Below, piece by piece: positions 1 to 64,000 of a DNA stretch of 64,000 nucleotides. The stretch lies in the NCBI GenBank assembly GCA_937926105.1, contig CALANS010000212.1:62001-126000 (forward strand), in the 5' to 3' direction. The DNA comes from an uncultured Actinomycetes bacterium (GTDB taxonomy: Bacteria > Actinomycetota > Actinomycetes > Mycobacteriales > Nakamurellaceae). The notes beneath the pieces are model-generated. The model did not search any database. It was not told where the DNA came from and was given only the letters and a program-made list of their open reading frames with translations. The translations under genes and the position numbers were made by a program. Within the stretch, counting starts at the first letter, position 1. Every line of letters begins with the position of its first letter.

Positions 1-686
1 TGGTGGATGTGATGCTCGATGCCGCTGGCATGAAGGGCACCGGTACGTGGACGGTGCAGACGGCTCTGGACCTGGCGGTGCCGGTGACGGGGATCGCGGA
101 GGCGGTCTTCGCGCGGGGGCTGTCGTCCCTGGCCGACGAGCGCGCCGCGGCCCGATCGTTGCCGGGGCCCGCGCCCGCCGGTGACGTGCCGGATCGGGAC
201 GCGTTCGTCCAGGACGTGCGCCGGGCGCTGTACGCGTCCAAGATCGTTGCCTACGCACAGGGTTTCGACCTGATTGACGCCGGCGCCGCCGAGTACGGCT
301 GGGACATCGACCGCGGCGCGGTCGCGCGGATCTGGCGCGGCGGTTGCATCATCCGGGCGGCGTTCCTGAATCGGATCACCGAGGCTTATGCCGGCGACCA
401 GCCGCCGGTATCGCTGCTGCTGGCCCCGTACTTCACCGAGGCGGTGGCCGGGGCCCAGGACTCCTGGCGGCGGGTGGTGGCCGGCGCCGTCACCGCTGGG
501 ATCCCGACGCCCGGGTTCTCGTCGGCGCTGGCGTACTACGACGGGCTGCGTTCCGAACGGCTGCCGGCGGCGCTGATCCAGGGGCAGCGGGACTTCTTCG
601 GCGCGCACACCTACCGTCGCATCGACCGGGGCGGGTCGTTTCACACGTTGTGGTCCGGTGACCGGTCCGAGGTGCCGGCCGACTGA
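1..686 (+). CDS. gnd: 6-phosphogluconate dehydrogenase, C-terminal part (5' end outside window)
   Basis: This is the end of an oxidative pentose-phosphate enzyme that converts 6-phosphogluconate to ribulose-5-phosphate, CO2 and NAD(P)H in the cytoplasm. The frame is already open at base 3, and the apparent GTG start there is internal: the family pattern KGTGTWTVQTALDL, then PVTGIAEAVFAR, then RIWRGGCIIRA, belongs to the middle of the protein. The helical C-terminal domain is complete and ends in the typical SFHTLWSGDRSEVPAD before TGA at 684. The last 420 bases or so, stop codon included, recur exactly 4323 bp downstream. The copy here is continuous with upstream coding sequence, so it is the functional gene. 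The N-terminal Rossmann domain lies outside the window. Confidence 0.92.
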   Translation, partial: VDVMLDAAGMKGTGTWTVQTALDLAVPVTGIAEAVFARGLSSLADERAAARSLPGPAPAGDVPDRDAFVQDVRRALYASKIVAYAQGFDLIDAGAAEYGWDIDRGAVARIWRGGCIIRAAFLNRITEAYAGDQPPVSLLLAPYFTEAVAGAQDSWRRVVAGAVTAGIPTPGFSSALAYYDGLRSERLPAALIQGQRDFFGAHTYRRIDRGGSFHTLWSGDRSEVPAD

Positions 687-698
687 CCCGTCACCGCC
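279..698 (+). repeat. 420-bp direct repeat, copy 1 (gnd 3' end)
   Basis: Bases 279-698 are identical to 4602-5021 (offset 4323). Identity stops at 699/5022 on the right. On the left it decays through two mismatches (275 and 278) to about 269/4592. The repeat covers the last 135 or so codons of gnd, the stop codon and 12 bases beyond it. It forms the left boundary of the 3.9 kb island. Confidence 0.95.
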
Positions 699-798
699 GC
701 CTGCGCCTTCGATCTCCGCCGGCCTGGGTCGGCGCCGCGTGCGGTCCGCGCAGGAGCCTTCAAGCCCACTTTCGTGCGAGTTCGCAGGGAGGGGCTGT

Positions 799-946
799 CG
801 CCGCGGCCGCGGGGTTCGCCAAATGCGCCGATCATGTGGGTGGTGGCGGACGCGTAGAACGTTGCGGTAGCGGTCATGTTCCCATGGCCGAGCAGGCGGA
901 TGATGATCGGCATCGGATCTTCTGCTGATAGAGGTCCATGGCTTTA
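799..946 (-). pseudogene. Possible tyrosine recombinase (integrase) C-terminal remnant
   Basis: On the minus strand, reading down from about 946, one frame gives LSAEDPMPIIIRLLGHGNMT followed by ATATFYA. This looks like the LGH...T..YA box that carries the last catalytic His and the nucleophilic Tyr of phage-type integrases. A stop lies a few codons upstream of this stretch, and no Arg-His-x-x-Arg core is visible, so at most the tail of the enzyme is left. Its position just after the left gnd repeat is where an integrase would sit in an element inserted at the end of gnd. The call rests on one motif and could be chance similarity. Confidence 0.42.
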
Positions 947-1618
947 GCCTTGCCGCGGCATGTGGCAGCGGATGCTCATCGGGCCGTCGGGCGTATGGAG
1001 CGGGCTGTCGCGGCGGCCTGTTTAAGAGCGTCAGTCACGGTGTGGGCCGATACGGAGCGGCGGGCCGTCGCCGCGGTCGCCGCAGGATACCGTCTGAGTT
1101 GCGGCCTGCCGACGGTATTGGGGTGGAACTCGGCCAGGATCAGACCAATGATCTCACTGTCTTGAGTGCGCTCATCACGCTGGAGCTAGGACGACGAAAA
1201 CCTGGTTTGCAAAACCGCAACTGAATCCCGATATCGGTAACAGCCTGTCGAATAATTGCAGTCGGTCCCACCGCGTGCATCACCGGCACCCGGTGCAAGA
1301 ACTTGTACTCTGGCGCCATCCCCGCATCGATTGAATCCACCGAAGACCCAACCAACGGAACGATTTCGCCGCAGTGCATGACTTCGCTGGCAAGGATCTC
1401 CGATGTCCGTGCTCGTTCGGGAGCGCAAGACCAGTGCCTGGCGACCACGAACGGTTGCTACCCGAAGGCGGATCCGGCTTAGCCTGTCCAACGGATTCAT
1501 TGGTGTACCGCGCTGACTCGGCCGGGCAACTCATCTCTCAAAATATGGATAGGGCGACCAACCCAGGAAACTTGTGATGTGCAACTCCCAGAACAGTGCT
1601 ATGTTCCTAAGCGCAACT
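947..1618. other. Non-coding or decayed stretch inside the island
   Basis: I recognise no gene here. A minus-strand open frame at 1140-1448 (102 codons) has plausible residue composition but no motif I can name, no clear ribosome-binding site and competing frames. It may be a fossil of mobile DNA. Base composition is visibly less GC-rich than in the housekeeping genes. Confidence 0.4.
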
Positions 1619-1635
1619 AAGGAGGTTGCTTCGCT

Positions 1636-2982
1636 ATGGGGTTGATGATCGTTCTTGCGGTCGCAGGGTTATTGAGTGGCGCAATATCAGCAGTCCCGGC
1701 GTCGCCGACCCGCGATCCCTCGGCCCCTGGGCCGCACCGCACCACGCCACGTTGCAGCTCACTCGGAGTAAACCCGAACGTTCGTCCGACACATCCAGTC
1801 GCACCGACGGTGGACACGCCACTAGGGGTGTGCCGCGCACTAGGCACACCGACCTCGAAAGGTCCCAGCGTCCGCCACTTGACGACCCTAGGATCCAGAG
1901 CGGCTTCAAAAGCTAAGCAGCAATACACCAGTGCCACGGGCATTCACCTTGACGATGCGCCAGCAACCTGCGGCGCCGTAAACGGGTGGGAGTACGATCG
2001 GTTCCAAGCTTGCGCTATTCGACTCCTCGACTGGGATCTCGTCAATCTGAATACTGGGGAAGTCATCGGAGGTCTCGAAACCGCTTTGATAACAATCGAC
2101 TTATCGTATGATCTGACTGAAGCGCTTGAGCACTACTCGCTGCTTCAAGTCCAGTCGCTATGGGGCTACGGGTCTGACGCGTGGGTGATGAGCTATATCG
2201 GTACTTGCACAGTTTATTGTACCGGTGGTGCGTATGAGCCTGTTCCTTTCCCTGTCGCTTACGACACCGAGTTCGAGTCCCCTGATATTTACTGGGGATC
2301 GGCGGGTCTAGGTCAGATTGGGTATGCACACATGCTCTCCGATTTCAATCCGATCAACGCAACCGCCGGATCGAATGATAACGATTGGGTGGTCGACGAC
2401 TCGCCACGCTTCAGATGTGATGATGTCCTCGAAGAGGATGATCAGCCCCCGGGATGTATCGACGCTTCATCCGACCTTCCTACGTTCTACATCCCTACCA
2501 TTCAATACCCAAATATCGCGGCTCACACCGCCGCAGCTCAAGGGTCGGGGCTCCCCGGATCGCGCCTTTCTGGTACCTACCTGACTCGAATGCGGAACAA
2601 GACAGCAATTCGAGCGAACCGAGACCGTGCCTGTCGCTCCAGTTACTACCGTGCTCCGGGTACCCAATGTGACGAGTATCCGTACGCGTCGACCTACGAA
2701 GGTGCTGCGGCAAAAAACTCTGACATGAGCTACAAAGGGCCGGTGCGGACATTCCCGAAGTGCTATATTCCGCAGTTGGCCGCACTTACCATAACCGCGA
2801 TCCACGGCGCCAGTGCCTGCATGGTGCCTACAACAGAAAACCAGGCGCAATCGAACGCGCTCAGAGGGTTCTACAATCAACAGCGGATCCTCGATGGGAA
2901 CGGCTTCTGGGTCCAAGTTCAGGGAACCCGTTACAAACCCCGACTCGTGGTCGGATGTACAGCTAACGAACCCGTTCTATAA
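1636..2982 (+). CDS. Secreted NucA/NucB-type deoxyribonuclease (5' part of a frameshifted gene)
   Basis: The start ATG at 1636 follows a strong AAGGAGG at 1619-1625. The N-terminus has a hydrophobic signal segment ending near SAVPAS, so export is expected. About 200 residues of unrecognised sequence follow. The C-terminal third carries CDEYPYASTYEG, the signature of the NucA/NucB nuclease domain, then the conserved NALRGFYNQQRILDGNGFWV tail. Proteins with this domain cut DNA outside the cell; the substrate here is inferred. The frame ends at 2982 with a short out-of-family tail. The +1 frame continues with surface-layer homology repeats, so the real gene probably reached 3517. Lower GC than its neighbours suggests transfer. 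Confidence 0.7.
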   Translation: MGLMIVLAVAGLLSGAISAVPASPTRDPSAPGPHRTTPRCSSLGVNPNVRPTHPVAPTVDTPLGVCRALGTPTSKGPSVRHLTTLGSRAASKAKQQYTSATGIHLDDAPATCGAVNGWEYDRFQACAIRLLDWDLVNLNTGEVIGGLETALITIDLSYDLTEALEHYSLLQVQSLWGYGSDAWVMSYIGTCTVYCTGGAYEPVPFPVAYDTEFESPDIYWGSAGLGQIGYAHMLSDFNPINATAGSNDNDWVVDDSPRFRCDDVLEEDDQPPGCIDASSDLPTFYIPTIQYPNIAAHTAAAQGSGLPGSRLSGTYLTRMRNKTAIRANRDRACRSSYYRAPGTQCDEYPYASTYEGAAAKNSDMSYKGPVRTFPKCYIPQLAALTITAIHGASACMVPTTENQAQSNALRGFYNQQRILDGNGFWVQVQGTRYKPRLVVGCTANEPVL

Positions 2983-3517
2983 CGAGATCACTTGGCTAAC
3001 CAACTCCAGGTCCGCGACGTTGAGCGCGGATGGGCTCTTCCATCCAACCAGAGTAGTTGATCGGAGGGGTGCCGCAATCATGCTGTGGAGATGGCAACAC
3101 CCGTGGGCTCCGGACCCCGACTGCGATGCCGGAACCACTAGATTGTTCACCGATGTACCTCGCGCTGACGCTGGGTGCGGACCGATTGAAGCGCTAGCGA
3201 CGGCCGGGATCATCAACGGATATCCGGGACCTAACGACACGTTACAGTTCCAGCCGGATGACTATGTCAGTCGTCAGGGAATCGCCGCGTTTCTCTCACG
3301 GTTGCTCGGGCATGCGTCGGCGACATGTACTGGGACCACCCGCAAGTTCACAGATGTCCCGTCAACAAATCAATTTTGCGGTGTGATTGAGTGGCTAGCG
3401 GCCCAAGGGGTGATAACAGGATCCGAGAATTCCGACGGCACCTATTCCTTCCATCCTGTGGCGGATGCAACTAGGCAGGCGTTTTCAGCCTTCCTCTATC
3501 GCGCCAATGCGCTCTAA
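2942..3517 (+). pseudogene. SLH-repeat C-terminus separated from the nuclease by a frameshift
   Basis: This frame encodes three surface-layer-homology-like repeats: WSDV...FYNEITWL...DGLFHP...R, LFTDVP...IEALATAGIINGY...FQPDDYVSRQGIAAFLSRL, and KFTDVP...IEWLAAQGVITG...FHPVADATRQAFSAFLYR. Such repeats usually tether secreted proteins to the cell wall. No start codon with a ribosome-binding site precedes the first repeat. Removing one C from the CCCC run at 2938-2941 joins it in frame to the nuclease (YKPDSWSDV) and gives a continuous protein of about 626 residues. It is therefore read as the 3' half of the gene beginning at 1636. A sequencing error, a real mutation or programmed slippage could each explain the break. 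Confidence 0.65.
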
Positions 3518-4157
3518 GGCTCCAACGATGCCGCATCTGATCGGGGGGCGTGCGCCTGGGCCTTCGGTCCCGGACGTGCAGACTCCACCATCCGTCGTTG
3601 GTGTGGAGGCCTCCTACTTTTCGGTAGAGGATGGTGCCGCGCTGTTCGACGCTGAAGCAGCCGGGCATGCAGACAGTGGGCTCGTGGGCCGCACTCGGCG
3701 GTCGGCCGTGATAACCACTGGCGTGGAGTTTGGATCGGTGCAAGTTGCAGTTCAAGCATGGCATGGTGGCCATTGGCCTGGCGTGCCCGATCTCTCAGAC
3801 TGGGACGATGTCGTAGAAGTCCCACTCGTGTCGGAGACCGGAAAGATCATGGTCTTCTCACCGCTGGAGGAGATTGAGCCTCCGCTTCCCATCCTGAGCC
3901 TGGACGGGCCGGGTGTTTACCGGTTGCGCGTGCACGTCCGGGGACGGGATGCCGACAGACAGCGGAACGCTGAGGTTGGAGACGAGATGTTCTTGCTGCA
4001 AGCGTGGCCATCGCTTTCACTCGTAGATGCCGACCTTGTTATGCGGCTGACCGACCAAACTGGCCTAGGAGTGCGCCAATCGCTCATTGAATGGCGCCAC
4101 GCGACGGCGGTTGCGCAAGCAGCGGCAAGGGTTGCTGAGGGGCCCCAACAAGTATGA
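3507..4157 (+). CDS. Hypothetical protein, island-borne
   Basis: About 216 residues if the ATG at 3507 is used; the ATG at 3528 is an alternative. The gene overlaps the end of the SLH frame by 11 bases, and its own stop overlaps the next start (ATGA at 4154-4157), so translation is probably coupled. There is no signal peptide, membrane segment or catalytic motif I recognise. A central stretch (DGPGVYRLRVHVRGRDADR) looks like beta strands, and the C-terminus is helical and Ala/Arg-rich. Placed between a secreted nuclease and a lipoprotein it could be an accessory or immunity protein, but nothing in the sequence shows that. Confidence 0.6.
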   Translation: MRSKAPTMPHLIGGRAPGPSVPDVQTPPSVVGVEASYFSVEDGAALFDAEAAGHADSGLVGRTRRSAVITTGVEFGSVQVAVQAWHGGHWPGVPDLSDWDDVVEVPLVSETGKIMVFSPLEEIEPPLPILSLDGPGVYRLRVHVRGRDADRQRNAEVGDEMFLLQAWPSLSLVDADLVMRLTDQTGLGVRQSLIEWRHATAVAQAAARVAEGPQQV

Positions 4158-4582
4158 CTTGCGAAACTCGGAGACTCACCGTCGTGGTCTGCGCCGCGCT
4201 GCTAGCATGCGGTAGTTGCTCTGTATCCGCTGGCGAAGGGCCCCGAGCGACTTCCACATCAATGAGTCACTCAGTTGATGTGGTCGCGGTAACCGATACG
4301 CGCCGCGCGGTGGCGGTTGTCTACAGTGTGGGCGGCACTGCGACCAGCCTCCAAGAGGTCACCTGGTCGGCAGGTCCCCAAAAGCCACGGGCGCAGCGGG
4401 ATCAGCCGATACCTTGGCGAACCGTTGTTGTTCTGACTGAGCCGTTGCCACCGGTCCTTACGCTCACGGCTCGCACGGCGGGATCGGGGATGGTTGAGTG
4501 CAGCATTGCTGGTCCGGGAATCCATGTTCACAGAACAGCCCGGGCTGGTGTAGATAGTGTCACCTGCCAAATTGCGACTTAG
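4154..4582 (+). CDS. MmpS-like secreted lipoprotein
   Basis: A 142-residue exported protein. The N-terminal hydrophobic stretch ends in a lipobox-like LLACGSC, predicting lipid attachment at the first Cys after cleavage. The mature part follows the MmpS pattern of small actinobacterial membrane proteins: VVYSVGGTATS, then a Trp-containing strand, PIPWRTVVVL, LTLTARTAGSGMVECSI, and a final VTCQI, with two Cys placed to form a disulfide. MmpS proteins normally partner MmpL transporters, but no MmpL gene is nearby, so its role here is open. It is translationally coupled to the preceding gene (4-bp overlap) and is the last gene of the island. Confidence 0.62.
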   Translation: MTCETRRLTVVVCAALLACGSCSVSAGEGPRATSTSMSHSVDVVAVTDTRRAVAVVYSVGGTATSLQEVTWSAGPQKPRAQRDQPIPWRTVVVLTEPLPPVLTLTARTAGSGMVECSIAGPGIHVHRTARAGVDSVTCQIAT

Positions 4583-4591
4583 CATCCTGTT

Positions 4592-5009
4592 CCTGATCGA
4601 TGCCGGCGCCGCCGAGTACGGCTGGGACATCGACCGCGGCGCGGTCGCGCGGATCTGGCGCGGCGGTTGCATCATCCGGGCGGCGTTCCTGAATCGGATC
4701 ACCGAGGCTTATGCCGGCGACCAGCCGCCGGTATCGCTGCTGCTGGCCCCGTACTTCACCGAGGCGGTGGCCGGGGCCCAGGACTCCTGGCGGCGGGTGG
4801 TGGCCGGCGCCGTCACCGCTGGGATCCCGACGCCCGGGTTCTCGTCGGCGCTGGCGTACTACGACGGGCTGCGTTCCGAACGGCTGCCGGCGGCGCTGAT
4901 CCAGGGGCAGCGGGACTTCTTCGGCGCGCACACCTACCGTCGCATCGACCGGGGCGGGTCGTTTCACACGTTGTGGTCCGGTGACCGGTCCGAGGTGCCG
5001 GCCGACTGA
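4592..5009 (+). pseudogene. gnd: Truncated second copy of the gnd 3' end
   Basis: This copy encodes the same last 135 or so residues as the gene at 1-686, from DAGAAEYGWDI to SEVPAD, without a nucleotide difference from 4602 onwards. The upstream join falls in the end of the lipoprotein gene, so there is no start and no N-terminal NADP domain. It cannot make an active enzyme. It is the right-hand boundary of the island and shows either that an element was inserted with part of gnd, or that the region was duplicated. Confidence 0.9.
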
Positions 5010-5021
5010 CCCGTCACCGCC
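4602..5021 (+). repeat. 420-bp direct repeat, copy 2
   Basis: Exact copy of 279-698. Perfect identity over 420 bp means the duplication is recent or kept uniform by recombination. Homologous recombination between the copies would delete the intervening 4323 bp and leave gnd intact. Confidence 0.95.
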
Positions 5022-5131
5022 ACCGATTCGATGCGCCCGTGGCGCGTGCTGTCGGTTACTGGCTGCAGTCGCGTCGCTTCCGGCCGGGTTTGGTATGCGC
5101 GAGCGGTGTGCAGAGCCCCAATGGCGAGGCA

Positions 5132-5170
5132 CCGGGTCCGGCTCCGTGATGTCTCGGCCGCCGGACCCGG
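5132..5170. terminator. Hairpin between gnd remnant and exporter gene
   Basis: A perfect 11-bp stem (CCGGGTCCGGC at 5132-5142, its complement at 5160-5170) encloses a 17-base loop. It lies just past the 3' end of the minus-strand exporter gene. No T-run follows, which is usual for high-GC actinobacterial terminators. Confidence 0.6.
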
Positions 5171-5188
5171 TACCCCCGGGGTGTCGGG

Positions 5189-6871
5189 TCAGGCGCTGGC
5201 CAGGTCCAGCTCCGACTCGGCATCGCTCCGGCCCTGGCCGGCGCGCGCTGGAGCCGTGGCCGGCCGCCGGATCGCCACCGCGGTCAGCAGCGCAGCTCCC
5301 AGCATCAGCGCTCCGGCCACCAGTAGCGCCCGGTGCTCACCGGCGACGAACGCATCCCGTGCCGCTTTGGCCGCCGCCCCGGACAGGCCCGGCGCGTCCG
5401 GGGACGCGGTGTGCCCGAACACCGTCACCAGCACGGCCAGCCCGATCGCGCCGCCGACCTGCTGGGACACGTTGACCAGCCCGGACGCGGCCCCGGCGTC
5501 ACCCGGCTCGACCCCGTCCAGCGACATCGCCGTCATCGGCACGAAGGTCGTTCCCGCACCGATGCCGAACAGCACCAGCGGTACCAGCAGCGCCGGGTAG
5601 CTGCTGCCGGCATCCAGCGTCGCGGACCACAGCAGCCCCGCCGCAGCGATCACCAGGCCGGCCATCATCAACGTGCGACCGGGTACCCGGGCGGCCAGCA
5701 CCCGCGCCGTGATTTGCGACAGCGCGAACAGGAACGCCGTCAGCGGTAGGAACGCGATCCCGGCCCGCAGCGGGCTGTAGCCCAGGATCTCCTGCACGAA
5801 CTGTGTCATGAAGAAGAACATCCCGAACATTCCGGCCACCATCAGCAACCGCACCAGGTGCGAGGCGCTGCGGTTGCGGCTGGCGAACAGTCGCAGTGGG
5901 GTGATCGGCGATTCGGCGCGCAGCTCGATCCGCACGAACGCCGCCAGCAACAGCGCGCCGGCCACCAGGCCGAGCAGCACCAGCGGGTCGTCCCATCGGG
6001 TACTGGCCGCCCGGACCAGGGCGTAGACCACGGCGGTGACGCCGGCCGTCGAGGTCAGTGCCCCGGCCAGGTCGACGTGCCCGCTCCGGCGGGCGTACCG
6101 GGGTACTACCGCCAGAATGGCACCGACCAGCGCGGCGCCGATGGGGACATTGACGAACATCACCCACCGCCAGGACGCCCACTGGGTGAGCATCCCGCCA
6201 GCGATGAGCCCGATGGCGGCGCCGCCCACCGACACGGCCGAGAACCAGCCGAGCGCGCGGGTGCGCTCCCGGGTGCCGGGGAACAGTGTCATCAGGATGG
6301 CCAGTGCGGATGGTGCCGCGAACGCCGCGCCGATGCCCTGGATCACCCGGGCGGTCAGCAGTTCGCCCGCGCTGCCGGCGAACCCACCAGCCAGCGAGGC
6401 GAGGGTGAACACCGTCAGGCCGGCTACGAAAACCCGTCTCCGACCGAGGATGTCGCCGGCGCGGGCGCCGAGCAGCAGTAGCCCACCGAAGGCCAGGGTG
6501 TAGGCGTTGATCACCCAGGACAACGACGTCGGGGTGAAGTGCAGCGCAACGGCCATGTCCGGCAACGCGATGTTCACGATGCTGGCGTCCAGCACGACCA
6601 TCAGCTGGGCGATCAGCACGATGCCCAGGATCAGGCCGGGCCGGTGGGCGTGGCGCTTGTCCGGTGCTGCCGCGCCAACCGGTGCGGCGACGGGGACGCG
6701 CGGCAGGACCGCGGCGAGCGGGATGCCCGCGCGTCCGACGGTTCCTTGCGAGGTGCCGGCCCGCGGGGCGGGCACGGCCGAGTGGTGCTGGTCACCGGCA
6801 GCGGACGCGGCCGGCGGGGCCGCCGCCGTCACGGTGCTGCGCGGCGGCGCGGTGTCTGGTTCTCTCGTCAT
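5189..6871 (-). CDS. DHA2-family MFS multidrug exporter (EmrB/QacA type)
   Basis: A 560-residue membrane transporter expected to expel drugs or toxic organics by proton antiport. After an unusually long Pro/Ala-rich cytoplasmic N-terminus (about 70 residues) come up to 14 membrane segments. Family marks are DASIVNIALPDM in the first helix, GARAGDILGRRRVF (motif A) in the loop after helix 2, and GAAIGLIAGGMLTQWASWRW (motif C, the antiporter signature) in helix 5. The start ATG at 6871 is backed by AAGGAG at 6881-6886. It is divergent from a tetR gene 115 bp away, with operator-like repeats between them, the standard layout for ligand-induced efflux. The substrate cannot be read from sequence. 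Confidence 0.9.
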   Translation of the reverse strand: MTREPDTAPPRSTVTAAAPPAASAAGDQHHSAVPAPRAGTSQGTVGRAGIPLAAVLPRVPVAAPVGAAAPDKRHAHRPGLILGIVLIAQLMVVLDASIVNIALPDMAVALHFTPTSLSWVINAYTLAFGGLLLLGARAGDILGRRRVFVAGLTVFTLASLAGGFAGSAGELLTARVIQGIGAAFAAPSALAILMTLFPGTRERTRALGWFSAVSVGGAAIGLIAGGMLTQWASWRWVMFVNVPIGAALVGAILAVVPRYARRSGHVDLAGALTSTAGVTAVVYALVRAASTRWDDPLVLLGLVAGALLLAAFVRIELRAESPITPLRLFASRNRSASHLVRLLMVAGMFGMFFFMTQFVQEILGYSPLRAGIAFLPLTAFLFALSQITARVLAARVPGRTLMMAGLVIAAAGLLWSATLDAGSSYPALLVPLVLFGIGAGTTFVPMTAMSLDGVEPGDAGAASGLVNVSQQVGGAIGLAVLVTVFGHTASPDAPGLSGAAAKAARDAFVAGEHRALLVAGALMLGAALLTAVAIRRPATAPARAGQGRSDAESELDLASA

Positions 6872-6915
6872 TCCGGAGAGCTCCTTGAAGCGCTAGTATC
6901 GATAAGTGGAAGGGC

Positions 6916-6945
6916 CCTCCGGTAACTATACGGAGGATCCCTCCG
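6916..6945. promoter_or_regulatory. Operator-like repeats between exporter and tetR
   Basis: Three copies of the half-site CCTCCG/CGGAGG occur at 6916-6921, 6931-6936 (inverted) and 6940-6945. They form two overlapping palindromes, one of them CGGAGG-ATC-CCTCCG (with one shared C). A TATAGT-like -10 for the exporter lies between the first two half-sites on the minus strand. This is the expected binding place for the adjacent TetR repressor. Confidence 0.55.
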
Positions 6946-6986
6946 GTTAGCAAACTAGTTTCGTCGACGACCTCGGAAAGGGCGGC

Positions 6987-7751
6987 ATGGGACGGGCGGC
7001 GCGAGCCGATCAATGGCGATCGGTCTCAGGCGGTGACGACGGGTCCGGGGACCCCCGCGAGCGGTCGGGTGGCCGGGTTGGCGGCGACGGGCCGCCCGCG
7101 GCGACGCCCGATCGTGAGGGATCGGCCCAGGGAGCTCCCGGGTGGCAGGGCCTGGCGGCGGCACCGAGCTGGGTGCCGGCGGACCGGCCGCTGCGTGCCG
7201 ATGCGCGTCGCAATCGGGACGCGGTGCTCACCGCCGCCGCGGAGGCCTTCGCCACCCAGGGCGTCGAGGCTCCGCTGGAGGACATCGCCAGGACGGCCGG
7301 GGTGGGCGTCGGCACGCTGTACCGGCACTTCCCGAATCGGGAGGCGCTGGTGTTCGGCGTCTACGCGCGCGAGGTCGAGCAGCTGGCAGCCAGTGCGCCG
7401 GCGCTCGCGGCCGAGCGGGAACCCGCCGAGGCGTTGCGCGAGTGGATGCGGCGCTTCGTGCGCTATGCGGCGACCAAGCGGGGGCTCAAGGGCATGCTCC
7501 GCACCATGATGGACGATGACACCGACCTGTTCGACCGGACGAAGGAGCAGATCCGGCAGGCCGCCGAGCAGCTGCTGGGTGCCGCGGCCGATGCGGGCCA
7601 GATCCGCCGCGACATCACCGCAGAGGATCTGGTCCGGTCGATGGGCGGCATCTGCATGGCCGGCGGGCCGAGCGCCGAGCCCGAGTGCGCGGGGCGGCTG
7701 GTCGACCTGGTCTTCGACGGGCTGCGCTACGGCGCGCCGGCCGCGCGCTGA
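6987..7751 (+). CDS. TetR-family repressor of the divergent exporter
   Basis: A 254-residue regulator. The DNA-binding domain begins only near residue 72 (RNRDAVLTAAAEAFATQG...LEDIARTAGVGVGTLYRHFPNREALV), a classic TetR helix-turn-helix. The 70 or so residues before it are Gly/Arg/Pro-rich with no family match, so the true start may be further in, for example a GTG near residue 62. The C-terminal half is the helical ligand and dimer domain. The ATG at 6987 has GGAAAGGG just upstream. It most likely represses its own gene and the exporter through the repeats at 6916-6945. The inducer is unknown. Confidence 0.82.
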   Translation: MGRAARADQWRSVSGGDDGSGDPRERSGGRVGGDGPPAATPDREGSAQGAPGWQGLAAAPSWVPADRPLRADARRNRDAVLTAAAEAFATQGVEAPLEDIARTAGVGVGTLYRHFPNREALVFGVYAREVEQLAASAPALAAEREPAEALREWMRRFVRYAATKRGLKGMLRTMMDDDTDLFDRTKEQIRQAAEQLLGAAADAGQIRRDITAEDLVRSMGGICMAGGPSAEPECAGRLVDLVFDGLRYGAPAAR

Positions 7752-7799
7752 CCGCCGTCACCTAGCGCCGGTAGCTCCGTCACCGCTGATCTCTGTCGC

Positions 7800-7896
7800 C
7801 GCTTATCAACTCCGCAAGCGCGTGCCAACTCGGCAACTGCTGTCACATGCGTCTCAAATCCGCCGACTTGATCAGCGGAGCGCGAGTTGATAAGCG
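7800..7896. terminator. Widely spaced inverted repeat after tetR
   Basis: CGCTTATCAACTC (7800-7812) is complementary to 7884-7896, a 13-bp perfect match with 71 bases between. The space holds several CAACT repeats. It lies between two plus-strand genes (tetR and metG) and may end tetR transcription. I see no other function. The metG start follows about 75 bases later. Confidence 0.4.
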
Positions 7897-7971
7897 CCAA
7901 CGGTACGGGTGGGTTAGGGAGGGGGCGATCCGTGCGAAACCGGGTCGCGGCGGGCCGATAACCTCAACCTC

Positions 7972-9801
7972 ATGAACACCCCCGTCCTGACCGCGGTGGC
8001 CTGGCCCTACGCCAACGGCCCCCGCCACATTGGCCACGTCTCCGGCTTCGGCGTCCCGTCGGACATCTTCGCCCGCTACCAGCGGATGGCCGGCAACGAC
8101 GTGCTGATGGTGTCCGGCACCGACGAGCACGGCACCCCGATCCTCGTGCAGGCCGACGCCGAGGGCGTCCCGGCGCGGGCGCTGGCCGACCGGTACAACG
8201 AGGTCATCGTGCGCGATCTGGCCGGGCTGGGCCTGTCGTACGACCTGTTCACCCGCACCACCACCCGCAACCACTATGCCGTGGTGCAGGAGCTGTTCCG
8301 CACGGTGCACCGCAATGGCTACTTCGTGCCCAAGACGACCATGAGCGCGATCTCTCCGTCCACCGGACGTACCCTGCCGGATCGCTACATCGAAGGCACC
8401 TGCCCGATCTGCGGCTACGACGGGGCGCGCGGCGACCAGTGCGACAACTGTGGCAACCAACTCGATCCCATCGACCTGATCAATCCGCGCTCGAAGATCA
8501 ACGGCGAGACGCCGACCTTCGTCGAGTCCGAACACTTCTTCCTGGACCTGCCGGCGCTGGCGGGCGCGCTCGGGGAATGGTTACGGGGGCGGACGGACTG
8601 GCGCCCCAATGTGCTGAAGTTTTCGCTGAACCTGTTGGACGACCTCAAGCCTCGGGCCATGACTCGTGACATCGACTGGGGCATCCCGATTCCACTGGAT
8701 GGCTGGCGGGACCGCCCGGACAAGAAGCTGTACGTCTGGTTCGACGCCGTGATCGGTTACCTGTCGGCCTCCATCGAATGGGCCCGCCGGTTCGGCGCCG
8801 ATCCCGAGCAATGGCGGCACTGGTGGTCCGACCCTGCCGCACGGCAGTACTACTTCATGGGCAAGGACAACATCACCTTCCACTCGCAGATCTGGCCGGC
8901 GGAGCTGCTGGCCTACGACGGGAGCGGCGACAAGGACGGCGCCCCTGGTGCTTTCGGTGATCTGGAGTTGCCGACGGAGGTAGTCTCCAGCGAGTTTTTG
9001 ACCATGAGCGGATCGAAGTTCTCCACCTCCCGTGGCACGGTGATCTACGTCGGCGACTTCCTACGCGAGTACGGACCGGACGCATTGCGCTACTTCATCT
9101 CGGCGGCCGGTCCGGAGACCCAGGACGTCGACTTCACCTGGGAGGAGTTCGTCCGGCGCACCAACTACGAGCTGGCCAACGAGTGGGGAAACCTGGTTAA
9201 CAGATCGATCTCCATGGCGCACAAGAACTTCGGCGCCATTCCCGCGCCGTCCACACTGTCCGAAGTCGACGCGGATCTGCTGACCGGATCGGAGAAGGCG
9301 TTCGGCACGGTCGGAGAGCTGCTGTCTCGCAGCCACTTCAAGGCAGCGGTCGGAGAGGCAATGCGGGTGGTATCGCTGGCCAACAAGTATCTGTCGGACA
9401 CCGCGCCGTGGAAACTCGGTGACGGGGCGGACGATACGGCGCGCCGAGCCACCATCCTGCACACCGCGCTGCAGGTGGTGGACGACGCCAAGACGCTGCT
9501 CACACCGTTTCTGCCACACTCCAGCCAGCAGGTGTTCGCGGCACTGGGGGGTGACGGGGTGTGGGCGGCGCAGCCGGAGATCCGTACCGTCACCGACTTC
9601 GACGACGACGTCGAGGGTGTCGGGGCCCCGCCGGTTCGCGACTACCCTGTGCTGACCGGCGATTACGTTGCGCAGCAGGCGGCGTGGCGTCGCGCGTCGA
9701 TTCCGGCCGGCCGGCCGCTGGGCAAACCCACGCCGCTGTTCACCAAACTCGATCCGGCACTGGGCCAGACCGGCCCGGACTGGGCGCCGATCGGGGGATG
9801 A
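7972..9801 (+). CDS. metG: Methionyl-tRNA synthetase
   Basis: Charges tRNA-Met with methionine using ATP in the cytoplasm. It is 609 residues, a normal length without the C-terminal tRNA-binding extension. The class I HIGH motif is at residues 19-22 (RHIGH). The zinc knuckle shows four Cys at 144, 147, 157 and 160. The KMSKS loop is KFSTS at 349-353 ([11 protein letters not shown]), a variant that keeps the first Lys and final Ser. [12 protein letters not shown] and the anticodon-binding helices follow. The start ATG has no strong ribosome-binding site. It opens the conserved metG-tatD-rpf block. Confidence 0.95.
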
Positions 9802-9875
9802 CCATCGGGGTGCAGGATTCGCTCTGACGATCGGAGTGAGCCTGCCACGACGGTGAGCATTCGAAGGGAGCAAGC

Positions 9876-10715
9876 GTGCCGATCCACCCCGCGGTCGTCG
9901 ACCGCGAGCTGCCGCCGGTACCGGCACCGTTGCCGGCGCCGGTGATCGACGCGCACACGCATCTGGATGCCTGTGGCGCCGACGATGCGGATGGCGTTGC
10001 CGCGGCAATGGGCCGCGCGGCGGAGGTCGGCGTCCGCGCGGCGATCACCGTCGGTGACGATCTGGCCTCCTGCCGCTGGGCGGTGCGGGCCACGTCATGG
10101 CACCCGGATCTGTTCGCGGCAGTGGCAATCCATCCCACTCACGCGGACGCACTGGATGCGTTGGCCCGGGCCGAACTCGAACAACTGGCCTGCACCGACC
10201 GGGTTGTCGCGATCGGCGAGACAGGCCTGGACTACTACTGGGACTCGGCGTCACACAGCGTGCAGGCCGAGGTATTCGCCTGGCACATCGATCTCGCCAA
10301 GCGCACCGGTAAGCCGCTGATGATCCACGACCGGCAGGCACACGAGGACATCCTGTCCATTTTGAAGTCCGAAGGTGCTCCGGAAACGGTTGTCTTCCAC
10401 TGCTTCTCGGGTGATGAGGCAATGGCTCGAGCGTGTGCGGACGCCGGTTATGTGATGTCGTTCGCGGGGGCGGTCAGCTTCACCAACGCGCGAGAACTGG
10501 CCGCCGCGGCCAAGACTGTGCCGGAGGACCTGATCCTGGTCGAGACCGACGCGCCATTCCTGACGCCGCATCCGTTCCGCGGCCGGCGCAATGAGCCGTT
10601 TGCGTTGCCCTACACCGTGCGTGCCCTGGCCGATATTCGCGGTGCGGACCTGGAATCGCTGTGCATTTCTGTGAGGCTGAACACCCTGCGTACCTACGGA
10701 TTACCCGTCAGCTGA
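9876..10715 (+). CDS. tatD: TatD-family metal-dependent hydrolase (DNase)
   Basis: A 279-residue TIM-barrel amidohydrolase relative; TatD enzymes are cytoplasmic 3'-5' DNases linked to DNA repair. Metal-binding signatures are complete: DAHTHLD on the first strand, AIGETGLDYYW with the bridging Glu, MIHDR, VFHCFSG, and ETDAPFLTPHP at the last strand. The GTG at 9876 is preceded by GAAGGGAG. The gene lies 74 bp after metG and is probably co-transcribed with it, as in mycobacteria. Confidence 0.92.
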   Translation: MPIHPAVVDRELPPVPAPLPAPVIDAHTHLDACGADDADGVAAAMGRAAEVGVRAAITVGDDLASCRWAVRATSWHPDLFAAVAIHPTHADALDALARAELEQLACTDRVVAIGETGLDYYWDSASHSVQAEVFAWHIDLAKRTGKPLMIHDRQAHEDILSILKSEGAPETVVFHCFSGDEAMARACADAGYVMSFAGAVSFTNARELAAAAKTVPEDLILVETDAPFLTPHPFRGRRNEPFALPYTVRALADIRGADLESLCISVRLNTLRTYGLPVS

Positions 10716-10780
10716 GCACGAATCGGGCGCGATTCGGGCACTTTCATCGTTACCTGAGCGAAATTTGACCATCCCTTGGG

Positions 10781-12799
<2,019 letters not shown>

Positions 12800-12906
12800 G
12801 TCGGACCCACGACCGGATCGCGCCGGAATGGCGCGGTCCCACTCGGCCACGAGCCCGCCCGATCGCATCGTCGGTCGGCCGGTGCGACGTGGGCGGGCGG
12901 TCCAGC

Positions 12907-13110
12907 TTGCCGATCCGTCACCGGTCCGTTACCCTCCCGTGATGTTGGCCGGGATGGGGAAGTCCCGGACGCGTCGGGGCAGTGGAGCATGGTTGCGCAC
13001 TCGCGGGCGCTCCGTCGCCGCTGCCCGCACTGAGGCCTTGCCTGCCGCCGGGTCTTGGGGTGCTCGCGTCCCGGATGCCGCTGCCCGGGTTCTGCGACCC
13101 TGGACGACCC
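12907..13110 (+). promoter_or_regulatory. Promoter and conserved structured leader of the second rpf gene
   Basis: TTGCCG (12907-12912), 17-bp spacer, TACCCT (12930-12935) gives an RNA start near 12942. From 12927 it repeats the leader of the first rpf. The first hairpin is CCGGGA/TCCCGG (12949-12954/12963-12968), with the last pair changed from G-C to A-T in step, a compensatory change that supports folding. GTCGGGGCAG is at 12973-12982 and CTGCCCGGGTTCTGCGAC at 13081-13098, 12 bases before the GTG. An ATG at 12942 opens a 95-codon frame (MLAGMGKSRTRR...) that runs out of phase into the rpf gene. About 130 bases upstream of this promoter (12800-12906) hold no gene. Confidence 0.6.
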
Positions 13111-14967
13111 GTGGCCCGACACTCCGCGACCGCCCCGCGCCCGGCGGCCCGACCGGCTTGGTCGGTGCTCGAACGTGCCGCTGCCTCCTCCGCTTCGGCT
13201 GCTTCGGCCGTGGTGGTCGATGCGGCTGACGCGCCGACCGCCTCGACCATCGCTTCGCAGGACACGCAGCTCGCCCCGATGGACGAGACGCCGCGACCGC
13301 TCGACACCGGCGGCCGGCTCGCCGGCACCGAGCAACCAGGTCCGGAGCGCCCGACTCGGATGGGCCGCAAGCGGGCTGAGCGTCGGCGGGGTCGAATCCT
13401 GGCCGCCGTCACGGTGGGCGCGCTCGTGGTGGGTCTGACCGCGGTGGGCGGCACCGTCGCCGCGATGGCCAAGACCGTCACCATCGCGGTGGACGGCGCC
13501 AGCCGGCAGGTGACCACCCTGTCCGGCACCGTGGCCGGCGCGCTATCCTCCGCGGGCCTGACGCTCGGCGCGCACGACAAACTCGCGCCCGCGGGTGGCA
13601 CGCCGATCGGTGACGGGTCCCAAATCGTGGTGCAGCGCGGCCGGTTGGTGACGGTCACCATCGACGGCACCTCGCAGCAGTTCTGGACCACCGCCACCAC
13701 CGTCGCCGGGGCGCTGGCACAGATCGGTCGCAATCCCTCCGACCTCAAGTTGTCGGCCAACCGGTCCAGGCAGATCCCGCTCGATGGCCTGACCCTGACC
13801 GCCCAGACATTGCACACCGTGATCCTCACCGACGCGGGCGGCGCGAGGGTCACGATCACCACGGCGGCAGCCACCGTCGGCGACCTGCTGCGCGAGCAAG
13901 GTATCGCCCTGACCGGCGACCAGGAGGTGTATCCCGCGCCCGGCACCGCCCTGACCGACGGCCTGACCATTGCGGTGCGCACGCTGCCCACGGTGACCCT
14001 GATCCGTGGGACCGACCGGCGGGACGTCGTGTCGGGTGCCGGCACGGTGGGTGAGCTGCTGGCCGCCCAGGGGATCACGCTGTCCGATAAGACCGTCGTC
14101 ACGCCATCGGCGGGGAGTCCGGTGACATCCGGCATGCAGGTGACGGTGACGACGCTGCCGAGCGTCAGCGTCGTGGACGGCACGGCGAAGGCGGTGACGG
14201 TGATCACCCGCCAGGACACCGTTGGCGACCTACTGGCCGCCCGGCACCTCACGCTGGGCAAGCACGACACCGTGAGCCCGAGCGCCGCGACGCCGCTGAC
14301 CGACGGTATGACCGTGGCGGTGACGCGCGTCTCGTACGCCACCACCACCAAGACGGTGACGGTTCCGCAGCCGGCCGATATCACCGAATACTCCGACACC
14401 CTCGAGCAGGGCACCCAGCAGGTCACCGCGGGGCATGTCGGCAGCCAGAAGGTGACCTACCGGGTCAAGACGGTCAATGGCAAGGCGGGCTCCCCGCAGG
14501 AGATCGACCGCGTGACGGTGCAGGATGCGGTCCCCACCGTCACCGTCATCGGGACCAAGGCGCCGCCGACGACGGCTCCCGCGTCGACATCGACCCCGAC
14601 GGCCTCGAGCCGCTCCGCGAAGTCGGCCGTCAGCACCTCGGCCAAGGCGCCCGCGACCATCACCTCGTCGGCTCCGAGCTCCGCCAGCAGCGTGGAATGG
14701 GTTGGCAACCAGGTCTTCTTCCACGACGTCAGCTACGGGGTGAACTGGGACGGTCTGGCGCACTGCGAGTCCACCAACAACCCGCGGGCCGTGGATCCCT
14801 CCGGCACGTACTTCGGCCTGTTCCAGTTCGACCTGTCCACGTGGGCGTCGGTGGGCGGCACCGGGAACCCGATCGACGCCAGCCCCGAGGAGCAGCTGCT
14901 GCGCGCCAAGCTGCTATATCAGGACCGCGGGCTGCAGCCGTGGGCGTGCGCCTGGGCGGCGGGCTGA
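13111..14967 (+). CDS. Second resuscitation-promoting factor, RpfB type
   Basis: A paralogue of the preceding gene. I choose the GTG at 13111 (618 residues) because it sits in the same place after the conserved leader; an ATG at 12982 would extend it but lies inside that leader. Layout: Ala/Ser-rich cytoplasmic tail, Arg-rich turn and one membrane helix (about 90-120), DUF348 repeats forming five or so modules, a G5 domain (VSYATTTKTVTVPQPAD onward), a Ser/Thr/Ala linker, then the Rpf domain with catalytic Glu553 in HCEST and the motif GLFQFDLSTWASVGG. It should cut peptidoglycan outside the cell. A tandem pair of long RpfB-type genes is unusual. Confidence 0.88.
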   Translation: MARHSATAPRPAARPAWSVLERAAASSASAASAVVVDAADAPTASTIASQDTQLAPMDETPRPLDTGGRLAGTEQPGPERPTRMGRKRAERRRGRILAAVTVGALVVGLTAVGGTVAAMAKTVTIAVDGASRQVTTLSGTVAGALSSAGLTLGAHDKLAPAGGTPIGDGSQIVVQRGRLVTVTIDGTSQQFWTTATTVAGALAQIGRNPSDLKLSANRSRQIPLDGLTLTAQTLHTVILTDAGGARVTITTAAATVGDLLREQGIALTGDQEVYPAPGTALTDGLTIAVRTLPTVTLIRGTDRRDVVSGAGTVGELLAAQGITLSDKTVVTPSAGSPVTSGMQVTVTTLPSVSVVDGTAKAVTVITRQDTVGDLLAARHLTLGKHDTVSPSAATPLTDGMTVAVTRVSYATTTKTVTVPQPADITEYSDTLEQGTQQVTAGHVGSQKVTYRVKTVNGKAGSPQEIDRVTVQDAVPTVTVIGTKAPPTTAPASTSTPTASSRSAKSAVSTSAKAPATITSSAPSSASSVEWVGNQVFFHDVSYGVNWDGLAHCESTNNPRAVDPSGTYFGLFQFDLSTWASVGGTGNPIDASPEEQLLRAKLLYQDRGLQPWACAWAAG

Positions 14968-15004
14968 TCGTCCGCGGACCTCACGGACAGGCGGCTGGGT
15001 CGGA

Positions 15005-15544
15005 TTAGCCCTCCTGGCGCTCGGGGTCCGCATCCGGTGGGTAGCGGCGCGCGGGCGGGCCGATCGGACCGCCATTGCCGAGCTCGAATACCAGTCCCAG
15101 GGTGGATTCGGTGTCCAGGTAGTAGTGCACGTCTTTGTCGATCCAGCCGGTCTGTAGGACCCTGATCCCGCGCTGCGCGAACGCCTCCAGCGCGGCCGGC
15201 AATTCCTCGTCGGGCATGACGTCTTTGATGTGGTGCAGGCCAGGGCCACGCCGCCGCAGGAAATCCCAGTAGATGTTGGGACCCTTGACCGGCTGAATCA
15301 GCTCGAATTCGATATCGCCAACCCAGGTCACCGCGCAGATGAATTCGAAATCCTCCGTGACGGGTTGACCGGCCACGCAGAAGTCCCGGACGGTGGCGGG
15401 GGTGAAGTGCCGGACGTCCCAGGGGCCGATGCCCAGGACGGTCCAGTACTGTTCCATGGCCGCGTCCACATCCTCGACCACTAGGGCGATCTGCCGGATG
15501 TTGGGCTTTCGGGTCGTGCTGTTGTTCACCGTGGTGCTCCCCAC
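15005..15544 (-). CDS. VOC-superfamily protein (glyoxalase/methylmalonyl-CoA epimerase-like)
   Basis: A 179-residue protein of the vicinal-oxygen-chelate fold. It has paired beta-alpha modules: [26 protein letters not shown] at the start of module one, and [10 protein letters not shown]...GIRVLQTG...[15 protein letters not shown] in module two. These supply candidate His and Glu metal ligands (His in LHHI, Glu in FEL). Family members isomerise or cleave activated substrates; the reaction here is unknown. It lies 12 bp downstream of the Gfo/Idh/MocA gene on the same strand and is probably co-transcribed. It is convergent with the second rpf gene. Confidence 0.75.
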
Positions 15545-15556
15545 TCGTGAGCGTGA

Positions 15557-16603
15557 CTACCGGGCTTCGGGTCGGGCGGCGCCACCGCTCTCCCGGGACG
15601 CGATCATGGCTAGCACCGCCTGCATATTGGCCTGGGCGTCGTCCAAGCCGAACTCCGGCGAGTGGTCGTTGATCACGCAGTCATTGAAATGGTCAATCTC
15701 GAGCCGATACGGATCGGCGAAGGGGAAGTCGGTGCTTTCCGGATCGCGGCCGTCGGCGAAGACCTCCTGCTGGCCGCCGCGATGCAGGACGAGCCTGGTG
15801 AAGGGCTCGGCACGCATCCCGGTGCCGGGTAGCGCGATCCAGCCCTCGTCACCGATGATCTCGAACTGGCTGTACGGATTGGGATAGTCGAAGCTGGCGT
15901 GAGTGACGGCCATCCGGCCGCCGGCAAAGGCCAGCACAGCGGCGACCGAGGTTGTCACCGCGCTGCCGGGTCGCTGGTATCCGGTCGCCGTCACGGCGAC
16001 AGGTTCGGCGCCGAACGCATCGCGTGCGAACGCCGTGACGTAGCACCCCATGTCCCATTCGATGCCGCCCCCGGCGCCCGGATCGAACCTGATGTTGTAG
16101 TTTTCCGGGTGTTGCTGGAAGGCGAACCCGATGCGCGCCAGGCGAGGATCCCCGATCACGCCCTCGCGGACCATCTGCATCGCCCGGCGCCAGCGCGGCG
16201 CGAAGCGATACATGAACGCCTCAACGACCAGTGTGCCGGAGGCGGCTGCGGCCGCCCTGATCGCCGACATGCCGGCTGGATCGATGGCCAGCGGCTTCTC
16301 GCACAGAACGTGCTTGCCGGCCCGGAGCGCGCGTACCACCCAGATCGCGTGCAAGTGGTTGGGGAGCGGGATGTAGACCGCATCGATGCTGTCGTCGTCG
16401 AGCAGGTCCTCATACGAACCGTATGGCACCGGGATGCCCCACTGCCGGGCCGCCGACCGCGCGCGGTCCAGACTGCGACTGGCGATCGCGTGCGCACTCC
16501 CGTCGGCTGCGGCGGCCAATCCCGGAAGGAAGGCGGTGTTGATCGCGGCGACGCCCAGAATGCCCCAGCGCACCGGGGGGCGCTGCACAGGTGACACCCG
16601 CAC
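15557..16603 (-). CDS. Gfo/Idh/MocA-family NAD(P)-dependent sugar oxidoreductase
   Basis: A 348-residue enzyme, likely oxidising or reducing a sugar, inositol or sugar-acid ring. The N-terminal Rossmann fold begins RWGILGVAAINTAF, close to the usual GxGxxA pattern. The signature PLPNHLHAIWVVRALRAGKHVLCEKPLA contains the catalytic EKP Lys. The C-terminal beta-sheet domain includes GGIEWDMGCY and a candidate catalytic His region. It is the first gene of a two-gene minus-strand unit, divergent from the LLM oxidoreductase. The shared promoter region carries the SorC-type palindrome at 16685-16696, so it probably belongs to the same sugar regulon. Confidence 0.82.
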   Translation of the reverse strand: MRVSPVQRPPVRWGILGVAAINTAFLPGLAAAADGSAHAIASRSLDRARSAARQWGIPVPYGSYEDLLDDDSIDAVYIPLPNHLHAIWVVRALRAGKHVLCEKPLAIDPAGMSAIRAAAAASGTLVVEAFMYRFAPRWRRAMQMVREGVIGDPRLARIGFAFQQHPENYNIRFDPGAGGGIEWDMGCYVTAFARDAFGAEPVAVTATGYQRPGSAVTTSVAAVLAFAGGRMAVTHASFDYPNPYSQFEIIGDEGWIALPGTGMRAEPFTRLVLHRGGQQEVFADGRDPESTDFPFADPYRLEIDHFNDCVINDHSPEFGLDDAQANMQAVLAMIASRESGGAARPEAR

Positions 16604-16631
16604 TCCTCTCGGACGGCTCGGTCGCTGCCCG

Positions 16632-16696
16632 TTGACACGTCGGGTTGCAGCCGTCTAGCGTGCCGCTCATTAGATCACAGATGCGCTCGTATGAGC
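16632..16696 (+). promoter_or_regulatory. Promoter with candidate SorC operator for the LLM-kinase operon
   Basis: TTGACA (16632-16637), 18 bp, TAGCGT (16656-16661), a GCTCAT half-site at 16665, then GCTCGTATGAGC at 16685-16696, one base from a perfect palindrome. The arrangement mirrors the importer promoter at 20518-20578. It sits between divergent genes and could control both. Confidence 0.65.
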
Positions 16697-16744
16697 AGGC
16701 CGCCGTCGGCATATCGTCGCACTGCGAGGATCGGAGCGTGATGC

Positions 16745-17707
16745 ATGCAGCTGTCGTTGTTTCTGGACCCACAGGAGGGCATGACATACGAGCAGTTCGC
16801 CGCGGCGGCGCTCCGAGCGGAGCGGGAGGGCTTTCACGGCGTTTACCGATCCGACCACCTCACGTCCACCGCGGGCCACCATGATCGGGCGGCGACCGAG
16901 GCGTGGTCCACGCTGGCGGGGCTGGCCCGGCAGACCCATCGGATCAGGCTGGGCACGTTGGTGACCCCGGTCGGGTTCCGGCACCCGTCGCTGTACGCGA
17001 AGATCATCGGCACCGTCGACGAGATGAGCGCGGGTCGCGTCGACGTGTCCATCGGCACGGGGTGGTACGGCCCCGAACATGATCTTCTTGGATTCGACTT
17101 TCCCTCTCTGGCTGAGCGATTCGCCATCCTGGAGGACTACCTTGAGGTGCTGACCACGCTGTGGGGAGACACCGGTGATGGCGTGGCTGGATCCCGCTTC
17201 CGGCTCGGTCCGGTGCGCGCGCGGCCGCTGACGGTGCGACGTCCGCGTCCGTGGCTCATCCTCGGGGGCCATGGACATCGGCGCACGCCGCGATTGGCGG
17301 CACGCTATGCCGACGAGTTCAACGTCGACTGGCCGTCCCCTCAGCAGTGTCGGGAGCTGTTCGACAGCGCAGCAGCCCACTGCCTGGATCTGGGGCGCGA
17401 TCCCACCACCCTGCGGCGGTCGGTGCTGCTCGGCGCGATCGTCGGAACGGATGACGAGGACGTCGAGGTACGGTTCCGGCGTGGTATGGAGTTCTTCGGC
17501 GTTGCGGACCCGGAACGCTGGCGCAGCCAGGCCGGGCCGGCCTGGACCGTGGGCACGGCCTCGACGCTGGCTCGGCGACTGGTCGAGTACGCGGACGTCG
17601 GCGTCGACCACGTGATGCTCATGCTGCTGCCCGGCGACGACCTTGACATGATTTCGCTCGTGGCACGCAAAGTGTTTCCGGCAATCGATCACCAGGTGTC
17701 GGCGTGA
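16745..17707 (+). CDS. LLM-class flavin/F420-dependent oxidoreductase
   Basis: A 320-residue luciferase-like TIM-barrel protein. Typical pieces are the N-terminal strand (MQLSLFLDP), YRSDHL at the second strand, RIRLGTLVTPVGFRHP, the VDEMSAGRVDVSIGTGW loop, and RPWLILGGHGHRRTPRLAARYADEFN. Members are monooxygenases or F420-dependent dehydrogenases; cofactor and substrate cannot be fixed here. The gene overlaps the next kinase by 4 bp (GTGA at 17704-17707), so the two form one unit behind the SorC-type operator. Confidence 0.82.
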   Translation: MQLSLFLDPQEGMTYEQFAAAALRAEREGFHGVYRSDHLTSTAGHHDRAATEAWSTLAGLARQTHRIRLGTLVTPVGFRHPSLYAKIIGTVDEMSAGRVDVSIGTGWYGPEHDLLGFDFPSLAERFAILEDYLEVLTTLWGDTGDGVAGSRFRLGPVRARPLTVRRPRPWLILGGHGHRRTPRLAARYADEFNVDWPSPQQCRELFDSAAAHCLDLGRDPTTLRRSVLLGAIVGTDDEDVEVRFRRGMEFFGVADPERWRSQAGPAWTVGTASTLARRLVEYADVGVDHVMLMLLPGDDLDMISLVARKVFPAIDHQVSA

Positions 17708-19401
17708 CTACGTCGGGCCAGTCGGAGCCGCGCTATTGCATCGGCGTGGACTTTGGCTCCACCTCCTGTCGTAGCGTGCTGTTGAACCTGGACACCGGCG
17801 AGGAGCTGACCGATTCGGTCTTCGAGTTTCCGTCCGGGGTGGACGGAGTCATCATCGATCCGAACGATCCGGACGTAGCGCGGCATGAGCCCGGCGAATA
17901 CCTCGAGGGCCTGGCCGTCACCATCCGGCGATCCGTCGATCAGGCGGCGCGTGAGATTCCGGGATTCGCCCCGTACCAGGTGCGCAGCCTGGCGGTGGCA
18001 ACGACCGGATCCACGCCCATTCCGATTGATGGCGATGGGATCGCATTGGCTTTGCGGCCGGAGTTTCGCGGCCGGCTGGCGGCCAAGGCCTGGTTGTGGA
18101 AGGACCACACCGGCCACCGCGAGGCCGCCGAGATCACGCGCCGGGCGCGTCTGGACCACCCGGAATATGTGGCGGCCTGCGGCGGTACCTATTCCGCCGA
18201 GTGGTTCTGGGCCAAGATCTGGCACTGTCTGACGGTCGATCCGGAGGTGTTCGCCGCTGCCGAGTCATGGGCGGAACTGTGCGACTTCCTGGTCGGCGCG
18301 CTGACCGGGAAGTCGGCTCCGGCCGCCCTGCCGCGCAGCATCACGGCGGCGGGCCACAAGGCGATGTACTCCCAGCAGTGGGGTGGGTTGCCGGATGCGG
18401 CGTTTCTGAGTTCGCTGGCGCCGGAACTCGGGCAATTGCGGGGGCGGCTGTACGACAAGGCGGTCGACTCCACGGTTCCCGCAGGGGGCCTGACTCGACG
18501 ATGGAGCGAGCTCACCGGACTGCCGGAGGGCACGGTCGTCGCGGTCGGACAGTTCGATGCGCATGCCGCGGCAATCTCGGGTGGCGTCCGCGAGGGAGTC
18601 TTTGTCAAGGTGATGGGGACATCGACCTGCGATCTGACGGTGATGCCGCTGAACCCGGATGGCAGCGTTCCGCAGATCACCGGCGTGTGCGGTGTGGTCG
18701 CTGGTTCGGTGCTGCCGAACCAGGCTGGAGTCGAGGCGGGACAATCGGCGGTGGGGGATATCTTTTCCTGGTACGCCGAGCTGCTGTCGCAAGGTGGCCG
18801 GGTATCCCTGGCGGAGTTGGGCGAGCGTGCCAGCCGGCTGCGGCCCGGGGAGCACGGGCTTGTGGCGCTCGACTGGTGGAACGGCAACCGATCGATCTTG
18901 GTGGATCAGCGGCTCACCGGGATGCTGGTCGGAATGACGTTGCACACCAAGCCCCATCACATCTATCAGGCGCTGATCGAGGCGACCGCGTTCGGCGCCC
19001 GCCGGATCATCGAGCAGATCGAGCAGGCGGGTGCGTCGATCCATACCGTGGTGGCGGCGGGCGGCCTGCCGTGGCACAACCCGTTCCTCTTGCAGACCTA
19101 CGCCGATGTGCTGGGGCGCCCGGTCCGGGTGGCAGCCACCCGGCAGGGCAGCGCCCGTGGGGCTGCCATGGTCGCGGCCGTCGCCGCGGGCGAGTTCGCA
19201 TCGGTGGCCGAGGCGCAGGAGCGGCTTTGCGGCTTCTACGGCGAGCCCTATGTTGCCAATCCGGCGTCCAGGGCGGTTTACGATCGCCTCTACGCGCATT
19301 ACCTGGTGCTGCATGACGCATTCGGTGGGTTCGATGATCACCCGCTGGCGACCGTGATGAAGGATCTGTTGGACCTGCGCGACGGGATCGCGTCGGGATG
19401 A
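17704..19401 (+). CDS. FGGY-family carbohydrate kinase, ribulokinase-like
   Basis: A 565-residue two-domain ATP-dependent kinase expected to phosphorylate a ketopentose or related sugar. It follows the AraB branch: YCIGVDFGSTSCRSVLLN, TTGSTPIPID, AKAWLWKDHTGHREA, YSAEWFWAKIWH, ITAAGHKAMY, the catalytic Asp in AVGQFDAHAAA, the ATP-site MGTSTCDL, and VEAGQSAVGDIFSWY. The C-terminal ATP-binding glycines are in VVAAGGLPWHNPF. The start GTG overlaps the LLM stop. It is convergent with the SorC regulator, with 14 bp between the stops. A homologue of the other FGGY kinase at 29960, but from a different branch. Confidence 0.85.
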   Translation: MTTSGQSEPRYCIGVDFGSTSCRSVLLNLDTGEELTDSVFEFPSGVDGVIIDPNDPDVARHEPGEYLEGLAVTIRRSVDQAAREIPGFAPYQVRSLAVATTGSTPIPIDGDGIALALRPEFRGRLAAKAWLWKDHTGHREAAEITRRARLDHPEYVAACGGTYSAEWFWAKIWHCLTVDPEVFAAAESWAELCDFLVGALTGKSAPAALPRSITAAGHKAMYSQQWGGLPDAAFLSSLAPELGQLRGRLYDKAVDSTVPAGGLTRRWSELTGLPEGTVVAVGQFDAHAAAISGGVREGVFVKVMGTSTCDLTVMPLNPDGSVPQITGVCGVVAGSVLPNQAGVEAGQSAVGDIFSWYAELLSQGGRVSLAELGERASRLRPGEHGLVALDWWNGNRSILVDQRLTGMLVGMTLHTKPHHIYQALIEATAFGARRIIEQIEQAGASIHTVVAAGGLPWHNPFLLQTYADVLGRPVRVAATRQGSARGAAMVAAVAAGEFASVAEAQERLCGFYGEPYVANPASRAVYDRLYAHYLVLHDAFGGFDDHPLATVMKDLLDLRDGIASG

Positions 19402-19415
19402 TCTCGCCGGTACGG

Positions 19416-20411
19416 TCAGCCGGACTCGTCGACCAGGGCATGCGCCACGGAGGAGTCCGTCACCAATGTCTTGACCAAACCGGAGGACAACACGGCTCGA
19501 ATGGCATTGGCCTTTCTGGCCCCGCCCGCAATGGCCAGCACGTTCGGGATCGCGGCCAGCTGCGCGGCGGTGACCGACAGGCATCGGTCGGAAAACTCCG
19601 GGGCCAGCACCTCGCCGCCCTGGCCGAAGAGCACCGCGCAGACCTCCGCCCGAACACCGCTGCGGCGCAACCGAGTGCGCTCTCGTGGCGCAATGCCGTC
19701 ATGCAGGATGGAATCGATGGGATCCCAGCTGCCGATCGACACCGCCGCAACGGTGACCGAATCGTAGTGGCGCACGGTGTCCCGGACCGCCGGCTCGTTG
19801 CCCAGTGCGCGTGCGGTCTCGGCGTTGCTCACGACCATCGGCGCATACAGCGGGAACACCGGCCCACCGGACCTGCCGGCCACGCTGCGCACCACATCGA
19901 CCGCGTTCAATCCTGGCTCGCCGACCACCCCGGTGAGCTGAACCACGCTGCAGGGCGCCAGGGTGCGCAGGTGGCGCACCGTCGCGTTGACGGTCCTTCC
20001 CCAGCCCACCCCGAGCACGTCCGACTCCGTCACCATCTCGGTCAGCAGATCTGCCGCCACCTGTCCCAGCGCCTCGCGTAGCGGTTCGGGTTCCTGATCG
20101 AGTGCCCGGACCACGACGGCCTGACGCAGGTCGAACTGCGTTCGCACGGCCTCCGACAGTTCGACATCGATCTGGGCGGGTGCCTGAATCTCCACCCGGA
20201 CGAGGCCCTGGGCCAGGCACGCGTCCAGGATCCGGGCTACCTTGAAGCGCGAAATACCAAAGCGCTGAGCGATATCCAGCTTGGAGTCGCCATGAAGGTA
20301 GTAGCGGCGGGCGATGGCCAGCGCCTGGATGAGCTCCCCGGGTCCCATGCCGCCGACTCGCTGGCCCGTCTGCAGCGTCGCTGACTGATCGCCTCGGGGC
20401 CCATCGCTCAT
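19416..20411 (-). CDS. SorC/DeoR-family sugar-responsive regulator
   Basis: A 331-residue transcription factor: a short N-terminal helix-turn-helix (ALAIARRYYLHGDSKLDIAQRFGISRFKVARILDACLAQGLV) followed by a long sugar-phosphate-binding domain (VLGVGWGRTVNATVRHL... VVQLTGVVGEPG... LAIAGGARKANAIRAVL). Relatives include LsrR and EryD. The ATG at 20411 lies inside the palindrome 20406-20417. An internal ATG at 20348 (MGPGELIQALA) is also plausible and would put the operator in the leader; AGGGGA upstream weakly favours the first. It likely represses itself and the divergent importer until a phosphorylated substrate binds. Confidence 0.87.
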   Translation of the reverse strand: MSDGPRGDQSATLQTGQRVGGMGPGELIQALAIARRYYLHGDSKLDIAQRFGISRFKVARILDACLAQGLVRVEIQAPAQIDVELSEAVRTQFDLRQAVVVRALDQEPEPLREALGQVAADLLTEMVTESDVLGVGWGRTVNATVRHLRTLAPCSVVQLTGVVGEPGLNAVDVVRSVAGRSGGPVFPLYAPMVVSNAETARALGNEPAVRDTVRHYDSVTVAAVSIGSWDPIDSILHDGIAPRERTRLRRSGVRAEVCAVLFGQGGEVLAPEFSDRCLSVTAAQLAAIPNVLAIAGGARKANAIRAVLSSGLVKTLVTDSSVAHALVDESG

Positions 20412-20417
20412 ATGAGC
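20406..20417. promoter_or_regulatory. SorC operator at the regulator's own start
   Basis: GCTCATATGAGC is a perfect 12-bp palindrome overlapping the start of the regulator gene. The same sequence occurs at 20567-20578 and, with one change, at 16685-16696. Autoregulation is inferred. Confidence 0.62.
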
Positions 20418-20517
20418 ATGGTCCCCTTTTGCGTCGCACGATGCAACAACGGGGATGGCGGATGCGCCGGACGCCGCTCCGGCCGCCGAGGATCAGCGGT
20501 CGGATAGGACGAGACTG

Positions 20518-20578
20518 TTGACACGCCGCGCCTCGGGGGTTAACGTGCTCATCGTTGTGGCATCGCGCTCATATGAGC
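20518..20578 (+). promoter_or_regulatory. Importer promoter with SorC operator
   Basis: TTGACA (20518-20523), a 17-bp spacer and TAACGT (20541-20546) form a good sigma-A-type promoter. A GCTCAT half-site follows directly at 20548, and the perfect palindrome GCTCATATGAGC lies at 20567-20578, 22 bases before the first permease ATG. A repressor bound there would block initiation or early elongation. Confidence 0.7.
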
Positions 20579-20600
20579 ATTCACAGATTGACGGGATCGG

Positions 20601-21599
20601 ATGACCCTGACGGACGCGCCAGCGCGGGTGAGGCGTATGGCGCCCGCCTTCGATGCGCGCATCGGCGGGCCGCTGGCGTTCCTCGTCGCCTTGGCCGTCG
20701 TGTTCGGCATCGCAGGCAACAACTTCTGGACCTTTGCTAACATCCGCAGCGTCTTTTTCGTGGCGGCGATCCTGGTGATCGCGACGCTGGCGCAATCGAC
20801 GGTTGTCGTCACCCGGAACCTTGATCTGTCGATCGGTGCGGTCATGGCGGGATCGGCATATTTCGCTCTGCTGCTCATCGACGCCCACCCGGGTCTGGGC
20901 GGCCTGCTCCTGCCGATGGCCATCTGCATCGGCGCCGTGATGGGCGCCATCAACGGGTTCATCGTGGCCTTCATCGGCATCCCCTCGTTGATTGCCACCC
21001 TGGGTACTCTGTCGCTTTTTCGCGGCCTGATCTACGCCTCGGCCGACGGCCGGCAGATCAGCGTGGGGAGCGTGCCGGATTGGCTGTTGTCGTTGGTGGC
21101 GGCGCGACCGTTCGGCATACCGGTGCTGGTTGTGGTAGGGATCGTCGCGGTCGTGGCGGTGGGAGTCGTCTTTCAACGGACGGGCTTTGGCCGCAACCTG
21201 TTCGCGGTCGGGTCAAGCGTGCAGGCCAGCGAGTTCTACGGGCTGCCGCGACGCGGCACGGTGCTGCGCGCCTTCATACTGTCCGGTACCTTGGCCGGGA
21301 TTGCGGGCACATTTCTGGCCGGAAGGGCCGGCACCGTCACGGTGGACATTGCCAGCGGCTATGAGCTGCAGACGCTAGCCGCGGCCGTCATCGGTGGCGC
21401 CTCGCTGCTCGGCGGAACGGGGTCCGCCCTCGGTGCCGCCCTGGGCGCGCTCATCCTGGCGACCATCGACAACGGTCTGGTGCAGGTGGGCCTGTCAGGC
21501 TACTGGCAGGGCTTCGTACAGGGCTGCGCGATCGTGCTGGCCGTCGGCTTCGACGTGCTGCTGAAGCGACAGTTCGCCCGCCGGGTGGAGCGTCGATGA
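20601..21599 (+). CDS. Sugar ABC importer permease 1 (RbsC family)
   Basis: A 332-residue inner-membrane channel subunit with about nine to ten hydrophobic helices. The family signature of carbohydrate-uptake-2 permeases is present: TRNLDLSIGAVMAGSAYF, FIGIPSLIATLGTLSLFRGLIY, and AAVIGGASLLGGTGSALGAALGALIL. It pairs with the next permease to form the pore. The start at 20601 is the first ATG after the operator promoter. Its stop overlaps the next start (ATGA at 21596-21599). Confidence 0.9.
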   Translation: MTLTDAPARVRRMAPAFDARIGGPLAFLVALAVVFGIAGNNFWTFANIRSVFFVAAILVIATLAQSTVVVTRNLDLSIGAVMAGSAYFALLLIDAHPGLGGLLLPMAICIGAVMGAINGFIVAFIGIPSLIATLGTLSLFRGLIYASADGRQISVGSVPDWLLSLVAARPFGIPVLVVVGIVAVVAVGVVFQRTGFGRNLFAVGSSVQASEFYGLPRRGTVLRAFILSGTLAGIAGTFLAGRAGTVTVDIASGYELQTLAAAVIGGASLLGGTGSALGAALGALILATIDNGLVQVGLSGYWQGFVQGCAIVLAVGFDVLLKRQFARRVERR

Positions 21600-22648
21600 C
21601 GGCCGCGACCGACATACGTGGTGCCCGCAGGTGGCTGCCGGGCGGTCGCGCCCAGCGGCCGTACCTCGGCCTGCCCGGGTGGAATACCGGCCTGATCGTC
21701 CTGATCGTGGTGACCACCGTTTGGGCATCGATGTCGTCCCCCGCCTTCCTGCACTCGGCCCAGCTGTTTGCGGCTGGTCAGGCCGTCGTCGTGACCGCGA
21801 TCCTGGCGCTCGGCCTGGCCATGGTTGTCATCGTGGGCGAGATCGACATCTCGTTGACATCCAACCTCGCCTTCTGCACGGTGTTGGCCGGCATGGCCGC
21901 GGCCGGCGGAGTTCCGGCGGCCCTGATCATCCCGATCGCGCTGCTCGCGGGTGTCCTGCTCGGACTGCTCAACGGCGTCCTGGTCGCGGTCTACGGTATG
22001 CCATCGCTGGCCGTCACCCTGGGGGCCATGGGCGCCTACCAAGGGGCCGCGTACCTGGTCGGCGGCGACAATGGCTACACGCAATTCCCCACCGCGGTAC
22101 AAGAATTGGGGATCGGGTACGTGGGCCCAGTTCCCATTTCGTTGATCGCCTTTGGCATCATTGCAGTGCTGTTCGCCGTGATCCTGACAACCACCACCGT
22201 GGGCCGATCGATGTACGTCGTCGGAAGGGCGGCCGAGGTGGTTCGCCGCAACGGGTCATCGGTGATCGTCACCAAGCTGTGCGCCTTCGGCCTGGGCGGC
22301 CTGACCGCGGGCGTTGCCGCTCTCGTCTTCGTCGGCTACTACGGCAGCGGCAGCGGTAGCGCGGCCTCCGACAGCATCTTGCTGGTCGTGACGGCGGTCG
22401 CGTTGGGCGGGCTGGACATTTATGGTGGTACCGGCCGGATCTCGAGCGTGGTGCTCTCGCTGATCCTCATCGGCGTGCTCCAGGACGGCATGGGGCTGTT
22501 GAACGTGGACACCACCGTGCAGACGATCGTCATCGGCCTGTTGCTGATTGTGAGCCTGTCGGTGTCCAGGCTGCTTGCAGGCACCCACGGACCGCTGTTG
22601 CCGCAGTTCCTTCGCAGGAGCCCTCCGGCATCGACCAGTAGTTCCTAA
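21596..22648 (+). CDS. Sugar ABC importer permease 2 (RbsC family)
   Basis: A 350-residue partner permease with the same fold: GEIDISLTSNLAFCTVLAGM, VAVYGMPSLAVTLGAMGAYQGAAY, and ALGGLDIYGGTGRISSVVLSLILIGVLQDGM. Two different permeases, one double ATPase and one lipoprotein receptor make a complete CUT2-type importer, the arrangement also found in LsrC/LsrD. Translation is coupled to permease 1 by a 4-bp overlap. Confidence 0.88.
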   Translation: MTAATDIRGARRWLPGGRAQRPYLGLPGWNTGLIVLIVVTTVWASMSSPAFLHSAQLFAAGQAVVVTAILALGLAMVVIVGEIDISLTSNLAFCTVLAGMAAAGGVPAALIIPIALLAGVLLGLLNGVLVAVYGMPSLAVTLGAMGAYQGAAYLVGGDNGYTQFPTAVQELGIGYVGPVPISLIAFGIIAVLFAVILTTTTVGRSMYVVGRAAEVVRRNGSSVIVTKLCAFGLGGLTAGVAALVFVGYYGSGSGSAASDSILLVVTAVALGGLDIYGGTGRISSVVLSLILIGVLQDGMGLLNVDTTVQTIVIGLLLIVSLSVSRLLAGTHGPLLPQFLRRSPPASTSSS

Positions 22649-22675
22649 TCCCGTTGTCCCGTCAAGGAGAGTGGC

Positions 22676-23878
22676 ATGACTGAACGAGGTGCTCGAACCG
22701 AGAACGACTCCACCGCCAGTGGGTTGAGCCGTCGAGGGTTTCTATCCGGATCGCTGGCCGCCGGTGGGCTCGCCCTGCTGGCCGCCTGCGGTTCCTCCGG
22801 CGGCGGAGCGGCGACCGGGTCTGGCGGTGCCGGCTCGGGCGGCTCCACCAGTGCCGCCGGTGGCTCTGCCAGTGCTGCGGGCGGTTCCAGTGCTGCGGGC
22901 GGTTCCAGCGCTGCGGGCGGATCGAGTGCTGCGGGCGGCACGGCCGGTGCGGGCGGCAGCGGCCTGACGATGGTCAATGTGCCCAAATGGACCACGTTCC
23001 CCTACTTCCAGTCCTGCAATCAGGGCGCCAAGAAGGCCTGCGACGAGCTGGGCGCGACGCTCACCTACACCGGCCCGACCTCGCCGGACGCCGAGCAGCA
23101 GGTTGCCACCTTGCAAAAGGTGGTGGCTCAGCACCCGGACATCATCCTGCTCTCGGCGATCGAGCCGGATAACGTCGCGGGAGTGTTGGGAAGTGCGCGC
23201 AAGCAGGGAATCACCGTGGTCACCTACGACGCCGACTGCGCCGCACAGGCCCGGGATCTGTACTGCAACCAGCTGACGTATGAGACCGCTGCCAAGGCAT
23301 ATTTGGATGCCGCGCTGATGGATGATCCGGCGGGCGGCAAGGTGGTGTTCATGGCGGCGACGCCGACGACCGCGAACCACATGGGGCAGATCGATGCCAT
23401 GAAGAAGCTGATCTCGCAGGGCGGGAAGTACGCGGTCTTTACGGCGGGTAAGACCTACTTCGTTAACGATGATGTCACCAAGTCGGTCGACACGATGACC
23501 AACATCATGCAGTCGGATCCGAGCGTGAAGTTCATGATTTCCGGTTCGGCCGTGAGCGTTCCGGCGGCCGCCCAAGCCATCGAGACGGCCGGGAAGCAGG
23601 GCAAGGTGTTCACCACCGGTGCCGCCATTCCGGACGACATCAAGAAATACCTCGAGGACGGGTCCGAAAAGGCGTTCGTGCTGTGGGATCCCCAGAACCT
23701 CGGCTACATGGCGGCCTACGCGGCGGCCCTGATCCATCAGGGGAAGCTCAAGCCCGCGCCGGGTGTGAAGTTCACTGCGGGTTCGCTGGGGACCTTTACC
23801 GTCGGGGCCGACAACGTTGCGCCCTACAACCGACCGCTGACCTTCACCAAGGACAACATCGATCAGTACGTGTCGTGA
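22676..23878 (+). CDS. Sugar ABC importer substrate-binding lipoprotein (Tat-exported)
   Basis: A 400-residue periplasmic-binding-protein-type receptor. The N-terminus has a twin-Arg motif (SRRGFLSG) followed by a hydrophobic stretch and lipobox LAAC, so it is probably Tat-exported, lipidated and anchored outside the membrane. A flexible Gly/Ser/Ala linker of about 65 residues follows. The sugar-binding domain (type I fold) starts near LTMVNVPKWTTFPYFQSCNQGAKKA and includes DIILLSAIEPDN, TVVTYDADC and the Asn-rich hinge. AAGGAG precedes the ATG. The ligand is unknown, but rhamnose- or AI-2-type receptors share this fold. Confidence 0.87.
   Translation: MTERGARTENDSTASGLSRRGFLSGSLAAGGLALLAACGSSGGGAATGSGGAGSGGSTSAAGGSASAAGGSSAAGGSSAAGGSSAAGGTAGAGGSGLTMVNVPKWTTFPYFQSCNQGAKKACDELGATLTYTGPTSPDAEQQVATLQKVVAQHPDIILLSAIEPDNVAGVLGSARKQGITVVTYDADCAAQARDLYCNQLTYETAAKAYLDAALMDDPAGGKVVFMAATPTTANHMGQIDAMKKLISQGGKYAVFTAGKTYFVNDDVTKSVDTMTNIMQSDPSVKFMISGSAVSVPAAAQAIETAGKQGKVFTTGAAIPDDIKKYLEDGSEKAFVLWDPQNLGYMAAYAAALIHQGKLKPAPGVKFTAGSLGTFTVGADNVAPYNRPLTFTKDNIDQYVS
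22871..22942 (+). repeat. Four tandem 18-bp units in the receptor linker
   Basis: Units begin at 22871, 22889, 22907 and 22925 with consensus AGTGCTGCGGGCGGTTCC; the first two are identical. They encode SAAGGS repeats of the linker. Such repeats change copy number by slippage, so linker length may vary between strains. Confidence 0.85.
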
Positions 23879-23951
23879 CCATCGAGGCCCAGGGCGCGCC
23901 GGGCGGAATGGTTGGCCCGGCACGCCTTCGGCTCCGGCGAAGGTGTGAGCA

Positions 23952-25559
23952 ATGACAGCAGCAACGGCCGCGTCGCAGACCCGGACGCCGGGTGGGGGCG
24001 GTGTGCGTTTGCGGGCGAGTGACGTCTCCAAGCGATACGCCGCCGTCACCGCGCTCGACGGCGCCAACCTGACCGTTCAGGCCGGCGAAGTACACGCGCT
24101 GCTAGGCGCGAACGGAGCGGGAAAGTCGACCCTGGTCAAGGTCATCACCGGGGTGACTGCGCCGGACAGCGGGGTAATCGAACTCGATGCAGCGCCGGTG
24201 AGCTTTCGGACGGCGAAGGCCGCGCGCGATGCCGGAGTGGCGACTGTATTCCAGGACCCGCCGCTGTTTCCACAGCTCGATGTGGCCGAGAACATCATGG
24301 CCGGCATGTTTCCCAGCACACGGCTGGGAATGATCGATCGGACGCGCGCACGGCGAGATGCGCAGGAGATCTTGGATCGGCTGGGCATCTCGTTGTCCCC
24401 GGGACGGTTGGTACAGACCCTGTCGGCCGCCGAGCGAGAGTTTGTCGCGATTGCCCGCGCTCTGCGGGTCGAGTCCAAAGTGCTGATACTCGACGAGCCG
24501 ACGGCATCTCTGACCCCCGACGACACCGGCCGGCTGTTCGAGGTAGTTCGTCGATATCGCGCGGATGGTGGTGCGGTGCTGTTCATCTCGCACCGCATGG
24601 AGGAGATCCGCGAGATCGCGGACCGGATCACGATCTTCCGTGACGGCACGGATGTCTACTCCGGCCCGGTGGGAAGCCTGACCGACGACCAGATCATCGA
24701 GCAGATGCTCAACGAGGACTACACGCATCGCTTGCAAGACGCGGCTGCCGCGTCGACGCCGAGTGAAGGCCCCGTCGTGCTCGCCGTGCAGGGTTTGAAC
24801 GCCGGCGCCCGGGTGCGCGATGTGTCGTTGAGCCTGCGCGCCGGTGAGATCGTGGTGATCGCAGGACTGGTCGGCTCCGGCCGCAGCGAGACGCTGGAGA
24901 CCATTGTGGGTCTGCGGTCCGAAACCTCCGGCACGGTCGAGGTTCGCGGGCGCGTGCTGCGCCGGCGTTCGCCGCGGCTGATGTCTCGGAGAGGTGTCGT
25001 GCTGGTTCCGGAAGACCGTGATGTGCAGGGCCTTGTTTACGGCTTTGGCATCAGTGAGAACATCGGCATGGGGGGAGCCAATCACACCAGCCGGTATGGC
25101 TTGCTGCGTCGCACGCGGGAACGACGTGCGGCGCACACTCAGATGTCGGCGCTGTCGGTGCGCGCCGCCGGAACGGAAGCAGACGTGGCCTCGCTGTCGG
25201 GAGGTAACCGGCAGAAGGTGGTGCTCGGCAAGTGGCTGGCGACCGCGCCGGCGGTGATGCTGCTGGACGAACCCACCAAGGGCGTCGACGTCGGTGCGAA
25301 GGCCGAGATACATGCCATCCTGCGACGGTTGGCCCAGCAGGAGGGCATGGGCGTGCTGGTGGTCTCCTCCGACCTGGAAGAGGTACTGGGCTTGGCCGAT
25401 CGCGTGCTGGTGATGCGCGGCGGTCGCCTGGTTGCCGAGCTGTCGGGGGCGGGCGCCACCGAGCGTGCCGTGATGACCGCCGCGGCGCTGGCTCGCCCGA
25501 CTGACACCGACGATGACCGCGGCCAGGAGCGACAGAGCGAAAGGGATGCGACCCGGTGA
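23952..25559 (+). CDS. Sugar ABC importer double ATPase (RbsA family)
   Basis: A 535-residue protein with two fused nucleotide-binding domains that power the importer at the inner face of the membrane. Domain one has Walker A GANGAGKST, an ABC signature degenerate to TLSAAERE, and Walker B VLILDEPTASLT. Domain two has GLVGSGRSE as a weakened Walker A, the signature SLSGGNRQK, and MLLDEPTKGVDVG as Walker B. Asymmetric halves are normal in this family. The next gene starts within its stop (GTGA at 25556-25559). Confidence 0.9.
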   Translation: MTAATAASQTRTPGGGGVRLRASDVSKRYAAVTALDGANLTVQAGEVHALLGANGAGKSTLVKVITGVTAPDSGVIELDAAPVSFRTAKAARDAGVATVFQDPPLFPQLDVAENIMAGMFPSTRLGMIDRTRARRDAQEILDRLGISLSPGRLVQTLSAAEREFVAIARALRVESKVLILDEPTASLTPDDTGRLFEVVRRYRADGGAVLFISHRMEEIREIADRITIFRDGTDVYSGPVGSLTDDQIIEQMLNEDYTHRLQDAAAASTPSEGPVVLAVQGLNAGARVRDVSLSLRAGEIVVIAGLVGSGRSETLETIVGLRSETSGTVEVRGRVLRRRSPRLMSRRGVVLVPEDRDVQGLVYGFGISENIGMGGANHTSRYGLLRRTRERRAAHTQMSALSVRAAGTEADVASLSGGNRQKVVLGKWLATAPAVMLLDEPTKGVDVGAKAEIHAILRRLAQQEGMGVLVVSSDLEEVLGLADRVLVMRGGRLVAELSGAGATERAVMTAAALARPTDTDDDRGQERQSERDATR

Positions 25560-26584
25560 GTGCCAGGATCCTCGTGGTCGGAGACGGGTACATGCCGGCC
25601 GACAGCTTCCTCCCGGCGCTCCGGGCGGCGGGGCTGGAAGGCGATGCGGAGCTGCGTGACGTGGACACCACGGCCACGGCAGACCTCCCCGGTCTGCGTG
25701 AGTACCAGGGCTCCCCGGAGCAGCTGAACTCCTGGCTCGATGGCCACCGCGTGCTGTGCGTGCACGCTGCGCCGGTCACCCGAGAATTGCTGCTGGAGCA
25801 CCCGAGCGTGCGGCTGGTCGCCTGCGCCCGCGGCGGTCCGGTCAACATCGATTTGCCGGCGGCGAGGGATCTCGGAGTTGTGGTCACGACCACTCCGGCC
25901 AAGAATGCGCCGGCGGTCGCAGATCTCACGGTGTGCATGATGATCATGCTGCTACGTCGCTTGCTGCCCGCCGCGCTCTCACTGCGCGATCTGTCCGGCG
26001 CGGGCGTGCGGGAGATCGACTCGACCTTTATCGGCAGCGGGTGGATGGCAGCCGAGCCACGCGGTCGCACGCTTGCACTGATCGGCGTCGGGAATGTGGC
26101 CCGCCAGGTGGCGCCGCTGGCGGCGGCATTGGGGATGCGCATGGTCGGCTACGACCCCTACGCCCCAGCCGACGTGGCGTCGCTCGGCATCCAGCTGGGT
26201 GGCCTCGAGGAGGTCCTCGGTCAAGCGGATGTCGTGAGTCTGCACGCCAGGGCGACACCCGAGACGCGGCATCTGATCGATGCCGCACGCATCGCGATCA
26301 TGCGGCCAGGGGCGCTGTTGATCAACACTTCTCGACAGTCGTTGGTGGATGAGGAGGCCGTGCTGCGAGCGTTGGAATCCGGCCAGCTCGGTGGCGCGGC
26401 GCTGGATGTCTGTGAACCCAAGGGGCAGTGGCACGAGTTGGTCCGGCGCGACGACGTGATCATCACCCCACACCTGGGTGGCGCGACCATCGAGACCCGG
26501 GAACGTGGCGCGGTGATGGTCGCGGAGGAGATCACCCGGTACCTGGCCGGTGTTGGGGCGCGTCATCCCGCGTCACTGGGCTGA
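25556..26584 (+). CDS. D-isomer 2-hydroxyacid dehydrogenase (phosphoglycerate dehydrogenase-like)
   Basis: A 342-residue NAD-dependent enzyme that interconverts a 2-hydroxyacid and a 2-oxoacid. The NAD fold shows LALIGVGNVARQVAPL and the downstream acidic YDPY. Catalytic residues are visible: Arg in INTSRQSLVDEEA, Glu in LDVCEPKGQW, and His in IITPHLGGAT. With a sugar importer and aldolases around it, a sugar-acid product (glycerate, lactate or tetronate type) is the likely substrate, by inference. Start GTG overlaps the ATPase stop. Confidence 0.84.
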   Translation: MSARILVVGDGYMPADSFLPALRAAGLEGDAELRDVDTTATADLPGLREYQGSPEQLNSWLDGHRVLCVHAAPVTRELLLEHPSVRLVACARGGPVNIDLPAARDLGVVVTTTPAKNAPAVADLTVCMMIMLLRRLLPAALSLRDLSGAGVREIDSTFIGSGWMAAEPRGRTLALIGVGNVARQVAPLAAALGMRMVGYDPYAPADVASLGIQLGGLEEVLGQADVVSLHARATPETRHLIDAARIAIMRPGALLINTSRQSLVDEEAVLRALESGQLGGAALDVCEPKGQWHELVRRDDVIITPHLGGATIETRERGAVMVAEEITRYLAGVGARHPASLG

Positions 26585-26628
26585 CCATTTGCCCGCCGAC
26601 GACCACCACCAACGAAGGAGTAGAGCCG

Positions 26629-27375
26629 ATGTCCCCCGGTGCACCGCGCGAGCTGGCCGACCGCGTCCTGGACGCGAATATGGCCATCCCCGCAACCGGG
26701 TTGGCGCAGATGACATGGGGTAACGTCAGCGGTGTCGATCGCGAACGCGGGGTGTTCTTGATCAAGCCGTCCGGCGTGCCATATGTGGAATTGACGGCTG
26801 ACCTGCTGGTGACGGTTCGGTTGGAGGACGGTCGGGTGATCGACGGCGACCTGCGCCCGTCGGTCGACGCCGAAACGCACCGTGCGCTGTATCTCAGCTT
26901 CCCGGAGATCGCAGCCATTGCGCACACCCACTCGACCTTTGCCACCGCATTTGCGCAAGCAGAACGTGATATTCCCGTTCTGGGCACCACGCACGCCGAT
27001 GTCTTCGACGGGCCGGTGCCGTGCGCGCGGCCACTGACCCAGGCCGAATGCGACGACCGGTACGAGCAGCACACCGGCACGGCGTTGGCCGCGGTGGTTA
27101 TCCAGCGTGGGAAGCCCGTCATGGGTGTGCCGGCGGCACTGGCCGCGAATCATGGCCCGTTTAGCTGGGGAGCCTCGCCCGCCGAGGCAGTGAGCCACGC
27201 TCGGGTGTGCGAGGCCGTTGCCGAACTCGCCGTCCTGACGCTCCAGCTCTCTCCGGATGCTTCGCCGCCCGCGCACGTCATCGATCTGCACTACCGGCGC
27301 AAGCACGGTCCCCATGCCACGTATGGAAATCCAGAGTTCACCGCATCGCTGCCGTCCCGACAGCGGTCGCGATAA
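26629..27375 (+). CDS. Class II aldolase/epimerase, AraD-FucA family
   Basis: A 248-residue zinc enzyme. Members are L-ribulose-5-phosphate 4-epimerase or L-fuculose-phosphate aldolase. Substrate loop GNVSG (31-35) and KPSGV (46-50) bind phosphate. Zinc ligands are His99 and His101 (HTH) and His175 (NHGPF). THADVFDGPVPC lies between. The length suits AraD (about 230). The ATG at 26629 has GAAGGAG nine bases upstream; longer in-frame starts would overlap the dehydrogenase gene. With a ribulokinase-like enzyme in the cluster, a pentulose-phosphate substrate is the simplest guess. Confidence 0.83.
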   Translation: MSPGAPRELADRVLDANMAIPATGLAQMTWGNVSGVDRERGVFLIKPSGVPYVELTADLLVTVRLEDGRVIDGDLRPSVDAETHRALYLSFPEIAAIAHTHSTFATAFAQAERDIPVLGTTHADVFDGPVPCARPLTQAECDDRYEQHTGTALAAVVIQRGKPVMGVPAALAANHGPFSWGASPAEAVSHARVCEAVAELAVLTLQLSPDASPPAHVIDLHYRRKHGPHATYGNPEFTASLPSRQRSR

Positions 27376-27406
27376 CCATGCGAACGGGAAAGGCAGTGCC
27401 ATCGAC

Positions 27407-29104
27407 GTGGTAGACGAGTTGCTGGAGCGATCGCATCGGCTCGGCGCCGACCGCCGCAATACCAACTACGCCGGGGGCAATACCTCCGCGAAAGGATTCC
27501 TCGACGACCCGCTGTCGCCGGATCCGGCTCCGGTGATGTGGGTCAAGGGTTCCGGAGGCGATCTCGGCACGCTGCAGCGCCGTGGCCTGAGCGTGATCAG
27601 GGTGGACCGGCTGCGGGCGCTGGCCGCGGCCTACCGCGGGCCCGAGCACGAAGACGAGATGGTCGGCCTGATGCGGATGTGTCTGCATGGTGACGGTGGC
27701 GCGCCGCCGTCCATTGACACCGCCATGCACGGCCTGCTGGACGCCGACCACGTCGACCACCTGCATCCGGATGCCTGCCTGGCGCTGGCCACCGCCGCGG
27801 ATGGACCCGAGCTGACCAGGCAATGTTTTGGTGATCGCGTGCTGTGGGTTCCCTGGCGCCGCCCGGGGTTTCAGTTGGGCCTGGACATCCAGCGGTTGGC
27901 TCGTGATCATCCGCACGCGGTTGGCTGCATCCTGGGTGGGCACGGCATGACGGCGTGGGGCGCCACCAGCGCGGAGTGCGAGGAGCGCTCGCTGTGGGTG
28001 GTGCGCACCGCCGCGGACTATCTGCGGCGTGCCGGCAGGGCCGATCCGCTCGGTCCGGTCGTTGCCGACCGGCGAGCCCTCGACGCGCCCCAGCGACGCC
28101 GGCGCGCCCGGCAGCTGTTCCCGGAGTTGCGGCGGTTGGCCGGCACCGACACGCCCGTGATCGGATGCTGGACCGACTCGGACGAGGTGCTGGACTTCCT
28201 GTCCCGAGCCAACATGGCGAGTGTCGCGGGTCGTGGCACCTCATGTCCGGATCACTTCATCCGGACCAAGGTGCGGCCATTGATCATCGACGTCCCCACG
28301 GACACCCCGATGGCGGAGTTGCTCCCGTTGCTCACCGAATTGCACGCGCGGTATCGCGAGGACTATCGCCGCTACTACCGTGAATACGCCGACGCGACGA
28401 CGCTGCCCATGCGGGGCGCCGATCCGGCCGTCGTGCTGCTACCCGGGGTAGGCATGTTCACCTTCGGGCGGGACGCCCAAACCGCGCGGCTGGCCGGCGA
28501 ATTCTTCGTCAACGCGATCCATGCCATGATCGGGGCGGAGTCGGTGTCGGAGTATCGCCCGATCGCCGACGTGGAGAAGTTCCGCATCGAGTACTGGTCG
28601 CTGGAAGAGGCGAAATTGCGGCGCATGCCGCCGCCTCGCCCCCTATCAGGGCGAGTGATGCTGGTTCTCGGGACAGGCCCTGACAGCAATGCGGTGACCG
28701 AGGCACTGGTCGCTGCCGGGGCGAGCGTGGTGGCACTGGGGCAACCCAGCCAGACGCCGCCTGGCGAGGTCACGTGGTTGAGCGCCGGGCGAGGCGAGCC
28801 GGCCGGCGAGGTCATCGACCGTGCCGTCCTGGCGCACGGTGGCCTCGATGCGGTGATCATGCTCGGCGGCCCGCGCGGTGCCGACGAGATCGCGGCCCTT
28901 GCCAGCGATCTGGGCGCGGGACGCGGCGTGGACCTGGTGCTGGTGTCCGATGATGCCTCGGCGGCTGTGTTGCGTCACGCGACGCGGACAGCCCGGTGTC
29001 ACAGGGTCATCGCCGGCGGCGAACATCCCGATCGCATCGGGTTGGCCGTCGTCGCCGCGTTGACCAGCGGCGCGGCCCGCAGCGAGCTGGCGCTCGTCGA
29101 GTGA
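27407..29104 (+). CDS. Rhamnulose-phosphate-aldolase-like protein fused to a reduced SDR domain
   Basis: 565 residues from the GTG at 27407 (VVDELLERSHRLG). The N-terminal 400 or so residues match the class II aldolase half of bifunctional aldolase/short-chain dehydrogenases: YAGGNTSAKG, VKGSGGDLGTL, DHLHPDA with His118 and His120, and GGHGMTAWG with His179. The C-terminal domain, about 150 residues, begins RVMLVLGTGPDSNAVTEALVAAG instead of the usual TGAGSGIG and lacks the Tyr-x-x-x-Lys active site. Full-length relatives are nearer 680 residues. The dehydrogenase half is therefore probably inactive or repurposed. Confidence 0.78.
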   Translation: MVDELLERSHRLGADRRNTNYAGGNTSAKGFLDDPLSPDPAPVMWVKGSGGDLGTLQRRGLSVIRVDRLRALAAAYRGPEHEDEMVGLMRMCLHGDGGAPPSIDTAMHGLLDADHVDHLHPDACLALATAADGPELTRQCFGDRVLWVPWRRPGFQLGLDIQRLARDHPHAVGCILGGHGMTAWGATSAECEERSLWVVRTAADYLRRAGRADPLGPVVADRRALDAPQRRRRARQLFPELRRLAGTDTPVIGCWTDSDEVLDFLSRANMASVAGRGTSCPDHFIRTKVRPLIIDVPTDTPMAELLPLLTELHARYREDYRRYYREYADATTLPMRGADPAVVLLPGVGMFTFGRDAQTARLAGEFFVNAIHAMIGAESVSEYRPIADVEKFRIEYWSLEEAKLRRMPPPRPLSGRVMLVLGTGPDSNAVTEALVAAGASVVALGQPSQTPPGEVTWLSAGRGEPAGEVIDRAVLAHGGLDAVIMLGGPRGADEIAALASDLGAGRGVDLVLVSDDASAAVLRHATRTARCHRVIAGGEHPDRIGLAVVAALTSGAARSELALVE

Positions 29105-29150
29105 ACACCGACCGCTGCGCAGGACCGCACTGACCATGAAGGAGAGCGTG

Positions 29151-29957
29151 ATGGCGGCTCACGATATGCGCCTGGGCCGGCTTTTCGACCCGAACTCCGG
29201 CCGGAGCTTTGTGGTCGCGTTCGACCGGGGCCTGGTCGCGAGCGCGAGACCGGGAGGCGAGCGGGCGCTGCAGGTGATCGAGACGCTGACTCGATCGTCT
29301 ATCGACGGGCTGCTGCTGGGCCCGGGACTCGCCGCGCGCGGTCTGGGCTCTTTCGCCCATCGTCACAGCCCGCAACTGCTGATCCGCTGCGATCTGCTGA
29401 TCATGTCCGGGGTCCTGCCCGACGGTCTGACCGGGCCCGCCGAAGAGTATCGAATGCTGATCAGGCCCGAGGAGGCGGCGGCGCTCGGCGCCGACGTCGT
29501 CGTGCTGTTCTTGGTCCTGGGCCAGCAGGATCCCCGCATCACCGCCGATAACGCGAAGGCGGTGGCGAAGGCCGTGCATCGCGCTCACGCGGTGGGTCTG
29601 CCGGTGATGGTCGAAGCGGTCCTGTGGGGACCGCGCATCAAGGATCCACGGGACCCGGCCAACCTGGCCTTCGTGTGCCGGCAGGCCGCCGAGTTCGGGG
29701 CGGATGTGATCAAGACGCAGTACACCGGGGATGTCCAGAGCATGCGCGACGTGTTGTCCGTGGTGCCGGTTCCGGTGATGGCCCTGGGTGGCCCCCGGAC
29801 CGACGCACTGGCCGATGCCGTCGAGATCAGCAGGCAGGTGGTTCGCGCCGGGGCATCCGGGGTTGTCTTCGGACGCAACATCTGGCAGGCCGATGATCCG
29901 GTGGCGGCCGCCGCAGCCGTGTCGGACGCGGTGCACGGCGACCTCGCCGCGCGGTAA
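29151..29957 (+). CDS. DhnA/LsrF-type class I aldolase
   Basis: A 268-residue TIM-barrel Schiff-base enzyme. Features are VVAFDRGLVASA near the N-terminus, a long middle segment, VMVEAVLWGPRIKDP, the catalytic Lys in GADVIKTQYTGD, and the phosphate-binding end VMALGGPRTDALA and GVVFGRNIW. Relatives cleave fructose-1,6-bisphosphate, other sugar phosphates or, in LsrF, thiolyse an AI-2 breakdown product. I start at 29151, because AAGGAG at 29139-29144 fits this ATG and not the ATG at 29136. The stop is two bases before the next start. Confidence 0.82.
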   Translation: MAAHDMRLGRLFDPNSGRSFVVAFDRGLVASARPGGERALQVIETLTRSSIDGLLLGPGLAARGLGSFAHRHSPQLLIRCDLLIMSGVLPDGLTGPAEEYRMLIRPEEAAALGADVVVLFLVLGQQDPRITADNAKAVAKAVHRAHAVGLPVMVEAVLWGPRIKDPRDPANLAFVCRQAAEFGADVIKTQYTGDVQSMRDVLSVVPVPVMALGGPRTDALADAVEISRQVVRAGASGVVFGRNIWQADDPVAAAAAVSDAVHGDLAAR

Positions 29958-29959
29958 CG

Positions 29960-31468
29960 ATGCTGGTCGGCATCGACTGCGGAGGCACCACCGCCAAGGT
30001 TGGCGTGTACGACGACAATGGGTTCTGCCGCGGCACCCTCGCTCGCCGGCTCCGCACCAGCAGCGAACGGCCCCGCTGGGCCGAGCGCGACATGGGCGAG
30101 ATGTGGCTGGACGTGGCCGGCTGTATTCGCGATGCGCTGGATCTCGCGGGGGCCAGCGGGGCCGACGTCACCGCGGTCGGGGTGTGCGGGCACAGCGACG
30201 GCCTGTACGCCGTCGACGCGGACGGCAGGCCGGTGCGGCGCGCCATCCTGGCGACGGACTCGCGAGCCGTCACCGTGGTGTCCGAGTGGGATCGACAGGG
30301 GCTGCTCGACCACGTCCTGGAGATGGCGGGCCAGCGGCCGGCGGAACCGAGCCAGGCCGCCCTCTTCGCCTGGCTGCGGCGGTCGGAACCGGAGTCGGTG
30401 GCCAGCATGCGGTGGCTGCTGACCGCGAAGGACTGGCTGCGGCTGTGCCTGACTGGGCGAGTGGGTGCCGACTTCTCCGAGGCGAACGCCAGTTTCGGCG
30501 CACTTGACGGCTGGACATATGACTCGAGGATCCCGCAGCTACTCGGCATCCCTGAGGTGTCCGGACTGCTGGCGCCGTTGGCGGCGGCGACCGATCTCGC
30601 CGGCGGCGTCACCGCGTCGGCGGCACGCCTGACGGGGCTACGCGCCGGCACCCCGGTCGCGTTCGGCGCGCACGATATCGTCGCGGCCGTGGTGGGGTCG
30701 GGGATCACCGGCGCGGATCGCTATTGCATCGTGGCGGGAACCTGGGGGGTGAACGCGGTACTTGCGCAGGATCGCATCATCGACCATCGGTGGCAGTCCC
30801 GACGGTGGGTGACGGGCGACGGGTGGGTGCACATGTCGGCATCCCCGGCGTCGACCAGCAACCTCGACTGGTTCCTGCGCTTCGGGCAGCCCGGCGAGGT
30901 GGATCTGGGAGAAATCAACGAGCAGGTGGCCCGGGTGCTAGACGACCCGCTGGACATCCTGTTCTTTCCGTTCCTGTTCGGTTCACCCGAGGGGGCGGCC
31001 GCCAGCGCGGCGTTTCTCGGCCTGCGCGGCTGGCATACCCGCGCGCACATGATGCGGGCGGTATTCCAGGGGGTGATCTTCAACCACCTGATGCAACTCG
31101 ATGCGCTGCGGGAGCGCTTCGGTGCGCTGCCGCTGCGCCTGACGGGAGGAGGATCCCGCAGCCCGGTGTGGGGCCAGCTGCTGGCCGATGTCGCCGACGC
31201 CGTCGTCGAGGTGCCGACCGTCGAGGAGACGGGGTGTTGGGGGTCCGCGCTGTGCGCCGGGGTCGGCGTCGGCCGGTATCCGTCGTTGTCCAGCGCCCCG
31301 CAGACCGCGGCTCGGGGTATCGCGAGTCGGTTTGTTCCGCGCGCCGCGCGCCACGACGCGCTGCTGGAGGGCTATGCGCGCTACCGGGCGGTCCTCGGCA
31401 GGCTGAACGAGATTTGGCCGCTGCTGTCGCCAGGGGCCGGCGCAGGGCCACCGCCGGCGGCGGGATGA
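29960..31468 (+). CDS. FGGY-family carbohydrate kinase, L-xylulokinase/LsrK-like
   Basis: A 502-residue kinase. It begins [21 protein letters not shown] and continues [63 protein letters not shown], the catalytic Asp in [14 protein letters not shown], the ATP loop GTWGVNA and [18 protein letters not shown]. This is the L-xylulose/erythritol/AI-2 kinase branch, different from the ribulokinase-like enzyme at 17704. It is the last gene of the importer operon (2 bp after the aldolase) and probably makes the phosphorylated compound that the SorC regulator senses. Confidence 0.84.
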
Positions 31469-31511
31469 TCGGGCGGCCACGGCGGCGGATCTCCCCGGCG
31501 CCGTCCGCACG

Positions 31512-32438
31512 GTGACCATCGAGTCGGTGCCGTGTGAGGATGGTGGGGTGACATCCGTGGGGGGCCGGCCGCACCACCTGCTCGGTCCGGCCGAGATCCG
31601 CCGCCTGGCTGATCGCATCGGGCTGCGCCCGACGAAGACGCTCGGGCAGAACTTCGTGCACGATGCCAACACGGTGCGCCGCATCGTCGCCGAGGCGGGG
31701 GTGGGCCGCGAAGATCACGTGCTCGAGGTCGGCCCCGGCCTGGGCTCGCTTACCCTGGAGTTGCTGCACGCCGCCGATTCCGTCACCGCCGTGGAAATCG
31801 ACCCACGGCTTGCTGCCCTGCTACCGGAAACGGTCTCCGAGCATGCACCCGACCGGGCCGGGTCGCTGCGCGTGATCGCTGCCGATGCGCTGCGGCTGCG
31901 GGATAGCGATCTGCCCGAGCGCCCGACCGCCTTGGTGGCGAACCTGCCCTACAACGTGGCAGTGCCCGTGCTGCTGCACCTGCTGCCGGAAAGCCCGAGC
32001 CTGCGTCGGATCCTGGTGATGGTGCAGGCCGAGGTGGCCGACCGGCTGGTGGCAGCGCCGGGATCTCGCACCTATGGCGCGCCTAGCGTCAAACTGGCCT
32101 GGTACGGCCGGGCTCGTCGAGCCGGGTCCGTCGGTCGGGCCATCTTCTGGCCGGTGCCGGGCGTCGACTCCGCGCTGGTGGCGCTGGATCGAACCCCACC
32201 GCCGGGTGACGCCGCCGAACGCGAGACCGCGTTTGCCGCCATCGATGCGGCTTTCGCGCAGCGGCGCAAGACGCTCCGCGCGGCGTTGGCCGGCTGGGCC
32301 GGCTCGCCGACCGCCGCCGAATCGCTGTGCCGCGCGGCCGGCGTTGATCCTGGTGCTCGCGGCGAATCCCTCGGCATGGAAGCCTTTCTCGCGTTGGGCA
32401 GGCACTATGCGGCGCGGCGTCGGGAGGCCGTGCGGTGA
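31512..32438 (+). CDS. rsmA: 16S rRNA dimethyladenosine transferase
   Basis: KsgA/RsmA dimethylates two adjacent adenosines near the 3' end of 16S rRNA using S-adenosylmethionine during small-subunit assembly. 308 residues from GTG 31512; a GTG at 31548 with a better purine-rich leader would be 12 residues shorter. Hallmarks are [20 protein letters not shown], the SAM motif [23 protein letters not shown], the catalytic [15 protein letters not shown] and [13 protein letters not shown]. The stop overlaps ispE (ATGA). In the syntenic block this gene normally follows rpf, so the 16.5 kb before it is inserted DNA. Confidence 0.94.
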
Positions 32439-33352
32439 TGGCCCGCGAGGTCCGCGGCCCGGTGCGTGTCCGGGTGCCGGCCAAGATCAACCTGCACCTG
32501 GCAGTCGGCGCGCGGCAGCCGAACGGCTATCACGACCTGGTCACCGTGTTTCATGCGGTGGACGTCTATGACGAGCTGGTGATCTCGCGCGCCCAGCGGC
32601 TGTCGGTGCGCACCTCCGGCCCGCACGACGTCCCGACCGGGACGAAGAACCTGGCCGGTGCCGCCGCCCGGGCACTGGCACTGCGGCTGGGCATGAAGGC
32701 ATCGGTGGCGATCGAGATCGCCAAGCAGATCCCGGTGGCCGGCGGCATGGCGGGCGGCAGCGCGGACGCCGCGGCCGCCCTGGTCGGCTGCGCTGCGCTG
32801 TGGGGCGCCGACCTGCCCCGGGACGCACTCGGTGAGATCGCCGCCGCGCTCGGCTCGGACGTGCCGTTCGCGCTGTCCGGTGGCACCGCCGTCGGCACCG
32901 GTCGCGGGGAGCGGCTCTCGCCGGTGCTGTCCCGCACCCCGCTGCACTGGGTGCTGGCGCTGTCCGACGGCCAGCTGTCCACCCCCGCGGTGTATGCCGA
33001 GCTGGATCGGCTGCGGCAGATCGGATCCCCGCCGCGCACCGGTGCGGTGCAGGCCATGTTGACCGCCCTGGCCACCGGGGACCCCGCGATGGTCGCCGCG
33101 GAGATGTCCAACGACCTGCAGCCGGCGGCGTTCAGTCTGCTCCCCGAGCTGCGCCGCACGGTGCGGGCCGGGCTGGATGCCGGCGCGCTCGGTGGCATCG
33201 TGTCGGGCTCCGGCCCCACGGTGGCGCTGCTGGCCGCCGATCCGGCGTCCGCGGCCGGAATCGCCGCCGAGCTGGCCGGATCCGGTACCTGTCGCTCGGT
33301 CCGAATCGCCACCGGGCCGGTGCCGGGTGCGCGCGTGGTGGGCACCGGATGA
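32435..33352 (+). CDS. ispE: 4-diphosphocytidyl-2-C-methyl-D-erythritol kinase
   Basis: The ATP-dependent GHMP kinase of the MEP route to isoprenoids, cytoplasmic. 305 residues. Family marks are [22 protein letters not shown] at the N-terminus, the ATP loop [37 protein letters not shown] and the C-terminal [14 protein letters not shown]. It is translationally coupled to rsmA by a 4-bp overlap and followed 25 bp later by the ABC-F gene. Confidence 0.94.
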
Positions 33353-33377
33353 GGGCCGTGATCACCCTGGAGGCGCC

Positions 33378-35189
33378 GTGCCGGTGATCGTGTCCGCCGA
33401 GGCGGTGACGGTGCACATCCCGGAACGCGCGGTGCTGGACGGTGTCTCGCTCGGCGTGCAGACCGGGGATCGGGTAGGGGTGCTCGGGCTCAACGGCGCC
33501 GGAAAGACCACCCTGCTGTCGGTGCTGGCTGGCCTGCGCCCGCCGGACTCCGGCCGGGTGGCCACCGCACGCGGCGCCCGAGTGGAGCTGGTCGGTCAGC
33601 GGGTGCAGCTGCCCGAGAGGGCCACGGTGCGACAGATCGTGCTGGGCGACTTCGGTGACAGCGGCGCCGGTGAGCACGTGTGGGCCTCGGATGCCTCGAT
33701 CCGCGCAGTACTGGACGGCCTGGGGATGACGGGCATCGGCCTGGACACCGGGGTGGACGGGCTGTCCGGCGGGGAACGCCGGCGGGTCTCGCTGGCGGCC
33801 GCGCTCGTCACCGACGCCGACCTGCTGATCTTGGACGAGCCCACCAACCACCTGGACATCGAGGGCATCGACTGGCTGGCGGCGCACCTGTCGGCCCGGC
33901 GCAGCGCGCTGATCGTCGTCACCCACGATCGCTGGTTCTTGGACGCGGTCGCCTCGCAGACCTGGGAGGTGGTGGACGGGTCGGTGCAGATCCGCGACGG
34001 AGGCTATTCGGACTGGGTGTTCGCCCGTGCCGAGCGGGCCCGGATGGCGGTCGTGACCGAGGAGCGCCGGCGCAATCTGGCCCGCAAGGAGCTCGCCTGG
34101 CTGCGCCGTGGCGCCCCGGCGCGCACCTCCAAGCCCCGATTCCGGATCGAGGCCGCCGAGGAGATCATCGCCGACGTGCCCCCGCCCCGGGACACGGTGC
34201 GGCTGCAATCCCTGGCGCGGCACCGGCTGGGCAAGGACGTGCTGGAGCTGCACGACGCGACGGTGTCGCTGCCCGACGGGCGGGTGCTGCTGGATCGGGT
34301 GACCCAGCTGATCGGGCCGGGCGACCGGATCGCCGTGGTCGGGCCGAACGGTGCGGGTAAGTCGACCCTGCTCAGGCTGCTGGCCGGCGAGCTGACGCCC
34401 GACTCCGGCAGGGTCAAGCGTGGACGGACGGTGCGGCTGGGATTCCTGCGGCAGGACCCCGAGCCGGTCGACCCCGACCTGCGGGTGCTGCAGGCGGTGA
34501 CGCAGATCGCTGGGGCGGTCGAGTTGGACGGCAAGCCGGTGACGGTGTCCCAGCTGGCCGAGCGGTTCGGGTTCAGCCCGGCTCAGCAACGGATGCCAGT
34601 CGCGCGACTGTCCGGGGGCGAGCGCCGCCGACTGCAGTTGCTGCGGGTACTGGCGTCGGAACCGAACGTGTTGCTGTTGGACGAGCCGACCAACGATCTG
34701 GACACCGACACCCTGGCGGCGCTGGAGGATCTGCTGGACTCCTGGGCCGGCACCCTGGTAGTGGTCTCGCACGACCGGTATCTGGTGGAACGGGTGGCGG
34801 ACACCGTGCTGGCAGTGCCCGGCGACGGCCGACTGCTGCACCGGCCCGGCGGCGTGGAGCAGTACCTGGCGGACCGTCGCGCGGCGGGGACGGTGGTTGC
34901 CGGGCCCGCCGGGGTGGGCGCTGGTGGCTCGCCCGGATCCGGTGATTCGAGTGCCAGCGACCGGCCGGACCCGGCCCAGGCACGCCTGCTCCGCAAGGAA
35001 CTTCAACGGCTGGAGCGTCGGATGGAATCATTGCGGCGCAAGCAATCCGACCTGCACGGAAAGCTGGCGACGGTGGGCGGTGACTATGCGGCGGCGGCCC
35101 GGCTGGACGAGGAACTGCAGGCGGTGACGGACGATCTGGACGTCGCCGAGTCCGATTGGCTGATCGTCGCCGAGAAGCTCGAAGCGTAG
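33378..35189 (+). CDS. ABC-F family ATPase
   Basis: A soluble double-ATPase of the ABC-F class, which acts on ribosomes in translation or antibiotic protection and not in transport. 603 residues from the GTG at 33378, supported by CTGGAGG at 33367; longer frames overlap ispE. Domain one has GLNGAGKTT, LSGGERRRVSLA and LLILDEPTNHLDIEG. Domain two has GPNGAGKST, LSGGERRRLQLL and LLLDEPTNDLDTDT. Between them is the charged linker typical of the class. No membrane segments. The C-terminal 70 or so residues form a Glu/Arg-rich coiled coil, as in Uup. It occupies the Rv1012-Rv1013 gap of the mycobacterial order. Confidence 0.9.
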   Translation: MPVIVSAEAVTVHIPERAVLDGVSLGVQTGDRVGVLGLNGAGKTTLLSVLAGLRPPDSGRVATARGARVELVGQRVQLPERATVRQIVLGDFGDSGAGEHVWASDASIRAVLDGLGMTGIGLDTGVDGLSGGERRRVSLAAALVTDADLLILDEPTNHLDIEGIDWLAAHLSARRSALIVVTHDRWFLDAVASQTWEVVDGSVQIRDGGYSDWVFARAERARMAVVTEERRRNLARKELAWLRRGAPARTSKPRFRIEAAEEIIADVPPPRDTVRLQSLARHRLGKDVLELHDATVSLPDGRVLLDRVTQLIGPGDRIAVVGPNGAGKSTLLRLLAGELTPDSGRVKRGRTVRLGFLRQDPEPVDPDLRVLQAVTQIAGAVELDGKPVTVSQLAERFGFSPAQQRMPVARLSGGERRRLQLLRVLASEPNVLLLDEPTNDLDTDTLAALEDLLDSWAGTLVVVSHDRYLVERVADTVLAVPGDGRLLHRPGGVEQYLADRRAAGTVVAGPAGVGAGGSPGSGDSSASDRPDPAQARLLRKELQRLERRMESLRRKQSDLHGKLATVGGDYAAAARLDEELQAVTDDLDVAESDWLIVAEKLEA

Positions 35190-35531
35190 GGCAAATACCC
35201 AGCGATCGCCCCCCAGCGCTTCCGCAGACTCTCGAAATCCACGTAAAGAAGTCTGATGCGATGCTTGACAGGTACCGATATATCGGCTTGGCTAATGCCA
35301 AGCTACTGCCGCAACACTGCCAAGAAGCAGTCGTTCATTGATCAGCGGGAGGGTTCAGATGTGTCGTAATCCTGCGGGCGCTTGGTGCTCCCGCAGTAGA
35401 AGTGCGGCGACCCAGGGTGAGCGCCACTAGCGGGCAGCGACCCCGAGATGGCGGGCGGCCTGGTCGAGCCCGCTATCAGACGCCCATTGTGAGAAGAATG
35501 CCGACCCGTTGAGAAAGGCCGAACCGTCACC
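35190..35531 (+). promoter_or_regulatory. Leader of the second catabolic operon with promoter and palindrome
   Basis: This 342-bp gap holds no gene. TTGACA at 35265-35270 is a good -35. A perfect palindrome CCGATATATCGG (35275-35286) fills the spacer where a -10 element should follow (TTGGCT at 35288 or TAATGC at 35294, both weak). A weak -10 plus a central palindrome fits a regulated promoter; the GntR gene at the end of the operon is the obvious candidate regulator. The last 180 bases before the ATG are GC-rich with small hairpins and no recognised riboswitch. Confidence 0.5.
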
Positions 35532-36641
35532 ATGCCACCAGTAGTCCCACCGCTAGCGCCACCAGATGGAATGGATGCGTACGTAGCGCTTTCGCCGGAA
35601 TCGTTCGCCTTCATCACCGGGGTCCGGGTCCCGTCCCACAGCATCATGCGATGGCGACATGCGGCAGCAGTGGTCGATCACCGGGGGCTCGACTCGATCC
35701 TGGTAGTGGACATGGAGTACACGACCGTGTCCGCGGCACTGCCGGACACCGCGATCAGCGTCTGGCGAGAGTTCTTCGACGACCCCATGATCGAATTGGC
35801 AACCATACTCAAGTCCCGGTTCGGCGATAATCCGCAGGCGCGAGTGGGCATCGAATTGGACTTTATTCCAACCCAGTGCATGGACAGACTCACCAAGCAA
35901 CTCCCAGGGGTTGCCTGGCTCCCGGTCGACAGTGATATCGAAACGGCACGCATCTCGAAGTCACCCGAGCAGACAGGAATAATCCAACGGCTGACGCGTG
36001 CCGCCGACGCCTCCCTGACTAAGGCGATCAGCGAGGTTCGCGTCGGAGACACCGAATATCAAATCGGCCGAAAGATCATCACAAACCTCTACGACATCGG
36101 GGTCAGCGAGCACCGTTCCCTCATCGTCGCATCGGGCCCACGCAGCCAGTACCCGAATGTCGGTCCGTCCGACCGCCAGGTCGAGCCCGGAGACATCCTG
36201 CGCGTCGAGGTATTTGCCAGTGACCACGGATATAACGGCGCGGTGGCCCGCACGGTGGTGTTGGGTGAACCGACGCCCGACGTGGTCAAGAACTGGAACT
36301 ACCTCAGCGTCGCGCGGAACGAAGCGCTCGCCAGACTTCGCCCCGGCGCCGACCCTCGCGAGGTGTATCGCGCATATGTCGACGCGATGGGTCCCCTGGC
36401 CGAATACGCGATTGCATTCTTCGGTCACGGCCTTGGCCTGGGAGTTCATGAACGGCCCTATGTGAGTGCGTCCTCGGAGGACGAGATCCTGGAGGGCGCA
36501 ACGATTGGCGTTGAACCGTTCGCCATGATTCCGGGCAGCTACGGCCTTCAAATGAAGGACGTCGTTCAGATCACCTCCGAGGGCTATCACATGCTGTCGG
36601 ACCTCATGGACGGCGGGCAGTTGGTGAGCGTCGAGATATAG
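35532..36641 (+). CDS. M24-family (creatinase/Xaa-Pro peptidase fold) hydrolase lacking metal ligands
   Basis: A 369-residue pita-bread-fold protein: an N-terminal creatinase-like domain (to about 150) and a C-terminal M24 domain. In metallopeptidases of this fold five residues (Asp, Asp, His, Glu, Glu) hold two metals. Here the first Asp reads Glu (LRVEVFAS), the second Asp position is lost (YNGAVART), and the last Glu is Lys (GLQMKDVVQIT). The His region FFGHGLGLGVHERPY and the Glu of VGEP-like GVEPFAM remain. It therefore resembles creatinase-type, metal-free C-N hydrolases more than aminopeptidase P. First gene of the operon; the substrate is probably a small guanidino or amide compound (inference). 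Confidence 0.75.
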   Translation: MPPVVPPLAPPDGMDAYVALSPESFAFITGVRVPSHSIMRWRHAAAVVDHRGLDSILVVDMEYTTVSAALPDTAISVWREFFDDPMIELATILKSRFGDNPQARVGIELDFIPTQCMDRLTKQLPGVAWLPVDSDIETARISKSPEQTGIIQRLTRAADASLTKAISEVRVGDTEYQIGRKIITNLYDIGVSEHRSLIVASGPRSQYPNVGPSDRQVEPGDILRVEVFASDHGYNGAVARTVVLGEPTPDVVKNWNYLSVARNEALARLRPGADPREVYRAYVDAMGPLAEYAIAFFGHGLGLGVHERPYVSASSEDEILEGATIGVEPFAMIPGSYGLQMKDVVQITSEGYHMLSDLMDGGQLVSVEI

Positions 36642-36715
36642 GGGACCCCGAGCAGCCTCGCACGATAGCTCACTACGGACGCAGCGTCCGCCTAGAACTG
36701 ATGGAGTGCCACATC

Positions 36716-37888
36716 ATGCAGATCACCGACCTCACTCTCTTCCTGGTATCGCTGGAGAGCAGGAGAGAGCATCGGTGGGCCAACCTGAAGCAGAAGGTGG
36801 GCTCCTACGTCCTGTGCAGAATTGAGTCGGACGCAGGCGTTCTCGGTTGGGGCGAGGCCACGGCGTTGGGTAGCTGGGGAGGCGATTTCGATCGCTATTA
36901 CGGCGAGACACCGGACAGCGTCTGGTACGTCCTCACCAGGCTCATCGCGCCGGCGGTACTCGGGCAGGAATTCAGTGACCGCCACGAGATCCTCGCCAGG
37001 TCGCGGAGCGCCGTGCGCGGGCACCCGTATGCGAAAACCGCGTTCGAATGCGCGGTCTTGGACCTGATCGGGAGGACGAACGGCGTTCCCGTATACGAGC
37101 TCCTCGGTGGCCGACGACGCGACAGGGTACCGCTGGCTCACAGTATCGGCCTGATGCCGATCGACGCCGCAGCCCAGGAGTCGGTCCAGGTGGTCGAGGG
37201 CGGCATTCGATCGATCAAGCTCAAGGTCGGCGAGGATCCGGAGCGCGACGTGCGCCTGGTCGAACGTGTGCGCAAGGCGGTCGGTCCGGACGTGAGCATT
37301 TTCGTCGATGCGAACCAGGGATGGCAGACCGCGCGGCAAGCGCGACCCATCGTGGACAGGATCTCCGAGTACGGAGTTCGATACGTCGAGCAACCGGTGG
37401 AGGGCCTGCGGGAGCTGGAGGCACTCGCGGGCCGGGTGAGCGTGCCCATCATGGCCGACGAGTCGATGTGGACTGCGCGCGACATGGCGGACATCGCCTT
37501 GGGCGGCTCGGTCGCACTCGCGTCGGTCTACACCTGCAAGGCCGGTGGGCTGGACGGCGCTCTGGCGGCCGATGCGGTGGCTGCAGCGTTCGGCATCGGC
37601 ACCAATGTCAACGGGTCGGGTGAGACGGGTGTGGGCAACCTTGCCAACCTCCACCTGGCGGCGACCATGCGGAGCCTTTCGGAGGCATGTGTCATACCAA
37701 TATCTCAGCGCGCGGACGACATCACAAGCCACATCGCGGGTCGCATGTACACCGACGATGTGCTGATTCACTCGATGGTCGCGGAAAACGGCGATCTCCT
37801 GGTGCCCGAGGGGCCGGGCTGGGGAATGGACGTGGACATGGCAAAGATTGAGCAACTGTCAGCTCGCAGCGAGAGCGTTGCGGCGTGA
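36716..37888 (+). CDS. Enolase-superfamily enzyme (mandelate racemase/muconate lactonizing type)
   Basis: 390 residues. The catalytic set of the muconate-lactonizing subgroup is complete: the KxK pair Lys168 and Lys170 (IKLKVG), metal ligands Asp198 (VDANQGW), Glu225 (YVEQPV) and Asp248 (MADES), and the opposite base Lys275 (YTCKAGG). Members abstract a proton next to a carboxylate to racemise, epimerise, dehydrate or lactonise; which one is not readable here. The ATG at 36716 with GGAG eleven or so bases upstream is preferred to the ATG at 36701. The stop overlaps the next start (GTGA). Confidence 0.86.
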   Translation: MQITDLTLFLVSLESRREHRWANLKQKVGSYVLCRIESDAGVLGWGEATALGSWGGDFDRYYGETPDSVWYVLTRLIAPAVLGQEFSDRHEILARSRSAVRGHPYAKTAFECAVLDLIGRTNGVPVYELLGGRRRDRVPLAHSIGLMPIDAAAQESVQVVEGGIRSIKLKVGEDPERDVRLVERVRKAVGPDVSIFVDANQGWQTARQARPIVDRISEYGVRYVEQPVEGLRELEALAGRVSVPIMADESMWTARDMADIALGGSVALASVYTCKAGGLDGALAADAVAAAFGIGTNVNGSGETGVGNLANLHLAATMRSLSEACVIPISQRADDITSHIAGRMYTDDVLIHSMVAENGDLLVPEGPGWGMDVDMAKIEQLSARSESVAA

Positions 37889-38988
37889 GCGCCCGGCGAT
37901 TCAGCATCATCGGAGCGGGTGCCGGTGGCCTCGCGGCCGCAGCCACCCTGGCGGAGCAGGGCATCCCGGCGCGGATCTTCGGACGAAGTGACAGGCGGTT
38001 CTCCGAGCTGGACGCGCACGGTGGACTGGTTAAGATCGAAGGGGGACAGCGCGCCCGGACGGATGTCGCGCACACGACCGACATGGCCGAAGCGCTTGAT
38101 GGCGCCGAAGCAGTCATTATGATGTTGCCGACGTCCAGCATTCCCTGGTATGCCACGCTCATGGCGCCGCACCTGGCCGAGGGCGCTCGAGTCCTACTGG
38201 CGCCGGGGCACACGGGAGGTGCCCTGGCATTCCGTAACGCCCTCAGGCGGGTCGGGCGAGATTGTGCGGACATCGTTATCGGGGAGACCTCGACGCTGCC
38301 GTTCATCACTCGGATGACCGGGCCAGCCGAGGTCACGGTCTGGCGGCGGACACGGGACCTCCTGTTGGCCACTTTGCCGAATTCGGAACGAAAGTCGCTG
38401 GCCGAGGCCTTCAAGCCTGTCGTGCAATCTGTCATTCCGGCGCGGAACGTTTTGGAGAGCTCGCTTTCGAATATGAACGCCGTGATGCATCCGCCCGGGA
38501 TGGTGGGGAACATCGGGTGGATTGAATCCACGAACGGCGGCTTCAAGTTTTACAGTGAGGGCGTCACACCAGGAATAGGCCGTATCATCGACGCTATCGA
38601 CCAAGAACGTCGCGCGATCGGCGCGGCCTACGGCTTGGATCTTCCGCCGTTTCTCGAGGTCTTCGAACGCAATGGCCTGGTGACTCACGAGATCGCTCGG
38701 CACAACGACGTGTATCTGGCGATACACGAGAGTGGGCCGAATAGGGAGATCGACGCGCCCGCCACCATGAGGGACCGATATGTCGAGGAGGACATTGGGG
38801 CCGGCCTGGTAGCGCTCCGAGCGTTTGCCGAGGCGGCCTCGGTTGCGACGCCGGTCATCGACGCAGCTATCACGCTAGCAAGCACGGCGAACGATGTCCC
38901 CTACATCGATACGGGCCTGAATGCCGCCGCTCTAGGCATCGATGGGATGAGTCCAGAGCAGATTCTTGACCTGGTCACGAACGGATAG
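37885..38988 (+). CDS. NAD/NADP octopine/nopaline-type dehydrogenase
   Basis: A 367-residue opine-dehydrogenase-family protein. The N-terminal Rossmann fold starts FSIIGAGAGGLAAAATLAEQG. A middle segment MLPTSSIPWYATLMAPHLAEGARVLLAPGHTGGALAFRNAL is typical, and the C-terminal helical domain carries the NMNAVMHPPGMVGNIGWIE stretch with the conserved His. Such enzymes join or split an amino acid and a 2-oxoacid through a secondary amine. With a possible C-N hydrolase and an enolase-type enzyme nearby, breakdown of an opine-like or N-substituted amino acid is a reasonable hypothesis only. Confidence 0.84.
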   Translation: MSARRFSIIGAGAGGLAAAATLAEQGIPARIFGRSDRRFSELDAHGGLVKIEGGQRARTDVAHTTDMAEALDGAEAVIMMLPTSSIPWYATLMAPHLAEGARVLLAPGHTGGALAFRNALRRVGRDCADIVIGETSTLPFITRMTGPAEVTVWRRTRDLLLATLPNSERKSLAEAFKPVVQSVIPARNVLESSLSNMNAVMHPPGMVGNIGWIESTNGGFKFYSEGVTPGIGRIIDAIDQERRAIGAAYGLDLPPFLEVFERNGLVTHEIARHNDVYLAIHESGPNREIDAPATMRDRYVEEDIGAGLVALRAFAEAASVATPVIDAAITLASTANDVPYIDTGLNAAALGIDGMSPEQILDLVTNG

Positions 38989-39024
38989 CCGACAAGATAT
39001 TGTGCGGAAAGGACGGACGCGGCC

Positions 39025-40038
39025 GTGGAGTTTAGCTGCAGCGTGGTTCCCAATGGCGACAGCACCCTGCTCCGCTCGTCTGCGGTCTTGGCGGAACACC
39101 TTGGCTACGGACGCTTCTGGGTTCCCGATCAGCACTTTCTGGGCGACCCATTCGTGATACTGGGCGACCTTGCCAGGCACGTCTCGATCAACTTGGGATT
39201 GGCGCTCACAAGCCCGTTCTCGCGGCATCCCGTACAGATTGCCCGCGCGATGGCGACGGTGTGCCAGTTGGATGATCAGCCCAGAGACTGGATCCTCGGA
39301 ATCGGACGCGGCAACAGCAATCTGGTGCTGGGTCCGCTCGGGGTGGATGCGGGCGCCAGCGTCACGAGGATGATCGATGGGGTAGCGGCGATCAAGCGGC
39401 TGCTGGCCGGTGACACCGTGGAGCCGACGGCGTCCAGGCTCGTCGCCGAACCTGTACGCCTCGGGCTTGATCCGGTGGGATGCTCGGTCTACGTCGGTAC
39501 ACGGGGCCCCACAACGATACGACGTGCGGTAGCGGTGGCCGACGGAGTCATCATCGAATCGATGTTTCGTCCGGACCTGGCGCAGTGGTGTCGGTCGATC
39601 CTGGACGAGTCGGCGACGAATGGCTTCCCGCACGTATCGTGGCAGGCCGTATTTGTCACGGAACCCGGCCACAGGATACCGGATGACGTGAGAGCGTTCG
39701 CTGCTATGCTCCTGCGCACCACCTCTCCCAGCGTGTTGAAACGGATGAATGTCGGCGAGGCGCTGATCGAGAAGGCTGCGGTGGGAATGGTGCGCGCCGA
39801 GGATCTCACTGATGCAGAGGTGCGGACCTTTGTTGCGGTTGGTTCGCCCGCTGAACTTCGTGACGCCGTGCTGGGCGCCGAAGCTGCGGGCATCACGGCA
39901 TGGTCGTCGATCTTTATCGATTCCCGCGGGCAGTCTGCCGCCGAGGGTATGACGCGGTTCGCTGAGTCCGTAATAGAGCCACTTCGCCGACGGGTGGCTT
40001 CGGGTCGGACCGAGCATGAAGCACATCGCACGGGGTAA
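39025..40038 (+). CDS. LLM-class flavin/F420-dependent oxidoreductase
   Basis: A 337-residue luciferase-like protein: VVPNGDSTLLRSSAVLAEHLGYGRFWVPDQHF at the N-terminus, INLGLALTSPFSRHPVQIARAMATVCQL, the DWILGIGRGN loop and VYVGTRGPTTIRRAVAVADGVII. It resembles the mer/F420-dependent branch. The GTG at 39025 has GGAAAGGA upstream. It lies between the dehydrogenase and an SsuABC-like importer, a pairing often seen for organosulfur or nitrogenous-ring degradation, but the substrate is not defined. Confidence 0.8.
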   Translation: MEFSCSVVPNGDSTLLRSSAVLAEHLGYGRFWVPDQHFLGDPFVILGDLARHVSINLGLALTSPFSRHPVQIARAMATVCQLDDQPRDWILGIGRGNSNLVLGPLGVDAGASVTRMIDGVAAIKRLLAGDTVEPTASRLVAEPVRLGLDPVGCSVYVGTRGPTTIRRAVAVADGVIIESMFRPDLAQWCRSILDESATNGFPHVSWQAVFVTEPGHRIPDDVRAFAAMLLRTTSPSVLKRMNVGEALIEKAAVGMVRAEDLTDAEVRTFVAVGSPAELRDAVLGAEAAGITAWSSIFIDSRGQSAAEGMTRFAESVIEPLRRRVASGRTEHEAHRTG

Positions 40039-40090
40039 CGCGATCAGAGGGTTCAGCTCCTTACCGTGATGACCGAGCCGAGGAGGACTC

Positions 40091-40981
40091 GTGACAAGTG
40101 GCCAGCATGAAACGGGCTCGTTCGGTATCCCTGGCTCGCATCCTGGCGGGGGTGAGGCGGGTGCCGAGGGATCGGGAGGCCCACGAGAGCCCGGTGCCAC
40201 CGAAGGAGACGATGCATTCGTTCGAATTGAAGATCTCAATTTGAGCTACACGACCAAGGGTCGGGTGATCCGCGCCCTCAAGGAGGTGTCGCTGGCCATC
40301 AGGCGGAACTCCGTGGTCTCGATCATCGGGCCTTCGGGCTGTGGGAAGAGCACCCTTTTGAAGGTGATAGCCAAACTCCTGCCGGTCAGTCAGGGCGCGA
40401 TGCTCATAGACGGCGAGCGAGCTGATCGGGTGGATCTCACCGGGCGGCTCAGTTTCATGTTCCAGCAGCCTCTACTATTGCCCTGGCGAACGGTATTGAG
40501 TAACGTCCTGCTGCCCGTGCAGCTACTCAATCGGGATCCTCGACGCGGACAGGAGTCTGCGGAACAGCTGTTGGATGCCGTCGGGCTGACTCGCGCCATG
40601 CACCTGAGACCGAATGAGCTCTCGGGCGGAATGCGACAGCGTGCGTCGCTGGCCCGCGCGTTGGTGTCCAGCCCCGAGCTACTCCTGATGGACGAACCAT
40701 TCGCAGCGGTAGACGAAATCACGCGGGAGGGCCTGCAGTACCAGCTGTTGGAACTAAGAAAGCAATGGAGCACAACAATAGTGCTCGTCACTCACAACGT
40801 TGAAGAGGCGGTCCTGCTATCCGATACGGTAGTGGTGATGTCGGACGCCCCCGGAACCATCCGGCATGTCGAAGCGGTTTCGTTTCCGGCGCCTCGTAAT
40901 GCCCAAATTCGGGGCAGTGACGAATTCCACCACATCGCTGATCGACTGAGGTCGCTGCTGGCGCAGGGAAGTGGACTCTAA
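40091..40981 (+). CDS. ABC importer ATPase, SsuB/TauB/ThiZ type
   Basis: A 296-residue ATPase. A 45-residue Gly-rich N-terminal tail precedes the ATPase core: Walker A IGPSGCGKSTLLK, Q-loop FMFQQPLLLPWRT, signature LSGGMRQRASLARAL, Walker B LLLMDEPFAAVDE and the H-loop VTHNVEEAV. The PLLLPWRT sequence is characteristic of nitrate/sulfonate/taurine-type ATPases. It is followed two bases later by its permease. Confidence 0.88.
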   Translation: MTSGQHETGSFGIPGSHPGGGEAGAEGSGGPREPGATEGDDAFVRIEDLNLSYTTKGRVIRALKEVSLAIRRNSVVSIIGPSGCGKSTLLKVIAKLLPVSQGAMLIDGERADRVDLTGRLSFMFQQPLLLPWRTVLSNVLLPVQLLNRDPRRGQESAEQLLDAVGLTRAMHLRPNELSGGMRQRASLARALVSSPELLLMDEPFAAVDEITREGLQYQLLELRKQWSTTIVLVTHNVEEAVLLSDTVVVMSDAPGTIRHVEAVSFPAPRNAQIRGSDEFHHIADRLRSLLAQGSGL

Positions 40982-40983
40982 AG

Positions 40984-41772
40984 ATGGACAGGATTGCGTC
41001 GTGGGTGAGGTCGAATGTGGGCGCGGTTGGTCTCGTCATCGGGCTACTGGCGTTGTGGGAGGCCGCAGTCCGATTGCTGTCGGTCGAGTCCTTCATACTG
41101 CCCGCTCCTTCCAGTGTCCTGGTTGACCTGTGGAAGGAACGCTCCTATTTGTTGAGTAACACACCAGCGACCGTGATTGAGACGTGGGCGGGATTCGCCC
41201 TTGGGCTGGTTGCGGGAGTTGCCCTGGCGATCCCGATTGCGCTGACATCGTTCGGCGCTAAAGCAATCATGCCGCTGCTGGTTGCAACGCAGGCCGTGCC
41301 GAAGACGGCGTTGGCACCGCTGTTCGTCGTGTGGTTCGGGTTCGGGCTGACGCCAAAAATCGTCATCGCGGCGCTCATAGCGTTCTTTCCGATAGTGGTG
41401 AATCTTGCGAAAGGGCTCACGGCGGTCGAACCGGAGCTGGTCCAGTACTTCCGAACGCTGGGTGCCAGCGGAGCGAAGATCTTCCTTCGGCTGCGGCTGC
41501 CCAACTCGATGCCCTACTTCTTTGCGTCGTTGAAGGTGGCCGTGTCGCTTGCCACCGTCGGCGCGATCGTGGGCGAATTCATTGGAGCGGACTCCGGCCT
41601 GGGGTTCGTGATACTGCAGGCAATCAACAATCTCGACACCACCATCATGTTCGCCGCGCTGTTCATGGTCAGCCTCATTGGAATCATCTCCTACGGGATC
41701 GTCGGGCTGATCGAGCGTGCGCTGTTCGGCTGGCAAATCGCGTCAGACAAGGAGGTACCCAGCACGGCGTGA
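40984..41772 (+). CDS. ABC importer permease, SsuC/TauC type
   Basis: A 262-residue membrane protein with about six helices and the BPD-transport-1 coupling segment: PKTALAPLFVVWFGFGLTPKIVIAALIAFFPIVVNLAKGL, then EPELVQYFRTLGASGAKIFLRLRLPNSMPYFFASLKVAVSLATVGAIVGEFIG. It forms the channel with the adjacent ATPase. Confidence 0.88.
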   Translation: MDRIASWVRSNVGAVGLVIGLLALWEAAVRLLSVESFILPAPSSVLVDLWKERSYLLSNTPATVIETWAGFALGLVAGVALAIPIALTSFGAKAIMPLLVATQAVPKTALAPLFVVWFGFGLTPKIVIAALIAFFPIVVNLAKGLTAVEPELVQYFRTLGASGAKIFLRLRLPNSMPYFFASLKVAVSLATVGAIVGEFIGADSGLGFVILQAINNLDTTIMFAALFMVSLIGIISYGIVGLIERALFGWQIASDKEVPSTA

Positions 41773-41827
41773 CTGAGGCGGTGAAATTGGTCCAAAACAG
41801 TTGTGGCTCGAAGGGAGTGACAAGAAG

Positions 41828-42937
41828 ATGTGGCAGATGCGTCGGCGGTGGTTGGCACTCGCGATGGGTGCGGTGGTCGTGGTGGCCGGCTGCGGCAGCG
41901 GAGGAGCGAGCGGAGGAGAGAGCGGGGGATCGGCCAACGGATCAAGCTCCACGGTGCCCGCGAGCGCGGACACCAGCGGAGAGTCCGCCAGTGGAACGAG
42001 CGCCGCGGGCGGTGCGGATGGGGGCGGTGAGACACTCAAGGTGTCCCTTCGGCTGGATTGGCTGTGGGGCGCCGAGCACACGCCATACGTGCTGGCCAAG
42101 TCGCTCGGGTACTTCGCTGATGCGGGCCTGGACGTGCAGATCGATGAGGGCCATGGCTCCAACGTCACGTCGACCCTTGTGACGACCGGAAAGGCAGACT
42201 TCGGCATCGTGTCTGCGGGGCAGGTGATCGTCGCGCGGGGGCAGAAGTACAAGCTGCAGGCGGTGATGAATGTTCTGCAACACAGCCCCAGTGGAATCTG
42301 CTATGACACTAGGCAGATGAAGCTGAATAGCCTCAAGGATCTGTATGGGAAGACTCTCGGCGTGGTCCGTGCGAGTTCGGCATACAACGAGTGGAAGGCG
42401 GTGGAGTCAATCAACGACCTAGACGCTTCCAAGATCAAAGAAGTCGATGTGGGCTCCTCGCTGGTGCCGGCAATCGTGTCAGGGAAGGTCCATGTGATCA
42501 CTGGCTGGTCGTTCAATCAATGCCTGCAGGCGAGCGTGGAAGGCGTGCCGATCGCCAACCTCTCGTATCGAGACTTCGGGCTGGATAGTCCGAATACAAC
42601 CGTGGTGGTGAACACGGACTTTGAGGCGGAGCATCCCGAGGCCGTCCGAGGGTTCGTCGGTGCCGTGATGAAGGCGTTGGACTACATACACCAAAACCCT
42701 GACGAGGCTTTGACGAAGTTCTACGAGGCTCAGCCGAAGCTGAAGGGTGAGTACAACACCAAGAAGCTGCCGATGTTCATGGACCTGGTGGGCGACGATC
42801 CGGCAACCTTCGGAACGTTCAACGAGGACTCCTGGAAGCAGCTGCAGGACATCTACGTCGAGCAAGGCGTGATGGATGCTCCGGTGCAGCTGGATGGCGG
42901 CGCGTACACCACCGAGTTCCTCCCTGCGAGCGGCTGA
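41828..42937 (+). CDS. ABC importer substrate-binding lipoprotein, NMT1/ThiY/SsuA type
   Basis: About 369 residues from the ATG at 41828, which follows AAGGGAG. A hydrophobic N-terminus ends in lipobox VAGC, then a Gly/Ser linker. The binding domain begins LKVSLRLDWLWGAEHTPYVLAKSLGYFADAGLDVQI, the standard NMT1-like opening, with YGKTLGVVRASSAYNEW and NTTVVVNTDFEAEHPEAVRGFVGAVMKALDYI further on. The Trp-rich LDWLWGAEHTP entry resembles receptors for pyrimidine or other aromatic ligands, but the ligand is unproven. It completes a three-part importer. Confidence 0.87.
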   Translation: MWQMRRRWLALAMGAVVVVAGCGSGGASGGESGGSANGSSSTVPASADTSGESASGTSAAGGADGGGETLKVSLRLDWLWGAEHTPYVLAKSLGYFADAGLDVQIDEGHGSNVTSTLVTTGKADFGIVSAGQVIVARGQKYKLQAVMNVLQHSPSGICYDTRQMKLNSLKDLYGKTLGVVRASSAYNEWKAVESINDLDASKIKEVDVGSSLVPAIVSGKVHVITGWSFNQCLQASVEGVPIANLSYRDFGLDSPNTTVVVNTDFEAEHPEAVRGFVGAVMKALDYIHQNPDEALTKFYEAQPKLKGEYNTKKLPMFMDLVGDDPATFGTFNEDSWKQLQDIYVEQGVMDAPVQLDGGAYTTEFLPASG

Positions 42938-43046
42938 CGCAGTCGGGTGGCCGGTGCCAGTGGCATCGGCCACCCGCTCGGGGTCATGGTGGAGCTGAGC
43001 GCGACGGTGCGTTGGTGGATTCTCCTCGGAAGGGCGGAAACCAGTC

Positions 43047-44657
43047 ATGTTGTGCCACGAGGCCATTGCTTGTGCGATGTCCAATGGGGGGGCCGACACC
43101 CTGTTCGGCGTGGCGGGTGACGGAAACCTGTTCGTGGCGGCAAGTTTCGCTGCGCTCCCGGGTCATAAATACGTGGCCGCGGTCCACGAGTCGGGGGCCG
43201 TGGCCATGGCATCGGGATATGCGCAGGCTGCGGGCTGTATCGGGCTCGCCACCGTTACCCATGGACCGGGGCTTACCAACGCCATGACCGCGCTCATCGA
43301 TGTCGTCCGCGCGGGCCGTCCACTACTGGTTGTTGCCGGCGATCTCGGCGACCGGCGATCTCATGCGCAGCACTTGGACCAGGAATTGACGGTGGCCGCC
43401 ACGGGGGCTGGGTTCCTCAGGCTGGCCTCCGCTGGCTCTGGGGCCGAGTGCGTGCGCAAGGCCCTGGACTCGACGGTGCGCGAGCGGCGGCCGTACGTCG
43501 TGAGCATTCCGGTGGAGCACCTGTGGGCGGAGCACGGCGACTATGTCGATGCGCGACGGGTGTCACCGTCGACTGCGGTGTCCAAGGCTGCGACCGATGA
43601 CGAGATCGATGCCGCACTGGGTGTCGCGGCGAGTGCTGCCCGCCCGATTGTGCTCGCCGGCGTGGGCTGCGCGACAGAGGCCGGGAAGACCGCGCTGCTG
43701 GCGTTGGCCCGGACGTTGGGAGCCCCGGTCTGTACAACGGTGAAGGCAAAAGGGCTGTTCGATGGGCACGATGAGAGCGTCGGCATCTTCGGCACCTTGT
43801 CTGACGACGTCGCTCTGGCGATCATTGGTGACAGCGACTGCGTGCTTGCGTTCGGCGCAAGTTTGAGTACCTACACCACCGACGCCGGCGCCCTACTCAA
43901 GGGCAAGAGCGTTGTGCACTGCGACATCGACGAGGATCACATAGGTCGATTCTGTGACGTGACGGTGAGTGCGATCGGCGACGCACCGTCGACGGCAGGA
44001 AGAATGGCTCAGATTCTGACAGACGCAGGAGTGAGCCGTGCGAGGTGGTATCAGGCAGCGGTCGGCACGCTCGAACAAGGGCGGGCCGGCGATTCGACGG
44101 CAACCATCGATCTGAAGTCAGTGCTGGAGGCGGTGAATGAGGCCCTGCCAGAAGATCGGATGCTGGTCACCGACGTGGGGCGGTTTTTTCCGGACGCGAT
44201 CAGGTCGATCGATGTGGCCGAGCCACGACACTATGTACATGGAGTCAACTTTGGCTCGGTCGGCCTGGGAATGGGCCTGGCGGTGGGCGCCGCCGTGGCG
44301 TCTCCCGACCAGACGGTGCTGCTGGTGATCGGTGATGGCGGACTGATGATGTCCGGCCTTGCGGAATTTTCCACCGCGGTTCGTACGCGTGCGAATCTTG
44401 TCGTCATCGTGTCGAATGACGGCGCCTACGGTTCGGAATATGTGCAGCTGCGAGATAGGAACTGGAATCCAAGCCTGGCCACATTTCAGTGGCCCGACTT
44501 CGCCCAGACTGCGCGCATCTTTGGCGGGTATGCAGTTTCAGTCAGATCCCGGGTTGATCTGCAAGAGATGGTCGCTTCCCTTGGAAGGGAGGCGCGGCCG
44601 TTACTCATTGATGTCCGACTGGACCCGGACTCGGTTCCCCGCCAGGTTCGGCATTGA
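43047..44657 (+). CDS. Thiamin-diphosphate-dependent enzyme (acetolactate synthase-like)
   Basis: A 536-residue three-domain ThDP protein. The N-terminal pyrimidine domain has the catalytic Glu48 (VHESGAVAMASGYA). The ThDP-binding motif begins GDGG at 429-431 (LVIGDGGLMMSGLAEFSTAV) and closes with NDGAYG, so cofactor binding looks intact. Relatives decarboxylate 2-oxoacids, as in acetolactate synthase and benzoylformate decarboxylase. In this operon a 2-oxoacid made by the opine-type dehydrogenase could be its substrate (inference). 109 bp separate it from the receptor gene. Confidence 0.85.
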   Translation: MLCHEAIACAMSNGGADTLFGVAGDGNLFVAASFAALPGHKYVAAVHESGAVAMASGYAQAAGCIGLATVTHGPGLTNAMTALIDVVRAGRPLLVVAGDLGDRRSHAQHLDQELTVAATGAGFLRLASAGSGAECVRKALDSTVRERRPYVVSIPVEHLWAEHGDYVDARRVSPSTAVSKAATDDEIDAALGVAASAARPIVLAGVGCATEAGKTALLALARTLGAPVCTTVKAKGLFDGHDESVGIFGTLSDDVALAIIGDSDCVLAFGASLSTYTTDAGALLKGKSVVHCDIDEDHIGRFCDVTVSAIGDAPSTAGRMAQILTDAGVSRARWYQAAVGTLEQGRAGDSTATIDLKSVLEAVNEALPEDRMLVTDVGRFFPDAIRSIDVAEPRHYVHGVNFGSVGLGMGLAVGAAVASPDQTVLLVIGDGGLMMSGLAEFSTAVRTRANLVVIVSNDGAYGSEYVQLRDRNWNPSLATFQWPDFAQTARIFGGYAVSVRSRVDLQEMVASLGREARPLLIDVRLDPDSVPRQVRH

Positions 44658-44838
44658 AATGGCAACGGTCCCCGGGTTGAATGTTCGCGCCGGGTGTCGT
44701 CGATCCGGGGGTAATGAAATGCATCCGACGATCGATGGGGGCGGCGCGGCGCCGGTCCGAGGCGCGCTGCGATCCGTATACTGATGCCCGCCAGCGGGAG
44801 ATGTCGACCGAGACCGCTGCACGCTGGCTTGGATCGTC

Positions 44839-45552
44839 GTGACGGATGATGCGGGAGGTGGCTTGAGATTGGGTGAGAGCACGACAAGTCATGCTGATCT
44901 CGCGTACGAACGTGTTCGGGGACTGATACGTGACGGGACTTATCATCCCGGGTCACTTCTAAGCGAGTACACGGTCGCGAAGCAGATTGGGCTCGGCAGG
45001 ACCCCGTTGCGTGAGGCGATCTCCAGGCTCGTATACGAGGGCCTGTTGAGCCGGCTACCCGGCCGTGGTGTTTTGGTGAATACGCTGACTGCGCGTGACA
45101 TCAGCGAACAATACGAGGTCTTGGAATGGCTGGAGATCATGTGCGTCCGGCGAGGCGCCTCTGAGTTCTCCGACCAGGAGATTGCTGAATTGAACGACAT
45201 TCTCAGCCATGCCGCGGAGAAGGTTGCTGAGGGAGTGAGCTGGGAAGGCTATCGGGAGTTTGACCACGCGTTTCACAGCGCATTATGGGCGGGCGCTCGA
45301 AACACTCGCGCGCTTCGACTGCTGTCCTCCACCTACGAGGCTGTGATACTTGACCCGTGGACCAGGGAGATCGCAGACATACCCGAGCAATGCGCTCGTT
45401 CGATCGCAGAGCATCGCCAGATCGTTGCGGCGCTGGAGGCGAGGGACCCGAGCGCGGGCGAGGCTGCGGTGCGACAACACAGCCAGTCGTACCGTAGAGC
45501 CTTGGCGACGCGAATATTCGGCCCGCTCTGGGAGGACCGTGCCCAGCCGTAG
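44839..45552 (+). CDS. GntR-family regulator, FCD type
   Basis: A 237-residue transcription factor. Winged helix at about 20-88: LAYERVRGLIRDGTYHPGSLLSEYTVAKQIGLGRTPLREAISRLVYEGLLSRLPGRGV. The FCD effector domain follows, with metal-binding candidates (Asp and His in FDHAFH, His in EHRQIV, His in RQHSQSYR). The GTG at 44839 is a likely start. The 181 bp before it include a TATACT -10-like hexamer at 44777-44782. As the only regulator in the cluster it probably controls the operon, perhaps through the palindrome at 35275-35286. Confidence 0.85.
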   Translation: MTDDAGGGLRLGESTTSHADLAYERVRGLIRDGTYHPGSLLSEYTVAKQIGLGRTPLREAISRLVYEGLLSRLPGRGVLVNTLTARDISEQYEVLEWLEIMCVRRGASEFSDQEIAELNDILSHAAEKVAEGVSWEGYREFDHAFHSALWAGARNTRALRLLSSTYEAVILDPWTREIADIPEQCARSIAEHRQIVAALEARDPSAGEAAVRQHSQSYRRALATRIFGPLWEDRAQP

Positions 45553-45960
45553 CGACGTCGGAGAGCGGCCCTGGTGGTAGATCGCGGACGTGCCGGGAGT
45601 TGACAGCGATCGCGCGTAACCGCTCGCTGAACTCGCCGAAAGGACTGGCGCGCCGGCAGTATGTGCCGGTCGCGCTCGAATGGGCTCGACACGATCAGCG
45701 ACCAGGCGCCCGGCCGTCGCGGCGGAGCCGCGTGTCCTTGCGTGCACGTTGGCAAGGCTCCCAACCGGGTCGTGCATTGGCCGAACCAGACGGCAACGAC
45801 TTCACCATTCCTGGCAGCTGAACCCTGGTCGGCGGGTCCGGCCGTCGGCGGCGCCCGCGCTTGTCGTGGGGCCCATCGAACGCGCCTGTCGGTGCCGCGA
45901 GGCCCGTGGGTGCGCCCGGCGCACCGCTCGGCTGCCGGCCATGCCTGGCACACTGTGCCG
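45553..45960. other. 408-bp gap, right edge of the catabolic island
   Basis: No gene recognised. A plus-strand frame is open from 45661 through the whole stretch into the following gene, but its residues are Arg/Ala/Pro-rich and match nothing. No convincing terminator or mobile-element end is seen. It is where the island stops and local housekeeping DNA resumes. Confidence 0.5.
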
Positions 45961-46560
45961 ATGCCTGCGGAACTGCCTGAGCTCATCGTGCCGGACGCTG
46001 CGGCGTGGCGCCGCTGGCTGCAGCGGCATCACGGCGACGCTGCCGGCGTCTGGCTGGCGTTGGCCCGCAAGGGCACGACCGAGCCGACCACCCTGGACTA
46101 TGCCCAGGCGCTGGATGAGGCGTTGTGCTTCGGCTGGATCGACGGGCAGGTGCGCGGATCCGGCGGTGGCCCGACCTACCGTCAGCGCTTCACTCCGCGG
46201 ACCGCGCGCAGCCAGTGGTCGGCACGCAACGTGGCGCACATCCAGCGGCTGACCGAACAGGGCAGGATGCACGCCGCCGGGCTGGCCGCGGTCGAGCACG
46301 CCCGCGCCGACGGCCGGCTCGATGCCGCCTACGCCGGCCCGGCCCGTATCGAGGTCCCGGATGACCTCGCATCGGCGCTGGCCGACAGCCCCCGGGCAGC
46401 AGCGATGTTCGAGACCCTGACCAGCCAAAACCGGTTCGCGATTCTGTATCGGCTGCAGACGGCCAAGCGGCCGGAGACCCGGGTACGGCGCATCGCCCAG
46501 TTCGTGGAGATGCTGGCCCGGGGCGAGACCGTGCACCCGCAGCGCGCCCGGCCGAAGTAG
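45961..46560 (+). CDS. YdeI/OmpD-associated family protein
   Basis: A 199-residue cytoplasmic protein of the YdeI-like (bacteriocin/stress resistance associated) family. Its pattern is clear: AAWRRWLQRHHGDAAGVWLALARKG, TLDYAQALDEALCFGWIDGQVR, YRQRFTPRTARSQWSARNVAHIQRLTEQGRMHAAGLA and, at the end, SQNRFAILYRLQTAKRPETRVRRIAQFVEML. The biochemical role is not known. The ATG at 45961 fits the start of the conserved region; the frame stays open upstream but without similarity. It ends convergent with ribokinase. Confidence 0.8.
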   Translation: MPAELPELIVPDAAAWRRWLQRHHGDAAGVWLALARKGTTEPTTLDYAQALDEALCFGWIDGQVRGSGGGPTYRQRFTPRTARSQWSARNVAHIQRLTEQGRMHAAGLAAVEHARADGRLDAAYAGPARIEVPDDLASALADSPRAAAMFETLTSQNRFAILYRLQTAKRPETRVRRIAQFVEMLARGETVHPQRARPK

Positions 46561-46581
46561 CCGTCCGGCACCAGACCAGAT

Positions 46582-46647
46582 GTTCGCGGATCTCCGGCAC
46601 GGTTTCTGGGCGTATCGGGCCGAAAACCGTGCTCGAGGTCCGCGAAC
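46582..46647. terminator. Bidirectional terminator between ydeI-like gene and ribokinase
   Basis: GTTCGCGGA (46582-46590) pairs with 46639-46647, and inside it CACGGTTT (46598-46605) pairs with 46624-46631, giving a long two-part stem. It sits between two convergent genes. Confidence 0.7.
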
Positions 46648-46654
46648 CTCAGAC

Positions 46655-47545
46655 TCAGTAGGTCCGGGCCACCAGCGCGTCGATCGTCTCCCGGGTCGGT
46701 GACGAGCTGGACGCCCCGGCCACCGTGGTGGCGAGCGCACCCGCCGCGCAGGCCCGTCGCAAGGCAAGCTCCGGCTCCAGGCCCTCCGCCCAGGCCACCG
46801 CGAGCGCCCCGGCGAACGCATCTCCTGCCCCCGTGGTGTCCACCGGGCGCACCGTCGGGGCGGCGACCGTCAGCACCCGTCCGGACGGACCCCGGTACCG
46901 GGCGCCACCCGCCCCGAGTGTCGTCACCACATGCGGCACCGACGCCACCGCCGCCTCGCCGAGCACGGCCGACTCGCCCTCGTTGACCACCAGCACCGTC
47001 ACCGCCGCCAGCAGGTTGTCCGGGAGCTCCCGCACCGGCGAGGGGTTGAGCAGCACGGGGACTCCCGCCTCGGCGGCGATGCGGGCCCCGGCGATCACGG
47101 TGTCCAGAGGTATCTCCAGCTGCATCACCAGGATCCCCGATCCGGCGATGGTCGAGGCGTCGTCACCGGTGAGGTCCGATACCACGCCGTTGGCGCCGAG
47201 CACCACGATGATGGTGTTCTCCGCCGCGGCGTCGACGCTGATCACCGCGATGCCGCTGGGCCCGTCGACTCGGCGCAGCCGCGCGGTCGAGACGCCTGCC
47301 GCAGACAGCGTGTCGGCGAGCGTGTCGGCAAACGCATCCGATCCCACGGCGCCGACGAATCTCACGGCTCCGCCAGCGCGCGCCGCCGCGATGGCCTGGT
47401 TGGACCCCTTGCCACCGGGAGCCGTGCGGAAGCTGGTGCCGAGCACGGTCTCGCCGGGTGCCGGCAGGCGCTCGGTGCCGGCCAGCAGGTCCATATTGAT
47501 GCTGCCCAACACCGTCACCTGGGCGGTCGCCGATTGGTCTGCCAT
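46655..47545 (-). CDS. rbsK: Ribokinase
   Basis: A 296-residue PfkB-family sugar kinase, phosphorylating ribose to ribose-5-phosphate. Two PfkB signatures are present: the N-terminal GTSFRTAPGGKGSNQAIAAARAG and the C-terminal VDTTGAGDAFAGAL with the catalytic Asp. VTVLGSINMDL and NPSPVREL are typical of RbsK. The ATG at 47545 is preceded by GAAGGGAG. It is divergent from the acyl/AMP ligase, 44 bp apart. Activity on another sugar or nucleoside cannot be excluded. Confidence 0.85.
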   Translation of the reverse strand: MADQSATAQVTVLGSINMDLLAGTERLPAPGETVLGTSFRTAPGGKGSNQAIAAARAGGAVRFVGAVGSDAFADTLADTLSAAGVSTARLRRVDGPSGIAVISVDAAAENTIIVVLGANGVVSDLTGDDASTIAGSGILVMQLEIPLDTVIAGARIAAEAGVPVLLNPSPVRELPDNLLAAVTVLVVNEGESAVLGEAAVASVPHVVTTLGAGGARYRGPSGRVLTVAAPTVRPVDTTGAGDAFAGALAVAWAEGLEPELALRRACAAGALATTVAGASSSSPTRETIDALVARTY

Positions 47546-47589
47546 GGCGCTCCCTTCGGTATGAGTGCCTTGACGGTAGTGTCCCGGCC

Positions 47590-49323
47590 ATGAGTCGCTT
47601 CACCCAGGCGCTGGTCGGGGCCGCCGGGTCCGGAAAGGGCATCATCACCGGCGAACCCCGGGCCGCTGTTCGCAGCCCCTGGGAGCAGGTACATGCCACC
47701 GCTCGGCGGGGGGCGGCCGTACTCGCTGACCGGGGCTTGCGGCCCGGCGATGCGGTCGCGATTCTGGCCGGCATGCCGGCCGACGTCGCACCGGCCGCGC
47801 AGGCCGTGTGGCTGGCCGGCGGATCGGTGACGATGCTGCACCAGCCGACCGCCCGCACCGACCTGGCACGCTATGCCGCCGACACCCTGGCCGTACTCGG
47901 GGTGATCGGCGCGCGCATCGTGATCGTGGGTGATCCGTTCGTCGAGGTCGCCGGAATGCTGGCCAGCAGCGGGTTCACCGCGGTCACGGTGGATGAGTTG
48001 CGGGCAGGGGAGCGCGAGGCGGATCCACTGGACGCCGGCGAGGAGTCGGCTGCGCTGCTGCAACTGACCTCCGGTTCTACGGCCGCCCCGAAGGCGGTGC
48101 GGATCACCCATCGCAACCTCTGGGCGAACATCGAGTCCATGTGCCGCGCGGCCGATCTGAACACCGATCGCGATGTGATGGTGTCCTGGTTGCCGCTGTT
48201 CCACGACATGGGCATGGTGGGATTCTTGACGTTGCCGATGTGCCGGGGGATTGAGCTGGTCAAGGTCACGCCGGCGGATTTCCTGGGCTCGCCCGTGCTG
48301 TGGCCGGAACTGATCAGCAAGTATCGCGGAACCGTCACCGCCGCACCGAACTTCGCCTACGCGCTGACCGCCAGGGTGTTGGGCCGGGCGGTCACACGGC
48401 CTCAGGCCGGCCGGGCCGAGGAGCTGGACTTGTCCAGCCTGCGGTTCGCACTGAACGGCGCCGAGCCGATCGACGTTCCCGCGGTGCGCGCATTCCTTGC
48501 GGCGGGAGCGCCATTCGGGCTGGCAGACACCGCCGTCGTTCCGGCATACGGAATGGCCGAGGCAACGTTGGCGATCTCGTTCCACCCGTGGGGAACTCCG
48601 CTGGCGGTGGACACCGTCGACGCCGTCGCGCTGGAAGAACGGCGCCGAGCGACGCCGATCGGTGACGCACGCTCCGGCAGCAGCGGCGACGCGAACGGTG
48701 ACGAGGGATCGGGGCGCGCAGGTGCCGGGGCCGTGCGCGAGTTCCCGCTGTTGGGCCCGCCGCTGGACGGCATCGAGGTGGCGGTGCGCGGCGAGGACGG
48801 ATCCCTGCTCAAAGACCGTGAGGTCGGCGTCCTGCTGCTGCGCGGTGAGGCGATTACCGAGCGGTATCTGACCGTGGATGGTCCGGTGCCGACGAGGGGG
48901 GCCGATGGCTGGCTGGACACCGGCGATCTGGGATATCTGGCCGACGGCAATGTGGTGGTATGTGGGCGCGTCAAAGACGTGATCATCATGGGCGGGCGCA
49001 ACATCTACCCGACCGATATCGAGCGGGCCGCACAATCCGTGCCCGGGGTACGAGCTGGGAATGCTGCCGCGGTGCGCATTGATGCCGGCGCCCGGCGGGA
49101 AACCTTTGCGGTAGTGGTGGAGTCACGAGTGGCCGACGATCCGGCAGAGTCCGCGCGGATCGCCGACGAGGTTCGCTCGGTAGTGACCAGCGCGATGGGG
49201 GTGCGGCCGGCGGCGGTGACGGTCGTGCCGGCGGGTGCGCTGCCGAAGACGCCGTCGGGGAAGATCAGGCGCGCGGCGGCCGCCGGTCTGATCGCGCGCC
49301 CCGACCCCGATCCTCTGCACTGA
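47590..49323 (+). CDS. Fatty acyl-AMP ligase / acyl-CoA synthetase (Pks16-like)
   Basis: A 577-residue ANL-superfamily adenylating enzyme that activates a fatty or other acyl acid with ATP. Motifs: phosphate loop LLQLTSGSTAAPKAVRITHRN, SWLPLFHDMGMVGF, VTAAPNFAYAL, AYGMAEATLAISFHP, and the C-terminal lid YLADGNVVVCGRVKDVIIMGGRNIYPTDIE with the terminal PKTPSGKIRR Lys. FHDMGM and the FAAL-like spacing favour acyl-AMP ligase chemistry. It sits before pth and rplY, the place of pks16 (Rv1013) in M. tuberculosis. Confidence 0.84.
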   Translation: MSRFTQALVGAAGSGKGIITGEPRAAVRSPWEQVHATARRGAAVLADRGLRPGDAVAILAGMPADVAPAAQAVWLAGGSVTMLHQPTARTDLARYAADTLAVLGVIGARIVIVGDPFVEVAGMLASSGFTAVTVDELRAGEREADPLDAGEESAALLQLTSGSTAAPKAVRITHRNLWANIESMCRAADLNTDRDVMVSWLPLFHDMGMVGFLTLPMCRGIELVKVTPADFLGSPVLWPELISKYRGTVTAAPNFAYALTARVLGRAVTRPQAGRAEELDLSSLRFALNGAEPIDVPAVRAFLAAGAPFGLADTAVVPAYGMAEATLAISFHPWGTPLAVDTVDAVALEERRRATPIGDARSGSSGDANGDEGSGRAGAGAVREFPLLGPPLDGIEVAVRGEDGSLLKDREVGVLLLRGEAITERYLTVDGPVPTRGADGWLDTGDLGYLADGNVVVCGRVKDVIIMGGRNIYPTDIERAAQSVPGVRAGNAAAVRIDAGARRETFAVVVESRVADDPAESARIADEVRSVVTSAMGVRPAAVTVVPAGALPKTPSGKIRRAAAAGLIARPDPDPLH

Positions 49324-49338
49324 ACTCGCGCCCCCGCA

Positions 49339-49431
49339 TGGATCAACTTCCTCAGCATGCACAAACGTCGGGGTTATGGGACAGGAGTGACCATTGGGGT
49401 GAACTTCGTGCATGCCCAGGAAGTTGATCCA
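49339..49431. terminator. 24-bp inverted repeat between convergent genes
   Basis: Bases 49339-49362 are complementary to 49408-49431 at 22 of 24 positions (TGGATCAACTTCCT is fully paired), with 45 bases between. It lies between the acyl ligase and the DinB-like gene, which converge. A bidirectional terminator is likely; the unusual length also allows a miniature mobile-element origin. Confidence 0.5.
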
Positions 49432-49455
49432 CGCGGAGGGGGCGCGCCGCGGAAG

Positions 49456-50130
49456 TCAGGAGCGGGCCTTCATGCGATCGGTCAGCAGCCGAGCCCCGGG
49501 GCCGTCCAGGTCGCCGAGCGAGTCGGGTCGGCCTGCGATGGCCATCAGCAGCGCCTCGGCCGGACCGACTGCGTCGGGACCCGACCCGTGCTGCCAGTCC
49601 AGGTCGGTGGCGACCAGTCGCAGGCCGTGTGTGTCCTTGCGACTGGGTAGCTTCGGCGATCGAAGCGCGAAGTCCAGCGCCGGTCGTATCCGCTCATCCG
49701 GCACCGCGCGGGGAAGTCTCAGCGCGCGGCGGATGTCCTGGTGGTGGATGAGCCCGTCGGTCAGGCCGACGGCACCGCCGAACAGCGCGGTAATGCCGTG
49801 CGGGGTCAGATGGGCGCGCAGGAACCCCACCAGCTCAGCCGGAGAGCGTCGGGCGAACTCGGCGCGACCGACCTCGTTCGGTCCACCCCGGCGCCACCCC
49901 TTCACGCGGCGCGCGAGGATCCCGGCTAGGCCGAGTTCCTCGTAGCTGATCACATGGGCGACCACATCGCGCACCGACCAGCCCGCGCACAGCGACGGTG
50001 CTTCCCACTGCTCGGGTGACAGGGTGTCCAGCAAGTCGGCCAGGTCGCGGCGCTCATCGGCGGCCAGCCGCATTCTGTTGCGCGCGGGCGTCGCCTCCGG
50101 ATCCGGCTTCCCGCCAGCGTTTTTCGTCAC
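49456..50130 (-). CDS. Maleylpyruvate-isomerase/DinB-like protein (mycothiol-type)
   Basis: A 224-residue protein of the actinobacterial TIGR03083-like family. The four-helix DinB fold opens ERRDLADLLDTLSPEQWEAPSLCAGWSVRDVVAHVISYEEL, with the conserved Trp-x-Val-x-x-x-x-x-His metal-site pattern. Later comes GITALFGGAVGLTDGLIHHQDIRRAL, with two further His, which completes a metal site. Some members use mycothiol as cofactor. The start GTG at 50130 overlaps the stop of the SRPBCC gene (GTGA). It is the last gene of a three-gene operon led by an ArsR regulator. Confidence 0.78.
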   Translation of the reverse strand: MTKNAGGKPDPEATPARNRMRLAADERRDLADLLDTLSPEQWEAPSLCAGWSVRDVVAHVISYEELGLAGILARRVKGWRRGGPNEVGRAEFARRSPAELVGFLRAHLTPHGITALFGGAVGLTDGLIHHQDIRRALRLPRAVPDERIRPALDFALRSPKLPSRKDTHGLRLVATDLDWQHGSGPDAVGPAEALLMAIAGRPDSLGDLDGPGARLLTDRMKARS

Positions 50131-50609
50131 CGCCCCGTCACCGCCGCACCGAACCGTTGCAGGAAGACCGGCCAGCCGCCCTCGGCCGCCAGCCCGGTCC
50201 GGTAGCGCTGCCAGCCGTCGCCGTGCCGCTCCAGGTGCCGGTGATACAGCTCGACGCGAGTCCGCTGGGCGCCCAGCGGCACGAAGCGCACCTCCACCTC
50301 GCTGGCGCGCTCCGGGTCGGACTCCAGTTGCCAGCGGGCGTCGATGTCCCAGCTGATCACGAACCGCTCGGGCGGATCGAAGGTGAGTACTCGCGCCCAC
50401 CGGCACACGCTGCCGTCCACGCCGCGGTCGTAGACGTGCCCGCCGACCCGGGTCTCGAACACCGTCTCGGCGACATCGACATCGAGCAGGTTGTATTCCC
50501 GGGGCTTGATCCGGTCGAATTGCTCGGTGAAAACCGTGAACGCGTGCTGCTGGGGCACTTCGACGACGGTCTCGAAACGCAGCGATGTTGCCTCATCGGT
50601 TGGGGTCAT
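50127..50609 (-). CDS. SRPBCC/AHSA1-type ligand-binding protein
   Basis: A 160-residue protein of the START-like helix-grip fold: TSLRFETVVEVPQQHAFTVFTE at the first strand, EYNLLDVDVAETVFETRVGGHVYDRGVDGSVCRWARVLTFDPPERFVISWDID, and the C-terminal long helix HGDGWQRYRTGLAAEGGWPVFLQRF. This matches the Aha1-domain proteins commonly encoded beside ArsR repressors. The ligand is not known. It overlaps the ArsR stop by 4 bp (ATGA at 50606-50609). Confidence 0.82.
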   Translation of the reverse strand: MTPTDEATSLRFETVVEVPQQHAFTVFTEQFDRIKPREYNLLDVDVAETVFETRVGGHVYDRGVDGSVCRWARVLTFDPPERFVISWDIDARWQLESDPERASEVEVRFVPLGAQRTRVELYHRHLERHGDGWQRYRTGLAAEGGWPVFLQRFGAAVTGR

Positions 50610-50926
50610 GGTCGTTCTCCGCTCCGGTAGCTGTCTTCGGCCAGGTACTTGAAGCTGGACAGGGCTTCGGTCCAGAACTGCTCCAGCTCGCGGCGCAGCG
50701 ACTCCAGCCCGTCCAGGCGCGCGCGGTAGATGCGTTCCCGGCCATGGGGATGCACCTCGACCAGGTCCGCGCGCAGCAGCACCTGCAAATGCTGCGAGAC
50801 CGCCGGTCGGCTGATGGGCAGGTCGCGTGCCAGGTCGGTGACGGAGCTCGGCCGACGCGCGAGGGTGGCCAGGATCCCGCGGCGGGTCGGGTCGCCGAGT
50901 GCCGACCAGCTGTCCACCGCCTGCAT
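50606..50926 (-). CDS. ArsR-family winged-helix repressor
   Basis: A 106-residue regulator from the ATG at 50926: DSWSALGDPTRRGILATLARRPSSVTDLARDLPISRPAVSQHLQVLLRADLVEVHPHGRERIYRAR. It lacks the metal-binding Cys of ArsR/SmtB, so it belongs to the SdpR/AHSA1-associated branch. A perfect inverted repeat lies right upstream, pointing to self-repression of the whole three-gene operon. Longer in-frame starts would include this repeat. Confidence 0.85.
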   Translation of the reverse strand: MQAVDSWSALGDPTRRGILATLARRPSSVTDLARDLPISRPAVSQHLQVLLRADLVEVHPHGRERIYRARLDGLESLRRELEQFWTEALSSFKYLAEDSYRSGERP

Positions 50927-50929
50927 AAT

Positions 50930-50949
50930 GCGTAAGCTACTACTTACGC
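50930..50949. promoter_or_regulatory. Operator of the ArsR operon
   Basis: GCGTAAG (50930-50936) and CTTACGC (50943-50949) form a perfect 7-bp inverted repeat with a 6-base spacer, four bases upstream of the ArsR ATG. With so little room, the RNA is probably leaderless and the operator overlaps the -10 element. Confidence 0.68.
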
Positions 50950-51115
50950 GTTCGTCTGGCAAGGGCGGGAAATGGGAGTCGGTGCTCTCGACGACACGCT
51001 GCACCTGCGAACCGTGCCTCGACTGCGAATGGGTTCTGCAGACGGAGACGCGTCCACCAGATCGGGGCGCGGCTGTGCGCAGCCCGGGACCGTGCCGGTG
51101 CCGGAGGAACGCGGA

Positions 51116-51685
51116 TCAGTGCAGCCGGTTCTGGGTGGCCAGCAGCCCGTCGTTGATCAGCATTTCCGCCGCGTCCGCTGCCTCCTCCAGCTCGACGCCC
51201 AAGTCCGCGCGCTCGGCGGCGGTGAAGTCGCGCAACACGAAGTCCGCCGGATCCATCCGGCCGGGCGGTCGGCCGATGCCGAAACGCACCCGCAGGTAGT
51301 CCTTGCTGCCGATGGCCGAACTGATCGAGCGCAGCCCGTTGTGGCCGCCCTCGCCGCCCCCCTGTTTGACCCGGATCGTGCCGTAGGGCAGGTCGAGCTC
51401 GTCGTGCAGCACGATCAGCGCGCCCGGATCAATCTTGTAGAACCGGGCCAGCGCGGCGACCGGTCCGCCCGAAACGTTCATGTACGAGCGGGGTTTGGCC
51501 AGTACCGCACGCAATCCGGCCAACCGGCCCTCGACCACGTCGGCACCAGACTTGTGCGTTCGGAACCGGCCGCCCAGGCGGGCCGCGAGCACGTCGGCAA
51601 TCATCGCGCCGACGTTGTGGCGGTTGCCGGCATACGTCGGGCCGGGATTGCCCAGCCCGACGATCAGCGTCAGATCGGCCGGCAT
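51116..51685 (-). CDS. pth: Peptidyl-tRNA hydrolase
   Basis: Releases peptides from prematurely dropped peptidyl-tRNAs. 189 residues, normal length. [22 protein letters not shown] includes the catalytic His23. [21 protein letters not shown] with the catalytic Asp, and [12 protein letters not shown] are all present. It lies 15 bp downstream of rplY on the same strand, the usual actinobacterial pair. Confidence 0.95.
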
Positions 51686-51700
51686 GGCGAACGGGCCTGG

Positions 51701-52318
51701 TCAGCCCTCGTCGGGGGTGGGCGCGGCGACGGGTTCCGCGGCGGCGGCTTCCTCGGACTCGCCTTCCATGGCTTCCGCGGTCGGGGCCAGCTGGATGGCG
51801 ACGACCAATGCTTCCGGGTCGGTGGACAACGTGGCGCCCGCCGGGAGCGGAATCTGACCCGCGGTGACCTGGGTGCCCGGCTCGGCGCCGTCGATCGACA
51901 CCTCGACGCGCTCCGGGATCGCCAGCGCGTCCACCTCGACCGCCAGGGTGTTCAGCTCGTGCAGCACCAGGGTGCCGGGGGCGGCCTCACCCAACAGGTG
52001 CACCGGCACCTCGACGGTGACCTTCTCGCCGCGCCGCACCAGCAGCAGGTCGATGTGCTCCAGATAATCGCGCAGCGGATGACGCACGATCGCGCGCGGC
52101 AGCGCGAGCTGGTCCTGGCCGTCGATCTCGATGGTCAGCACCGTGTTGACGCCACCCTTGATCGCCCGGGAGAACTCCAGCGCGGGCAGCGAAAGGTGGC
52201 GAGCATCGGAGCCATGGCCGTACAGCACGGCCGGTACCAGGCCGGCCTTGCGGGTGCGGCGGGCGGCGCCCTTGCCGAATTCGGTGCGAGGCTGGGCGAC
52301 CAGACGGGTCTCGGACAT
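51701..52318 (-). CDS. rplY: 50S ribosomal protein L25/general stress protein Ctc
   Basis: A 5S rRNA-binding ribosomal protein of the long CTC form, 205 residues. N-terminal L25 domain: TEFGKGAARRTRKAGLVPAVLYGHG and RHPLRDYLEHIDLLLV. The TL5-type beta domain follows (VEVPVHLLGEAAPGTLVLHELNTLAVE), and an acidic Glu/Ala tail closes it. The ATG at 52318 fits the conserved start; the frame is open for 38 codons upstream without similarity. It is co-transcribed with pth. Confidence 0.94.
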   Translation of the reverse strand: MSETRLVAQPRTEFGKGAARRTRKAGLVPAVLYGHGSDARHLSLPALEFSRAIKGGVNTVLTIEIDGQDQLALPRAIVRHPLRDYLEHIDLLLVRRGEKVTVEVPVHLLGEAAPGTLVLHELNTLAVEVDALAIPERVEVSIDGAEPGTQVTAGQIPLPAGATLSTDPEALVVAIQLAPTAEAMEGESEEAAAAEPVAAPTPDEG

Positions 52319-52490
52319 GATGCTGAATCTCCTGGCGTGCGGTGGGCTACGGTTCGTCGGTGACGATGTCTCCGCGGCGGACCGCGCGCGGGAGCTAGCA
52401 CCCACCGCGTCGATCACGGCGGACCCCGTCACCGATACGCCTGGTCACTGGGCCGCCCTCGCCGAGGCAACCGCCTCACCTTACACCCAC

Positions 52491-52538
52491 GCTTGTGTGT
52501 CTCACGTGGCGCTATAGCGCCACCTGAGACACACAAGC
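52491..52538. terminator. 48-bp near-perfect palindrome
   Basis: GCTTGTGTGTCTCA (52491-52504) pairs with 52525-52538, and GTGGCGCTATAGCGCCAC (52506-52523) is itself a palindrome; one C-C mismatch separates the two. It sits nine bases past the stop of the metallopeptidase gene and upstream of rplY. The simplest reading is a strong terminator. The rest of 52319-52546 shows no gene. Confidence 0.7.
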
Positions 52539-52546
52539 GCGAGGGG

Positions 52547-55500
52547 TTAGCGACAGTCGGCCTCCCGGCGGAACCGGAACTCCACCAGCACGCTGCGCAG
52601 GTCGACCGCGCACACCGCCCGGTCGGCCAACGACAGCGATTTCAGCAGCGCCTCGGCATCCGACACGTCCCCACAGACCTCCGGCGTTCCCGGCACCGTC
52701 GTGCTCGTCGGAGGCAGCGCCGGGAAGCAGGAACCGTCCGGCAGCGGCACCTGCACTTGCACCGACAATCCGCCGGTCGGCTGCCCACCCGCGTACTGGG
52801 CGAGGTGCACCCATCTGTCCGGGCGCAGGCAGCCCTTGACCGTCACCGCCGTGTTGCTGGCCCCGCCGTCGCGCCGCTGCACCGATCCGGTCACGGTGCC
52901 CTGTAGCCGCCAGGTGTGCGCGTCCAGCGTCCCGACGAACCAGCCCATCAGATGCGACCCGTCGTGAGTGCGTGCCGCGAACCGGCCGGTGAAGCCGTCC
53001 GGGCCGAGCCGGCCGTCGGTGAGCAGCCCGTCGATGCTGCCCAGCCCATCGCCGGCGCTGCCACACACCCGGCCGTCGAACGGCTCCCGCAGCACTGTCT
53101 CTCCCGCAGGCGCCTGTATCGAAAGGTGCACCCGCCGGGTCTCGCCGGGCCCCAGCACCGTTCCACGCACGGGCTCGATCAACTCGGTCCGCCAACCCGC
53201 CGGCAGGGTGTCCGTCAGCCGCACGTCGACCGGCAGGGTCTCCCGGGAGTCGTTGCCGACTAGGAAGCCGAGCCGGAAACCGGAACCCGGGGAGTAGGGA
53301 GCGTAGGCAATGTTCGACTGCACCGTGTTGTTGGTCGGGTTGACATCGTCGATGGAGAACACCGTCGCCCGGATGCAGAAGTGGTCGACGGTCTCGCCGG
53401 CTTCCAGCGGCGGGATCCACCACTTGACCGAGGCGGACGCCGGCGGCGAGTCCTGCGCCGAATCGTCGAAGTTGGACGCCCCTGCGGCCAGATCGCCCAG
53501 GGCCAGGGTCTGGATATTGCCGTCCTTGTCGGTCATCGGCAGCCAGCCCGATCCACCCGAGGTGATCTTGGTGTACTCGAAGCTGACCTGGACGTTGCGA
53601 GCGGTGGCCGTCCCGACGTTGCGCACCCTGCAGTAGACGGTGTTCTCGTACTGGGTGGGGGTCCCGCCGTCCAGCACGTTGATCAGCGCGTTCCACTCGG
53701 ACGCACCGCCGTTGTTGATGAACAGATCCCGGGACGACCAATCCGGACTCGACAGGCCGACGAAGGGCCGGGACATCCACCAATCGGCGCCCCAGGTGGC
53801 GAAGGTGATGTCGGCGCCGTACGGAGCGTCGGTGGGCTGCAAACCCACCGCGTACCAGGCCAGCACGGTCGTGCGGTGTTGGACGGATCCGACGCCGTAC
53901 AGGTCGATGGCCGCGCTCACACAGGCGTTACGGATGGTGCGGAACACGTTCTCATCGTTGGCCGGCAGTCCGGTGGCGGCCCCGATGTTCGAGACGTAAT
54001 GGGTGAACGCTCGGTACCAGATCAGCGCGGCTACGTACACGTCCCGACCGCCGGAACTGGCGTTGCCCAGGCCCTTGACCGGGATCAACGCCGGGGTGCG
54101 GGACGCCCGCTGGTGGATGCCACCCTGCGCCATGAGATACGCAGCGTGCGCGAGAATGTCACCCCGGAAGTAGCGCGCCCCGGTGCCGGTCATGGTGTTC
54201 CGGTCGTCCCAGTGGTCGAACTTGGACGGGTCGGCGGCATTCGGGTCGCGGGGGAAGGCCAGGTTGCGGAAGATCTGCCCGGTGGGGGAGATGTCGGTGG
54301 CCATCCACCATTGCGTGGAGTACAGCCCGCCGAACACGTCGGAGGTGCCCTCGTGCACCGCGGCCAGCCAGTCGGTGTACGTCAGACCCGGATTGCCGGC
54401 GCCGTCCACGAACGAGTAGTCGGTGACGGCATGCTGATACTCGTGCCCCACCACGGCCTTCGAGCCGGCTAGGTAGTCGTAGGAGACCCAGCCGGAGGCG
54501 CCCGTGGGGTCGCCGTCGAAGAACGCCAGGTGCGCCACCCAGTGCCCGTTCACCAGCTCCTGGTCGAAGAAGGCATTGACCGACCGGGAGGTGCCCGCCG
54601 AGGTGTCGTAGGTGTGTGCCACCACGTTGAGCGTCTGATCCGGGACCAGCGGCGCGGAATACTGGCCGTCGTCCCAGCCGACTCGCCCGCCGAGCGCGCC
54701 GTAGAAGTCGTACAGGTCGGCCACGGTGGCGTGCTCGTCGACCTCCGGCTGCTGCGAGGAGGTGCGGTCGGCGTCGGAGGTGCTGGCTGCCACCCGGCTC
54801 CAGGTGTGGTCGCCATCGGTGTCCTCGGACACCGGAATGGTGCCGGCGTCGATCAGCGCCGGGATGTTCGGGTAGACCCAGCTGGAGTTGGCGTTGGCAT
54901 CGTAGGTGACGATCGGCCGGCCCCTGGTGGTGTTGCGCAGCCGGTAGGTCGATCCGCCATTGACCCGGACGATCTGCAGGGTCCGCGAGTCGAACGGGCC
55001 GCCGAGTGGAATCGTGGACAGACCGCTTCCGACGTCGGGGGTTTCGGCGCCCTTGCGGGTCGGGGCGAACAGGAACAGCTCACCCGATTCGGCGTCGAAG
55101 AACATCTGCCCGAACACCAAGGGTGCCTGCTCGTGCTCGGGCGCGGAGGCCGCCATGCCCAGGTGATAGCCCTCGGGGGCGACGTGGTAGCCGTGCGTGG
55201 CGTAGGTGTAGATCAGCCGGTCGCGCCACGGGTAGAGCACCAACCGGGGTTCGGCGGCCAGCGGGAACAGGGACTCCTTGCGCCGGCGGGCCAGCGCCCG
55301 CAACTCCTGGAAGTCGGGCCGGTCCGAGATGGATTCGGCTGCGATCTTGCGGATCTCGTCGGCGGTGACGGAGATCGTGTTGCCGGGCTCCAGGTCGCGC
55401 TGACAGCAGGACTGCACCTCGACCAGCCGGCCGCCCGGGCCGAAGTGCGCGGCAAGTTTGGCGCCGTACACCTCGATCCCTCGGCGGATGATCGCCGCCC

Positions 55501-55906
55501 ATTCTGCGTGGGTCTCGGCGCCGGAACCGCCCTTGGCGGTGCGTGACCGCCTGGTCCGGCCTGTTCCCTCGACCTCGCCGGGCCCGGCGACTGGCGGCGT
55601 CTCGGGTGGGGGAGCGTATTGCTGGAACACCTGGTGGACGAAGCCGATCGAGTCGGTGCGCTCGGATTGCGGCCGCAGAGTGTCCAGCACGTTGTCCCCG
55701 CCGAACAGCCCGGGGTAGCGCGTCAGGAATGCGCGCAGCACGTCCCCGCGTGGCTCCCCGGCGACGGCCCCGGGGACGGCGGCGACGAGGTCGTCGGCTC
55801 GGGCGAAGGACAGTACGCCGCGCTCGGCGTCCCATTCCCGGGTGAAATTGTCGCTGACGGACTCCAACTGGCGCAGCACATCTCGCTGCCCCGACGTCAT
55901 GTCCAT
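52547..55906 (-). CDS. Large M4-like (thermolysin-fold) metallopeptidase with C-terminal CARDB-type domains
   Basis: A 1119-residue protein. The zinc motif HEYQH is at 488-492 (VVGHEYQHAVTDYS) and the third ligand Glu519 is in AVHEGTSDVFGGLY, as in M4 peptidases; RGDILAHAAYLMAQGG supplies the later His. An N-terminal FTP-like region precedes the catalytic domain. After about 720 come Asn/Thr-rich strands such as ENTVYCRVRNVGTATARNVQVSFEYTK, typical of CARDB adhesion-like domains, and a Cys-containing C-terminus. No Sec or Tat signal peptide is visible at the N-terminus (MDMTSGQRDVLRQLES), which is odd for this family. It may exit by a specialised route or start elsewhere. Confidence 0.78.
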   Translation of the reverse strand: MDMTSGQRDVLRQLESVSDNFTREWDAERGVLSFARADDLVAAVPGAVAGEPRGDVLRAFLTRYPGLFGGDNVLDTLRPQSERTDSIGFVHQVFQQYAPPPETPPVAGPGEVEGTGRTRRSRTAKGGSGAETHAEWAAIIRRGIEVYGAKLAAHFGPGGRLVEVQSCCQRDLEPGNTISVTADEIRKIAAESISDRPDFQELRALARRRKESLFPLAAEPRLVLYPWRDRLIYTYATHGYHVAPEGYHLGMAASAPEHEQAPLVFGQMFFDAESGELFLFAPTRKGAETPDVGSGLSTIPLGGPFDSRTLQIVRVNGGSTYRLRNTTRGRPIVTYDANANSSWVYPNIPALIDAGTIPVSEDTDGDHTWSRVAASTSDADRTSSQQPEVDEHATVADLYDFYGALGGRVGWDDGQYSAPLVPDQTLNVVAHTYDTSAGTSRSVNAFFDQELVNGHWVAHLAFFDGDPTGASGWVSYDYLAGSKAVVGHEYQHAVTDYSFVDGAGNPGLTYTDWLAAVHEGTSDVFGGLYSTQWWMATDISPTGQIFRNLAFPRDPNAADPSKFDHWDDRNTMTGTGARYFRGDILAHAAYLMAQGGIHQRASRTPALIPVKGLGNASSGGRDVYVAALIWYRAFTHYVSNIGAATGLPANDENVFRTIRNACVSAAIDLYGVGSVQHRTTVLAWYAVGLQPTDAPYGADITFATWGADWWMSRPFVGLSSPDWSSRDLFINNGGASEWNALINVLDGGTPTQYENTVYCRVRNVGTATARNVQVSFEYTKITSGGSGWLPMTDKDGNIQTLALGDLAAGASNFDDSAQDSPPASASVKWWIPPLEAGETVDHFCIRATVFSIDDVNPTNNTVQSNIAYAPYSPGSGFRLGFLVGNDSRETLPVDVRLTDTLPAGWRTELIEPVRGTVLGPGETRRVHLSIQAPAGETVLREPFDGRVCGSAGDGLGSIDGLLTDGRLGPDGFTGRFAARTHDGSHLMGWFVGTLDAHTWRLQGTVTGSVQRRDGGASNTAVTVKGCLRPDRWVHLAQYAGGQPTGGLSVQVQVPLPDGSCFPALPPTSTTVPGTPEVCGDVSDAEALLKSLSLADRAVCAVDLRSVLVEFRFRREADCR

Positions 55907-55908
55907 GG

Positions 55909-56142
55909 TTAGCCTCCCGACTCAGGTGCGGCGCCGGTCGCGTCGCGGGCTCCCGGCGCACGGGTGTACGTCAGGTTGCTCATCAGGACGATGTGCCGCA
56001 GCGAGGTGATACGGGTCCGGGGCGAGGCATCCGGGTGGACTCGCGCCACGTTTGGCTGCTCCCCGATCGTGGCTCGGCCGTACCTCGGCGAAGGGTTCGG
56101 CGCCAGGCCCTCGACGGCTGACACTAGTTCAGCCAATATCGT
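55909..56142 (-). CDS. Possible small gene upstream of the metallopeptidase
   Basis: A minus-strand frame ends at 55909, two bases before the metallopeptidase ATG. It encodes roughly 70-80 residues, including NPSPRYGRATIGEQPNVARVHPDASPRTRITSLRHIVLMSNLT. No family is recognised. A GTG or TTG near 56130 would be needed as start, and no clear ribosome-binding site is seen. Tight spacing to the next gene suggests an operon partner, perhaps a chaperone or inhibitor, but it could be an untranslated leader. Confidence 0.3.
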   Translation of the reverse strand, partial: TILAELVSAVEGLAPNPSPRYGRATIGEQPNVARVHPDASPRTRITSLRHIVLMSNLTYTRAPGARDATGAAPESGG

Positions 56143-56158
56143 TTGATATATTGTCCAC

Positions 56159-56602
56159 GTGAACGAGGTGCGGGAGATGCGCCTGGCCGCTGGACTAACC
56201 CAGGCCGGATTGACCGAGCGCTCGGGGGTGGCACAGCCCAATCTCGCCGCCTACGAGAGTGGTCGACGTCGGCCCTCCGCCACGATGCTTGCCCGATTAC
56301 AGGAGGCGGCCCCTCCGCGACCATCCGTGGTACTCGCGCGGCATCGGGATGAGATCGTCGAACTGGCGCACCGGCATGGCGCCGAGGATGTACGCGTGTT
56401 CGGGTCGGTGGCACGTGGAGCGGACGTCTCGGGTCATGGCCTGGACCTGCTAGTCCGGTTCGATGAGGACGCCGACCTGTACGACCTAGCCGATTTGGTC
56501 GCTGCGCTGGAGGAACTCACCGATCTGTCAGTGAATGTTGTGTCCGACGGCGGGATCCCTCCCGGTGCCCACCCGGTTCGCGACGAAGCCGTGCGGATAT
56601 GA
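56159..56602 (+). CDS. HTH-fused MNT-type nucleotidyltransferase antitoxin
   Basis: 147 residues. The N-terminal XRE helix-turn-helix spans about 3-50 (REMRLAAGLTQAGLTERSGVAQPNLAAYESGRRRPS). A minimal nucleotidyltransferase follows: VRVFGSVARGADVSGHGLDLLVRF. The GSxxRG loop is intact, but the usual Ser-Asp-x-Asp reads HGLD, so the first metal-binding Asp is Gly94 and catalysis is doubtful. MntA antitoxins AMPylate their HEPN partner; this one may act by binding or as a DNA-binding autorepressor. It overlaps the toxin gene by 4 bp (ATGA). Confidence 0.8.
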   Translation: MNEVREMRLAAGLTQAGLTERSGVAQPNLAAYESGRRRPSATMLARLQEAAPPRPSVVLARHRDEIVELAHRHGAEDVRVFGSVARGADVSGHGLDLLVRFDEDADLYDLADLVAALEELTDLSVNVVSDGGIPPGAHPVRDEAVRI

Positions 56603-56961
56603 AGGACGACTCTGTCGAGAACTGGGTGCGTCAGAATCTCTACGCGCTGCTGGCCTACACCCGCACTGCGGACCGCATCGTTGAGGAGGGCAGCGCTCAC
56701 TACATGCTCGACGAGTCATCCCAGATGCTGGCCGAATTGGTGCTGCGCAAGGTCGGTGATGCTGCGGCACGCCTTCCAGCGGAGTTCACCGACGCGCACC
56801 CGGAAGTACCGTGGCGTGCCATGATCCAGGCCCGTGAGGTCTTGGCACGTCATCCAGGCCGGATCGACCCCGTGCTCTTGTGGAACACCCTGTCACACAA
56901 GCTGCCCGGCGCCGTGGCACAGGTGCGCGCGATCCTGGCGGAGTTGATTGCGGGCACGTGA
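56599..56961 (+). CDS. HEPN-domain toxin (DUF86/HepT type)
   Basis: A 120-residue all-helical protein. HEPN toxins are RNases that use an Arg-x4-6-His motif. Here it reads R79-EVLAR-H85 (AREVLARHPGRID), an x5 spacing, and the downstream DPVLLWNTL stretch is typical of DUF86. Paired with the preceding MNT gene it forms a HEPN-MNT toxin-antitoxin system. RNase activity is inferred. Confidence 0.78.
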   Translation: MKDDSVENWVRQNLYALLAYTRTADRIVEEGSAHYMLDESSQMLAELVLRKVGDAAARLPAEFTDAHPEVPWRAMIQAREVLARHPGRIDPVLLWNTLSHKLPGAVAQVRAILAELIAGT

Positions 56962-57035
56962 CCTTGTCGTGCTACAAGCGGAGAATGTGTGGTGAAATTG
57001 CACAATCTGCGCGTCCGACGTGCTGGAATATCCCG

Positions 57036-57947
57036 ATGTACAACAGTGATCCCGGCGGTGCCGGTCGCCGCGGTGCGATGCTCCGGCGACGGGGGCAGGC
57101 GACTGCTCGGACGGCGGTCGCGGTGGCGATGGTGGTGGCCGCGGTGCTGCTCCCCGGTCGGGCGGCAGCCGCCCCGGCCGCCGGTGCTGCCCTGGGCGCT
57201 GCGGTCGCCTCCTCGGACGCCGCCGGCTCGGCCTCCTCGTCACCGCCCTCTTCGTCACCGCCCCCCTCGACGGCCGGCAAGACCACCCTGCCGGCCGGAT
57301 CGCTGGTACGCACCGGTGGTTTCGAGCCGCCCGATGTCGAGAAGGTCTCCGGCTTCGACACCTACACCGCCGCCGACCACCCGAAGCTCGGCGCCTGGAC
57401 TATCACAGCCGGCAGTGTCGACCTCATCGGCGCCGGCTGGGAGGACGCCGCCGAGGGCGCGCAGTACATCGACCTGAACGGCAACGACGGTGACGGCACT
57501 GCCGCGACCCTCACCCAGACCCTCCACACGACGCAGGGCCGTCGCTATCGGCTGGACTTTCTGCTGGCCGGAAACCCACACGGTGACCCGCCGGTCAAAC
57601 ACCTGGAGGTGAATCTCGGAACGGTCACGAAGTCGTTCACCACCGACGAGGCGAGCGGCGACACACTCAACTGGCACCCCGCCAGCATGGAGGCCGACGC
57701 CTGCTCCTCATCGAGCATGGAGCTGACGTTCATCAGTAAGACCAAGGGCCAGCGTGGACCCCTGATCGACGGGGTGGCCGTGGTGGATGCCGGCTCGGCC
57801 GCCTGCGGCGGGGCGGGCGCTGCCCTGTGGCAGGTGCTGTTGTTGTCCGGGCTGGGCGTCTTCTGGGTAGCTGCGATGGCGGCGCTGGGCCTGGCGGTGC
57901 TGCGGCGCACCGGGCGCGCTCGCCCGGCGGGAGTGCCGGCACACTGA
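57036..57947 (+). CDS. Exported, membrane-anchored choice-of-anchor/DUF642-like protein
   Basis: About 303 residues from the ATG at 57036; the start is uncertain. An Arg-rich N-terminus and hydrophobic segment (TAVAVAMVVAAVLLPGRAAAAPAAG) act as signal peptide. A Ser/Pro linker follows, then a galactose-binding-like beta domain: VRTGGFEPPDV, GAWTITAGSVDLIGAGWEDAAEGAQYIDLNGNDGDGTAATLTQTL, YRLDFLLAGNPH and GPLIDGVAVVDA. Near the C-terminus a membrane helix (VLLLSGLGVFWVAAMAALGLAVL) and an Arg-rich tail anchor it. It probably binds a surface carbohydrate. It is unrelated to the toxin-antitoxin pair before it. Confidence 0.72.
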   Translation: MYNSDPGGAGRRGAMLRRRGQATARTAVAVAMVVAAVLLPGRAAAAPAAGAALGAAVASSDAAGSASSSPPSSSPPPSTAGKTTLPAGSLVRTGGFEPPDVEKVSGFDTYTAADHPKLGAWTITAGSVDLIGAGWEDAAEGAQYIDLNGNDGDGTAATLTQTLHTTQGRRYRLDFLLAGNPHGDPPVKHLEVNLGTVTKSFTTDEASGDTLNWHPASMEADACSSSSMELTFISKTKGQRGPLIDGVAVVDAGSAACGGAGAALWQVLLLSGLGVFWVAAMAALGLAVLRRTGRARPAGVPAH

Positions 57948-57968
57948 CCGGCGGCAGCGCGCCGGGGC

Positions 57969-58025
57969 ACCGCGGTCGGGTCAGTCCCGGGTGAGCGACA
58001 CCGTGACCGTGAACGGGTGGTCGGT
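57969..58025. repeat. 57-bp direct repeat, copy 1 (C-terminal scrap of an exterior-domain gene)
   Basis: Matches 59465-59521 in 55 of 57 bases. On the minus strand it encodes TDHPFTVTVSLTRD and a stop, the C-terminus of the protein at 59477. Similarity ends abruptly at 58025, so only a tail remains. Confidence 0.85.
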
Positions 58026-58048
58026 CGGCGGTGCTGCGAGCAGTCACC

Positions 58049-58102
58049 TCGGCAATACTTCAGAGATACTTTCGGCAATACTTCAGTCTACGGCTCGGCA
58101 AT
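58049..58102 (+). repeat. Three direct repeats at 23-bp intervals upstream of the ATPase gene
   Basis: TCGGCAAT recurs at 58049, 58072 and 58095; the first two extend to TCGGCAATACTTCAG. The regular 23-bp (about two helical turns) spacing and the position just before a TAGCAT -10 element (58118) suggest a binding site for a regulator, possibly autoregulation of the ATPase. Confidence 0.55.
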
Positions 58103-58129
58103 CTTACGGTCAGGGTGTAGCATCGGGTC

Positions 58130-59389
58130 GTGACCGCCGCGATTGCCCGCATCCCGCGTCGGATTCGTCCAGTGGCGGTGTCGCGTATGAGCAGCGTCCC
58201 TGTGCTCCTATTGGAAGGGCCTCGAAGTGTCGGGAAGTCGACGCTTCTCGCCGAACTAGCGGCACAGTCCGCGGTCGAAGTCTTCGATTTCGACCAGGAG
58301 GACACTCTCCAGGTCGCGCGGAGCAATCCGACACTGCTCGCCGACAGAGACATCCCAATCTTCATCGATGAGTACCAGAAGGAGCCCCGGAGCCTGAACT
58401 GGATCAAGGCGAGGCTGAATCGTGGTACGCAATTTGGAATGTTCGTTCTCGCCGGGTCCGCCAGCTTCGACTCGCTGCCAAGCGGGATTCAGTCGCTCAC
58501 CGGACGGCTCCTCCGGCTGCCGGTCTTGCCCTTCGCCCAAACTGAGATCGACGGGACTGACAACCACTTTCTTGAGCAGGTCCTGGACGGTGACATCCCA
58601 CACTCGGCAGCCTCGGCGGCGACCGGCCGTACCGAGTACATCAACCGCGTCGTTCGAGGCGGAATGCCGCTCGCGCTCGCTCAGCCCGACGACCAGAGCC
58701 GTCGGCGCTGGTTCCGCGCCCAGATCCGCCAGGCACTCGATCGAGATGCTGGCGAGTTGCGCCGAATCGCGCAGCGGGCGCCGCTTCCGCAGACCCTGGA
58801 TCGCCTGGTCGGCCAGACCGGGAGCCTGCTGTCAATTCAGCAGGTCGCCAGTGATGTTGCCATCGCCCACGAAACCGCCCGCGGATACCTTCATCTCCTC
58901 GAGTCGCTATTCCTGGTCAGCACACTCCCGGCATGGCGGACGACGGCTCTGTCGCGGAGCGTCGCGACTCCAAAGGTTCATGTCGTCGACTCCGGTCTCG
59001 GGGCCCACCTGCTGAACATCAATCGAGCCAAGCTCGATCGCCTTGAGCCGTCCGCCATGACCGAGTTCGGGCACCTGCTGGAATCATTCGTTGTCCAGGA
59101 GATCCTGCGTCAGGTGTCGTGGTTCGACGGGAACCTCACTGTTGGACACTGGCGCACTCGTGACAACGACGAAGTCGACCTCATCGTCGAGCGGGAGGAT
59201 GGCGGGGTCGTCGCGTTCGAGGTGGAGGCCGCAGATCACATCGAGCCGCGGTGGCTCAGTCCGCTGCGGAAACTCCGTGGCAAGCTCGGCGATCGATTTG
59301 TGGCAGGCATTGCGTTCCATCTCGGTGCCCGCGGCTACCGCGCGGAGGACCGTATTCACGTGCTGCCACTCGAACGGCTGTGGACGTGA
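58130..59389 (+). CDS. AAA-family ATPase with DUF4143 domain
   Basis: A 419-residue protein. N-terminal P-loop ATPase: Walker A LEGPRSVGKST, Walker B IPIFIDEYQ and sensor LAGSAS. A winged-helix region follows (SIQQVASDVAIAHETARGYLHLLESLFLVSTLPAW). The C-terminal DUF4143 part has DSGLGAHLL and a PD-(D/E)xK-like DNDEVDLIVEREDGGVVAFEVEAAD. Such ATPases are common, mobile and poorly understood, and some are linked to defence. The GTG at 58130 is 6 bases after a TAGCAT hexamer, so leaderless translation is likely. Codon use is less GC-biased than in neighbours. It sits between 57-bp repeats. Confidence 0.8.
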   Translation: MTAAIARIPRRIRPVAVSRMSSVPVLLLEGPRSVGKSTLLAELAAQSAVEVFDFDQEDTLQVARSNPTLLADRDIPIFIDEYQKEPRSLNWIKARLNRGTQFGMFVLAGSASFDSLPSGIQSLTGRLLRLPVLPFAQTEIDGTDNHFLEQVLDGDIPHSAASAATGRTEYINRVVRGGMPLALAQPDDQSRRRWFRAQIRQALDRDAGELRRIAQRAPLPQTLDRLVGQTGSLLSIQQVASDVAIAHETARGYLHLLESLFLVSTLPAWRTTALSRSVATPKVHVVDSGLGAHLLNINRAKLDRLEPSAMTEFGHLLESFVVQEILRQVSWFDGNLTVGHWRTRDNDEVDLIVEREDGGVVAFEVEAADHIEPRWLSPLRKLRGKLGDRFVAGIAFHLGARGYRAEDRIHVLPLERLWT

Positions 59390-59464
59390 GGGACGGTCCG
59401 GCAATCGGCCATCGCCGGAGCGACACCGCGGATACCGAACGCAACGGCCAGCTGGAGCCGGGGT

Positions 59465-59521
59465 ACCGCGGTCGGGTCAGTCCCGGGTGAGCGACACCGT
59501 GATCGGGAACGGGTGGTCGGT
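59465..59521. repeat. 57-bp direct repeat, copy 2
   Basis: Partner of 57969-58025 with two mismatches. It includes the last 14 codons and stop of the minus-strand gene 59477-60121. The two copies flank the ATPase gene, as expected if that gene was inserted with duplication of its target, or if a paralogue was deleted. Confidence 0.85.
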
Positions 59522-60121
59522 GCTGGCCAGCGTGCCGGTTCCGGAGAGCGCATCGCCGTCCATCGTGAGCGCCAGCACGACCTGGGTGTCGGTCTGCACC
59601 TGCAGCGCCGAGCCGGTCAGCGTGCCGGTGACGTCGCCGGCCGGCACCCAGTCGCCGCTGTCCGGGTCGGCGAACAGCAACTGACCGGTGACGGCGCCCG
59701 GATCGCCGCCCAGCGTGATCCGGGCATTCACCGGATCCCCGCCGCCGTCGACTTTCCCGGTCCAGGACCCGATCAGCGTGGTACCGGACTCCGAGGACGG
59801 CGTCGTCTCCGGGGCACCCGGCGCGGCCGTTGTCGGGCCGCCGCCGGGACTCGGCGAGGTGGTGCTGGCCGCCGCGGTGGTCGGGCCGGCGCCCGACGAC
59901 GACCCTGCTGCCGGCGCCTGCGGACTGGACCGTCCGTCGGCCGCGTCACCGCCGGCCCTCGCGCCGAGGTTGACCGCCACGATGCCGCCGACCAACGCCA
60001 GGGAGGCGACCCCAGCGGCGATCGCCGCGGGCTTGACCCGATCGGGCGCGGGTGTGGCGTCGGGCGCGGATGCCGGTGGCGGGGTGGTCCCGGCGGGCGG
60101 CACGTGTGGGGTCTCAGACAT
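59477..60121 (-). CDS. Single-pass membrane protein with exterior beta domain (module gene 3, copy A)
   Basis: A 214-residue protein: a Pro-rich cytoplasmic tail, one membrane helix (AAIAAGVASLALVGGIVAVNLGA), a Ser/Thr/Ala/Gly linker of about 60 residues, and a C-terminal beta-rich domain (GSWTGKVDGGGDPVNARITLGGDPGAVTGQLLFADPDSGDWVPAGDVTGTLTGSALQV...MDGDALSGTGTL). I recognise no named family. The start ATG at 60121 overlaps the MauE-type gene by 8 bp (ATGTCTGA). The paralogue at 61984 has the same layout and overlap. A function in the cell envelope is inferred. Confidence 0.7.
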   Translation of the reverse strand: MSETPHVPPAGTTPPPASAPDATPAPDRVKPAAIAAGVASLALVGGIVAVNLGARAGGDAADGRSSPQAPAAGSSSGAGPTTAAASTTSPSPGGGPTTAAPGAPETTPSSESGTTLIGSWTGKVDGGGDPVNARITLGGDPGAVTGQLLFADPDSGDWVPAGDVTGTLTGSALQVQTDTQVVLALTMDGDALSGTGTLASTDHPFPITVSLTRD

Positions 60122-61172
60122 GGTGCGCGACTCCTTCGGTGACGGCATGTGGCAGCACGGCGCGCTGGTCCAGGAAGCGCCGGATCTCGGTGGTGCCGGT
60201 CAGCACACCACCGACCGGCCGCAGTGCCGCGTCCAGCAGGACCGCGGAGGGGAAGGCCTGGACGCCGGCCGATGCGGCGATCCGGCCGCCGTCCGCGTAC
60301 ACGGCAAGCCCGTCCCCGGGGCCGGTCGCCAGCCCGGCATCGACGCGGTCGATCACGCCCAGCACGGACAGTCCCGGCGGCGGTGGCGAGGTGCGGATTC
60401 TCTCGCGCAGCCGCTCGCAGGCGCTGCACTGCGCGGACATCAACACCAGCAGCGTCGGCCCCGGCCGGCCGGCGACCTCCCCGGCGACTTCCGTGAGTGG
60501 CACCGTCGTGCCGTCCCGGTCCATCACCGTCGCCGTCGTCACCGCCGCCTGCAGCGAGGCCATGTCGACCGCCGGGCCCACTGCCGGCCGCCCGGTCGCC
60601 GGCACCCGCCCCAGCGCCCCCTCCAGGTCGCGCACCCGACCGGCCAACGCACCGACCGTCCTGCTCATGGCGTGGATCAGCAGGGCGCCGACGGCGACCG
60701 CCGTCAACACCGCGAGCCCGCCGACGATCGCGACCGCTCGAGCGCCCGCCGCGTCGTAGCAGCCCGCGCCGCACCGACCCGGCAGCGATGCCGCCACCAG
60801 CACCGCGACCGATGCCGCCAGCAGGACGCCGTTGCGCACCAGGGTCGACGGCCCGATCGGTTCCGCGGCGGACAGGGCGCCGAAGCAGGCACACGCCGGG
60901 CGGCGGCCGCGAATCAGATTGCCGGCCACCAGCGCGGTGAAGGTCGCCATCAGCGCCGTCGCAGCCGTCCCGCCCGCCAGCACCGTCGGGGTGACAACCA
61001 ACAGCGCGGCGACAGCGAGTTCGGCGGCGGGCAGCAGCACCGCGACAACCGGCGCCAGCGCCGACGGCACGCCCAGCTCCCGCGCGGCAGCCCCGGTGCG
61101 GCGCGGCGCGATCGCCTTGGTGAGGGCGCTGACGACGAACACCGCGGCCAGGATCAGCCGGACGGCGAGCAT
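60114..61172 (-). CDS. MauE-type membrane protein fused to a thioredoxin-like domain (module gene 2, copy A)
   Basis: 352 residues. The N-terminal half is a MauE/DoxX-like bundle of helices (MLAVRLILAAVFVVSALTKAIAP..., AARELGVP, RPACACFGALS with a Cys-x-Cys, then GRCGAGCYD). MauE proteins act with MauD in disulfide-dependent maturation of methylamine dehydrogenase. After a coiled linker (RDLEGALGR) comes a thioredoxin-like domain with LLVLMSAQCSACERLRERI (CSAC redox pair) and GVQAFPSAVLLD. A thiol-disulfide role at the membrane is likely. It follows the Cys-rich gene by 17 bp and overlaps the next gene by 8. Confidence 0.78.
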   Translation of the reverse strand: MLAVRLILAAVFVVSALTKAIAPRRTGAAARELGVPSALAPVVAVLLPAAELAVAALLVVTPTVLAGGTAATALMATFTALVAGNLIRGRRPACACFGALSAAEPIGPSTLVRNGVLLAASVAVLVAASLPGRCGAGCYDAAGARAVAIVGGLAVLTAVAVGALLIHAMSRTVGALAGRVRDLEGALGRVPATGRPAVGPAVDMASLQAAVTTATVMDRDGTTVPLTEVAGEVAGRPGPTLLVLMSAQCSACERLRERIRTSPPPPGLSVLGVIDRVDAGLATGPGDGLAVYADGGRIAASAGVQAFPSAVLLDAALRPVGGVLTGTTEIRRFLDQRAVLPHAVTEGVAHHV

Positions 61173-61189
61173 TCGTCACCGCCGCCGGT

Positions 61190-61858
61190 CTAGGTGCCGC
61201 ACTTGCCCTCCGGTGGTGGGCCGCACAGGTTCTGCCCGGTCACGCCCAGACCGCTCGGGCACACCTGCAGGCAGGCGCTGGCCGAATACCAGCACGAGTC
61301 GTCCGGCTGGCAGTAGGCGACGTTCTGCAGGCGGCAGCAGTCGCAGTCCTCCTCCTGCGCCTCGTTGTAGGGGTCGCCGCCGAACTGGTCCACGGCGATG
61401 CCGTAGAGCGTCGCGATCGTCTCGCACGCGGCCCGCCGGGTGGGGCTGTCCGGGTAGGCGTCGCCGCAGGCGTTCATCGCCTCTCGGGCGAGATTCAGGT
61501 CGCAGTCGGACTTGTTGGCACCGCAGGTGCCGTAGCAGACGTCGTGCTTGTTGCAGGACGGCGTGAAGTTCGCCCGGCCCCAGTGATCCCGGACTGCCTT
61601 GTTCTTCCAGCCGCTGGGTCCACAGCCGTTCGTGGTCGGGGTGTGGCCGTCGTGGTGGCGGATCTTCGCGCAGGTGCTGAGGTCGCTCGCCGGGAACTGC
61701 CAAAAGCAGGTCGGCTCGTCGGCCGCGGCCTGCGGAGCCAGCGCGGCTCCGGTGACGAACATCGCCGCCGCTCCGGTGGCCAACCGGAGGAATCCGCGTC
61801 GGGACGGCTGGCGGGTGTAGTCCACCAGTGCGCCCTCGAAGTCGTGATGCTTGAACAT
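61190..61858 (-). CDS. Tat-exported Cys-rich phospholipase-A2-like protein (module gene 1, copy A)
   Basis: About 222 residues from the ATG at 61858. The twin-Arg signal SRRGFLRLATGAAAMF has Arg20 and Arg21, with probable cleavage after the Ala-rich stretch near 47. The mature part is Cys-rich (about 16). SCNKHDVCYGTCGANKSDCD at 101-120 resembles the Ca-binding and His105-Asp106 active-site region of secreted phospholipase A2. The C-terminus, with the Cys-rich motif CPSGLGVTGQNLCGPPPEGKC, is shared with the paralogue at 63726. Phospholipase activity is a hypothesis. Many disulfides would suit the MauE-thioredoxin partner encoded next. Confidence 0.72.
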   Translation of the reverse strand: MFKHHDFEGALVDYTRQPSRRGFLRLATGAAAMFVTGAALAPQAAADEPTCFWQFPASDLSTCAKIRHHDGHTPTTNGCGPSGWKNKAVRDHWGRANFTPSCNKHDVCYGTCGANKSDCDLNLAREAMNACGDAYPDSPTRRAACETIATLYGIAVDQFGGDPYNEAQEEDCDCCRLQNVAYCQPDDSCWYSASACLQVCPSGLGVTGQNLCGPPPEGKCGT

Positions 61859-61983
61859 TGAGGCGGATCGTACAAAGTACATGCCGTTCTTGTCCCGAGT
61901 TCGCCCCAAATTCTGGGCGGACGGAACCGGGTTCCCCCCGGCAACGGTGCCCGGCCGGGCGCTGGGACGGGCCTGGTTCTGGC

Positions 61984-62691
61984 TCAGCCGCGGGCCAACG
62001 TGACGGTGATGGGCAGCGGCTCGGTCATGCCGGGCAGCGTCCCGGTGCCGGTCATCGCCTGCCGATCAATGGTCAAGTCGAGCGCGATATCGGTGACGGC
62101 GGGCTGCGGGCTGTCCGTCGAACCTGCGGGTGGCGGATCCTGCGGGGCGGTGCGCAGGGTCAGTGCCCGGTCGTCCAGCGAGCCGGTGAGCGCGCCGGCG
62201 ATGGCCCAGCCCTCGGAATCCGTGCCGGGATCACCGAACATCAGCTGGCCGGTGACGGCGGATCCCCGGGGCGTCTGCAGGATCAGGCGGGTGCGCACCG
62301 GGGTGCCGCCGCCGTCGACGGTGCCGGTCCACTCGCCGCTGACCTCATCGGGCGTGGGAGCACGGCTGGTGGGGTCGTCCCCGGGGCTGCTGGCCGGGTC
62401 GCCGGTGGCACCGACCGAGGTGGTGACCGGCGCCCCGGCGGAACCGGTCGTTGCGAACGGGCCACCGAGCGGGGGTGTGAGCGACCGGCCGGCCGTCTCG
62501 GTGCCGTCGGAGGCGAGGATCACCCCGACGATGCCGCCGGCCAGCGCAACGCTGGACACGCCGGCGAGGACCGCAGCCGACCGCACCGAGGACGACTCGG
62601 GAGCACCGGCAGCACCGAGGGCACCGGAACCGCCCGGGGTCTGGGGGATGTCGTGCGGTGGTGCGGGAGGTGGACGGTCGTGGTCAGACAT
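61984..62691 (-). CDS. Single-pass membrane protein with exterior beta domain (module gene 3, copy B)
   Basis: A 235-residue paralogue of the gene at 59477: Pro-rich tail, helix AAVLAGVSSVALAGGIVGVILA, Thr/Ser/Pro linker, then SGEWTGTVDGGGTPVRTRLILQTPRGSAVTGQLMFGDPGTDSEGWAIAGALTGSLDDRALTLRT and an end PLPITVTLARG that matches the copy A ending. The start ATG at 62691 overlaps the upstream gene by the same 8 bases (ATGTCTGA). No family name recognised. Confidence 0.7.
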   Translation of the reverse strand: MSDHDRPPPAPPHDIPQTPGGSGALGAAGAPESSSVRSAAVLAGVSSVALAGGIVGVILASDGTETAGRSLTPPLGGPFATTGSAGAPVTTSVGATGDPASSPGDDPTSRAPTPDEVSGEWTGTVDGGGTPVRTRLILQTPRGSAVTGQLMFGDPGTDSEGWAIAGALTGSLDDRALTLRTAPQDPPPAGSTDSPQPAVTDIALDLTIDRQAMTGTGTLPGMTEPLPITVTLARG

Positions 62692-63703
62692 GGCTGGGCG
62701 CCTCCGTGTACTCGGTCAGGTAGCGAAGGATGGCCGTCGATCCGATCATCGTCTCTCCGGTGCCGCGCAGGTCGCGATCCACCTCGAGCGCCGTCGGGAA
62801 CGCGCGTACCCCGCCGGCCGCGGCCAGGTCGCCGCGGTCGCGGTAGATCCGCAGACCAGGCCCGGCGGAAGGTAGTTCGAGGCGGTCGAACCCTTCGACC
62901 AGCGAGACGACCTGCAGGCCGGGGGGCGGCGCCATGCCGGCCAGATGTTCGCGCACCCGGGAGCAGGCGCTGCACCCCGACGACATCAATACCAGCAGGG
63001 TGCGATCGGCGTCGGCGACCAGATCGGCCAGCCGATGCGGCGCGCCACCGCGATCGGTGACGGCCAGCTCGGTCGCGGCGCGCAGCATCATCGGGACGTC
63101 CGGCCCCGGATGACCGTCACCGGCCCCGCCGCCGGAGCGGCCGAGCGCCGCCTCCAGGTCGCGGACCCGGCCGGTGAGCTGACCGACCAGCCGACTCAAC
63201 GTCACCACCAACACCAGCCCGGCGCCGATCGCGATCAGCACCAGTACGCCAGCGCCGACCGTGAGGTGCCGGGCACCGGACGCGTCATAGCATCCGGCCG
63301 CGCAGCCGTGCGGCAGCAGCGACGATGCCAGCACCGCGAGCGATCCGGCCAGCAGCACCAGGTTCCGCACCAGCGTCCGGCCGCTGATCGCCGCACCCGC
63401 CGACAGCTCGCCGAAGCAGGCGCACGCCGGGTGCCGCCCGCGGGCCAGGTTCACCGCCACCAGCACCGTGAAGGCCAGCATCAGTGCGCTCGCAGCGGCC
63501 GACGCCGGGGTGGCCCAGTCGGTCACCGTCAGTGATCCGGCCACCGCGATCTCCGCCAGCGGCAGCACTATGGCGATGGGGGTGGCCAGCCGCGCCGGTA
63601 CACCCAGCTCGCGGGCCGCGACGGCGGTGCCGCGCGGGCTCATCAGCTTCGCGATCCCGCTGACCGCGAAGACCACGGCCAGCAGCAGCCGGACAGCCAG
63701 CAT
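62684..63703 (-). CDS. MauE-thioredoxin-like membrane protein (module gene 2, copy B)
   Basis: A 339-residue paralogue of 60114-61172. Start ATG 63703 (MLAVRLLLAVVFAVSGIAKLMSPRG) aligns with copy A. It keeps HPACACFGELS, HGCAAGCYDASGAR, the coiled linker RDLEAALGR and the thioredoxin CSAC pair (LLVLMSSGCSACSRVREHL), then GVRAFPTALEVD. The same redox-partner role is proposed. It lies 22 bp downstream of the Cys-rich gene. Confidence 0.78.
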   Translation of the reverse strand: MLAVRLLLAVVFAVSGIAKLMSPRGTAVAARELGVPARLATPIAIVLPLAEIAVAGSLTVTDWATPASAAASALMLAFTVLVAVNLARGRHPACACFGELSAGAAISGRTLVRNLVLLAGSLAVLASSLLPHGCAAGCYDASGARHLTVGAGVLVLIAIGAGLVLVVTLSRLVGQLTGRVRDLEAALGRSGGGAGDGHPGPDVPMMLRAATELAVTDRGGAPHRLADLVADADRTLLVLMSSGCSACSRVREHLAGMAPPPGLQVVSLVEGFDRLELPSAGPGLRIYRDRGDLAAAGGVRAFPTALEVDRDLRGTGETMIGSTAILRYLTEYTEAPSHV

Positions 63704-63725
63704 CCTCAGCCCCCCCGTGTCGGTG

Positions 63726-64000
63726 TCACGTCTCGCAGCGACCTTCCGGCGGGGGTCCACACAGGGTCTGCCCGGTCACTCCGAGCCCGCTGGGGCACAC
63801 GTCCAGGCAGTCCACGGCGGTGTCGTGGCAGGAGTCGAGCGGGCCGCACCACACCTGCTGCACCGGATGGCAGCACTCGCAGGCCTCCTTCTGGCCGGCG
63901 TCGAACGCCCCGGCGCCGCCGGCCAGCACGGCTGCCCGGTAGGCGTTCGCGACCGCGATGCAGGCCGCCAGACGAGCGTTCGGGCCCGGGAAGCCGCCGT
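63726..64000 (-). CDS. Cys-rich phospholipase-A2-like protein, C-terminal part (module gene 1, copy B)
   Basis: Only the last 90 or so codons are in the window; the gene runs off the right edge. The frame reads GGFPGPNARLAACIAVANAYRAA, then ECCHPVQQVWCGPLDSCHDTAVDCLDVCPSGLGVTGQTLCGPPPEGRC, matching the C-terminus of copy A (CPSGLGVTGQNLCGPPPEGKC). The presumed Tat signal and HD active-site region would lie beyond 64000. Confidence 0.72.
   Translation of the reverse strand, partial: GGFPGPNARLAACIAVANAYRAAVLAGGAGAFDAGQKEACECCHPVQQVWCGPLDSCHDTAVDCLDVCPSGLGVTGQTLCGPPPEGRCET

Follow-up and report, generated by a model that had tools for sequence, protein, structure and literature searches.

Two actinobacterial gene modules pair a predicted Tat-exported, cysteine-rich phospholipase A2 with a MauE-thioredoxin protein

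Two three-gene modules of identical order and strand (59477–61858 and 61984–64000) were found in a 64,000-nt stretch of actinobacterial DNA (the window, i.e. the whole stretch analysed). On balance, we favour the explanation that each module would supply an exported, disulfide-rich phospholipase A2 (PLA2, gene 1) together with a disulfide-forming enzyme dedicated to it (gene 2), which would face the cytoplasm and oxidise its client before Tat export, and a third protein (gene 3) that may bind or retain the exported PLA2 or the lipid it produces. The features are listed in Table 1.

Table 1. Features of the two modules and their surroundings (window positions)
Feature	Position	Strand	Description
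Gene 1A	63726..63998	-	Cys-rich, PLA2-like (group XII type), 3' part only, the 5' end not being in the window; last 90 residues = end of P0007
Gene 2A	62684..63703	-	339 aa; MauE (CxCFG) followed by a thioredoxin-like CxxC domain at the C-terminus; PF07291 E 4e-25; family profile
Gene 3A	61984..62691	-	235 aa, Cys-free; single helix close to the N-terminus, then Ser/Thr/Pro linker and beta domain
Gene 1B	61190..61858	-	Tat signal, group XII-type PLA2 domain, C-terminal Cys-rich tail, 222 aa; PF06951, TIGR01409
Gene 2B	60114..61172	-	MauE + thioredoxin-like domain, 352 aa; PF07291 E 8e-25
Gene 3B	59477..60121	-	One helix (32–50), linker, predicted 8-strand barrel (118–213), 214 aa
Overlap of genes 2B/3B	60114..60121	-	8 nt, ATGTCTGA; same at 62684–62691 for genes 2A/3A
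Direct repeat, copy at gene 3B	59457..59521	-	65 nt: last 45 coding nt of gene 3B + 20 nt downstream
Direct repeat, second copy	57961..58025	-	The scrap of the sequence-only reading
AAA_14/DUF4143 ATPase gene	58130..59389	+	PF13635 E 5e-35, PF13173 E 5e-18; G+C 63.7%
DUF642 gene	56880..57947	+	Signal region + C-terminal helix; PF04862 E 4e-11; convergent with module B

An earlier reading made from the sequence only had described the same trio twice, with an identical 8-nt overlap of genes 2 and 3. The open reading frames and strands were as claimed, and ATGTCTGA was found in both modules. Proteins of modules A and B were 47% (gene 1), 48% (gene 2) and 40% (gene 3) identical, with E values of 1e-54, 9e-83 and 1e-29, respectively, indicating that the likeness is not due to chance and the duplication is not recent; gene 1A runs past the window edge at its N-terminal side and was represented by P0007, a database protein of 197 aa. 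The modules would thus be old paralogues making different PLA2 variants. Genes 2B and 3B have a G+C content of 75% (window 67.7%).

Gene 1B passed the curated cut-off of PF06951 (44.5 vs 34 bits), as did its relative at locus L031 (51.8 bits), while that at locus L001 scored 31.2 bits, below the cut-off. The His105-Asp106 dyad and a second Asp, Asp120 (gene 1B numbering), were invariant in 15 of 15 sequences and aligned with those of solved PLA2s. Gene 1 is therefore a predicted group XII-type PLA2 with an intact His-Asp dyad, in support of the PLA2 fold and HD dyad proposed earlier. The Tat signal predicted earlier was also recovered in gene 1B (TIGR01409, 17.2 bits, cut-off 16.7), but its cysteines number 18, the first at residue 51, rather than about 16. 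With group XII PLA2s (PF06951) and prokaryotic PLA2s (PF09056; 1faz, 4aup, 7ygk) it shares the NGCG loop, the HD-x-CY helix, the second Asp and the Cys pattern, and it differs from both by its Tat signal and by an additional Cys-rich tail at the C-terminus. Among the loci inspected for this tail, the four PLA2 genes that bear it and whose surroundings were available (both window copies, L001 and L031) all adjoined a MauE-thioredoxin gene; P0001–P0006 and P0008 bear it as well. The model of methylamine dehydrogenase light chain (TIGR02659) did not match gene 1B at E 0.1, and no gene 1 relatives were found in viral_contigs. PMC11525133 concerns another bacterial PLA2.

The MauE domain of gene 2 was well above the PF07291 cut-off of 27 bits (88.1 bits for gene 2B and 89 for gene 2A). 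Cysteines of gene 2A are at 94, 96, 134, 138, 244 and 247. On single window proteins the Pfam model Thioredoxin_2 gave only E 0.27 (gene 2B) or no match (gene 2A), whereas a profile of four sequences (2A, 2B, L001 and L031) matched thioredoxin/ResA-like structures (2l5o, E 3e-6; ResA 4nmu, E 2e-4). The thioredoxin assignment made earlier thus stands by the CxxC and the family profile, with less support when the window proteins are taken singly. The MauD model TIGR02661 gave 12.7 bits with gene 2A, far below its cut-off of 188.6, and nothing with gene 2B; the thioredoxin domain of L031 was related to MauD, ResA and TlpA-type models. An internal start could turn the fusions into two in-frame genes.

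Gene 3 is one helix followed by a predicted 8-strand barrel, in agreement with its earlier description as a single-pass beta protein. Fold searches returned many barrels at similar scores (avidin/calycin-like folds and the QHNDH alpha domain were considered), and no family is claimed. Its relatives were four database proteins. An ORF of L001 directly after gene 2 (9689–10024) resembled gene 3 by eye, but hhalign gave P 0.083, and shuffled sequences attained its local score in 32 of 1000 cases against gene 3B and in 567 of 1000 against gene 3A; it did not exceed the threshold in the profile search of the loci, and a Geodermatophilus trio is not claimed.

Of the trio as first described, genes 1 and 2 recurred as a pair in two distant genomes (L001, a Geodermatophilus, and L031), so that the refuting outcome named earlier, a lack of conservation beyond this locus, did not occur for these two genes. 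The full trio was not found at any other locus with available surroundings, and gene 3 was not detected near either pair by profile search. No twin arginine was seen in the Geodermatophilus PLA2. Among other PLA2 relatives, L024 and L027 had no gene 2 match in their 1.5-kb flanks (L030 was left out). When MetG was compared with 197 genomes of the class, the best full-length match was 73% identical (partial pieces up to 80%), and the one sampled genome of the best-MetG family had no PLA2 match.

In 6 of 11 cases, a MauE-thioredoxin protein had a different Cys-rich protein next to it or fused to it; the other five, one of them at a contig end, had no such partner within reach. The neighbours at L037 and L120 have 44 and 47 Cys. 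In L076, L121, L171 and L172, MauE, thioredoxin, twin arginine (RR) and Cys-rich parts were read in one frame. Split MauE and MauD-like genes preceded Tat proteins resembling the methylamine dehydrogenase light chain; those of L079, L081 and L135 matched TIGR02659 below its cut-off. A scripted count over 57 MauE-seeded loci (20 + 17 + 20 from the top of three match lists, lower matches left out) gave Tat-Cys proteins near MauE in 12 cases and far from it in 4, a modest enrichment (p 0.013) obtained with a leader criterion that was loosened after an earlier version had missed L081. On inspection, one of the near matches (L185) and three of the far ones (L133, L172 and L178) looked non-coding. 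An earlier exploratory count, which included PLA2-chosen loci, gave 10 near and 1 far. Stop-to-stop frames were used for the loci; a simple gene caller missed real genes.

The sequence-only reading had assumed that the thioredoxin chemistry takes place outside the cell. In 13 of 13 fusions, loops 1 and 3 and the stretch behind TM5 carried positive residues; the helix positions came from simple hydropathy on gene 2B and were transferred by alignment (taken by themselves, L001 and L031 give fewer than five peaks). Positive residues also followed the helix of four MauD-like proteins, the start of one of which (L134) is uncertain, having been chosen by alignment below an Arg-rich open upstream frame. 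In the one-frame proteins, a thioredoxin domain outside would mean that the RR is also outside while the Cys-rich domain stays in the cell. These three patterns argue against the outside assumption and for a thioredoxin domain that faces the cytoplasm; oxidation of the client would then precede Tat export. A point against the favoured explanation is that loops 1 and 3 exceed loops 2 and 4 in length. MauD and MauE are usually supposed to oxidise methylamine dehydrogenase after export, and ResA, among the best solved relatives of the thioredoxin domain, works outside. The same module with its thioredoxin domain outside and its client oxidised after export, as the relationship to ResA and, in L031, to MauD and TlpA-type models would allow, is accordingly a serious contender, yet a less probable one in view of the charges and of the one-frame proteins. 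The speculation in PMC7794033 that MauE helps to form the disulfides of the methylamine dehydrogenase beta subunit also speaks for it; the same paper calls the function of MauD unclear.

Two further readings concern the purpose of the module. CxxC thioredoxin domains serve either electron direction, and gene 2 might be a reductase or isomerase that corrects wrong disulfides, or might make another thiol-based modification, as a PqqD domain on the MauE-AhpC/TSA protein of L066 and the candidate RiPP clusters with MauE/MauD in the available text of PMC7794033 would suggest; we regard this as quite improbable, given that no DsbD-type or modifying-enzyme family was found among the scanned module proteins and that the clients are Cys-rich (gene 1B and the neighbours at L037 and L120). 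It is also unlikely, if compatible with the favoured explanation, that gene 1 makes a lytic or interbacterial enzyme for secretion, with gene 3 as its immunity protein or tether and the MauE-thioredoxin protein a folding helper. PLA2 activity would attack membranes, gene 1 is duplicated and diverged, and gene 3 is co-duplicated and overlaps gene 2; against this, ten window proteins scanned (52.5–64 kb) included no delivery or toxin family, an HTH/HepT pair apart, and gene 3 was not detected in the surroundings of the two other PLA2/MauE pairs.

In the cytoplasmic-oxidation explanation that we prefer, gene 2, a MauE fused to a MauD/ResA-like thioredoxin domain, would be an oxidase dedicated to gene 1. 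Client thiols would give up electrons to the CxxC of the thioredoxin domain, from which they would travel by way of the MauE CxC to quinone. Folding and oxidation of gene 1 would take place on the cytoplasmic surface of the membrane, before Tat exports the protein in folded form. Gene 3, which would be anchored by its helix with the barrel outside, may bind or retain the secreted enzyme or the lipid that it produces. The export-and-oxidative-folding cassette proposed in the sequence-only reading is supported as an idea. More tentatively, and with somewhat less than an even chance, MauE/MauD-type enzymes, fused or split, may in general be cytoplasm-facing, quinone-linked thiol oxidases that introduce many disulfides into cognate Cys-rich clients (PLA2s, Cys-rich repeat proteins and amine-dehydrogenase-like light chains) on the cytoplasmic membrane surface, so that Tat can export them folded.

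Tat exports folded proteins, yet in a reducing cytoplasm one would not expect a protein with at least nine disulfides to fold. If MauE/MauD enzymes oxidise Tat clients before export, the passage of disulfide-rich proteins through Tat would be explained. MauE and MauD would gain a general job outside methylamine metabolism, providing a natural counterpart of the engineered strategy that combines an oxidising cytoplasm with Tat, and single-protein oxidase modules that could be tried in the production of disulfide-rich proteins. A genetic context is also gained for some bacterial PLA2 genes of the group XII type.

The sequence-only reading knew of no described system with such content, but the module is not without precedent. 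As in the mau operon, a MauE (PF07291) and a CxxC thioredoxin-like domain stand beside a Tat-signal Cys-rich protein, but here both are in one chain, the client is a PLA2 rather than a TTQ light chain, and the MauD model is not reached. In Streptomyces, according to the available text of PMC7794033, MauE and, once, MauD genes lie beside predicted Cys-rich precursors (at least 8 Cys) in candidate RiPP clusters; here the client is a folded 222-aa enzyme, and the module has no RiPP enzyme. The layout of L076, L121, L171 and L172 also resembles actinobacterial polytopic Rieske proteins, whose first helices use Sec and whose last RR-helix uses Tat, exporting a folded domain; in that case (PMC7317946), folding inside is owed to the Fe-S cluster, not disulfides, and the Rieske protein has no oxidase part. 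In open-licence PMC literature, nothing besides PMC7794033 was found for MauE/MauD paired with Cys-rich or Tat proteins, and nothing for PLA2 with MauE in that on group XII or bacterial PLA2; PMC9140248 has neither MauE nor MauD as a whole word.

The scrap downstream of module B had been taken for a remnant of a third gene 3. It is real (95.4% over 65 nt between the two copies, E 4e-25), but a third module found no support: within the window, region 57941–58129 had no match apart from itself and the terminal part of gene 3B. Since the scrap covers only the 3' end of gene 3B and the copies bracket a 1.43-kb stretch containing the AAA_14/DUF4143 gene, a repeat around an insertion is preferred, and the gene, with a G+C content of 63.7% against 75% for genes 2B and 3B, is probably an insertion.

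On the contig of G788 (L189) that carries a DUF642 gene, no convincing relatives of genes 1–3 were found. The DUF642 gene, rare among the sampled genomes, lies next to the module both in the window and in a single relative; it is possibly an associated part of the module.

The minus strand of the window, read for open reading frames, carried two consecutive modules, A and B, each encoding a Cys-rich PLA2 (gene 1, with a Tat signal in copy B), a MauE-thioredoxin protein (MauE-Trx, gene 2) and a barrel protein (gene 3). As the sequence-only reading had claimed, the same trio occurred twice in one order and on one strand, and the gene 2/gene 3 overlap, ATGTCTGA, was common to both modules. On sequence grounds we judge the locus to be a duplicated gene set for a PLA2 that is exported, a dedicated folding enzyme in which MauE and thioredoxin are fused, and a barrel protein. 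Gene 1A ran off the end of the window; the 90 residues at its C-terminus were identical to the end of database protein P0007 (197 aa). Copies A and B were 47% (gene 1), 48% (gene 2) and 40% (gene 3) identical in protein sequence. Among 11 gene 1 proteins placed in a tree, copy B grouped with P0001 and P0002 (support 100/100), and copy A fell outside the group of B and P0001–P0004 (92/99, below the tool's star), a placement read with caution given the long branches. As the two copies separate in this tree, the module duplication is taken to be old.

Positions of features in the window and in loci from other genomes
Feature	Sequence	Position	Strand or orientation	Remark	Source
Modules A and B	window	64000 to 59477	minus	three genes per module	ORF reading
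AAA_14/DUF4143 ATPase gene	window	between 65-nt repeat copies, 57961-59521	opposite to modules		Pfam
DUF642 protein gene	window	56880-57947	convergent with module B		Pfam
HTH + nucleotidyltransferase gene, then HepT-like gene	window	56159-56961			domain scan
Large thermolysin-family (M4) metallopeptidase + NPCBM-associated domain	window	52547-55906			domain scan
PLA2 gene	L001	7986-8681
MauE-Trx gene	L001	8618-9667		overlaps PLA2 gene
MauE-Trx-Trx gene	L031	5373-6749		upstream of PLA2
PLA2 gene	L031	6742-7524
Third gene	L031	from 7521		begins on PLA2 stop
MauE, AhpC/TSA and PqqD in one protein	L066	5371-6888
Cys-rich neighbour	L037			44 Cys in 228 aa; no leader seen; near contig end
Cys-rich neighbour	L120			47 Cys in 300 aa; twin-arginine leader; MauE part of locus split over two frames

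A third C-terminal remnant of gene 3 had been proposed at 57979-58025. The 65-nt segment 57961-58025 was 95.4% identical to 59457-59521, at the end of gene 3B and its sole other copy in the window. The repeat is thus real, but we read the two copies as a direct repeat probably flanking an inserted AAA_14/DUF4143 gene. The G+C content of this gene was 63.7%, lower than that of the window (67.7%) and of genes 2B and 3B (75%).

Both gene 2 copies matched the Pfam MauE model (88–89 bits) and contained five helices by hydropathy, a CxCFG pair (kept in 13/13 aligned MauE-Trx proteins), a further Cys pair (C134/C138 in gene 2A) and a CxxC. The MauE half of the proposed fusion was therefore confirmed; the thioredoxin half was hardly detected by Pfam alone (single window proteins, E 0.27 or no match) but was recovered with a four-sequence profile of the C-terminal part, which matched solved thioredoxin and ResA-like proteins (2l5o, E 3e-6). 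Against the MauD model TIGR02661, gene 2 scored far under the cut-off.

Relatives of gene 1 were found at 20 loci in genome_contigs. MauE was found at only two of 25 scanned PLA2-type loci (L001–L020 and L031–L035; some contigs short, many non-actinobacterial), L001 of Geodermatophilus amargosae and L031 of genome G618, and not at three PLA2 loci, L122–L124. In G618 the two genes overlapped by 8 nt, ATGGCTGA. The gene 1/gene 2 pair thus recurs, but gene 3 was not detected at L001 or L031, and the whole trio was not found outside the window. A C-terminal Cys tail was present in both MauE-bearing PLA2 loci. PLA2 relatives occurred in at least 6 of 249 (E 1e-5), at least 4 of 396 (E 1e-5) and at least 4 of 218 genomes (E 1e-8), lower bounds because the samples overlap and only top candidates per genome were scored.

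To survey the partners of MauE elsewhere, wide stretches round 57 MauE matches were taken from the top of three match lists. Eleven loci, excluding the window, L001 and L031, combined MauE with a thioredoxin CxxC; L183 and L187 (second part DsbA-like by eye) and L184 (parts in separate frames) were not counted. Very Cys-rich neighbour genes were present at two of the 11 (L037 and L120), and at four (L076, L121, L171 and L172) the open frame extended beyond MauE-Trx to encode an RR stretch followed by a Cys-rich domain. Three of these, L076, L171 and L172, are mutually related, come from three genomes and would be natural oxidase-client fusions unless an internal start divides the frame. At the other five, L066, L119 (contig ends), L169, L170 and L173, a Cys-rich partner was not found in reach; in L066 PqqD stood in its place, and this protein is possibly a RiPP-linked thiol enzyme. 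In L067 a Cys-rich frame with a Tat leader (300 aa, 39 of them Cys) was followed by a MauE cut by the contig end. One uniform script over all 57 loci found 12 Tat-leader Cys-rich frames in the 265 kb lying no more than 2 kb from MauE and four in the 331 kb further out (binomial p 0.013).

The order MauE, separate MauD-like gene, Tat Cys-rich protein (about 460–500 aa) was found in L079, L081, L134 and L135. The one MauD-like protein scanned of these four (L079) matched TIGR02661 at 78 bits (E 5e-22, cut-off 188.6), and the three Tat proteins scanned matched the methylamine dehydrogenase light chain model weakly (L079 E 3e-6, L081 7e-5, L135 0.02).

Lys and Arg, summed over 13 MauE-Trx proteins, numbered 43 in loop 1, 46 in loop 3 and 45 in the 25 residues past helix 5, and 0 at the N-terminus, 8 in loop 2 and 11 in loop 4, these latter segments being shorter; the concentration held for 13/13. 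Helix positions were those of gene 2B by hydropathy, transferred by alignment, L001 and L031 singly giving fewer than five peaks. By the positive-inside rule, under which positively charged loops lie on the inside, this pattern would put the Trx domain on the inner side of the membrane and the N-terminus on the outer side. For the MauD-like proteins, Lys/Arg before and within the helix numbered 0 (L079, L081, L135) or 1 (L134), and in the 20 residues past it 3 (L079, L081) or 2 (L135, L134); starts overlapped the MauE stop except in L134, where the start was set by alignment and the open frame ahead is Arg-rich.

In the four fusions, no helix separated helix 5 from the RR stretch, whose hydrophobicity (15-residue means) was 1.5 to 2.0, against 1.7 for the gene 1B leader. 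Because of this, these proteins can have the RR inside and the Cys-rich domain outside only with a Trx domain on the inner side. Alternatively, each frame may hold two in-frame genes, the second read from an internal start. Actinobacterial Rieske proteins, whose last helix is inserted by Tat (PMC7317946), have the same build as the four fusions, and PMC6350376 describes cytoplasmic disulfide formation joined to Tat export as an engineered strategy in E. coli.

The claim that no such system had been described did not hold for the kind: a Cys-rich Tat client accompanied by MauE/MauD, the point of likeness here, is already known from methylamine dehydrogenase and has also been noticed in Streptomyces clusters. 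The window differs from methylamine dehydrogenase in its PLA2 client and its fusion. As far as the searches show, this client, the MauE-Trx fusion and the evidence pointing to a thioredoxin domain on the cytoplasmic side are new within the literature searched.

DUF642 stood beside PLA2/MauE-Trx in the window and in L031, though rare among the sampled genomes. In the G618 operon the third gene encoded DUF642 (E 3e-10) plus PD40 and Ig-like parts, and its product was 35% identical to the window DUF642 protein (E 3e-25). The DUF642 profile gave no match in the Geodermatophilus genome (G001) of L001. DUF642 was above cut-off in 2/79 genomes of the G618 order, one being G618, and in 0/81 of the G001 order, a count that does not establish absence since that whole scan gave zero matches. 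The DUF642 protein is possibly a fourth component of the module.

The HTH/nucleotidyltransferase and HepT-like genes of the window probably form a toxin-antitoxin pair, which we take to be MNT/HepT. Near metG, a tandem gene pair (11000-14967) had by eye the look of a family that we presume to be resuscitation-promoting factors.
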